DNA of 37,440 bases from Hyphomicrobiales bacterium. GTDB lineage: Bacteria; Pseudomonadota; Alphaproteobacteria; Rhizobiales; Rhizobiaceae. Shown here piece by piece: positions 1 to 37,440 of this stretch. Position 1 is the stretch's first letter, and each line of letters opens with the position of its first letter. The position numbers and the translations under genes are program-made. Below the pieces are notes generated by a model that ran no database searches, was not told where the DNA came from, and saw only the letters and a list, made by a program, of their open reading frames with translations. Location of the stretch: the NCBI GenBank assembly GCA_011087605.1, contig JAALLE010000036.1, positions 1 to 37,440 of the forward strand, written 5' to 3'.

Positions 1-223
1 CGTCTGATGGGCCGTCTATAAAAGCATCAGGTTGGGGTAGCTGGGTAGTTACTGATTTTTAAACTTCGCTAACCTTGTTTATGGGTCGAAAGACGCCCCC
101 GTCGCGGGCTTCCATTCTGATGTCGCAAACGGAGTGGTGATCAGGTGGTCGCAACGGAGTATTGTCCATCAAACGGGAACGGACTTGGCCGGTTTCCCTG
201 ACTTTCTTGAAGGAAAGAACTCG

Positions 224-2740
224 ATGCAAAACAAAGCACGTGCAGTCGTAATCGGAGGCGGGGTTGTTGGTGTTTCCACCCTATATCATTTGGCTAAAAA
301 GGGCTGGACCGACAGCGTATTGCTGGAACGCAAGGAGTTGACATCAGGGTCAACCTGGCATGCGGCTGGTTTGTTGCCGCTGTTCAACATGTCTTATTCG
401 GTTGGCCAGGCGCACAAATATTCGGTCAAGTTTTATCAGGAACTGGCCGAAGAAACCGGCATGGATACTGGCTTTCGCCAGGTTTCCAATGTGCGGCTTG
501 CACGCTCTCAGGATCGCTGGGATGAGTATGAATATTATATGGGTGTGGCGGAAACGATTGGCATCAATGTCAAAAAAATCACCCCCGAGGGAATCAAGGA
601 ATTGTGGCCCTACGTCAATACGGACGGTTTGCTGGGCGGAATTCAACATCCCGACGATGGCTATATTCAACCGGCGGATCTGACCCAGGCTTTGGCCAAG
701 GCGGCGCGCGACCGCGGAGCAAAGATTCACCGCAACACAAGTGTTACCGGCATCCAGCGTTTGCCCGGCGATAAGTGGCTGGTGGAAACAGATCAGGGAA
801 ATATTGAGTGTGAGCACATCATTTCCTGTTCCGGCAATTTTGCCCGCAAAACCGGTGCCATGGTTGGTCTCGACGTTCCCGTCATCCCGGTCGAGCATCA
901 ATATATTGTCACGGAAGCGCATCCTGAGATTCAAAAATTCCGAGCCGAAGGCGGCGCGGAGCTTTGTGTGCTGCGTGAGAGTGATAGTGCCTGGTATATG
1001 CGCGAAGAAGCCGGTGGCCTGATACTTGGTCCTTATGAAAAAGGCGCGCCGTGCTGTTATGTGGATGGTCCTGATGATGGCAGTGAATATGAGCTGTTTC
1101 AGGAAGACCTGGACCGGTTGATGCCGCATATTGAAACGGCGGTCGAGAGAGTGCCGTATTTTGCCGAGGCCGGCATCAAGAAGGTCTATAATGGTGCCAT
1201 TGCCTACACGCCGGATGGCAACCCGATTATTGGTCCAGCCCCCGGCCTGAAAGGGTTTTGGCTTAACGAGGGCCATTCCTTCGGTATCACCGCTGCAGGC
1301 GGTGCCGGCTGGCAACTGGCCGAATGGATTGTCGATGGCGAACCAACAATCGACATGATGGGCGTTGATCCCCGCCGCTATGGTTCCTATGCAACCGAAG
1401 GCTATCTGAAAGAAAAGAATGAAGAGGCCTATGCCAACGTCTTCACGCTGCATTTTCCCGATGAAGAGCGTTCTGCTGCGCGGCCATTGAAGACAACTCC
1501 CGCCTATGAGCGTCAAAAGGCTTTGGGTGGTGTTTTCGGCAGCGTTTATGGCTGGGAGCGCGCTAACTGGTATGCACCGGAAGGCTATGAACTGCCGGAA
1601 AGCGAAATTGGCGTCGGTGTTGATGTGCTGGTTAATGAAAATCATGCGCCGGCCGACCATACCGGGCGGATCCGTGAAAAATGGTCGTTCCGCCGCTCTA
1701 ATTACTTTGAGCATGTCGGCAACGAAGTGAAGGCGGTAACCGAAAGCTGTGGCCTGCTCGATATGTCTGCATTCGCTAAAATCACCGTCACCGGCCCGGG
1801 AGCCCGCGACTGGCTGGAAAGCATTTTTGCCAACAAGATTCCAAAAAAGCGGGGCAGGGTGGCACTTTGCCACCTGCTGACCAACCAGGGCGGAGTGAAA
1901 AGCGAATTCACCGTTTATGAAGTGCGTCCCGGCGTCTTCTATCTGGTTTCCGCCGGGGCTTACATGACCCATGACCATGATGTTCTGTATCGTCATCTGC
2001 CGGATGACGGGTCGGTCAAATTGACACCAATTACTGAAAAGTTTGGCGTTTTGGTGCTGGCAGGACCCAACAGTCGCAAGGTTTTGCAGAAATTGACACG
2101 CGCAGATCTGAGCAATGCGAAATTCCCGTGGTTGTCCGGCCAACCGATTTCCGTCGGCACGGCGACGGCGGAAGCTCTGCGGGTCAACTTTGTCGGCGAG
2201 TTGGGTTGGGAATTGCATCATCCAATGGAAATGCAGAACGCGATCTGGGATGCAGTCATGGAGGCCGGAGCTGAATTTGGCATTAAACCCTTTGGTATCA
2301 GAGCGATGACCGCCATGGCGATTGAGAAATCATACCGTCTGATTCCCCGCGAGTTGTCGATTGAATATTCCGCCTATGAATCGGCTCTGGATCGCTTCAT
2401 CAAGCTGGATAAGGATTTTGTCGGCAAGGAAGCGCTGGTCAAACGCCATGAGGCAGGGGATGCGTGGAAATTTGTCACGATGGAAGTTCTCGGCGTCAGC
2501 GATTGTGATGCTCGTGGATCAGAAGCGATCTATAGCAATGGCGAACTTGTTGGCCGGGCGACCCACGGTGGTTATGGGTACAGAACCGGTAAATCCCTGG
2601 CACTTGCGATGGTCAGGCCGGGATATGAGACGGTTGGTACAGAACTGGAAATCAAACTTCTGGGCGTGCAACACAAGGCCGTTGTGGTGGAAGAAAGTCC
2701 ATTTGATTCAACAAATGAACGTTTGCGCGCAGATGCTTGA
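224..2740 (+). CDS. Dimethylglycine/sarcosine dehydrogenase-like flavoprotein with GcvT-like C-terminus (copy 1)
   Basis: An 838-residue protein with the two-part layout of the dimethylglycine/sarcosine dehydrogenase family. Residues about 7-400 form an FAD-binding DAO domain: GGGVVG dinucleotide motif at 11-16 and STWHAAG at 43-49, whose His46 matches the histidine that carries covalent FAD in mammalian DMGDH. Residues about 440-830 form a GcvT-like folate-binding half. Known family chemistry is oxidation of an N-methyl group, with the one-carbon unit captured as methylene-tetrahydrofolate. The ATG at 224 is preferred over an upstream in-frame ATG at 134 because it follows AAGGAAAG and starts directly at the FAD fold. 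It converges with a GbdR-like regulator gene and shares a terminator hairpin with it. The exact substrate (dimethylglycine, sarcosine or another N-methyl compound) cannot be read from sequence. Confidence 0.88.
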   Translation: MQNKARAVVIGGGVVGVSTLYHLAKKGWTDSVLLERKELTSGSTWHAAGLLPLFNMSYSVGQAHKYSVKFYQELAEETGMDTGFRQVSNVRLARSQDRWDEYEYYMGVAETIGINVKKITPEGIKELWPYVNTDGLLGGIQHPDDGYIQPADLTQALAKAARDRGAKIHRNTSVTGIQRLPGDKWLVETDQGNIECEHIISCSGNFARKTGAMVGLDVPVIPVEHQYIVTEAHPEIQKFRAEGGAELCVLRESDSAWYMREEAGGLILGPYEKGAPCCYVDGPDDGSEYELFQEDLDRLMPHIETAVERVPYFAEAGIKKVYNGAIAYTPDGNPIIGPAPGLKGFWLNEGHSFGITAAGGAGWQLAEWIVDGEPTIDMMGVDPRRYGSYATEGYLKEKNEEAYANVFTLHFPDEERSAARPLKTTPAYERQKALGGVFGSVYGWERANWYAPEGYELPESEIGVGVDVLVNENHAPADHTGRIREKWSFRRSNYFEHVGNEVKAVTESCGLLDMSAFAKITVTGPGARDWLESIFANKIPKKRGRVALCHLLTNQGGVKSEFTVYEVRPGVFYLVSAGAYMTHDHDVLYRHLPDDGSVKLTPITEKFGVLVLAGPNSRKVLQKLTRADLSNAKFPWLSGQPISVGTATAEALRVNFVGELGWELHHPMEMQNAIWDAVMEAGAEFGIKPFGIRAMTAMAIEKSYRLIPRELSIEYSAYESALDRFIKLDKDFVGKEALVKRHEAGDAWKFVTMEVLGVSDCDARGSEAIYSNGELVGRATHGGYGYRTGKSLALAMVRPGYETVGTELEIKLLGVQHKAVVVEESPFDSTNERLRADA

Positions 2741-2766
2741 TTAAAAACAATTTATGTACATTGAAT

Positions 2767-2789
2767 AAGGTGGCCAATTTGGCCACCTT
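2767..2789. terminator. Bidirectional terminator hairpin between convergent genes
   Basis: A perfect inverted repeat with 11-base arms (AAGGTGGCCAA / TTGGCCACCTT) around a single T. It sits between the stop codon of the dehydrogenase at 2740 and the end of the convergent regulator gene at 2809. The hairpin can serve both transcripts, although the following T-run is short on either strand. Confidence 0.7.
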
Positions 2790-2808
2790 CTGTGCGTCGG
2801 CGGGTGAT

Positions 2809-3855
2809 TCACGCCGCTTCGATCTGCCTCTCTGCCCGTTCCTGTTGCGGTGAACGACCGTAAAGCTCGCGATAGCATTTGGAGAAATGCGAGGCCGACA
2901 CGAAGCCACAGGCGATTGCGACTTCAACCACCGGCAACATCGATTGCAGCAGCAGGTGGCGGGCACGGTCAAGGCGTATTTCAAGATAGTAGCGGGCGGG
3001 AGAGCGTCCCATGTGGTGACGGAACAGGCGTTCGATCTGACGACGCGACAGGCCCGCATGATCGGCAATTTCGATCAGGGTGAGGGGTTCTGACAGATTG
3101 GCTTCCATCATTTCGATGATCGAAAGGATGCGGGCGTTTTGAACTCCAAGGCGCGCGCGCAATGGCAGCCTTTGTCGGTCGTGTGGCCCGCGTACGCGAT
3201 CCGTCAGGGCCTGTTCACATATGGCATTGATGAGTTTTTCGTCATGGTCTTCGGCAATCAGCGACAGCATCATGTCGAGTGCGGCTGTGCCTCCGGCGCA
3301 GGTATAGACGTTGCCGTCGACTTCAAACAGGTCGGCATAAACATCGGCTTTGGGAAAAGCTTCGGCAAAGCCCGGCAGATTTTCCCAGTGAATGGCGCAA
3401 CGGCGGTTTGATAACAGACCCGCCGAGGCCAGAATATGCGCCCCTGTGCACAGTCCACCCACGGAAACTCCGCGATTGTGCTCTTCGCGAATCCATCCAT
3501 AGACGCTTTTATTGCTGTATTTTTCCACGTTCACACCGGAACAGACAAACAACATTGAAGGTCGGTCCTTGCCCGACAGCATTCGCCGTTCTTCTTCCAA
3601 CGAGGTGTCAACGCCGACTTCAACGCCATTTGAGGCAATAACTGGTTTACCATCAACCGAAGCAAGGCGCCATTTATAGCTGTCGTAGTTAAGCATGCGA
3701 TTGGCCAGCCGCAGAGCCTCTATGGCAGTGGCAAAGGCGATCATTGAGAAGTCAGGCACCAGAAAAAACACAAAACTGCGCAAAGCTGAGGTTTCGGGTG
3801 CTGAACGACGTGCGGAATCGGCACTGATTTGCTCAGAAACTGCAGGATTGGACAT
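2809..3855 (-). CDS. GlxA-family AraC-type regulator, GbdR-like
   Basis: A 348-residue transcriptional regulator. Residues about 25-215 form a DJ-1/PfpI-like (GATase1-like) sensor domain with GLCTGAH around Cys136. Residues about 240-340 form the AraC-type double helix-turn-helix, with the typical ending SASHFSKCYRELYGRSP. This architecture is that of GbdR and its relatives, which in Pseudomonas sense glycine betaine or dimethylglycine and activate their catabolic genes. The ATG at 3855 has GGGAG 9 bases upstream. It lies tail to tail with a dimethylglycine-dehydrogenase-like gene, which fits a role in methylated-amine catabolism. The ligand and the targets are inferred. CdhR (carnitine) and ArgR-type relatives share the architecture, so the exact effector remains open. 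Confidence 0.85.
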   Translation of the reverse strand: MSNPAVSEQISADSARRSAPETSALRSFVFFLVPDFSMIAFATAIEALRLANRMLNYDSYKWRLASVDGKPVIASNGVEVGVDTSLEEERRMLSGKDRPSMLFVCSGVNVEKYSNKSVYGWIREEHNRGVSVGGLCTGAHILASAGLLSNRRCAIHWENLPGFAEAFPKADVYADLFEVDGNVYTCAGGTAALDMMLSLIAEDHDEKLINAICEQALTDRVRGPHDRQRLPLRARLGVQNARILSIIEMMEANLSEPLTLIEIADHAGLSRRQIERLFRHHMGRSPARYYLEIRLDRARHLLLQSMLPVVEVAIACGFVSASHFSKCYRELYGRSPQQERAERQIEAA

Positions 3856-4031
3856 TGCTTAGATCTCCCAATCGACCTCCAACTTTGGCCATAACACCAA
3901 ATTCGATTGTCGCATAGAGGACATTTACTGCACAATGTTCCCAATGTGGATTCACTATTCGTTAATCCTTGCTACTTCAAAACAGTCAAAAGAGATAATT
4001 TCTGCGAATCAGGGACCAAGGGAGCGCTATT

Positions 4032-4802
4032 TTGACATCTTCACTTGCATTGGAAATTACCGGCCTGAAGAAGAGCTTTGATCGTCCGGCCGTAAACGGG
4101 CTGGATCTGAAAGTTTATGGCGGTGAGTTCTACGCTCTGCTTGGACCTAATGGTGCCGGCAAGACGACCACATTGCGCATGGTAGCTGGATTGCTGCTTC
4201 CTGATGCTGGTGAAATAACCGTGTTCGGTACCAAACTCATGCGCGATCCGATTGCAGCAAAAAGCAAGATTGCCTGGGTGTCGGATGAGCCGATGATTTA
4301 CGACAAGCTGACCGTGATGGAATATCTGGAATTTGTCTCCGGCCTCTGGGGCGTCGAACCCGATATTGCCGAACAACGTTCCCTGGAACTTGTTGACTGG
4401 TTGGGCCTTGCCCCTCATGCGATGGAACGGTGCGGTGGATTCTCCAAAGGCATGCGTCAGAAAGTGGCCTTGGCCGGTGCTCTGGTGCATGAACCGCAAC
4501 TGATCATTCTCGATGAACCTTTGACCGGGCTGGACGCCAGTTCTGCCCGGCAGGTGAAGGATGTTTTGCTGTCACGCGTAAAACGCGGCACGACGATCAT
4601 CATGACCACCCACATTCTGGAAGTTGCTGAACGTATGGCGGAACGCATCGGTGTTATTGCCGATGGTCGCCTGGTGGCAGAAGGAACATTTCAGGAATTG
4701 CGTGAGCGCTCAAGTAACCAAAGCTCTACTCTGGAAGACGTATTTTTGGACATTGTTGAAACAGGCGAGGAAGAAGCTGGCCTGGGAAGTATTGCTGCAT
4801 GA
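4032..4802 (+). CDS. ABC transporter ATP-binding protein
   Basis: A 256-residue ATPase of the ABC-2 exporter type (CcmA/NatA-like). Walker A GPNGAGKTT lies near residue 38, the signature is a FSKGMRQK variant near 140, Walker B LIILDEP follows near 160, and the H-loop is MTTHI near 195. It would power the membrane protein encoded next, whose ATG overlaps this gene's TGA (ATGA). No ATG fits the N-terminus. The TTG at 4032, preceded by a GGGAG-like site, gives a natural beginning (MTSSLALEITGL). The transported substrate is unknown, and nothing in the neighbourhood ties it firmly to the one-carbon genes. Confidence 0.88.
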   Translation: MTSSLALEITGLKKSFDRPAVNGLDLKVYGGEFYALLGPNGAGKTTTLRMVAGLLLPDAGEITVFGTKLMRDPIAAKSKIAWVSDEPMIYDKLTVMEYLEFVSGLWGVEPDIAEQRSLELVDWLGLAPHAMERCGGFSKGMRQKVALAGALVHEPQLIILDEPLTGLDASSARQVKDVLLSRVKRGTTIIMTTHILEVAERMAERIGVIADGRLVAEGTFQELRERSSNQSSTLEDVFLDIVETGEEEAGLGSIAA

Positions 4803-6349
4803 GCGGATCCGCCTTTTCCGCGAAAAGTAATTCCTTTGGCTGGTATGCCGTTCATGAAATGCGTCTGATCTGGCGCGATTTCGCTTCCCTCATTACCGGG
4901 GGCAAGCCACGACGGGTGGTCATTGTCGGGGCGATAATTACTGCCTTCATCATCGGTTTGCATATGTTCGTCGCGAACATAATGCGTGCTCCGCTGGCCA
5001 GCGGTATTGTTGCTGATAAAGCCACACTGCTTCTGATTTCCGGCTTTGCAGTGATGCTGTTTTCCCTGATGTTCAGCCAGGCAATCGAAAGCGTCACCAG
5101 GGCCTATTACGCCCGCTCGGATCTCGATTTATTGCTGTCGTCGCCGGCGACATCGCGGCGACTTTTTCAGGTACGGACATCCATGCTGGCTGTCCACACA
5201 ACCGTATTTGCGATCTTGATTGCATCTCCGCTGATCAATGTATTGGGCTTTATGGATCATCCAAGATGGTTCAGCGCCTATTTGGTGATTGTCTGCTTGG
5301 GTGGGTTTGCCACCTGTTTTGCGGTGCTGCTGACCTTGCTGCTCTTCCGCACGGTTGGGGCTGCCAAGACCCGATTGATAGCCCAGATAATTTCGGCAAT
5401 TGTTGGTGCCGGTTTCATCATCTCGTTGCAGGTTATGGCGATCATGTTTGGTGAGGGTATTTCCAGGCTGGCGCTGTTTACATCCGCTGACACTGTCGCA
5501 CGGGCTCCGGATCTGGACAGCTGGTTCTGGCTGCCGGCCCAGGCGATCATGGGCCAGGGATGGCCGTTGATGACACTCGTCGCAGCCAGCGGGTTGAGCC
5601 TGATATTGGTGATCGCATATTCGGCTCGCCGATTTGCAGTTGATGCACAGGCGACGTCTGGATTGGTTGAAGGACGCAACAAGACTGAAGCATTCTCAGG
5701 ATTTCAGCGACGCTCAAACATGAGTTCGGTATTGCGTCGTAAAGAATGGGACCTGTTGAAACGGGATCCGTGGCTGCTGTCCCAGTCGTTACAACAACTA
5801 TTGTATTTGTTCACGCCTGGCATGCTGTTGTGGGTCAATTACGGTTCTGGATTTGGCGTTTATTATGTGGTGATCCCGGTTGTTGTAATGGCAGCCGGAC
5901 AACTGGCAGGCGGATTGTCCTGGGTGACAATTTCAGGTGAAGATGCGCATGAACTTATCGACACATCCCCGGTAACCTCCCGGGCCATGCTTAGGGCCAA
6001 GTCTGAAGCGGTGATCGTGGTCGTCGGGCTGGCAACTTCGCCGTTCTTGATCGCATTATTATGGTTTTCGCCACGTGCCGCCGTTTGTTTGGCGATCGGT
6101 ATATTGATGGCAACCTGCTGTGCCGTGATGATCCAGCTGTGGCATCGCAGCCAATGCAGTCGCAGCCTGTTTCGCCGCCGCCAGGTGTCGTCAAAAACGG
6201 CAACCATCAGTGAGGCAGCCGTGTCGATTATCTGGGCGACGGGTGCAGCACTGGCGTTTCGTCATGGACTGTTTCTGATACCGTTTGCGCTTATTGCCGG
6301 TCTGCTCATGTGGGTTGCCTGGCTGCTGCGGCCGCAGGGACAGGTTTAA
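4799..6349 (+). CDS. ABC-2 type transporter membrane protein
   Basis: A 516-residue polytopic membrane protein with roughly 11-12 hydrophobic segments spread along its length, for example around residues 40-60, 120-180, 340-380 and 480-510. It starts inside the stop codon of the ATPase gene (ATGA overlap), so the pair is translationally coupled and makes an ABC exporter with a separate ATPase. The architecture resembles the large putative ABC exporters with two six-helix halves in one chain. Substrate and direction are not evident from the sequence. Confidence 0.8.
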   Translation: MSGSAFSAKSNSFGWYAVHEMRLIWRDFASLITGGKPRRVVIVGAIITAFIIGLHMFVANIMRAPLASGIVADKATLLLISGFAVMLFSLMFSQAIESVTRAYYARSDLDLLLSSPATSRRLFQVRTSMLAVHTTVFAILIASPLINVLGFMDHPRWFSAYLVIVCLGGFATCFAVLLTLLLFRTVGAAKTRLIAQIISAIVGAGFIISLQVMAIMFGEGISRLALFTSADTVARAPDLDSWFWLPAQAIMGQGWPLMTLVAASGLSLILVIAYSARRFAVDAQATSGLVEGRNKTEAFSGFQRRSNMSSVLRRKEWDLLKRDPWLLSQSLQQLLYLFTPGMLLWVNYGSGFGVYYVVIPVVVMAAGQLAGGLSWVTISGEDAHELIDTSPVTSRAMLRAKSEAVIVVVGLATSPFLIALLWFSPRAAVCLAIGILMATCCAVMIQLWHRSQCSRSLFRRRQVSSKTATISEAAVSIIWATGAALAFRHGLFLIPFALIAGLLMWVAWLLRPQGQV

Positions 6350-6520
6350 CCGAACCGCTGCGGAGTCAGAGCCCAGCAAATTCCAAACGCTGATGACTTT
6401 TGCGAGCCAGCTCGGATAACTCGCCACCGCGCGAAAGGGTTTTTTGGCCGGTACTGCATGCCAGGCCGCTTTGTGCTAGGATCCTGCAAATGAAATTTCG
6501 CGGGATGAGGAGAGTAGGCT

Positions 6521-7351
6521 TTGGATTGGGAAGAAAGAGCGCGACCGTGGATTGAGGCCGAAACCGAACTAGAAGAATTGCACAAAAACGTCGGGATTGA
6601 GCTGATCCAACGCGCACCTTTTGAGCCCGGCATGAATATCTTGGACATTGGATGCGGGTCTGGCAGTTGTTCGATTGCCGCCGCAAACGCGGTCGGGCCA
6701 ACCGGGCATGTTACCGCAGTTGACATTGCACCACCGCTGGCACGACGCACTTCTCAAAGAACCGCATCTCTACAACAGGTTGAAGTTAAAACGGGAGATG
6801 CGCAAACTTTGGACCTTGGTTCTGGCACAATTGACCTGGCAATCTCGCAATTCGGAGTAATGTTCTTTGCGGATCCCAAGGCGGCATTTTCAAACATTAA
6901 CAGTGCGCTTCGACCGTCCGGTCGTTTGCTTTTTGCAGCGTGGGCCGGGCCAATGGATAATCCATGGTTCAGCGGTTCCAGGAAGATTGCCGAAGTTCTT
7001 TTACCTGACTTGCCTGCCGCAATCCCAACGGCTCCGGGACCCCTTTCACTGGCCAACAGCGAGCGGACCATAGCAATCCTCCACGAAGCTGGTTTCGAGA
7101 ATGTTTCGGTCGAAACTGTCGACCTGACACTGGACCCTATCGGTTCAGCAGCGGACGTGTCCAAGCTTCAATTCAAAATCGGACAATTGGCGGCATGGAT
7201 CGATCAAAGCTTGCAAGACGGAGATGATGCCGCAGAATTGGCGTTAGACTGCCAAGCCAAGTTGACCAAGTTTTATTCCACATTCGAGACCGGAAATGGC
7301 GTAAGTATTCCGGCGAAGGTCCATTTCTATTCTGCATTTTCTCGGGCGTGA
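6521..7351 (+). CDS. Class I SAM-dependent methyltransferase
   Basis: A 276-residue protein with the Rossmann-type methyltransferase motif I (LDIGCGSGS, residues 41-49), an acidic residue ending strand 2 (AVDIA) and a later motif with SQFGVMFF. It looks like the UbiE/Methyltransf_11 group of small-molecule methyltransferases. The start is a TTG at 6521 with GGATGAGGAG ending 8 bases upstream. The nearby ATG codons at 6490 and 6505 are out of frame. It stands alone between the ABC pair and the activator gene, which runs the other way, and its substrate cannot be predicted. Confidence 0.8.
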   Translation: MDWEERARPWIEAETELEELHKNVGIELIQRAPFEPGMNILDIGCGSGSCSIAAANAVGPTGHVTAVDIAPPLARRTSQRTASLQQVEVKTGDAQTLDLGSGTIDLAISQFGVMFFADPKAAFSNINSALRPSGRLLFAAWAGPMDNPWFSGSRKIAEVLLPDLPAAIPTAPGPLSLANSERTIAILHEAGFENVSVETVDLTLDPIGSAADVSKLQFKIGQLAAWIDQSLQDGDDAAELALDCQAKLTKFYSTFETGNGVSIPAKVHFYSAFSRA

Positions 7352-7482
7352 TCATTCGCTAATTGCCATTTAAGTGATTGGAGATGCATATCAACAGATA
7401 TGCCTGCTGCGCTCATACGTTCATGGCGGCAATCTGTACCGCCGCAACAGCAACCTTCCGGCTTCATCAATGAGTCTTGACC

Positions 7483-9528
7483 CTATGCTCTGCGGCGTCC
7501 ACCCCGACGACGTCTGGGTGAGCCGGTATCATCAGCGCCGACCAGTGCAGCGGACCGGCGCGCCGGCAACTTGATCTCAGCCTCCAGTCGCGGGAATTGA
7601 TCCACCTTGTTGGGAAACGCCATCGCGTTGACGAAATGCTCCTGGAACTTTGGCTCCAGGGCGGTTTCGATTTTTTCGATATTCTGCACCGTATCTTCAA
7701 TTTCTCGCCGATGTTCCCGGTTCAGCAGAGCCATACGGGCTCCGGTTCCTGCCGCATTTCCAACCGCCCGCACATTGGCGATTTCACAATCCGGCACCAG
7801 TCCCAGAACAAGCGCATATTTCGGATCGATAAAGGTGCCGAATGCGCCGGCGAGATGAATTTTGGCAACCGTCTGCGCGCCGTGTTTTTCCATCAACAAT
7901 TTGACGCCGGCATAGAGTGCCGCCTTGGCCATCTGGATGGCCCGCACATCGGTTTGCGCGACAGTGATATTGGGACCATTGTCGGTTTCCCAAAGCCGGT
8001 AGCTGAAGGTGCGTTTGTCTTCGAAAATGCGGTCAGAATTGGCGGCTTTGGATCCATCGAGAACCCCGTCTTCATCGATGATGCCGGCCAGAAACATTTC
8101 GGCCATCACTTCGATAATGCCGGACCCGCAAATGCCGGTCACGCCGGTGGCTTTCGCCAGTTCGGCAAATCCGGGTTCATCAGACCACATGTCGACACCG
8201 ATAATACGGATACGCGGTTCCAGTGTTTCCGGATCAATCCTGACCCGTTCTATCGCGCCGGGCGCGGCGCGTTGGCCGCAGGAAATTTCTGCGCCTTCAA
8301 AAGCCGGGCCGGTGGGCGAAGAACAGGCCAGGGTGCGCCCCTGCTGACCAAGTACAATTTCAGCGTTGGTTCCCACATCGACCAACAGCGACAGGTCGAT
8401 TTCCTTGTGGGGAGCTTCCGACAAAGTTGCCGCGGCAGCATCAGCACCAACATGCCCGGCAATGCACGGCAACATGTAAACGCGGGTGCCGTCATTCATG
8501 TGCAGGTCAAGCTCGGTTGCCCATGTATGAACGGCACCGGATACCGCAAGAGCAAACGGTGCCCCACCAAGTTCGGTCGGGTCGATGCCGAGAAACAGGT
8601 GATGCATGATCGGATTGCCGACAAATACACTGTCGAGAATATCGGTGGGATCAATTCCGGCTTCGGCGCAGACATTCTGGATCAGGCCATTGATCGCATC
8701 GCGAACCGCCTTGGACATGGCGCCGCGACCGTCGGGATTCATCATCACATAGGAGACCCGGCTCATGACGTCTTCGCCAAATCTGATCTGCGGATTTGAG
8801 GTGCCGGAGGAGGCCAGAGTTCGGCCCGACAAGAGCGACGAAAGATGCATCGCGATGGTTGTCGAGCCAATATCACAGGCAATGCCATAGGCTTCGTTTT
8901 TCAACCCGGGATAAAGCGCAATCAATGTCGGGCGCGAGGATTCGAGATCCTGATGGATGGCCGCCGTGACCGACCATTTGCCATCGCGCAGCACTTTTTG
9001 AACAATCGGCAAAATATGTTGCGATACCAGAATATCGCTATAACCCCATTCGCGTTCGAGCACGGCCTTTAGCCGGTCGAGATCACCCAGGGGCTTATGC
9101 ATGTCAGGCTCGTCTACTTCGACAAAACACATCTGGATTGCAGGGTTGCGTTCAATCAGCCGGGTATCGACAGCCTTGCGGATGGTTTGCTGGTTGACCA
9201 CCGTGTCGGCCGGGATGTCGACGACTAGCGGGCCCTGAATGGTTGCCGAACAGGACAGTCGGCGTCCGTCAATAAGTTCGCCTCGTTTGTCGGTGTAACG
9301 AATTTCCTTGGCAGACCATTGGGAAACGGAATCGGGTGCTGATTCAATGCCGTGTTTGGCGAAATGGCCGAATTCCGGAGCCACCTGGCAGCGCCCGCAA
9401 ATGCCCCGGCCACCACAAACCGATTCCACATAGACGCCAAGATCGCGCGCCGCATCCAGTATCGGCGTGCCAACTGGAAAATTCCCGCGCTTGCCGCTGG
9501 GGGTGAAGATGACGAGAGGATCAGACAT
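7483..9528 (-). CDS. Corrinoid protein reductive activator (ASKHA, RACo-like) with N-terminal 2Fe-2S domain
   Basis: A 681-residue protein. Residues 1-100 are a plant-type 2Fe-2S ferredoxin (Cys38, Cys44, Cys47, Cys93). Residues about 215-620 form the actin-like ASKHA/DUF4445 region, with GIACDIGSTTIAMHL as phosphate loop and LLVDVGTNAEI plus GICGSGIIE further on. This matches RACo of acetogens and related activators, which use ATP to return inactive Co(II) corrinoid to Co(I). Methanogen RamA instead carries two C-terminal 4Fe-4S clusters, which are absent here. The chain ends in a basic tail (SPRRRRGGRRRA) resembling tails on other proteins of this island. It lies 65 bases downstream of the methyl-H4folate methyltransferase gene on the same strand and is probably cotranscribed with it. 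Confidence 0.9.
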   Translation of the reverse strand: MSDPLVIFTPSGKRGNFPVGTPILDAARDLGVYVESVCGGRGICGRCQVAPEFGHFAKHGIESAPDSVSQWSAKEIRYTDKRGELIDGRRLSCSATIQGPLVVDIPADTVVNQQTIRKAVDTRLIERNPAIQMCFVEVDEPDMHKPLGDLDRLKAVLEREWGYSDILVSQHILPIVQKVLRDGKWSVTAAIHQDLESSRPTLIALYPGLKNEAYGIACDIGSTTIAMHLSSLLSGRTLASSGTSNPQIRFGEDVMSRVSYVMMNPDGRGAMSKAVRDAINGLIQNVCAEAGIDPTDILDSVFVGNPIMHHLFLGIDPTELGGAPFALAVSGAVHTWATELDLHMNDGTRVYMLPCIAGHVGADAAAATLSEAPHKEIDLSLLVDVGTNAEIVLGQQGRTLACSSPTGPAFEGAEISCGQRAAPGAIERVRIDPETLEPRIRIIGVDMWSDEPGFAELAKATGVTGICGSGIIEVMAEMFLAGIIDEDGVLDGSKAANSDRIFEDKRTFSYRLWETDNGPNITVAQTDVRAIQMAKAALYAGVKLLMEKHGAQTVAKIHLAGAFGTFIDPKYALVLGLVPDCEIANVRAVGNAAGTGARMALLNREHRREIEDTVQNIEKIETALEPKFQEHFVNAMAFPNKVDQFPRLEAEIKLPARRSAALVGADDTGSPRRRRGGRRRA

Positions 9529-9593
9529 GTTGGCGCACTCTTAAGCAACAGCAATCAATTGACAAACAATATCTGATTCCCAATCGATTTGCC

Positions 9594-10559
9594 TCAGCCT
9601 GTCCGCGCTGCGCGGCCGCCGCGGCGACGTCCTGCACCGGATGGGGTAGGGGTGCCACCCTGATTGCCTGCCATGGTTGCGGGGAATGTTCCCTGAACGG
9701 CGACACGGTCCTTATAGTTTCTGATCCATTCCATGCAGTCCTGGTCGACACCGGCCAGGACGTTGGCTGCATGAACCATTTCCATCTCCTGGGGGCGGCA
9801 GGGATTCATGATCGCGCTGGTCATGCCGGAAGCGATGCACATGGGAATAAAGGCGGCATTGATGCCATGGCGGTGAGGCAGGCCGAATGAGATGTTGGAC
9901 AGACCACAAGTCGTGTTGACGCCGAGTTCCTCGCGCAGGCGACGTACCAGTGCAAATACCTGTTTGCCGGCTGTGCCCATGGCGCCAATCGGCATGACCA
10001 GCGGATCGACCACAATATCATGGGCAGGAATGCCATAATCTGCGGCGTGTTCGACAATCTTCTTGGCGACCTCAAAACGCACGTCGGGATCTTCTGAGAT
10101 ACCGGTCTCGTCGTTGGAAATGGCAACAACCGGAACATCGTATTTTTTGACCAGCGGCAATATGGCTTCCAGCTTTTCAGTTTCGCCAGTCACGGAATTG
10201 ACCAGCGGGCGCCCCTTGGCGACTTTAAGGCCGGCTTCAATGGCGGCTGTGACCGATGAATCGATGGAGAGGGGAATGTCGACAAGTTCCTGAACCATTT
10301 CCAGGGTCTGGACCAGCAGAGCTGGTTCGGTAGCGTTAGGATCGACCGATGTCACGCCGGCATTAATGTCCAGCATGGTCGCGCCAGCGGCAACCTGAGC
10401 CAGGGCATCCGCCTTGACCGTATCAAAATTGCCGGCCTGCATTTCAGCAGCAAGCTTTTTGCGCCCGGTGGGGTTGATGCGCTCTCCAATAACGCAGAAT
10501 TTCTGATCAAAGCCGATTACGACTTCCTTGCTTGCTGATGCAACGATTGTCTGTGTCAC
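9594..10559 (-). CDS. Methyltetrahydrofolate:corrinoid methyltransferase (pterin-binding, MtgA/AcsE-like)
   Basis: A 321-residue TIM-barrel pterin-binding enzyme related to AcsE/MeTr, MtgA and CmuB. GERINPTGRKK at residues 25-35 and LDINAG are the folate-binding signatures, and CGLSNISFGLP is the family's late-barrel motif. Expected role: moving a methyl group between a methyl-corrinoid protein and tetrahydrofolate. The start is GTG at 10559 with GGAG 8 bases upstream. The last ~15 residues (SGAGRRRGGRAARTG) are a basic extension beyond the barrel. It is divergent from metF, and the shared intergenic region contains a SahR-like palindrome. In glycine betaine or chloromethane pathways this step feeds the methyl group to H4folate, and the gene set here suggests that direction. 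Confidence 0.9.
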   Translation of the reverse strand: MTQTIVASASKEVVIGFDQKFCVIGERINPTGRKKLAAEMQAGNFDTVKADALAQVAAGATMLDINAGVTSVDPNATEPALLVQTLEMVQELVDIPLSIDSSVTAAIEAGLKVAKGRPLVNSVTGETEKLEAILPLVKKYDVPVVAISNDETGISEDPDVRFEVAKKIVEHAADYGIPAHDIVVDPLVMPIGAMGTAGKQVFALVRRLREELGVNTTCGLSNISFGLPHRHGINAAFIPMCIASGMTSAIMNPCRPQEMEMVHAANVLAGVDQDCMEWIRNYKDRVAVQGTFPATMAGNQGGTPTPSGAGRRRGGRAARTG

Positions 10560-10878
10560 GTCACTGTCTCCAATTGGATTGCCGGTCTCTTTGCGGTTGG
10601 GTCGTTATACACACTTTGCCGCAGCCGGTATTTTGTTGCGGCAACTATCATCGTCTTTTGAACCGCGAGGCAGTGCCAAATGCGACACCAAACGGCTCAT
10701 TTCTAGACGTCAGCGAAATGTTTTTTCATCACTGGATTTATAAACATAAAGAAATCTTTATATCAACCTTGCGCATATCGATTTTTTAATGTAATTTCAC
10801 TTTACGACATTGGTTGTCGCAAACAAGCCAAGTCTGTATGATTGTAATTTCACCTCGTGTTTTCCGTAGGAACATCCC
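10560..10878. other. Divergent regulatory region between the methyl-H4folate methyltransferase gene and metF
   Basis: A 319-base non-coding stretch, notably AT-rich between 10720 and 10860. It contains one clear element, the palindrome at 10744-10763 described separately, and must hold the promoters of both divergent genes. A GTAGGAAC ribosome site lies just before metF. I see no other gene or structured RNA. Confidence 0.6.
10744..10763. promoter_or_regulatory. SahR-like operator palindrome upstream of metF
   Basis: ACATAAAG-N4-CTTTATAT, 8-base arms with one mismatch and a 4-base spacer. A second copy with the same 20-base geometry and perfect arms lies upstream of the BHMT-like gene at 18368-18387. 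From memory this resembles the alphaproteobacterial operators of SahR, the S-adenosylhomocysteine-responsive ArsR-family repressor of methionine-cycle genes. The repressor itself is not encoded in this window. Confidence 0.6.
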
Positions 10879-11760
10879 ATGTCTCCAGCAAAAATCTTCG
10901 ACCAACCCGTTGTTAGTGTAGAATATTTTCCACCCAAGGGACTTTCGGCCGAACGATCACTGATGACCGGGGCTCACGCCCTGCGGCGATTCGAGCCTGC
11001 TTACCAGACCGTGACGTTTGGTGCAGGTGGTTCGGCAATTGAGGGAAGTTTTGACTGGTCTGTCAGCCTGCAAAACCTCAACGAAGTGCCAACTGCGACG
11101 CATATTGCGTTGTGCCACTTTAACCGAGAGAGCCTGTTTGAGTTCGCGGAGAATCTGTGGGAGCAGGGAATTCACCGTCTGGTGGTTCTCAGGGGCGACG
11201 CAGGAGGTCAACTGGCCGGATTTGACAGCGTTGCAGACGCCATTGCCGGGTTGAAAAAGCTGCACCCCTTTGATGTATCGGTTGCGGCTTATCCCGAAGT
11301 TCATCCGCTGGCTGAATCACGCGACGTCGATATTGCCAATCTGATCGCCAAACAGGATGCCGGGGCCAACCGGGCAATCACTCAGTATTTCTTCAACAAT
11401 GAAGATTTCTATCGTTTTCGCGACGAAGCGGAGAAAAAGGGCTTTCGCCGCGATATCGTTCCAGGCGTAATTCCAATCACCAATTTTGAACGCATTATCG
11501 AATTTTCGGCCAAATGCGGTGCCAGCATTCCCGATCATTTTCATCCGCTGTTTGAAGCGGCAGGTGATGATCGCGCCAAGCACACCGACGTTGCCCGCAA
11601 GCTGATTGAAGAACAGGTGCGGGATCTGGCCCAGAACGGCGTCCTGGCGCTGCATATTTACACGCTTAACAGGGTTGACCTGACCGCCGACGCGATCAGG
11701 GCGTTCAACGGTGAATTCGATACGAACGTCGCTGCATTCCGCCCAGCTCTCGTCGGGTAA
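10879..11760 (+). CDS. metF: Methylenetetrahydrofolate reductase
   Basis: A 293-residue TIM-barrel flavoprotein of normal MetF length. VEYFPPKG near residue 14 carries the conserved catalytic glutamate (E28 in E. coli). The strand-2 motif TVTFGAGGS and the later RGDAGG motif are also typical. It interconverts methylene-H4folate and methyl-H4folate. It has its own promoter region with a SahR-like operator, as expected for a biosynthetic methionine-cycle MetF. A second, more divergent MetF-like gene lies convergent to it, so one of the two may work in the oxidative direction on methyl groups coming off the corrinoid protein. Confidence 0.92.
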   Translation: MSPAKIFDQPVVSVEYFPPKGLSAERSLMTGAHALRRFEPAYQTVTFGAGGSAIEGSFDWSVSLQNLNEVPTATHIALCHFNRESLFEFAENLWEQGIHRLVVLRGDAGGQLAGFDSVADAIAGLKKLHPFDVSVAAYPEVHPLAESRDVDIANLIAKQDAGANRAITQYFFNNEDFYRFRDEAEKKGFRRDIVPGVIPITNFERIIEFSAKCGASIPDHFHPLFEAAGDDRAKHTDVARKLIEEQVRDLAQNGVLALHIYTLNRVDLTADAIRAFNGEFDTNVAAFRPALVG

Positions 11761-11784
11761 TCGGGTTGCCCAAGCCGTAATTGA

Positions 11785-12651
11785 TTAGGCCAGAACCGCT
11801 GACTGGCCTTCATTGGAAAACTGGAAACTGCCCCGATCGGTCAACCAGTCGGCAGATGCCTGAAGCCCGCCAAATGGAAAGACGTGAAGTTGGGCAATGT
11901 TGCCAACCTGCTCCCGCCAGGCCTGTTCAATCGGGTTGACGACGTCCTCAGGTGAATGTTTTGTGGCCAGCTGAGCAATGGCGCTGGTGCGTTTCTTAAA
12001 GAAATTCAAAGAGTTGCCAACTCCGCACATGGCCGCATATTTAATCAGCGTGGTAATCTTTGCTGGCCCTGCGACACCGAGATGAATCGGCGCATCGATC
12101 CCGGCTTGTTTGACCGAGCGTGCCCAATCAACAAATTTCGGGCCATCAAAGCCAAATTGTGTTGCGATGCGAAACTCGGCATCGCTCTGCAGTCCAAAAT
12201 CAATCTTGTCTTTCAAAACCTGCATAACGTCGCGACCGCCATAGGCAACATTGCCTTCCGGGTGCCCGCCAATCGCCACGTGTTTGATGCCCAATTTGTC
12301 AATCAGACCGGTTTGCAACACTGCGAGAGCTTCAGAATAGGGGCCCATTTGCTCGTCTGCTTCGCCAGCAATAATAAGAATATCGCGGACGCCGGCATCG
12401 TTTGCCATGCCTGACAGACGGGCTTCCAGTGCCGCTTCGCTTTCGATGCGTCGAGCCGGAATATGGGGCACAGCCTGATAGCCAAGATCAGTCACTTTGC
12501 GGGCAGCAGCAATCAGTTCGGCAACCGGATCAACACCGACATCGGTAATGTAGACACGCGTTCCCGTGGGCAGCATGTCGCCATGCAACTTGCCGTCATG
12601 GACATGTTTTGCGCTGACCTCGATTGAGGCGCCGACTTTTGCTGCGGTCAT
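11785..12651 (-). CDS. Divergent MetF-family methylenetetrahydrofolate reductase (candidate catabolic enzyme)
   Basis: A 288-residue protein of the MetF fold. ASIEVSAK near residues 8-15 replaces the usual EFFPPK but keeps the glutamate. TRVYITDVG, AVPHIPARRI and ILIIAGEAD follow the order of MetF strands 2-4. It starts inside the end of the small PF13769-like gene (ATGA overlap), so the two are translationally coupled. By analogy with MetF2 of the aerobic chloromethane pathway, it may oxidise methyl-H4folate made by the corrinoid methyltransferase. That direction is inferred. The gene has no SahR-like operator, unlike the other metF. Confidence 0.8.
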   Translation of the reverse strand: MTAAKVGASIEVSAKHVHDGKLHGDMLPTGTRVYITDVGVDPVAELIAAARKVTDLGYQAVPHIPARRIESEAALEARLSGMANDAGVRDILIIAGEADEQMGPYSEALAVLQTGLIDKLGIKHVAIGGHPEGNVAYGGRDVMQVLKDKIDFGLQSDAEFRIATQFGFDGPKFVDWARSVKQAGIDAPIHLGVAGPAKITTLIKYAAMCGVGNSLNFFKKRTSAIAQLATKHSPEDVVNPIEQAWREQVGNIAQLHVFPFGGLQASADWLTDRGSFQFSNEGQSAVLA

Positions 12652-12950
12652 GCTTCGCGACCTCCATTTTTGACAAGGGCCACCAATCTGGCCTTGTCAT
12701 ATTCACCTTCAATGGCATCCATTGCCAGTTGAGCTTCGGCTTCCAGATCATCACCAACCGGCACCGGGTCACCGCGCCGCCATTCGGCCAGATAATCGTC
12801 CGTCTCGGCAGCCCCGGTGCGCATGGCGGCCATGTCTATGGCTTCGGTAAAGCGCAATGACAGTTCGCGCTTGGCCTGATTGCGACGTCCGGCCTTGACC
12901 ATAATCTGGGCCGGAATGTCCCGCCAGTAAACGATTTGAAGTTGTGCCAT
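12648..12950 (-). CDS. Small PF13769-like ('virulence factor') protein coupled to the MetF-like gene
   Basis: A 100-residue protein beginning MAQLQIVYWRDIPAQ and containing GRRNQAKRELS and a FTEAIDMAAMRTG segment. This is the pattern of the small domain family labelled Virulence_fact (PF13769). That name is historical and no biochemical function is established to my knowledge. The start at 12950 (GGAAAG upstream) is preferred over an extended start because the family begins at this strand. Its stop overlaps the start of the MetF-like gene, so the two are made together. A role as partner subunit or assembly factor of that reductase is a reasonable guess, no more. Confidence 0.75.
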   Translation of the reverse strand: MAQLQIVYWRDIPAQIMVKAGRRNQAKRELSLRFTEAIDMAAMRTGAAETDDYLAEWRRGDPVPVGDDLEAEAQLAMDAIEGEYDKARLVALVKNGGREA

Positions 12951-13225
12951 TGCAAGCTTTCCATGTTTTCGGTGGCCAAAATGCGCTTTTGTGTCTCTCA
13001 ATCCTTATGTAAGGGCGACGGAGGACAACTTCAAATACGACTCCGACAGCCCATTTTTGAAGTTTTGGTCCAACTTATCGACTATCATGGACGCGCTTGT
13101 AGCACCAATCATAATCCTTGATGCAATGACGTCGTCACCACTCATATGCAGCATTGATATCGCAATTGCGACACCTATGCCAAAATTATGAATGACCAAT
13201 ATCGGTGACACCTTCCGGTGATGTC
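12951..13225. other. 275-base gap between the DUF1638 gene and the PF13769-like gene
   Basis: Both flanking genes are on the minus strand but are unusually far apart for this cluster. Short open frames exist (for example 13005-13229 on the minus strand) but lack a ribosome site and familiar sequence. The stretch may hold a promoter for the PF13769-like/MetF-like pair. I see no clear element. Confidence 0.4.
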
Positions 13226-13858
13226 TCAAGATTGTTGCGGGATGTCCGCAAGCGCATTGGAGAGATCACCATATCCGGTCAGGCGCTTTTCGAATTCCAG
13301 GCCAAGAAATTCAGCAGCCTGTCTAGCATTTTCCGTCAATTGCTCATCTTCGGTCTGGGCAATGTAGATCATGCGTGTGTAATTACCAAAATACATCTCG
13401 CGCAGTTCCGGGTGACGGTCCATGCCCAGCGGCTTGACCAAAAAGGTCTCGAAATGGCGGGCCAGAAAATCCGTCATGAAAAAGCTGGTCAGCAGGTCAT
13501 CGCCTTCCTCTTCAAAGGTTTGGTTGCCCATATAGAATGAAAAACAATGCGGTCCGGCAATCCGCTCGACGCCGTGCTTGTCGCAGACCATGTCCAGATG
13601 CCCGCCTGTGCCACAATCGGCATAGGCAACGAAAATCTGTTCAAACCCTTCCGCCCTGGCGCTGTTGATGGCCGCATCGACGCCCGGGGCGATTTTATCG
13701 GGATAATGGTGCCACATGGCGGGCAGGCATTTTAGATCAATATTGGTGAGACCCAGTTGTTCGCTCACCGCAAGAATTTCACGGGCAATCATGCCACACC
13801 CTATGACTCGCACAGGGGCGGGCTCCGGTGCATCGACAGATTTGCCAATTTGATTCAT
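13226..13858 (-). CDS. DUF1638 protein
   Basis: A 210-residue protein carrying the whole DUF1638 (PF07796) pattern. It has IGCGMIAREI near the N-terminus, KCLPAMWHHYPDKI, then AYADCGTGGHLD, GPHCFSFYMG and DFLARHFE, and ends with HPELREMYFGNYTRMIYIAQ. The spaced cysteines and histidines look like a metal or cofactor site. The family is known from methanogens and anaerobes near corrinoid methyltransferase genes. Its molecular role is not established as far as I know. Here it sits just past the terminator of the corrinoid-protein gene, so it probably has its own promoter. A part in corrinoid handling or methyl transfer is inferred from position alone. Confidence 0.85.
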   Translation of the reverse strand: MNQIGKSVDAPEPAPVRVIGCGMIAREILAVSEQLGLTNIDLKCLPAMWHHYPDKIAPGVDAAINSARAEGFEQIFVAYADCGTGGHLDMVCDKHGVERIAGPHCFSFYMGNQTFEEEGDDLLTSFFMTDFLARHFETFLVKPLGMDRHPELREMYFGNYTRMIYIAQTEDEQLTENARQAAEFLGLEFEKRLTGYGDLSNALADIPQQS

Positions 13859-13892
13859 ACAAATACCCTAACACCCTAATTCAGAAACAAAA

Positions 13893-13912
13893 AAGGCGTC
13901 CGAAGACGCCTT
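13893..13912 (-). terminator. Intrinsic terminator of the corrinoid protein gene (UUCG tetraloop)
   Basis: Read on the minus strand: AAGGCGTC-TTCG-GACGCCTT followed by a run of T. The stem is a perfect 8 base pairs closed by a stable C(UUCG)G tetraloop. It lies 30 bases beyond the stop of the corrinoid protein gene and before the DUF1638 start, so it separates the two transcripts. Confidence 0.88.
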
Positions 13913-13942
13913 GATATTGCAGTCAGTTCAGGCGGCCCGGCG

Positions 13943-14644
13943 TCAGGCGCTTGCCCGCTGATTATGTTTGCGCGTCATGTAGTCCTTGGCGGTTTCCACG
14001 GCCACTGCCGCATCGCGACAATAGGCGTCGGCGCCGATTGCTTCACCAAATTCATCATTCAGCGGTGCACCACCGACCAGCACCGTATAATCGTCGCGAA
14101 TGCCCTTTTCCTTCATCGTGTCGATGACAACTTTCATGTAAGGCATGGTGGTCGTCAGCAGGGCAGACATGCCAACAATATCGGGCTCATGCTCGTCTAT
14201 AGCGTCCAGATAATTTTCGACAGGGTTGTTGATGCCCAGATCAATGACGTCGAACCCGGCGCCTTCCATCATCATGCCGACCAGGTTTTTGCCGATATCG
14301 TGAATGTCACCTTTCACCGTGCCAATCACCATCTTACCCTGTTTGGGCGCGCCGGTAGCAGCAAGCAGCGGGCGCAATATGGCCATGCCGCCCTTCATCG
14401 CATTGGCTGACAGCAGAACTTCAGGCACAAACAGGATGCCGTCGCGAAAATCCTCACCAACAATGCGCATGCCTTCAACCAGCGCCTCGGTCAGAACCTT
14501 GTAGGGGGCCCAATCCCGGCTCAACAGGATATTGGTGCCTTCTTCAATCTCTTCCTTCAGACCATCATACAGATCGTCATGCATTTGCAGAACGAGCTCT
14601 TCTGTCGGCAATTCGGAGAGGATGATTTCTTCTTCGTCAGACAT
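13943..14644 (-). CDS. Methyltransferase corrinoid protein (MtgC/MttC-like, B12-binding)
   Basis: A 233-residue cobalamin-carrying protein. Residues about 15-95 are the helical cap (B12-binding 2). The Rossmann-like domain follows with GDIHDIG at 112-118, where His115 is the lower cobalt ligand. Further conserved stretches are SALLTTTM and VGGAPLN, which hold the nucleotide tail. It accepts the methyl group from an MttB-family protein and passes it to the folate enzyme. I prefer the second ATG, at 14644, because AGGG lies 9 bases before it. The ATG at 14650 would be too close. It is divergent from the mttB-like gene at 14967 and is the only corrinoid protein in the window, although two MttB-like proteins are encoded. 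Confidence 0.92.
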   Translation of the reverse strand: MSDEEEIILSELPTEELVLQMHDDLYDGLKEEIEEGTNILLSRDWAPYKVLTEALVEGMRIVGEDFRDGILFVPEVLLSANAMKGGMAILRPLLAATGAPKQGKMVIGTVKGDIHDIGKNLVGMMMEGAGFDVIDLGINNPVENYLDAIDEHEPDIVGMSALLTTTMPYMKVVIDTMKEKGIRDDYTVLVGGAPLNDEFGEAIGADAYCRDAAVAVETAKDYMTRKHNQRASA

Positions 14645-14966
14645 GTGCATAAACCCTGTGCGAAACGTCCCATTCAGTTGGTGATTATGTCTTGCTTAAT
14701 ATGTTCAACGCTTCCTATAGCGACTTAGCCCGACACGATTGCGACCTGTTTGGTTCATAACATCTTGCTTTCCCGGTCCAAAGGCAAATTTTTCCAAAAA
14801 TGGCGTCTTCTTTGCGACCGCCGTCTTGATTGCGCCAACAGGTGCCGCACGGGGAAAGTTGTCGGCGCTGCGCATGGGGGAATAGTGGGCCAGATAATCA
14901 ATTTTGACATGGTGCAATTGTTCAAAATGCGCCATGCTAGACAGTCACTGACCGGGATGACAGATC
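14645..14966. other. Divergent regulatory region between the corrinoid protein gene and the first mttB-like gene
   Basis: About 320 bases without a supported gene, serving two divergent transcripts that need each other's product. Near the mttB side it holds a TTGACA (14904-14909) and an imperfect inverted repeat, TGGTGCA at 14910-14916 and TGCGCCA at 14928-14934. No convincing -10 box is visible. Confidence 0.45.
14910..14934 (+). promoter_or_regulatory. Possible operator in front of the first mttB-like gene
   Basis: TGGTGCA-N11-TGCGCCA, 7-base arms with one mismatch, lies directly after a TTGACA and about 32 bases before the ATG. The placement suits a regulator acting at the promoter. No second copy was noticed elsewhere in the window, so support is weak. 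Confidence 0.25.
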
Positions 14967-16514
14967 ATGAGTGAAGCCAGAGCTGCAAGACGCGGACGCG
15001 GTGGTGGTGGTGCAGCGGCCCGCCGGGCGGAACGTACCAGCGGCGTTACCGAGCACTTGCCCTATATCCGCCGAAAAATCGCGACTTTCGATATTCTCAA
15101 CGACGAAGCGATGGAAATTATCGAATCCAATGCCGATACGGTGCTGGAAGAGATCGGTATTGAGTTCCGCGATGATGCCGAAGCGCTGGCGATGCTGAAA
15201 GAGGCCGGTGCCGACGTTCAGGGCGAACGGGTGCATTTTCCAAAAGGCCTGTGTCGCGACCTGATGAAGACGGCACCGCGGGAATTTACCCAGCACGCCC
15301 GCAATCCCGAACGCAATGTGGTGATCGGGGGCAACAACACCGTATTTGCACCGGTTTATGGTCCGCCATTCGTTCTCGATCTGGAGGGTGAGCGTCGCTA
15401 TGCGACGATGGAGGACTTCCGAAATTTTGTGAAAATGGCCTATATGGCCCCCGCCATGCATCACAGTGGCGGAACCGTATGTGAGCCGGTCGATGTTGCC
15501 GTCAACAAGCGCCATCTGGACATGGTCCACGCCCATATGACTCTGTCGGACAAGCCATATATGGGGTCAGTGACCGCACCGGAGAGGGCTGCCGACACGG
15601 TGGAAATGTCGAAAATCCTGTTTGGCGAAGAGTTTGTCGACAATAATTGCGTCGTCACATCGCTGATCAACATCAATTCACCAATGGTCATGGATGACAC
15701 CATGCTTGGCGCGCTGAAAGTCTATGCGCGGGCCGGGCAGGCGACGATAATCTCGCCCTTCATCGTCGGCGGGGCAATGTCGCCGGTCACCGTTGCTGGA
15801 ACATTGACCCAGGTTCTCGCCGAAGCACAGGCTGCAATTGCCTTTTCGCAGCTATGCCGCCCCGGCGCTCCGGTGATCATGGGGACATTTGCGACTTCAA
15901 TTTCAATGCAGTCCGGGGCACCGGCCTTTGGTACGCCGGAACCGGCTCAGGTACTTTATGGAGCGGCGCAATTTGCTCGCAAGTTTGGCCTGCCTTTCCG
16001 CTCTGGTGGATCGCTGACGGGCTCAAAAATGCCCGATGCGCAGGCCGCATATGAAAGCGCAAATACGCTTAATCCCACCCTGTTGGGTGGTGTCAATTTC
16101 GCATTGCATTCAGCAGGTTGGTTAGAGGGCGGCCTGGTCAGTTCGTACGAAAAATTCGTCATGGATTGCGACCAGCTGGCAGCCCAGCAGAAAATGGCGG
16201 CTGGTGTCGATGTCAGCGAACACGGGCAGGCAATGGATGCTATTCGAGAAGTCGGTCCGGGCAGCCATTATCTGGGCTGTGACCATACCCAGGCGAACTT
16301 CAAAACTGCTTTTTTCCGCTCGACAATTGCCGACAACAACTCATTTGAACAGTGGGAAGTTGAAGGCGCCAAGACCGCGCCACAGCGGGCCAATGAGATT
16401 GCCCGCAAATGGATCAGTGATCACAACGCCCCGGATCTCGACCCGGCCAAACGCGAGGCGCTGGATGCCTATGTCGCCAATAAAAAGGATTCCATGCCCG
16501 ACGCCTTCACCTGA
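14967..16514 (+). CDS. MttB-superfamily corrinoid methyltransferase, non-pyrrolysine (copy 1)
   Basis: A 515-residue member of the trimethylamine methyltransferase (MttB) superfamily. The reading frame has no in-frame amber codon, so it belongs to the non-pyrrolysine branch, which includes the glycine betaine methyltransferase MtgB and the proline betaine and carnitine enzymes MtpB and MtcB. Family features seen are EEIGIEF near residue 55, HSAGWLEGGL around 378-387 and GPGSHYLGCDHTQ near 430. Expected role: transfer of a methyl group from a quaternary amine (or similar) to the divergently encoded corrinoid protein. Residues 1-26 form a tail rich in Arg, Gly and Ala (ARAARRGRGGGGAAARRAER) that precedes the barrel. 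GGGATGA lies shortly before the ATG. The substrate is not determined by sequence, but the glycine-producing neighbours favour glycine betaine. Confidence 0.9.
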   Translation: MSEARAARRGRGGGGAAARRAERTSGVTEHLPYIRRKIATFDILNDEAMEIIESNADTVLEEIGIEFRDDAEALAMLKEAGADVQGERVHFPKGLCRDLMKTAPREFTQHARNPERNVVIGGNNTVFAPVYGPPFVLDLEGERRYATMEDFRNFVKMAYMAPAMHHSGGTVCEPVDVAVNKRHLDMVHAHMTLSDKPYMGSVTAPERAADTVEMSKILFGEEFVDNNCVVTSLININSPMVMDDTMLGALKVYARAGQATIISPFIVGGAMSPVTVAGTLTQVLAEAQAAIAFSQLCRPGAPVIMGTFATSISMQSGAPAFGTPEPAQVLYGAAQFARKFGLPFRSGGSLTGSKMPDAQAAYESANTLNPTLLGGVNFALHSAGWLEGGLVSSYEKFVMDCDQLAAQQKMAAGVDVSEHGQAMDAIREVGPGSHYLGCDHTQANFKTAFFRSTIADNNSFEQWEVEGAKTAPQRANEIARKWISDHNAPDLDPAKREALDAYVANKKDSMPDAFT

Positions 16515-16635
16515 ACACGCGAGGTCAGGGCGCCAAATTGTCGGGAAGTGAGAAGCCGGGAATTCATTGCCGACTTCATCCAGCAGGAAGTCTGGCGTTC
16601 GGCTATCAAGGGGTGAGTGCTGGCGGAGCGGTGTG

Positions 16636-17295
16636 ATGAACAATGACGCAGCATTGAAGCTTGAAGATGATATTCGGGAAATTCTGTTGCCCAGTGGCCT
16701 GTTGCCGCTTGGATGGTTTGAAATTGATGGCCAGTCCGCCTTGTTGATCGGTAACGTTGGCAGCAGCCAGTGGCAGGCATTTTCTGGGTCGGAACAATTT
16801 GCCGATGATGAAGCTGATCCGATGAACCGTTGGACAGTTTCGGTTATTTCAGCAATGGCTGAAAAGCTGCGACCCGAATTGGTGGAGCATATCAGATATC
16901 CGTTTGGCGACCCCAACTGGCCATTTCAGGAATATGCCAAGCAGGCATTGGGGATCGATCAGTCGCCAATCGGCCTGTTGATTCACCCCGAATATGGATT
17001 GTGGACAGCGTTTCGCGCGGTTGTGATTTTCGCCGACAAATTTGATCTGCAGGAAGCCCAAATCCCCGATCATCCATGTGACACATGCTCAGACAGACCC
17101 TGTTTGAATACCTGCCCGATCGCGGCATTCACTATCGACGGATATGATTATCTTGCCTGCAAATCTCATGTTGCAGGCGAACAGGGCAGGGCCTGTCGCG
17201 AGGGTGGCTGTCTGGCGCGACTGGCCTGCCCGGTGGGCAGCCAATATCGCTATCAAAAGCCGCATCAGGCTTTTCACATGAAGGCCTATATCTGA
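16636..17295 (+). CDS. CblC/MMACHC-like domain fused to a 4Fe-4S ferredoxin domain
   Basis: A 219-residue protein in two parts. Residues 1-140 resemble human MMACHC (CblC), a flavin-dependent cobalamin-processing protein. LEDDIREILLPSGLLPLGWF near the start and IHPEYGLWTAFRAVVIF at 116-132 line up with MMACHC's N-terminal helix and its HPRFGGWFAIRGVVLL segment, as I remember that sequence. Residues 148-198 carry eight cysteines (148, 151, 156, 160 and 175, 187, 192, 198), the first four in ferredoxin order C-x2-C-x4-C-x3-CP. One or two 4Fe-4S clusters are likely. The ATG at 16636 has GGAG 7 bases before it. It lies 121 bases after the mttB-like gene on the same strand. A job in reducing or repairing the corrinoid cofactor is inferred. 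A QueG-like relative is the main alternative. Confidence 0.75.
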   Translation: MNNDAALKLEDDIREILLPSGLLPLGWFEIDGQSALLIGNVGSSQWQAFSGSEQFADDEADPMNRWTVSVISAMAEKLRPELVEHIRYPFGDPNWPFQEYAKQALGIDQSPIGLLIHPEYGLWTAFRAVVIFADKFDLQEAQIPDHPCDTCSDRPCLNTCPIAAFTIDGYDYLACKSHVAGEQGRACREGGCLARLACPVGSQYRYQKPHQAFHMKAYI

Positions 17296-17309
17296 CGATT
17301 GTCAGGGCT

Positions 17310-18344
17310 TTAGCGGCGTCTTCCCCTGCGGCGCCCACTGCGCGCACCGTCATCATTCTCCGATTTTGCCGCTGCGATCTGATTGACCAATTCACCGGTA
17401 GCCGCAACGACTGCTTCCAGAGCCGGGCGTTGGCCTTTGGTATGGGCGTCGATGGCCTGCCGCATGGCGACAAGATGTTCTGCAGATGTGCCGCAACAAC
17501 CACCGATGATCTTGGCGCCGGAATCGATTGCCAGCTGCGCATATTTTGCCATCAATTCTGGGGTGCCGGTATACAGAACCTGATCACCACTAACCCGCGG
17601 GACGCCACAATTTGCCTTGGCAATTACCGCAATCGTGCCGCCTTCCGCTGTCGGGCCGGATTCAGTCATATCGAGCACAGAGAACAAAAGGTCGGTTGCC
17701 CCAACCCCGCAATTGGCTCCAATTGCGGTGGGTGGGGTCGGCAGATCATTGGCCAGTTGGCCAAGCTCGGAAGGGGCGATGCCCATCATTGTCCGGCCTG
17801 CCGTATCAAAACTGGCAGTAAATATGAATTCCAAGCCAACAGCATTGGCAGCCTCGGCTGCTGCCGCGATTTCTTCGCGTGCCGACATGGTTTCGATCCA
17901 CAACACGTCAGCACCGCCCTGTTTGAGCCCCTCCATCTGTTCGGTGAAGGAGGAAACGGCGTCCTCATGGGTGAGTTCGCCAAGCGGCACGAACAATTCC
18001 CCGGTCGGACCGACGGACCCGGCTACCAAAACAGTTTTGGAAGCCGCATCTGCGACCTCGCGGGCAAGTCTGGCGGCTTTTTTATTCAGTTCACGCGAAC
18101 GGTCCTGGGCATTGTGCAGTTTCAGGCGGTGCCGATTGCCGCCAAATGTATTGGTCAATATAATATCGGACCCTGAATCGACAAAGCTTTGATGTAATGC
18201 CTTGACCTTTTCGGGGGCATCCTCATTCCACAATTCCGGCGCATCACCTGAAAGCAGGCCCATATTGAAGAAATTCGTGCCGGTTGCACCGTCTGCAAGC
18301 AGGACGCCTTTTTCTTCGATCAAGGATTTTAGTTTTCCAGCCAT
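17310..18344 (-). CDS. bmt: Betaine-homocysteine/homocysteine S-methyltransferase family protein (BHMT-like)
   Basis: A 344-residue zinc-dependent barrel of the homocysteine methyltransferase family. ADGATGTNFF at residues 17-26 is the typical first strand. The zinc ligands are Cys212 (GANCGVG) and Cys283-Cys284 (IGGCCGT). The domain fills about residues 5-315, and the chain ends in a basic tail, GARSGRRRGRRR. Known reaction of the family: methyl transfer from betaine, S-methylmethionine or a cobalamin/folate donor to homocysteine, giving methionine. Alphaproteobacterial versions are often called Bmt. AGGAG lies 10 bases before the ATG, and a perfect SahR-like palindrome lies 24-43 bases upstream of the start. 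Donor choice is unclear: it could act on betaine or as a stand-alone module with the corrinoid protein. Confidence 0.85.
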   Translation of the reverse strand: MAGKLKSLIEEKGVLLADGATGTNFFNMGLLSGDAPELWNEDAPEKVKALHQSFVDSGSDIILTNTFGGNRHRLKLHNAQDRSRELNKKAARLAREVADAASKTVLVAGSVGPTGELFVPLGELTHEDAVSSFTEQMEGLKQGGADVLWIETMSAREEIAAAAEAANAVGLEFIFTASFDTAGRTMMGIAPSELGQLANDLPTPPTAIGANCGVGATDLLFSVLDMTESGPTAEGGTIAVIAKANCGVPRVSGDQVLYTGTPELMAKYAQLAIDSGAKIIGGCCGTSAEHLVAMRQAIDAHTKGQRPALEAVVAATGELVNQIAAAKSENDDGARSGRRRGRRR

Positions 18345-18367
18345 GTCATTCAGACTCCTGATAAGAG

Positions 18368-18387
18368 ATATAAAGATAGCTTTATAT
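18368..18387. promoter_or_regulatory. SahR-like operator palindrome upstream of the BHMT-like gene
   Basis: ATATAAAG-ATAG-CTTTATAT, perfect 8-base arms with a 4-base spacer, immediately upstream of the BHMT-like gene. The same geometry and nearly the same arms occur in front of metF at 10744-10763. Both genes belong to the known SahR regulon type (methionine cycle), which supports the assignment. Confidence 0.7.
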
Positions 18388-18488
18388 GAGTTCTCTTAAC
18401 ACGGCAACAATTGCATAGGTTTGCAAAATATTTCTTGCGCGGCGCAGAATTTAGGAGGAATGTGCGATCACGCGAATGTGAGATTGAG

Positions 18489-19409
18489 ATGACTGCTGGG
18501 ATGACGAAGAAGTGGGAATGGGCAACCCTGGGGCTGATGGCGGCCTGTTATGGATTGTGGATTGCCGGCGGCCTGTTGTGGCAGACATCCTGGTGGTTTG
18601 CCGGCCTGATTATGATGCCTTATCTGGCGGCGTTTCATACCTCACTGCAACATGAAGTGATCCATGACCATCCAACCCCTTCAAGATGGCTCAATGAACT
18701 GCTGATCAGCCTGCCAATTGGCGCGGTATTTCCCTATCGGCGCTATCGTGATTTGCATTTGAAACATCACAATGACCTGAACCTGACGGATCCGTACGAA
18801 GATCCGGAAAGCTATTTTTGGCCGCTATGTCAGTATACGGCCATGCGCCCGATCATGCGGCAACTGTTTAAGATCAACAATACGCTGGTCGGGCGATTGG
18901 TGGTTGGACCCTTGTTGACGCTGTATGGCTTTACCCGCACGGAAGTGAGACGTTTGACTGCCGGTGAGCCGGGAGTTCGGGTGGCCTGGCTATTGCATGT
19001 GGCGGGCATGATTGTGCTTGGGATCATCATTGTAAAACTGTTTGCCATGCCGCTTTGGGTCTATGCTGTGTTTGTAGCTTATCCCGCCCTGTCGCTAACA
19101 TCCTTGCGTTCCTATGCGGAACATCAGGCGGCGGAAAATGTCGGCGCCCGGTCGGCCATAGTTGAGGCCCATCCGGTATTTGCTCTGCTGTTTTTAAACA
19201 ACAACCTGCACATTGTGCATCATGCGAACCCAGGCGTTGCGTGGTATGATTTACCGGCTTTGTACCGGGAGCGGCGTGAACTATTTCTGGCGGCCAACGA
19301 ACACACTTTGTTTCACGGGTATGGCGACATTATTCGGCGGTTTGCTTTTCGCACCAAACAACCGGTCGATCATCCGTTCATGTATCGCGACGAAGTAACC
19401 CCCGAGTGA
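18489..19409 (+). CDS. Membrane fatty acid desaturase family protein (copy 1)
   Basis: A 306-residue membrane protein with the three histidine boxes of the non-haem di-iron desaturase/hydroxylase fold: HEVIHDH at 55-61, HLKHH at 90-94 and HIVHH at 241-245. Hydrophobic spans near 12-50, 65-85 and 165-205 fit four membrane helices. The start is uncertain. ATG at 18489 is chosen, but a GTG at 18462 lies just 3 bases after a strong AGGAGG, and further in-frame starts exist. It overlaps the next gene by four bases (GTGA). The substrate may be a lipid acyl chain or a smaller molecule, since hydroxylases and carotenoid enzymes share the fold. Confidence 0.78.
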   Translation: MTAGMTKKWEWATLGLMAACYGLWIAGGLLWQTSWWFAGLIMMPYLAAFHTSLQHEVIHDHPTPSRWLNELLISLPIGAVFPYRRYRDLHLKHHNDLNLTDPYEDPESYFWPLCQYTAMRPIMRQLFKINNTLVGRLVVGPLLTLYGFTRTEVRRLTAGEPGVRVAWLLHVAGMIVLGIIIVKLFAMPLWVYAVFVAYPALSLTSLRSYAEHQAAENVGARSAIVEAHPVFALLFLNNNLHIVHHANPGVAWYDLPALYRERRELFLAANEHTLFHGYGDIIRRFAFRTKQPVDHPFMYRDEVTPE

Positions 19410-20158
19410 TCGCTTCTCTGCCCATGTATGATTGGCCGGAACTGCGCGCCGATACCGATGCGCTGTGGCAGATGTTACGCAAAAACTTTTCGCAAGCCGG
19501 ATTTCAACCACCTGACCATCTTTCGCGATTTGAAGACGAGAGCGAGGGTTGGCTGGAGGCCAGTTTGTTTTTCAGCCAGACCTGCGGCTATCCGTATATG
19601 TCCCGTCTGGAAGGGCAGGTGGAACTACTCGGCACACCCCATTTCGATATCGATGGCTGGCAGGGATCGAATTACAGCAGCGCGATTGTGGTTCGAAAAG
19701 AATCCAAAGCGGCCAGTCTGGATGACTGTCGCCCGAATCGGTTTGCCTTTAACAGCAACAACTCGCTATCGGGATATCGATGCATGACGCCACTGGTTGG
19801 CCGGCCGGAAGACTGGTTTGATGAACTGGTCAAAAGTGGCGGGCATCGGGTTTCCGCAACAATGGTGGCAGATGGGCGGGCAGATATTGCTGCCATTGAT
19901 GCCATGTGTTGGCATTTGTTTGCGACCTATCAATCCGAGCAGGCTGCTCAACTGAAGGTTTTGCAGTGGACACCGCCATTGCCGGGCCTGCCTTATATTA
20001 CCAACCGGTACTGGTCAGCCGATGAACTACAGAGGCTGAAATCGACATTGGCCAGCGCCATTTCAGAAATGTCGACAGCTCCGCAAAATGAGATCTTTCG
20101 ACTGAACGGCGTGTCGCATCTGGAAACAGAGGCGTATAAATCGATTATATTACTTTAG
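19406..20158 (+). CDS. PhnD/SsuA-like periplasmic-binding-fold protein without signal peptide
   Basis: A 250-residue protein with the type 2 periplasmic binding fold of PhnD-like proteins. Recognisable stretches are MIASLPMYDWPE at the start, SNYSSAIVVRKES, then FAFNSNNSLSGY and GRADIAAIDAMCW, which is the usual order of the ligand-binding lobes. It begins directly with the first strand and has no signal peptide or lipobox, so it appears cytoplasmic. The GTG at 19406 overlaps the desaturase stop (TGA at 19407-19409), and the first residues belong to the fold, so I prefer it to the ATG at 19424. It may be a cytoplasmic sensor or an enzyme of this fold. No transporter partner genes are adjacent. 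Confidence 0.72.
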   Translation: MIASLPMYDWPELRADTDALWQMLRKNFSQAGFQPPDHLSRFEDESEGWLEASLFFSQTCGYPYMSRLEGQVELLGTPHFDIDGWQGSNYSSAIVVRKESKAASLDDCRPNRFAFNSNNSLSGYRCMTPLVGRPEDWFDELVKSGGHRVSATMVADGRADIAAIDAMCWHLFATYQSEQAAQLKVLQWTPPLPGLPYITNRYWSADELQRLKSTLASAISEMSTAPQNEIFRLNGVSHLETEAYKSIILL

Positions 20159-20272
20159 TCTAATTCTGGTGCATTGGGGCATTGCAACGAATTGGATTCC
20201 GTGCAAATTTCCCGCCCATTCCGGTAGCTCGAGGGAGCCGTCCGGTCGTCTGGAGCTTTGCTCTATCGACGA

Positions 20273-20304
20273 CGCCGCGCGGGCGGGAGGATAACCGCGC
20301 GGCG
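20273..20304. terminator. GC-rich hairpin between convergent genes
   Basis: A perfect 10-base inverted repeat, CGCCGCGCGG at 20273-20282 and CCGCGCGGCG at 20295-20304, with a 12-base loop. It lies in the 206-base gap between the PhnD-like gene and the convergent DddP gene. It lacks a long T-run, so it may work as a Rho-independent-like barrier or a 3'-end stabiliser. Nothing else was recognised in this gap. Confidence 0.5.
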
Positions 20305-20364
20305 ATTTCGTCCCTCATCGATCATCAGTCGGATTTTGCCACTGCGTATTTGGCGAGCAAATGA

Positions 20365-21747
20365 TCAACCGCTGCTCGCCGCCATCAGTCGTTTGTCGAG
20401 CGGATAGGTGGAAAGTTGCTCATAGCCGGTTTCGGTTATCAGGCATTGATCTTCCAGTTTGACGCCTTCGCCGCCACCGTGGCGGCCAACATAACTTTCC
20501 ACGCAGATACACATTCCCGGTTCCAGCGCGCCGTCATAACCGTGGTCAGGGTAGTCCACCGAATAGCGGATGGAAGGATATTCATCGCAAAGCCCGACGC
20601 CATGATAGAGAACCCCATAGCGGGTCGGCATACAGTCCTGGGGCAGTTCTTTTGAGCGGTTCGACAGTTCTTTGAAGGTTACGCCCGGCGCCAACATTTT
20701 GAAATTTGCTTCCATCTGTTCGACAGAGGTTTGATAGAGCCAGCGTTGCTCGTTGGTTGGTTGGCCATCACCGGCCAGCCAGGAACGGGATATGTCACAA
20801 CAAAATCCATAAGGCCCCACAAGATCGGTGTCGAACGACACCATGTCACCATCTTCGATGACCCGCGATGAGGATTCCTGAAACCAGGGATTGGTGCGTG
20901 GCCCCGATGACAACAGCCGGGTTTCAATCCATTCTCCACCACGACGGATGTTTTCTGCATGAAGCACGGCCCAAAGGTCGTTTTCGGTCATTCCCGGAGT
21001 AAGTGCATTTTCCATTTCTGACATCGCCGCTTCGCAGGAGACAATTGCCCGACGCATACACAGGATCTCGTCGACAGATTTCACCTTGCGGGCTTCTTCC
21101 ATCAACTCCTCACCATAGACGATTTCGACGCCGGCTTTTTGCAGCGGTGTGACGCCGTGGCTGTCGATCTGATCAAATGCACAGCGCATGTTGCCACCGC
21201 CATGTTCACGCAGAAGGGCAGCAATGTCGTTTGCCCAGTTTTCGGCGAACTCAAAACACCGGTTTCCGGCTTCAAAATAAAACCAGGCGGTGCAGCCGCG
21301 AATCTCGTCCACGACGCCGGCGTGGTCGGAAAGATGTTCACAATTGTGAAATTCAAAAAGTATCACCGGCCCATCCGTGGCGATAAAAGCGCAGCGTGCC
21401 GGATTGTGGGTGGTCCACAATTGCATGTTCGTGCTGTCGGTGGCGTATCGGATGTTGAGAGGATCGTAGAGATGAATGCCGGCCAGATCACGCTGACGCA
21501 ATTGTTGCCGGATGCGTTGCAGCCGGTAGTGCCGCATTGCGGTAAGATCCGGCTCGGCAATCCCGGCCTTTTTCCATTCGTTTTCAGCCAGTTCTCCGTA
21601 ACCGATCAGATGTTGATTCATCGCCGCAGCCTTGGCACGTGCATAGGCTTCCAGCGCATCGTAACCTGCGTTGGCACCGGGATGTTCTGGCAGAACAAAA
21701 GGCTCAATTTTTCGCTTGTGACGACCAAATCGTGGCTGGATATTCAT
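20365..21747 (-). CDS. dddP: DMSP lyase DddP-like M24-family protein
   Basis: A 460-residue protein of the M24 metallopeptidase fold that matches DddP, which cleaves dimethylsulfoniopropionate to DMS and acrylate. YATDSTNMQLW at 101-111 and EWIETRLLSSGPRTNPWFQE at 272-291 are near-signatures of DddP. The metal ligands are present: Asp308, Asp318, His382, Glu417 and Glu432. Asp388, Tyr377 and Asp306 sit at the same relative positions as residues reported as important in Ruegeria lacuscaerulensis DddP (from memory). The ATG at 21747 has GGAG 7 bases upstream. The TTG and ATG starts further upstream lack ribosome sites. It is divergent from the glycine riboswitch and gcv operon. No DMSP transporter or acrylate genes are seen in the window, so a related M24 activity cannot be excluded. 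Confidence 0.82.
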   Translation of the reverse strand: MNIQPRFGRHKRKIEPFVLPEHPGANAGYDALEAYARAKAAAMNQHLIGYGELAENEWKKAGIAEPDLTAMRHYRLQRIRQQLRQRDLAGIHLYDPLNIRYATDSTNMQLWTTHNPARCAFIATDGPVILFEFHNCEHLSDHAGVVDEIRGCTAWFYFEAGNRCFEFAENWANDIAALLREHGGGNMRCAFDQIDSHGVTPLQKAGVEIVYGEELMEEARKVKSVDEILCMRRAIVSCEAAMSEMENALTPGMTENDLWAVLHAENIRRGGEWIETRLLSSGPRTNPWFQESSSRVIEDGDMVSFDTDLVGPYGFCCDISRSWLAGDGQPTNEQRWLYQTSVEQMEANFKMLAPGVTFKELSNRSKELPQDCMPTRYGVLYHGVGLCDEYPSIRYSVDYPDHGYDGALEPGMCICVESYVGRHGGGEGVKLEDQCLITETGYEQLSTYPLDKRLMAASSG

Positions 21748-21892
21748 AATTTTGCTCCCGCTATAAAGGGGAGTTTGTGTTGGAAATTTGCGCTGCGCTG
21801 TTGAAAAAGCGTCACTCATAATGGCGAAATTGTAGGGCGACAGACGCAAGCAATTGGTCTAGCTAATTGTTGCTGGCCGGTGCGAACCGGAC

Positions 21893-22100
21893 ATTCAGTG
21901 GGAGAGGGTGGCTCAATTGCAGTCGCCGCCGAAGGTGAAAATACCCATAATCTCTCAGGCAAAAGGACCGCTGACTGTGGATCATTTGATCCGAAGCACT
22001 CTGGAAAGTCAGGCCCACAGGCCTGCGCCGACGGTGTAAGTTCAGGAGTGTGTCTCCTGCAGCGAGTCTCTCAGGCCAAGGACAGAGGGGGCATGCCCGC
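21893..22100 (+). ncRNA. Tandem glycine riboswitch
   Basis: Two glycine aptamers in series before gcvT. Aptamer I (about 21893-21975) shows GTGGGAGAG, CGCCGAAGG and TCTCAGGCAAAAGGACCG. Aptamer II (about 21994-22090) repeats the plan with CACTCTGGAAAG, GCGCCGACGG and CTCTCAGGCCAAGGACAGAGG. CTCTG and CAGAG close the second P1. Known tandem glycine riboswitches turn on glycine cleavage genes when glycine is high. Here the switch ties glycine catabolism to the glycine that betaine demethylation would produce. Confidence 0.93.
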
Positions 22101-22117
22101 ACAAGTGGGCGTGTGCC
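22090..22117 (+). promoter_or_regulatory. Hairpin downstream of the glycine aptamers (expression platform candidate)
   Basis: GGCATGCCC and the partly complementary GGGCGTGTGCC flank a short loop and are followed by TTT, just after aptamer II and before the gcvT ribosome site. It could be a terminator whose formation depends on glycine binding. The stem has wobble pairs and a bulge, so the reading is tentative. Confidence 0.4.
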
Positions 22118-22138
22118 TTTAGATGTCTGGAGCCTGTT

Positions 22139-23209
22139 TTGAAACAAACCCCTTTTTATCAAACGCATATTGATGCTGGTGCCAAGATGGGTGCCTTTGC
22201 CGGTTTCGACATGCCGCTGTTTTATCCGCTTGGCGTGATGAAGGAACATGAACATACCCGCCAGAATGCCGGCCTGTTCGATATTTCCCATATGGTTCAC
22301 GTGTCCATATCTGGCGCTGAAGCTGCCGCGCTGATCAGCGCCCTGTGCCCCTATCATGCCGATCAACAGGGGGAAGGCCAGGCGAGATATACATTTATGC
22401 TGACCGAAGACGCGGGCATCATCGATGACCTGATCGTCACGCGACTGGCCGAAAAGCGCTATTTGATCGTCGCCAATGCGGGATGTGCCGAAAAGGATGT
22501 GGCGCACATTCAAGCTGTTGCGAGCAAGTTTGACGCGGCTGTTGAAATCATCCCAAGAGCTTTTGTGGCGCTACAGGGGCCAGCGGCAGAAGCCGTTCTG
22601 GCAGCTCATTTCAGCGTCGGCGACATGGATTTCATGACCGCCAAAGAACCAACCGACGGATGGTTCATATCGCGCACTGGGTATACCGGTGAAGACGGTT
22701 TTGAAATTGCCATCCCGGAAGCCGACGGTGTTGCGTTTGCTGAAAAACTGACATCCGATGAGCGGGTTGAATGGATTGGCCTGGGTGCCCGTGACTCGCT
22801 TCGCCTGGAAGCCGGGTTGCCGCTTTATGGTCAGGATCTGAGTGAGGACATTTCACCTCACGAAGCCGGATTGCTTTGGGCCATTCCCAAGGACTTGCGC
22901 GATGGCGGAAGTTTTAACGGGGCTGATGCCCTGGCCGAAAAAATTGCCGCAGGAAGATCACGGATGCGAGTTGGACTGTTGCCACAAGGGCGTCCGGTAC
23001 GCGGTGAAGCTGTGCTGGTTGACGAATCCGGAAGTGAAATTGGCATCGTTACATCAGGTGGATTTGGGCCAAGCCTCAAGGCCCCGATGGCTATGGGTTT
23101 GGTGTCAGTCGACGCTGCCGATGCCCCGATATTTGCCGATATGCGCGGCAAGAAAATTCCCATGTTGAGGGTCAAACCGCCCTTCGTACCCCATAATTAT
23201 AAACGCTAA
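22139..23209 (+). CDS. gcvT: Glycine cleavage system aminomethyltransferase (T protein)
   Basis: A 356-residue T protein of normal length. GAKMGAFAGFDMPLFYP near the start, FDISHMVHV, then SRTGYTGEDGFEI and LEAGLPLYGQDL near residue 230 are standard T-protein motifs for the folate site. It transfers the aminomethyl carbon from lipoylated H protein to tetrahydrofolate and releases ammonia. Translation starts at TTG 22139 with GGAG 6 bases before it. The nearby ATG at 22123 is out of frame. First gene of gcvTHP, controlled by the tandem glycine riboswitch. GcvH follows after 12 bases. Confidence 0.95.
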   Translation: MKQTPFYQTHIDAGAKMGAFAGFDMPLFYPLGVMKEHEHTRQNAGLFDISHMVHVSISGAEAAALISALCPYHADQQGEGQARYTFMLTEDAGIIDDLIVTRLAEKRYLIVANAGCAEKDVAHIQAVASKFDAAVEIIPRAFVALQGPAAEAVLAAHFSVGDMDFMTAKEPTDGWFISRTGYTGEDGFEIAIPEADGVAFAEKLTSDERVEWIGLGARDSLRLEAGLPLYGQDLSEDISPHEAGLLWAIPKDLRDGGSFNGADALAEKIAAGRSRMRVGLLPQGRPVRGEAVLVDESGSEIGIVTSGGFGPSLKAPMAMGLVSVDAADAPIFADMRGKKIPMLRVKPPFVPHNYKR

Positions 23210-23221
23210 GGAGAAGCACCG

Positions 23222-23590
23222 ATGAGCAAGACATATTATACCGACGAACATGAATGGCTGAGCGTTGAAGGTGACGTGGCTACAGTTGGCATTACCGACC
23301 ACGCGCAGGAACAACTGGGCGACCTGGTGTTCGTTGACCTGCCCGATATTGGTACCGAGCTGGAGCAGGGTGATGACGGTATTGTCGTTGAATCCGTGAA
23401 AGCAGCCTCCGACGTTTATGCTCCGGTTTCGGGCACGGTGGTTGAGGTCAATGAAAAACTCAATGACGATGCTGCGCTGGTCAATGCCGGAGCCGAAGGT
23501 GACGGCTGGCTCTACAAGCTGAAGCTGAATGACGCCAGCCAGTTGGACGATCTGCTTGATGCCGATGGCTACAAGGCTCTGATTTCCTGA
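23222..23590 (+). CDS. gcvH: Glycine cleavage system H protein
   Basis: A 122-residue lipoyl carrier. [21 protein letters not shown] opens the domain, and Lys60 in VESVKAASD is the lipoylated lysine. It shuttles the aminomethyl group between P, T and L proteins. AAGGAG lies directly before the ATG. The L protein (lipoamide dehydrogenase) is not in this window and is presumably shared with other complexes elsewhere. Confidence 0.96.
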
Positions 23591-23622
23591 CCCCAGTTTC
23601 AATTGTCTGAAAGACCCGCAAT

Positions 23623-26433
<2,811 letters not shown>

Positions 26434-26472
26434 GATTTTGGCGTCGAAATTGGACGAATAGGGCGGGTAAAA

Positions 26473-26504
26473 AGTCACACCTGTGATAAAAACTCGGTGT
26501 GACT
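26473..26504. terminator. Inverted repeat after gcvP
   Basis: AGTCACACC at 26473-26481 and GGTGTGACT at 26496-26504 form a perfect 9-base stem with a 14-base loop 39 bases after the gcvP stop. On the plus strand no T-run follows. On the minus strand the stem is followed by TTTTT. It may end gcv transcription or serve as a bidirectional barrier. The minus-strand polarity is odd because no minus-strand gene lies directly upstream. Confidence 0.5.
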
Positions 26505-26590
26505 GAAAATTAATGAAAATGCACTGCCCATTGGTGAACTAACTGTGCTAGGCCTTTTTTCATAATGACGAGCCGGTTTCGAATCGGCCC

Positions 26591-27613
26591 ATGGGAGATG
26601 TGTGTCTTTTGACCAGCGATAAAGTATGGGGCCGTCGTCTTGCGGCGTATCGAGCAACGAGCAATGGGCGCGCTTATGTTGAGCTGAGCATTACGTTGCT
26701 GCCATTCATAGCTTTGTATGGGGCCATGTGGTGGTCGCTATCAATTGGATATTGGCTCACATTGATTTTGGCGCTGCCAACAGCGGCAATGCTGGTGCGG
26801 CTGTTTGCCATCCAGCATGATTGCGGGCACGGGGCCTTTTTAAAGTCAAAAAAATCAAATGATTGGCTAGGTCGTGCCATCGGCATCCTGACATTTACGC
26901 CCTACGACGACTGGCGTCGTGAACATGCGTTACACCACGCTGGATCGGGCAATCTTGCCCGCCGCGGATTTGGCGACATCAATACGTTGACCGTCGGGGA
27001 ATATATGGCGCTCAGCAAGCCCCGTAAGTTCCAGTACTGGCTGTATCGTCACCCAATCGTTTTGTTTGCGATCGGCCCCTCGTGGCAATTCCTGCTGCGC
27101 CACCGCTGGCCGACCGGTAGGGCCAAAAACCTGATGCCGTTTTTGAGCACCCATTCGACCAATATCGGCATCGCGGTCTATTCTGTGCTGATGATCTGGT
27201 GGATGGGGTGGCAGGCATTTTTGATGGTGCAATTGCCCGTGACCATATTGGCGGCGACGACCGGTGTGTGGCTGTTTTATGTCCAGCACCAGTTTGATGA
27301 GACGCTTTGGCAACAGGATACCGATTGGCAGCGCGAACATGCCGCTTTGCATGGAAGTTCCTATTATGACTTGCCGCAGCCGCTGATGTGGCTGACCGGA
27401 AACATTGGCATCCATCATGTTCACCACATATCTAGCCAGATTCCGTTCCACGTTCTGCCGAAAGTGGTGAAGGACTATCCGGAGTTGAAAACCATCGGGC
27501 GACTGACCCTGTGGGAAAGCATTCGATGCATCCCTCTGACCCTGTGGGATGAAGAGCGAAATATGCTGGTGTCGTTTCGCCAACGCCGTAAATTTGCGAT
27601 GGCGTCGGTCTAA
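26591..27613 (+). CDS. Membrane fatty acid desaturase family protein (copy 2)
   Basis: A 340-residue membrane desaturase with three histidine boxes: HDCGH at 76-80, HALHH near 115-119 and HHVHH near 272-276. VQHQFDETLWQ is typical of the acyl-lipid desaturase (DesA/FadS-like) group that inserts double bases at internal positions of membrane fatty acids. The start is not certain: the ATG at 26591 has no good ribosome site, and a TTG at 26609 lies 11 bases after GGGAG. It follows gcvP after 157 bases that contain a hairpin, so it is probably a separate transcript. It is not closely similar to the desaturase at 18489-19409. Confidence 0.82.
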   Translation: MGDVCLLTSDKVWGRRLAAYRATSNGRAYVELSITLLPFIALYGAMWWSLSIGYWLTLILALPTAAMLVRLFAIQHDCGHGAFLKSKKSNDWLGRAIGILTFTPYDDWRREHALHHAGSGNLARRGFGDINTLTVGEYMALSKPRKFQYWLYRHPIVLFAIGPSWQFLLRHRWPTGRAKNLMPFLSTHSTNIGIAVYSVLMIWWMGWQAFLMVQLPVTILAATTGVWLFYVQHQFDETLWQQDTDWQREHAALHGSSYYDLPQPLMWLTGNIGIHHVHHISSQIPFHVLPKVVKDYPELKTIGRLTLWESIRCIPLTLWDEERNMLVSFRQRRKFAMASV

Positions 27614-27652
27614 GATTCCAGGTCGGTTACGCGGGTTTGTTGTTGAGTCCCA

Positions 27653-28435
27653 TCAGGCACTTGCCCAGGTTTCCTTGCGTAGTTTTTCAAGTCGGGCATG
27701 ATCTGCAATGTCTGTGGCCTGCATAACGCCGGTTGCAAATTTGTCTGGTTGGTAGTGACCATATTTGTCTTCGCCGCGCACCAAGGTTGCTGAATCCAGG
27801 TCGTGCAGGGTCTGCCGTGCTGATGGATTGATATATTGTACGTTAAAGCCAATGCGCCGGTCGTCGCTTTCGTTCGGCATGGAGGCGTGGAGGGTCCAGC
27901 CGTGATGAAAGCTTGCCTGACCCGGTTCCAGCGGACACATCATCGCCGTTTCTTCGGCAACACCGTCAACCGACTGACCGCGAAACAGAACATTTGACGC
28001 GTCCTGCTTGTCGACATGATCCAGCCGGCCTTGCTTGTGGCTGCCGGGCACCATGCGCATGCAACCGGATACCGGTGTTGCCGCAGATAATGCCAGCCAC
28101 ATGGAGACCTGCTGATCATTGGAAAGCCCCCAATAGGTCAGATCCTGATGCCAGCTCACGTGGGAAGCAGAATTTGCCTCCTTGATGATATAGGTGACGT
28201 CAAACAGCATGATGTCGGGACCAAGTAACTGCTCAACCACGTCCAGCACCGACGGGGTGGTGGCCAGCCCCGCTGCAAAATCCAGCAATGTGTGCATTTT
28301 GGATTTGTAATGCTGATCGCCAAACCGGGATTCCACCGCCTCCAAACGGGCACGGTGATCAGCTGCCTGTTGGGCGGATATGCACCGAACCGGAGAAACA
28401 AAACCATTATCTGAATATTGTTGGGCCAGTGACAT
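27653..28435 (-). CDS. Phytanoyl-CoA dioxygenase (PhyH) family Fe(II)/2-oxoglutarate oxygenase
   Basis: A 260-residue non-haem iron oxygenase. The iron ligands are His96 and Asp98 (SWHQDLTYW) with distal His183 (HHGWTLHAS), and Arg194 is the expected 2-oxoglutarate anchor. The family ranges from ectoine hydroxylase to small N- and O-demethylases and phosphonate hydroxylases. AAGGAG precedes the ATG, 32 bases after the dehydrogenase gene, making it the last gene of the mttB-like/cupin-like/dehydrogenase operon. A role in hydroxylating or demethylating a methylated osmolyte is plausible by position but unproven. Confidence 0.82.
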   Translation of the reverse strand: MSLAQQYSDNGFVSPVRCISAQQAADHRARLEAVESRFGDQHYKSKMHTLLDFAAGLATTPSVLDVVEQLLGPDIMLFDVTYIIKEANSASHVSWHQDLTYWGLSNDQQVSMWLALSAATPVSGCMRMVPGSHKQGRLDHVDKQDASNVLFRGQSVDGVAEETAMMCPLEPGQASFHHGWTLHASMPNESDDRRIGFNVQYINPSARQTLHDLDSATLVRGEDKYGHYQPDKFATGVMQATDIADHARLEKLRKETWASA

Positions 28436-28467
28436 TTCACTTCTCCTTGAATTGAAGACGCGAGGCT

Positions 28468-30942
28468 TTAGCTGAAATCGCCGCGCATGCGTTTGCCAAG
28501 CGGGTCGAAGGGTGGTTCGTCCTGAATCTCAGCTGCACACATGTCGCCAATTATCTCGACCTTCAGCCCCTGTTGCCGGGCAGCAGCAAGGTGTTCGGTA
28601 GGGATGTAGCCGGTGGCCAGCGACTGATCGACAAAGTGTCCGTATCCACCCGACGTGACCCAACCGATCACCTCGTCTCCAAGAAAGATTGGCTCATCGC
28701 CGATGCAGTCCGCATCGGTCGCTCCGGTGACATTCATGCAGATTCGCGTCAGCGGTGGATTTTCCGCATGGGCAAAAACACCTTCCCGACCGACAAAAGT
28801 GTTCTTTTTCTTGGAAACGAAGCGGTCCAGCCCGGCTTCAAAAGGCGTGTAGATGGGGCGGAATTCGCGGAACCATGTTCCGAAATGTTTTTCCAGTCGC
28901 ATCGTCAGCAAGGCGCGCATACCAAACAGCTGGATGCCAAACTCTTCCCCCGCCTGCATGATGCCGTCATAGAGGCGACGCAGATGCTCTGCATCCACCC
29001 AGATTTCGTAACCCAGATCGCCGGAATAGGAGATCCGGTTCAGTTTGGCCGGAACACTGGCAATCACAGTCTCGCGGTAATCCATGAATTTGAACGCGTC
29101 GTTGGAGACATCTTCATCGGTCAGTTTGGCAAGTACCTTTTGAGCGTTGGGTCCGGCGATGGAGAGACCCAGCATTGACAAGTTGAGATTTCGGATCAGC
29201 ACGGAACCATCTTCCGGCAAATGCTCTTCAAACCAGCGCATGTGATAGATTTGCGCCTGACTTGAGCCCCACATCTGAAAACGCTCATTGCCCTTGTTTG
29301 GCCCGGAACGGTCGACGCCGGCAGCGCCAATAGTGAAGTCGCCGTTGATCTTGCCCTCATGGGTAACCATTGAAGTCAGCGCCAAACGGCCAGCCTTGGG
29401 GATGAAATTGGTCATCACATTGGTCAGCCATTCACGGGCGCCGGGGCCGGTGATTTCATATTTGGCGAAGTTGGAAATGTCGGTCAGACCGACATTGTTG
29501 CGGCAATTGAGAACCTCTGCCTTGACGTGTTCGAAATCATTCGAACGGTGGAACGAGAAGATGTCCTGAGCCTCAACCCCTTCTGGAGCATACCAAAGAG
29601 GTGTTTCCAATCCCCAGGAATCCCCCATGACGGCACCATTTGACAGATGCACGTCATATAGGGGGGTGGTCTGGTGTGGCCGGGCGGCGGGCAGTTCTTC
29701 ATTCGGGAAACGGATTCGGAAGCGACGGGAATAGTTTTCCCGAACCTTGGCATTTGTATAGTCGCGGGTAATGTGCGGACCAAAGCGCGAGACATCCATG
29801 CCCCAGATATCATATCCCGGATCGCCATTGACCATCCATTGGGACAGGGCAAGACCAACGCCGCCACCCTGCGAGAAACCGGCCATTACCGCGCAGGCCG
29901 GCCAGTAATTGGGAACCCCGCGCACCGGCCCAACCAGCGGGTTGCCGTCCGGCGCAAAGGTGAAGGGGCCATTGACGATGCGCCGGATACCGGCCCGTTC
30001 GAATGCCGGGAAGTGCTTGAAACCGACTTCAAGGGACGGGGCAATACGGTCCAGATCAGGGTTGAGAAGTTCCTGGGCAAAATCCCATGGCGTATCCTTG
30101 GGAGACCAGGGAGTTGCCTGTTTTTCATAGGTGCCGAGCAACATTCCGTCGCGTTCCTGGCGAATGTAAATTTCGCCGGAAAAATCAATTGCGTGGACAA
30201 CTTCCTTCCCGGTTGATTCATTGATTTCGGCAACTTCCGGCATAGCTTCGGTCAACAGATAATGGTGTTCCATGGCGAGAACCGGCAGTTCCACACCGAC
30301 CATGCGACCGACTTCGCGGGCCCACAATCCACCGGCATTGACGACATGATCCGCCGTGATTGTTCCCTTGTTGGTGACGATGTTCCAAACCGATTTGGTC
30401 TCGTCCCAGTTGAGTTCCTCTACCTTGCACTGTAATTCAATTTCTGCGCCCCCAATACGGGCGGATTTGGCATAGGCATTGGTGGTGCCATAGGGGTCGA
30501 GATGACCTTCAATCGGATCCCACATGGCACCGACAAAATATTCCTCTTCCAGCAGTGGCAAGATTTCCTTGGCTTCTGCCGTTGAAATAATCTCGGTTTC
30601 CATGCCCAGGTAGCGGCCACGGGCATGGCTCATTTTCAGCCATTCGAGACGATCCTGATTTTCCGCAAGCGCCACGCCGCCGGTCAGGTGGAGGCCACAT
30701 TTTTCACCGGATATCGCTTCAAGTTCATCGTAGAGATCGATCGTATACGCCTGAAGCTTCGCCACATTGGGATCACCATTGAGTGTATGGAAACCACCCG
30801 CGGCATGCCAGGTCGAACCACAGGTAAGCTGATCACGTTCCAGCAGGACAACGTCCTTCCATCCGGCCTTTGTCAGATGGTAAAGGACCGAACATCCGAC
30901 CACGCCTCCGCCGATAACGACTGCCTGTGCATGAGATTTCAT
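28468..30942 (-). CDS. Dimethylglycine/sarcosine dehydrogenase-like flavoprotein with GcvT-like C-terminus (copy 2)
   Basis: An 824-residue relative of the dehydrogenase at 224-2740, with the same layout. FAD motif GGGVVG is at 11-16 and STWHAAG at 43-49 with His46, the candidate covalent FAD site. A GcvT-like folate half starts near residue 430, with GMRALLTMRLEKHFGTW in the C-terminal part. The two copies share the scaffold but differ across most of the substrate half, for example GGFHTLNGD here against GLLPLFNMS in copy 1 after the FAD histidine. Different N-methyl substrates are therefore likely. It starts inside the stop of the small cupin-like gene (ATGA overlap) and sits between that gene and the PhyH-family gene. 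Confidence 0.88.
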   Translation of the reverse strand: MKSHAQAVVIGGGVVGCSVLYHLTKAGWKDVVLLERDQLTCGSTWHAAGGFHTLNGDPNVAKLQAYTIDLYDELEAISGEKCGLHLTGGVALAENQDRLEWLKMSHARGRYLGMETEIISTAEAKEILPLLEEEYFVGAMWDPIEGHLDPYGTTNAYAKSARIGGAEIELQCKVEELNWDETKSVWNIVTNKGTITADHVVNAGGLWAREVGRMVGVELPVLAMEHHYLLTEAMPEVAEINESTGKEVVHAIDFSGEIYIRQERDGMLLGTYEKQATPWSPKDTPWDFAQELLNPDLDRIAPSLEVGFKHFPAFERAGIRRIVNGPFTFAPDGNPLVGPVRGVPNYWPACAVMAGFSQGGGVGLALSQWMVNGDPGYDIWGMDVSRFGPHITRDYTNAKVRENYSRRFRIRFPNEELPAARPHQTTPLYDVHLSNGAVMGDSWGLETPLWYAPEGVEAQDIFSFHRSNDFEHVKAEVLNCRNNVGLTDISNFAKYEITGPGAREWLTNVMTNFIPKAGRLALTSMVTHEGKINGDFTIGAAGVDRSGPNKGNERFQMWGSSQAQIYHMRWFEEHLPEDGSVLIRNLNLSMLGLSIAGPNAQKVLAKLTDEDVSNDAFKFMDYRETVIASVPAKLNRISYSGDLGYEIWVDAEHLRRLYDGIMQAGEEFGIQLFGMRALLTMRLEKHFGTWFREFRPIYTPFEAGLDRFVSKKKNTFVGREGVFAHAENPPLTRICMNVTGATDADCIGDEPIFLGDEVIGWVTSGGYGHFVDQSLATGYIPTEHLAAARQQGLKVEIIGDMCAAEIQDEPPFDPLGKRMRGDFS

Positions 30943-31292
30943 TTGGTATTCTCCAAGATGGGGGCGTCACCGCCCTGATAATTGTAATTTTCATTGGCCA
31001 CGTCACCCGCCCGGACCCAAACAGCCAACAGGTCCGAATGAGTGGTTCGACTGGCGTGAGGTTGATAACTCGCGTGATGCATGCGGTCACCGGAAGGGCT
31101 CAAAGTATTGGTTGATCCTTCTTTATACCATTCCGCCTGGCCGGCAATTTTCACAAACAATCCTTCGGCAGGGCAGGTTGGTGTGGCATGACGGCGTAAT
31201 GTATCTGACCCGATGCGGGCGATATCTTCTTTGCCCCTATCCAGCCGGTCTGCCTGGGACTGAAACATGTTGGAAAAACCCAAATCAGCCAT
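30939..31292 (-). CDS. Small cupin-like protein, possibly a shortened DMSP-lyase-type cupin
   Basis: A 117-residue protein tightly packed between the second mttB-like gene (stop 2 bases before its ATG) and the dehydrogenase gene (ATGA overlap), which supports it as a real gene. Residues 40-105 read like the second half of a cupin of the DMSP-lyase family (PF16867 type): PAEGLFVKIAGQAEW, then DRMHHASYQPHASRT with His72, His73 and His79, and DLLAVWVRAGD. The usual first histidine cluster before PAE is not evident, only His35, and the chain is about half the normal length. It could be a small metal-binding subunit, a stand-alone cupin or a decaying lyase. Family placement is by eye and tentative. 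Confidence 0.62.
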   Translation of the reverse strand: MADLGFSNMFQSQADRLDRGKEDIARIGSDTLRRHATPTCPAEGLFVKIAGQAEWYKEGSTNTLSPSGDRMHHASYQPHASRTTHSDLLAVWVRAGDVANENYNYQGGDAPILENTK

Positions 31293-31294
31293 GG

Positions 31295-32890
31295 CTAAAA
31301 ATCGGTTGGTGCACCGCCTTCTTCCTTGCGTTTTGCGACAAATGTCTGGAGTTCCTCATCAATTGCCTGATCGAGTTCTGGCGGCTCGAATTCTTCCAGA
31401 ATCTGCTTGTACAATGCGTTGGCCCGATCATGGGTCCACACCGACCCGCGTTCTTCAAAATTCTCGTAGTTGTTCCAGTCCGACAGGAATGGATTATAGA
31501 AGGCATTCTCGTAACGGTCCTGAGTGTGTTGAATGCCGAAGAAATGCCCGTTGGGACCAACTTCCTTCATGGCATCGAATGCAAGGGTCGCATCGTCAAC
31601 AACCATCGGATTGAGATAGGACTGAAACTGCTGCAGCACTTCGCAATCCATGACGAATTTTTCAAACGAAGCGCACAGCCCACCTTCAAGCCATCCGGCC
31701 GCGTGATAAACAACATTGGTGCCGCTGGTGATCACTGCCCACATGGAATTCATGTATTCCCACATGCTTTGTCCATCGGGCACATTTGCAGCGCAAACTC
31801 CGGAGGACCGCATCGGCAGACCATAATAGCGGGCCATCTGGCCGGTTATCTGGGTCGCCCGGACATAATCAGGAGTGCCAAAGGCCGGTGCGCCGGTTTT
31901 CATGTCAACATTGGAGGTGAATGTGCCAATGGCTGAGGCACAGCCGGGGCGAATACACTGGATCAATACGATTGCCACAAGCGCCTCTGCCAGCGATTGA
32001 GTGACCGCCCCGACCATCGTGACCGGCGCCATGGCGCCAGCCAGAGTGAAGGGGGTGACAATGGTTGGCTGACCGCGACGGGCCAGCCGCATCATGCCGT
32101 CGAGCATGGGAAAGTCGTGCTTCAGAGGCGAGGTCGAGTTGATATTGGTGTACATGCGGGGCGAGGCATCAAATTCCTCGTGGGTCAGACCACCGGCAAT
32201 GCGGGTCATTTCCATGACGTCTTCAACGCGCTCTTTGCCCAGCGAATAGGCGTGCACAACCTTGTCGGTCAAAGTCAGCTTGTCATAGAGGCAGTCGAGG
32301 TGACGGACCGACGGATGGATGTCCATCGGTTCCACCGGATAGCCCCCGGCAAAGTGCAGGCAGTTGAAATATTGCGTCAGGCGCAAGAAGTTCTTGTAAT
32401 CCTCCCGGGTGCCGGTGCGACGCCCGTTGTCCAGATCAGAACAATTGGGCGGGCTGGACACATTGCCAAATATCAGATGTTTGCTGCCAATGGTGATCTG
32501 ACGGTCCAGATTGCGTGGCGTCAGGGTGAATTGCGAAGGCGCCAGGGCGATTTTTTCCATCACCATATCGCGCCCCATTCGGACATTTTCACCCGTTACC
32601 GTTGCCCCGTGCTGGCGCAGAATTTCAGCCGCTTCGGGATTGAGAAATTCAATGCCGATTTCCTCCAGAGCCCGCATCGCCGTGTCGTGGATTTTTTCAA
32701 CCCCTTCAGCGTCAATCGGTTCGGTTGGCTGGTCGTTGTTGATAATCGTCTGCCAGGGATACTGGCGGATGGCCGGTCCGCCGCGTCTGGCATTGCCTTC
32801 GCGCCCACCACTGCGTGTGCGACGGCGCGTGTTGCGCTTTCCTCCACTGTCCGGTGATGTCGACTGAGTTGCTGCATCGGTATCGGTCAT
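31295..32890 (-). CDS. MttB-superfamily corrinoid methyltransferase, non-pyrrolysine (copy 2)
   Basis: A 531-residue MttB-family protein without an in-frame amber codon. EEIGIEFLNPEAAEIL near residue 85, HAAGWLEGGL near 403 and GPNGHFFGIQHTQ near 455 match copy 1 and the family. The ATG at 32890 follows AGGAGG with 8 bases between and is preferred over an in-frame upstream ATG at 32977. Residues 17-43 form an Arg/Gly-rich tail (RNTRRRTRSGGREGNARRGG). First gene of an operon with the cupin-like, dehydrogenase and PhyH-family genes, and divergent from the alcohol dehydrogenase. It has no corrinoid protein of its own nearby, so it presumably uses the one encoded at 13943-14644. Its substrate is unknown. 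Confidence 0.9.
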   Translation of the reverse strand: MTDTDAATQSTSPDSGGKRNTRRRTRSGGREGNARRGGPAIRQYPWQTIINNDQPTEPIDAEGVEKIHDTAMRALEEIGIEFLNPEAAEILRQHGATVTGENVRMGRDMVMEKIALAPSQFTLTPRNLDRQITIGSKHLIFGNVSSPPNCSDLDNGRRTGTREDYKNFLRLTQYFNCLHFAGGYPVEPMDIHPSVRHLDCLYDKLTLTDKVVHAYSLGKERVEDVMEMTRIAGGLTHEEFDASPRMYTNINSTSPLKHDFPMLDGMMRLARRGQPTIVTPFTLAGAMAPVTMVGAVTQSLAEALVAIVLIQCIRPGCASAIGTFTSNVDMKTGAPAFGTPDYVRATQITGQMARYYGLPMRSSGVCAANVPDGQSMWEYMNSMWAVITSGTNVVYHAAGWLEGGLCASFEKFVMDCEVLQQFQSYLNPMVVDDATLAFDAMKEVGPNGHFFGIQHTQDRYENAFYNPFLSDWNNYENFEERGSVWTHDRANALYKQILEEFEPPELDQAIDEELQTFVAKRKEEGGAPTDF

Positions 32891-32898
32891 CAATATAT

Positions 32899-32904
32899 CC
32901 TCCT
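32899..32904 (-). promoter_or_regulatory. Ribosome binding site that fixes the start of the second mttB-like gene
   Basis: AGGAGG on the minus strand, 8 bases before the ATG at 32890. A perfect Shine-Dalgarno at ideal spacing, so the in-frame ATG 87 bases upstream is unlikely to be used. Confidence 0.8.
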
Positions 32905-33096
32905 GCAAGGCGCGGACTTGCCCGACCATTGTGGGTTTCCGGTACCGCAACAGTGACGGATGCACGACGCCAGCCAACAGGAAAGCGACATGCTGTGTGT
33001 TGGTTTAGAAAAAACGACTCGTTAAGCCGTGTGAAGGATTGAAATCCACAGGGCTCGCCGCCAAAGTCGCGCCACTTGAATCGGGTAACCATCAAC

Positions 33097-34245
33097 ATGA
33101 CCGCATTTTCCCTGACCAAACACCCTTCAATGATCCTGGCTCCTGGTGCTTCGAAAGAACTCGGTGTTCGGGTTACCGAAACCACCGGTGAAGGCAGCCG
33201 TGTCCTGATGGTTTGCGACCCGGCGCTGGTCAAAATGGGTCTGGCCGAACCGCTGGTTGAGAGCCTCAAAGAGCAGCGGCATGAAGTTATATTATTCGAT
33301 GACCTGCAAAGCGACCCGAAGGAAAAGTCGGTCAATGATGCGACCAGAATTGCCCATGAAAACCAGACTGATTGCATTGTCGGCATGGGGGGTGGCTCGG
33401 CACTGGATACCAGCAAGGTGGTCGCTGCGCTGGCACATACGGGTGAAAGTTGCGAACCCTACAGGCTGGCGCTGAGCCAATTACCGTTTCGCAAGACCGG
33501 GCTGATAACCCTGCCGACAACCGCCGGAACCGGCAGTGAAACCACCGGCACGTCGATAATTTCCCAACCGGATGGTGTTAAAAACTGGTTTTGGGGGCCG
33601 CCCTTGAAGCCGGATATGGCGTTGATGGATCCAGAGCTGACCATTGGTCTGCCCGCTTATTGGACTTTATATACAGGTCTTGATGCGCTGGTTCACAGCA
33701 TTGAGTCGCGAACCAACCGATATCGCTACGAAGAAAACGACCGACTGGCCGAGGAGGGGATTGTGCAGGCAGTTGCTCATCTGGTGGAGGCGGTCAAAAA
33801 CCCAACTTCAATTGAGGCGCGCACCGGCATGATGCTGGCGGCGGCATATGGTGGGTTGGCGATTGCCAATACGGGCTGCGCGGTTGCCCACAATATTGGA
33901 CATGCCCTAGGCTCGCTCGCCCAGGTCCCCCATGGCCGGGCTGTCAGCGTTGCACTGGCCCAGACCATGGAATGGACGATTGAAGGCAATCCGAAGGCGT
34001 TTGAACGCGTGGCAGAATTGCTTGGGGGCAAGAAAATCTCCGACATCAGCGACAAACTGCATGGGTTGGCTGAGGCGTGTGGAGAATCTCTGACGCTGAG
34101 CAGCGAGGAGAAATCCAGGCTTTCCCAGCAGACCCTGGCGGATGACATGGTGGCTGACGCCAATATCGCGATGCTGGAAGCAACCGCGCGTGATGCAACG
34201 CGAAATGATGTGGAGCAGCTTGCCGAACGCGTAATGGCTGCCTGA
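33097..34245 (+). CDS. Iron-containing alcohol dehydrogenase
   Basis: A 382-residue group III (iron-type) alcohol dehydrogenase. GMGGGSALDTSK near residue 93 binds NAD. LPTTAGTGSETTGTS follows, and the metal ligands are Asp196 and His200 (GLDALVHSIES) with the later histidines in AHNIGHALG and PHGRA. The ATG at 33097 is chosen because it gives the usual family N-terminus. A TTG at 33076 is also in frame. It is divergent from the second mttB-like operon across about 200 bases, so they may share regulation. It could oxidise a hydroxyalkanoate such as 3-hydroxypropionate (DddB-type role next to DMSP genes) or handle another alcohol; sequence alone does not decide. Confidence 0.88.
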   Translation: MTAFSLTKHPSMILAPGASKELGVRVTETTGEGSRVLMVCDPALVKMGLAEPLVESLKEQRHEVILFDDLQSDPKEKSVNDATRIAHENQTDCIVGMGGGSALDTSKVVAALAHTGESCEPYRLALSQLPFRKTGLITLPTTAGTGSETTGTSIISQPDGVKNWFWGPPLKPDMALMDPELTIGLPAYWTLYTGLDALVHSIESRTNRYRYEENDRLAEEGIVQAVAHLVEAVKNPTSIEARTGMMLAAAYGGLAIANTGCAVAHNIGHALGSLAQVPHGRAVSVALAQTMEWTIEGNPKAFERVAELLGGKKISDISDKLHGLAEACGESLTLSSEEKSRLSQQTLADDMVADANIAMLEATARDATRNDVEQLAERVMAA

Positions 34246-34259
34246 TAGACCGTCTTTGA

Positions 34260-34279
34260 GGGCGCCCGAGAGAGCGCCC
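34260..34279. terminator. Hairpin between convergent genes
   Basis: GGGCGC at 34260-34265 and GCGCCC at 34274-34279 with an 8-base loop, in the 46-base gap between the alcohol dehydrogenase stop and the end of the convergent repeat-protein gene. A short bidirectional terminator is likely. The T-run is weak on both strands. Confidence 0.5.
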
Positions 34280-34291
34280 CCAAAATATTAT

Positions 34292-35647
34292 CTAGCAGCC
34301 GCCGATTGCTCTTCTGCCCGTGCGGTTACCCAAGCGGTCGTAGGCCCAGCGGTATTTGGTGTTGCGGTAGCAGCCTTCAACAAACATGGTTGTCGATTCT
34401 GCCCCGCGACGCTCCAGCGTTTTCAACAACTCGAGCACCGTGCTGGAAACACAGTTGCCGCTATCGCGTTGGCTGACGATCTTGCCGATCGAGTTGATGC
34501 GGATGGTCGTTTTTACGTCGTCTCGGCAGACATTGGCAGTCCAACCGTTGTTCGACTGGCGCACATCAACATTCAAATAGCCGTCTTTGACAAATCGATC
34601 TTCAAGCATCTGCTTGGTGACCGGAGGTGCACAAGTGCCGACATTTTCCTGTTTGCTGATACGGCCATAACGGTCGACTAAAAGTTCCACCAAATTCCTG
34701 CCTTTGCATGCCTCAACCAGATAAGGGGTGCGGCTGCCGCGCAGGACCTTGACCTGATCATAGCCTTCTTTGCGCATCAATCTGCCGAGGTTTGCCGGGT
34801 CAATTGGCCTGGCGCAGGTGTCAATACGGGTTTCGTTGCGCAGACGACCAAAGCGGCCAATGGTGATTTCAATCTTGTCACCAGCCTTGCAACCATGGGC
34901 AATATAGGGTGGACGACGGCGGTCGATGATTTCAATGCGGCTATAGCCGTTATCTTCGAGCAATTGTGCGAGATTGGCGGGATTGATCTGCTGACGGCAC
35001 CGTCCGATACGATTCTCAGAACGAATGCCACCGCGCCGGTTCAGCTCGATGGTGACGCGATCATTGTTGCGGCAGGCTTCAGCTGCATACCGCGGTGGCT
35101 GATCGTCAATAACTTCAATCCGGCGATATCCATTTCGCTCCAGAATGCGGGTGATCTGACGTGCGGTCAGTGCGTCAGGTCCGCAAGAGCCGCTGCGTTT
35201 ACGGTCGGTAACCTTGCCGCGCCGATTGAATTCAAACTGATATTGACGATTGTTGCGGCATGCAGTCGCAACAATCGAATTGCCGCGGCGTTGGGCATCT
35301 ACCCGGTCATAGCCTTCCCGTTCCAGGAATTGTCTGGCATCAGCTCTTGAATATCTGGCCTGATCGGTCCTGGGACATTTGCCAATTTTGTTGCTGCTGG
35401 TGATTTTGCCAAGAATGCTGACTTTCACCAGATATTTGTCAGAGCCTTTGCAAGCTTCCGCACGCACAATGGTCAGTCCACGGCTTTTGATCACCGCATT
35501 GCGATAACCGGCACCCCGCAGGATCTGGATAACCTGGCGATCATCACCTCCCAAAGTTATGGTCTGGGCGCTCGCCTGATGCGAGATGGTCATTGTCGAG
35601 ATGACAAGACATAGAGACAGAAAAAGCCTGGCAAAGGAGTGCGACAT
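34292..35647 (-). CDS. Secreted seven-repeat cysteine protein of unknown function
   Basis: A 451-residue exported protein. Residues 1-27 are a signal peptide (LFLSLCLVISTM core, cleavage likely after ASA27). The mature part has seven repeats of about 50-70 residues. Each has a helix-like half (for example ITRILERNGYRRIEVID) and then a strand-rich half bounded by two cysteines exactly 25 positions apart (C-x24-C in all seven). The first pair is Cys66/Cys91 and the last cysteine is the final residue. A conserved Gly lies near the middle of each pair (NRRGK, GRFGR, DRYGR). The half-repeats recall PepSY-type modules, and one disulfide per repeat is expected in the periplasm. Function unknown. It is strongly basic and stands alone. 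Confidence 0.82.
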   Translation of the reverse strand: MSHSFARLFLSLCLVISTMTISHQASAQTITLGGDDRQVIQILRGAGYRNAVIKSRGLTIVRAEACKGSDKYLVKVSILGKITSSNKIGKCPRTDQARYSRADARQFLEREGYDRVDAQRRGNSIVATACRNNRQYQFEFNRRGKVTDRKRSGSCGPDALTARQITRILERNGYRRIEVIDDQPPRYAAEACRNNDRVTIELNRRGGIRSENRIGRCRQQINPANLAQLLEDNGYSRIEIIDRRRPPYIAHGCKAGDKIEITIGRFGRLRNETRIDTCARPIDPANLGRLMRKEGYDQVKVLRGSRTPYLVEACKGRNLVELLVDRYGRISKQENVGTCAPPVTKQMLEDRFVKDGYLNVDVRQSNNGWTANVCRDDVKTTIRINSIGKIVSQRDSGNCVSSTVLELLKTLERRGAESTTMFVEGCYRNTKYRWAYDRLGNRTGRRAIGGC

Positions 35648-35781
35648 ATTATCCTCCAGATGGATGCGGTTGCTCGTGTAAATTCGAGTGAAGATGACGT
35701 AACGTTATTTGTCAATTGTTGTGCGGCGTTCGGGCCATCTTGGTGTTTTTTTCATCCACAAGCGGTTGGAAGGTTTGCGCG

Positions 35782-35810
35782 TTGTGAAATTTTTAAGATT
35801 TCGATACAGT
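35782..35810 (+). promoter_or_regulatory. Possible sigma-70 promoter of the ParA-like pair
   Basis: TTGTGA at 35782-35787 and TACAGT at 35805-35810 with a 17-base spacer, about 36 bases before the ATG of the first ParA-like gene. Fair match only, but spacing and position are right. Confidence 0.35.
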
Positions 35811-35845
35811 GAATTAGAAGTTATTGCATTAATGAAGGCGATTTT

Positions 35846-36598
35846 ATGAAGCATTCTATGATTTTGGTGGGCGCCGACAAAGGCGGTGTCGGCAAAACCA
35901 CCCTTTCGCGGGCTTTGCTGGATTATCTGGAACGCAACAACGTTTTGGTGCGCGCCTTCGATACGGAAAACCCCCGGGGCACGCTTAATCGCTTTTATCC
36001 GACTAAGGCCACGGTGATCGATCTGGCAAATGTTGCAGATCAGATGCGCATTCTGGATACGATGGAATCAGCTGCTGAACAGGTAACCATCGTTGACCTT
36101 AAAGCCGGCAATCTGTCATCTGCGCTGGATATTTTTGATCGCATCGGTGTGCTCGAAGCGGCCAAGGACGGGTTGTTTGACCTAGGCCTTATGCATGTGG
36201 TTGGCCCATCCATTGCCTCGCTCGATGAAATGAATGAAGTGGCCAAATATACCAACGGGTTGGATTATGTTGTGGCCCGCAATTTCATCAATGAGACCAA
36301 TTTCTTTGAGTGGGACGAAACGACCTACAACAAGTATTTTGCCAGACTGCCCAATGCCAAAGAGATCGAAGTGCCGAAACTCAATGAGATGGCCTATGAG
36401 CAGGTCGATCTGGCGGGTGTCACATTTACCGATTTTATCGCCAACAAGTCGGCCAAGGGCGAAGATGCGGACTTTTCCTTCGTGTTGCGCGGCTATGTGC
36501 GCAAATGGATCCAAGATCTGGACGCTGAATTAAGCCAGCTCGACATGATCAAATCAGTTATGGCAGCCAAAAGGTCCAACGCGTCGGGAGATTCCTGA
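35846..36598 (+). CDS. ParA/MinD-like P-loop ATPase
   Basis: A 250-residue ATPase with a deviant Walker A, DKGGVGKTT at residues 11-19, where Lys12 is the signature lysine of the ParA/MinD/SIMIBI class and Lys17 the P-loop lysine. TIVDLKAGN near residue 80 fits Walker B. It has no N-terminal DNA-binding domain, as in small ParA or plasmid-type proteins. Beyond residue 100 it diverges from chromosome-partition ParA, and no parB-like gene is next to it. AAGG precedes the ATG. It is followed after 4 bases by a second, related ATPase gene. The role (partition, positioning of a complex, or other) is unknown. Confidence 0.78.
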   Translation: MKHSMILVGADKGGVGKTTLSRALLDYLERNNVLVRAFDTENPRGTLNRFYPTKATVIDLANVADQMRILDTMESAAEQVTIVDLKAGNLSSALDIFDRIGVLEAAKDGLFDLGLMHVVGPSIASLDEMNEVAKYTNGLDYVVARNFINETNFFEWDETTYNKYFARLPNAKEIEVPKLNEMAYEQVDLAGVTFTDFIANKSAKGEDADFSFVLRGYVRKWIQDLDAELSQLDMIKSVMAAKRSNASGDS

Positions 36599-36602
36599 GC
36601 AT

Positions 36603-37352
36603 TTGACTGACAACGGGTCTCAACCAGATAAATCTGCCAATTGGGGACGTGCTGGGGCATCCGCTACGATAATCTGTTCAGACTGCCCGCGAAACGGCAA
36701 GACACTGTTCGCCAAACTGGCGGCTGACCTGTTGATGTTACGACTGGGGCATCCGCCGCATATTTTTGACACCGACGAGCCGGACGGTAGTTTGATCAGC
36801 CATTTTCGCGACAGTGGTCAGGTGATTGATATTTCCAAGACCACGGCTCAGGTGGCGCTGTTTGATGGTATGTTGGCGCGGACCAATGAGCATTTTCTGA
36901 TTGATTTGTCGGCCCGGCATTTCACCCGTTTCTTTGACATTTATCGTGACATTGATTTTGAATCCGGCGCCGAGGAGGCTGGCCTTGATGTGACGGTGTT
37001 TTATCTGATTGATCGAACCGAAGCATCGATTGAAGCGGCGGCGGAGTTGTCGGCATCGATTCCAAAAACCCGATTTCTGACGGTGCGCAATTCAGCCATC
37101 GGAGATTCGCTGGGGCAGGGGCGCAGCTCAGACATCTACCACCAAATGCGCATTGACCGTGAAGTGTTGTTACCGCAATTGTCGGCCGAAGCCTTGGGAA
37201 TGCTTGAACATCCCGACTTTCATTTTGATACATTTATCGCTGGAAAGTACGAGCATTTTCCGTTTGAATTGAAAGCCGAGCTGTGGAGCTTCCTGGAAGG
37301 GCTTTACGAGCAACGTGATAGTGTCGAAACTGGTTCGACCTATCCAGTATGA
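36603..37352 (+). CDS. Second, degenerate ParA-like P-loop protein
   Basis: A 249-residue protein that looks like a derived ParA-type ATPase. IICSDCPRNGKTLFAKL at 24-40 takes the place of the KGGVGKTT loop: it keeps GKT (Lys33) but lacks the signature lysine and Gly-Gly. HIFDTDEPDGSLISHF resembles the switch region of the first ATPase (AFDTENPRGTLNRF), and FLIDLSARHF fits Walker B. The start is TTG 36603, with GGGAG 12 bases before it inside the previous gene. It is cotranscribed with the first ATPase and may form a heteromeric pair in which this partner hydrolyses poorly. Function unknown. Confidence 0.72.
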   Translation: MTDNGSQPDKSANWGRAGASATIICSDCPRNGKTLFAKLAADLLMLRLGHPPHIFDTDEPDGSLISHFRDSGQVIDISKTTAQVALFDGMLARTNEHFLIDLSARHFTRFFDIYRDIDFESGAEEAGLDVTVFYLIDRTEASIEAAAELSASIPKTRFLTVRNSAIGDSLGQGRSSDIYHQMRIDREVLLPQLSAEALGMLEHPDFHFDTFIAGKYEHFPFELKAELWSFLEGLYEQRDSVETGSTYPV

Positions 37353-37440
37353 CAAGAGCAAGCTGATGTGGACTGTTATCCAATCCGGATGGTGTGGATG
37401 GCTCCTGCACCATCGGCGTCGTAATGCGCCATATTGCAGT

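Follow-up and report, generated by a model that had tools for sequence, protein, structure and literature searches.

A probable split cobalamin methyltransferase island with arginine-rich tails on its partner enzymes in a member of the Hyphomicrobiales

Genes of the island

The window analysed here is a stretch of 37,440 nucleotides from a Hyphomicrobiales bacterium of the Rhizobiaceae (contig JAALLE010000036.1 of assembly GCA_011087605.1), and the lineage of this organism points to an aerobic host. When the window proteins were searched with Pfam and NCBIfam profiles, all genes listed in a preliminary description of the DNA were found within positions 7483-18344. These genes and others of the window are as follows.

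134..2740, plus strand: DAO/GCV_T oxidase-demethylase (PF01266 238.9, PF01571 216.7 bits)
7483..9528, minus strand: RamA/RACo-type ASKHA corrinoid activator (PF14574 304.8, PF17651 165.5, PF17650 79.6 bits)
9594..10559, minus strand: MtgD, methyl-H4folate:corrinoid methyltransferase (PF00809 105.4 bits; NF005719 398.9 against a cut-off of 259)
10879..11760, plus strand: MetF2-type methylenetetrahydrofolate reductase (PF02219 203.2 bits)
11785..12651, minus strand: divergent second MTHFR-like protein (PF02219 27.4 bits, cut-off 24)
12648..12953, minus strand: small PF13769 protein, "virulence factor" (80.2 bits, cut-off 25)
13226..13858, minus strand: DUF1638 protein (PF07796 96.8 bits)
13943..14650, minus strand: MtgC corrinoid protein (PF02310 94.1, PF02607 62 bits)
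14967..16514, plus strand: MttB-superfamily methyltransferase, candidate MtgB (PF06253 760.6 bits)
16567..17295, plus strand: CblC-like/ferredoxin-like protein (MMACHC PF16690 20.7 bits, below the cut-off of 27)
17310..18344, minus strand: MtgE, homocysteine S-methyltransferase module, BHMT-like (PF02574 205.3 bits; NF005718 508.4 against 338)
22139..26433, plus strand: gcvTHP glycine cleavage genes (PF01571, PF01597, PF02347)
28468..30942, minus strand: second DAO/GCV_T oxidase-demethylase (PF01266 225.3, PF01571 192.1 bits)
31295..32977, minus strand: second MttB-superfamily protein (PF06253 720.7 bits; a start at 32890 is suggested by eye)

The window MttB is a single open frame of 515 aa with no in-frame stop and is thus of the non-pyrrolysine type, as the preliminary description had it; a sequence search returned 4yyc, 2qne and 9yce as its PDB homologues. 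The "CblC-like ferredoxin" of that description is the weakest gene call of the island, the MMACHC score falling short of its cut-off, and the BHMT-like gene most plausibly encodes the homocysteine module MtgE. RamA carries an N-terminal 2Fe-2S-like cysteine motif that is visible by eye and does not reach Pfam Fer2, the second MTHFR-like gene begins before the PF13769 gene has ended, and the domains of the DAO/GCV_T protein at 134..2740 suggest a dimethylglycine/sarcosine type. The host draft genome is 97.9% complete and encodes seven PF06253 proteins, including the window MttB; since it consists of 177 contigs, absences from it are provisional.

The composition of the island is not a matter of chance, because the same neighbours recur across loci. 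Among 81 sequences, made up of the window and 80 loci kept from 585 confirmed candidates and spanning at most 10 kb per side, RamA was present in 81, MtgD and PF13769 in 78 each, DUF1638 and MtgC in 74 each, MttB in 70, the CblC-like ferredoxin in 45, the second MTHFR in 24, MtgE in 22, and MetF2 in 9. Of 36 fetched loci, some truncated by contig ends, 16 have MtgC, DUF1638, PF13769, MtgD and RamA clustered together, and these 16 include both genomes from outside the class.

Relation to described corrinoid systems

The CmuAB chloromethane system is an aerobic corrinoid methyl transfer to H4folate that works with MetF2, and its CmuA is a fused methyltransferase-corrinoid protein, whereas in the window the methyltransferase and the corrinoid protein are separate genes. 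This route had been named as the aerobic precedent for the island, a view outdated since 2025 by the work of Mausz et al. (PNAS 2025, PMC12478193), who describe in Ruegeria a set of MtgB, C, D, E, MetF2, RamA, and DUF1638 for glycine betaine demethylation and methionine synthesis. In R. pomeroyi, mtgC and mtgD are reported to be genetically required for growth on glycine betaine, the mtgC and mtgD mutants to be methionine auxotrophs, and the set to be backed by proteomics as well (PMC12478193). For Phaeobacter inhibens, Price et al. (2018, PMC5764234) report a split methionine synthase with RamA-like and DUF1638 proteins, the DUF1638 homologue being required for methionine synthesis. Mutants and fitness data from these other organisms thus tie MtgC, MtgD, the homocysteine module, the RamA-like protein, and DUF1638 to methionine (PMC12478193, PMC5764234).

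The island is a member of this already described system and not a new kind of system. It shares with the set of Mausz et al., as they present it, MttB, MtgC, MtgD, MtgE, MetF2, RamA, and DUF1638, an aerobic host, up to seven PF06253 genes, the usual absence of MetH, and the colocalization reported for Sinorhizobium meliloti (PMC12478193), whereas PF13769 and the tails treated below are described here for the window set; the main text of that paper contains no mention of "virulence", "arginine" or "tail". On S. meliloti pSymB, we found Bmt, ferredoxin, MttB, MtgC, DUF1638, PF13769, MtgD, and RamA within about 18 kb, the proteins being 57-84% identical to those of the window (RamA 71%, MttB 73%, MtgD 83%, MtgC 84%) except for the ferredoxin (36.6%); the second MTHFR of the window differs from the MTHFR + PF12225 pair of S. 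meliloti. The P. inhibens synthase likewise has separate B12-binding, pterin, and homocysteine modules with RamA-like and DUF1638 proteins, but its genes are reported to be scattered over several places (PMC5764234); "virulence" has 0 matches in the main text of that paper, and its passages on the synthase do not mention tails.

MtgABC of Desulfitobacterium hafniense also pairs an MttB-superfamily glycine betaine methyltransferase with a corrinoid protein, but D. hafniense is an anaerobe, and the window MtgC does not reach the two models for MtgC of anaerobes (NF047996, 209.2 against 370; NF047995, 179.3 against 310). The solved chains 2qne and 9yce, which we take to be D. hafniense proteins, align with the window MttB only from residue 33 or 40, that is, without its N-terminal tag.

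Arginine-rich tails, the acidic MtgC N-terminus and PF13769

Translation of the window genes, and in the case of the second MttB the metric used to score tags, revealed arginine-rich tails at one end of the partner enzymes.

7486..7530, minus strand: RamA arginine-rich C-terminal tail (translation)
9597..9638, minus strand: MtgD arginine/glycine-rich C-terminal tail (translation)
14967..15044, plus strand: MttB arginine/glycine-rich N-terminal tag (translation)
17313..17348, minus strand: MtgE arginine-rich C-terminal tail (translation)
32780..32839, minus strand: second MttB arginine-rich N-terminal tag (tag metric)

Across homologues, the tag metric found a tail in 116 of 118 RamA, 20 of 22 MtgE and 80 of 82 MttB N-termini, where the RamA, MtgD, and MtgE sets may contain near-identical species twice and the MttB set includes the paralogues of the host genome itself. 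The RamA proteins without a tail are L128/L325 (G013) and L138/L338 (G069), and the two tail-less MtgE among the 22 are distant homologues (36 and 50 bits). MtgD carried the tail in 75 of 105 cases, the other 30 being shorter but alike. The class sample covered 31 of the 34 genomes with RamA, the other three being that of the host and two fragments (G006, G062); a strong MtgD tail was present in 28 of its 31 rows, and 22 of its 26 MtgE loci passed, the rest having no tail (L192, L194), a weak one (L195), or being cut by the contig end (L193). Of 55 system-type RamA, six were already covered and 45 were added, leaving out G392, G263, G410, and G353. Among further MttB loci 27 of 30 passed, and the three that failed the metric (L308, L318, L323) are nevertheless arginine- or lysine-rich. 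Tails were found in none of the MtgC, DUF1638, PF13769, second MTHFR, and DAO/GCV_T proteins, in 0 of 11 RamA homologues that occur without the system, in 0 of 6 RamA from named outgroups, and in 0 of 7 MetH (L365, a shadow frame, was set aside), in 1 of 13 MetF2 rows, and in 4 of 880 other genes taken as background. A search of the whole genome with the RG pattern MGNMGNMGNGGNGGNMGN gave 15 matches against 19 + 16 in the reversed control, hence no excess, and only those in RamA and MtgD lay close to the terminus of a frame longer than 140 residues; the tags of MtgE and MttB escape this pattern, which is therefore no complete census of tagged proteins. Our literature search found no published description of the tails or of the PF13769 link.

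The N-terminus of MtgC is acidic (first 45 residues at 14516-14650), with a median net charge of -13 over these 45 residues in 91 sequences, and this, together with the arginine-rich tails of the partners, suggests that the tailed enzymes may dock to MtgC by charge. Co-variation of charge gives docking no support: in the class sample (n=19), the N-terminal charge of MtgC did not follow the tail arginines of RamA (rho 0.00) or MtgD (rho -0.10), and relatedness confounds the values for RamA and MtgD both in 72 Rhizobiaceae-type sets (-0.27 and -0.41) and in the full 90 (-0.15 and -0.38).

The tails might instead bind RNA, membranes, polyphosphate or one another in a condensate, or be neutral remnants, a serious possibility that we place a little short of probable. 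Nucleic-acid-binding and phase-separating proteins typically have RG-rich tails, which would fit such roles; the tails of the island enzymes also vary in sequence and length, the charge of MtgC is independent of their arginines in the class sample, and MtgC is not the sole acidic protein, RamA and MttB being net negative as wholes too (medians -13 and -12, against -19 for MtgC). Against this, the tails sit on the four enzymes that must meet MtgC, which have unrelated folds and carry them at different ends, and they are missing from MtgC itself, DUF1638, PF13769, the second MTHFR and the DAO/GCV_T proteins, from RamA homologues without the system, and from MetH. Neutral remnants in particular are unlikely, as the tails are kept across the class.

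PF13769 follows RamA closely: among 144 alphaproteobacterial genomes, it was detected in 31, all of them within the 34 that encode PF14574 (RamA), and in 0 of the other 110, and a single fusion of PF13769 with RamA occurs in Terrarubrum flagellatum. It is not strictly tied to the system, as it also matches in the Bacillus subtilis control, and no copy lies near one locus on a Paracoccus methylovorus plasmid. The predicted structures of PF13769 and DUF1638 (pLDDT 95.1 and 93.8) found nothing in the PDB at E <= 0.001 with Foldseek, a weak likeness of the DUF1638 model to glutamate racemase 1b73 (TMq 0.50, E 0.069) being one from which we draw no function, and a sequence search of the PDB gave no credible match for PF13769, DUF1638 or the ferredoxin-like protein. 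From its distribution, we propose that PF13769 may be an unrecognised component acting with RamA in reactivation. Returning to charge docking, we tentatively put forward, with rather more doubt than conviction, a charge code in which the acidic MtgC tail would recruit MttB paralogues, MtgD, MtgE, and RamA in turn through interchangeable arginine tags, PF13769 serving as an extra reactivation subunit with RamA; one B12 carrier could then take many plugged-in demethylases.

Methyl donor, methionine synthesis and proposed mechanism

Glycine betaine is the probable substrate of the window MttB. Stachydrine, carnitine, choline, DMSP or a methylamine could be its donor instead, a somewhat improbable but real option: the betaine enzyme could be any one of the remaining six PF06253 paralogues, and members of the MttB superfamily differ in substrate (PMC8604678; Eubacterium enzymes listed in PMC12478193). 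Yet the window MttB is the paralogue that adjoins the core operon, in a window that also holds DAO/GCV_T oxidases and GcvTHP, and it shares 73% identity with MttB from the corresponding S. meliloti gene cluster. As the preliminary description had noted for GbcAB, no Rieske gene occurs among the window proteins scanned, and of the five PF00848 proteins of the genome, the four scored with the GbcA model NF058607 reached 112, 146.8, 137, and 149.8 bits against a cut-off of 670, the fifth, which matches over 31 positions close to the start of a contig, being left out of the scoring. The suggestion that the island replaces the oxidative route gains from these scores to the extent that no GbcA-grade protein was found.

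In its host, methionine is probably made mainly or solely by the island. The MetH activation domain PF02965, by which alone the absence of MetH was judged, has 0 matches in the draft genome, against matches in 7 of 14 control genomes, and the sole PF01717 frame has 391 residues and scores far under the cut-off of all seven methionine synthase models that it touches. It is unlikely that the island is a purely catabolic demethylase, with methionine coming from a different enzyme while the BHMT-like protein couples betaine directly to homocysteine: no MetH activation domain or MetE-grade protein is found in the genome, the R. pomeroyi mtgC and mtgD mutants need methionine, and S. meliloti Bhmt is without the residues required for betaine binding, according to Mausz et al. 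(PMC12478193), even if P. inhibens Bmt is reported to use betaine and DMSP as methyl donors for methionine in vitro (PMC12366255) and two genomes of the class (G033, G141) with RamA, MtgD, and MttB encode a long frame of MetH type (1242-1243 aa) but lack a close MtgE. The direct action of P. inhibens Bmt in vitro does mean that MtgE need not work solely through MtgC. The interpretation in the preliminary description is thus partly supported: its demethylase half agrees with the need for homologous MtgC and MtgD on glycine betaine in R. pomeroyi (PMC12478193), and methionine synthesis was overlooked.

The island very probably encodes a split cobalamin methyltransferase, MtgBCDE, with support proteins, which combines demethylation and methionine synthesis, while its substrate, the role of PF13769, and the docking of four partners to the acidic MtgC N-terminus are what we infer within this explanation. 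MttB would demethylate a quaternary amine, probably glycine betaine or another betaine like it, and load the methyl group onto the Co(I) corrinoid of MtgC; MtgD would hand it on to H4folate, and the resulting methyl-H4folate would be oxidised by MetF2 together with folate enzymes. In the reverse direction, MtgD would reload MtgC from methyl-H4folate, and MtgE would transfer the methyl group from MtgC to homocysteine, so that the same MtgC makes methionine. RamA, DUF1638 and, as proposed, PF13769 would reduce again the corrinoid that has slipped to Co(II), and the four partner enzymes would dock through their arginine-rich tails to the acidic N-terminus of MtgC.

Aerobic B12-dependent betaine demethylation, whose genetic footing dates only from 2025, is reportedly highly expressed across the ocean. 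In it, a single small corrinoid protein has as its partners up to seven or more demethylases together with an activator and the enzymes for folate and homocysteine; shared tags with an acidic MtgC terminus, if true, would be a simple and testable answer to how it serves them all. The tags would then be a signature by which other clients of the carrier could be recognised, and would help to engineer such modules into other bacteria, and PF13769, which databases label a "virulence factor", would gain a metabolic role.

The island as an instance of a known system

Domain calls and translations confirmed that the genes listed in the preliminary description are present at 7483-18344. The genome behind them is a 4.19-Mb draft of 177 contigs (completeness 97.9%, contamination 0.06%), and the closest named match of its RamA, the corrinoid activator, lies in a Rhizobiaceae MAG (L015, 96% identity).

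Gene order of the island (strand in brackets)
7483 onward: RamA, corrinoid activator (-); MtgD, methyl-H4folate:corrinoid methyltransferase (-); MetF2-type MTHFR (+); divergent MTHFR (-); PF13769 protein (-)
Up to 18344: DUF1638 protein (-); MtgC, corrinoid protein (-); MttB methyltransferase (+); ferredoxin-like protein (+); BHMT-like protein, MtgE (-)

The ferredoxin-like protein shows a faint likeness to CblC, and the PF13769 gene, of fewer than 120 codons, overlaps with its end the start of the second MTHFR gene (12648-12651).

Mausz et al. 2025 (PMC12478193) attribute MtgB, MtgC, MtgD, MtgE, MetF2, RamA and DUF1638 to R. pomeroyi, whose mtgC and mtgD mutants are methionine-dependent and fail to grow on glycine betaine even when methionine is supplied. 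They also report that the Mtg-set genes are colocalised in S. meliloti and that a genome can contain as many as seven PF06253 (MttB family) genes, the number also found in the genome of the window. For P. inhibens, Price et al. 2018 (PMC5764234) had described a split methionine synthase together with proteins of RamA-like and DUF1638 type. On pSymB of S. meliloti Ak57, the same set is located between bmt and an ASKHA gene, and its proteins are 57-84% identical to those of the window, apart from the ferredoxin (37%) and the MTHFRs, which are of a different sort. These two reports, together with the likeness to pSymB, identify the island as another instance of an already known system, ordinary for its clade. 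The second MTHFR-like gene (11785-12651) occupies the place of the pair of MTHFR and MTHFR-C-terminal (PF12225) genes of S. meliloti, Azoarcus and Paracoccus, and its product gave no blastp match to the S. meliloti MTHFR at 1e-3.

The MetH activation domain (PF02965) had zero matches in the genome, against 7 of 14 control genomes with a match, and the sole MetE-like protein (391 aa) scored far under the cut-offs of all seven methionine synthase models that it touched. The island probably makes the methionine of the cell. The absence of GbcAB, guessed at first, agrees with the genome search: four of the five PF00848 proteins were scored and reached 112-150 bits against a GbcA cut-off of 670, the fifth being a short match close to the start of a contig. 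Of the role first proposed for the island, demethylation stands as far as homology goes, the novelty is out of date, and methionine synthesis had been missed. The assignment of MtgE is tempered because Bmt, according to PMC12366255, uses betaine and DMSP as direct substrates in vitro.

Several further features were recorded. Next to MtgE lie two genes (18411-20158), one of desaturase type and one for a phosphonate-type binding protein, and genes of both kinds also adjoin the Terrarubrum operon. At 26591-34245, a second MttB (31295-32977) is found with a PhyH dioxygenase, a fatty-acid-desaturase-type protein, DAO/GCV_T and Fe-ADH, possibly as a route for another methylated substrate. Among 31 genomes searched, PF06253 matches were most numerous in a 2.8-Mb alphaproteobacterial genome (G027; 15, some of them fragments). 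In DUF1638 (13226-13858), C21, C44, C82, C105, H50 and H104 are invariant across 41 aligned sequences and are a possible metal or corrinoid ligand site; the fold was predicted confidently, with weak likeness to racemases.

Arginine-rich tails of four enzymes

In translation, RamA, MtgD and MtgE of the window end in an arginine/glycine-rich tail, and MttB starts with such a stretch. A C-terminal tail was scored when a 12-residue stretch within the last 25 contained at least 5 R and no more than 1 hydrophobic residue, in a set comprising the window, 80 named loci (those kept out of 585 confirmed candidates), 36 stretches of further genomes, 3 plasmid loci and 4 other stretches of the same genome. 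RamA passed in 116 of 118 cases, MtgE in 20 of 22 and MtgD in 75 of 105, the other 30 MtgD having a shorter tail of RRGGRAAR type. By the same criterion, no tail was found in MtgC (0/83), DUF1638 (0/96), PF13769 (0/84), the second MTHFR (0/35), DAO/GCV_T proteins (0/52) or ferredoxin-like proteins (0/38), with 1/13 for MetF2 and 4/880 for other genes, picked by codon-position GC. The N-terminal tag was present in 80 of 82 MttB, versus 19 among 874 N-termini read from the first ATG of other genes, start choice being imprecise; all seven MttB paralogues of the window's own genome also passed.

The tails recur across the whole class and also outside it. Of 144 alphaproteobacteria drawn evenly, 34 had PF14574, the RamA domain; among the 31 of these examined further, 28 have a strong MtgD and 29 an MttB, and in this sample the same metric was passed by RamA at 28/30 loci, MtgD at 28/28, MtgE at 22/26 and MttB at 30/30. 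The phylum draw of 397 genomes yielded 64 with PF14574, comprising 55 system-type and nine short homologues. Six of the system-type RamA had been read earlier, and 45 of the remaining 49 were newly read, all 45 tailed. These 45 include two genomes outside the class (G219, G483), in which MttB is tagged as well (L304, L305), and G235, a genome with no PF06253 match. Of 30 further MttB loci, 27 passed. MtgD and RamA are also tailed on a plasmid of the betaproteobacterium Azoarcus.

No tail was found (0/11) in the short RamA homologues, of which nine came from the phylum draw and two from the class draw, and none of their genomes has MttB. By eye, the tail was absent from RamA of six named outgroups (0/6; Halomicrococcus, Acetoanaerobium, Vescimonas, Gemmatirosa, Subdoligranulum and Thiodictyon) and from MetH, which has its own corrinoid domain (0/7). 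Of the solved homologues, 4yyc aligns from MttB residue 7 onward and thus carries the tag; 2qne, 9yce and RACo chain 3zyy are without the extensions, these constructs being possibly trimmed. The haloarchaeal plasmid locus of Halomicrococcus (L361:397-12870), where genes for a corrinoid protein, a RamA-like protein, DUF1638 and an MtrH-like protein adjoin FAD oxidoreductases, is an archaeal relative without tails and without annotated PF13769.

The acidic N-terminus of MtgC

The first 45 residues of MtgC have a median net charge of -13 (range -18 to -9, 91 sequences). N-termini of the other conserved proteins have medians of -5 to +5, strong acidity being confined to MtgC, and the last 30 residues of MtgD, RamA and MtgE have a median of +4. 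The closest solved corrinoid proteins align starting at MtgC residue 17-28 and two others somewhat earlier (2i2x from 12, 8g3h from 11), and much of the acidic start is therefore peculiar to this group. Because this N-terminus is acidic and MtgC is the sole protein which all four tailed enzymes must touch, the simplest reading of the sequences is a putative charge docking of the arginine-rich tails on it. Counting against docking, MttB and RamA as wholes are also net negative, and tail strength and MtgC charge showed no co-variation in the class sample.

PF13769 and its association with RamA

PF13769 was present in 31 of the 144 class-draw genomes, all within the 34 with PF14574; those without it were G066 and G107, with a short-type RamA, and G062, with a fragment. 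It occurred at 24 of 36 fetched loci, mostly flanked by DUF1638 and MtgD, and at 16 of the 36 MtgC, DUF1638, PF13769, MtgD and RamA were found together. On a plasmid of Terrarubrum flagellatum (L362:8695-10977), a single open frame of 760 residues, annotated merely as 'virulence factor', carries PF13769 joined to the RamA N-terminus (Pfam scores of 91.2 and 295.6 bits, respectively); it was the only such fusion in the scanned loci. On the basis of genome co-occurrence, locus position and this fusion, we propose that PF13769 acts with RamA in corrinoid reactivation. Two observations count against this tie: the B. subtilis control matches PF13769, and PF13769 is missing from the P. methylovorus plasmid locus.

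Our searches of the open-access PMC literature, in which most papers were judged by their listing and subscription papers lay outside the scope, turned up no paper on arginine-rich tails in these enzymes or on PF13769 as a part of this system. The features that merit follow-up are the tails and PF13769.
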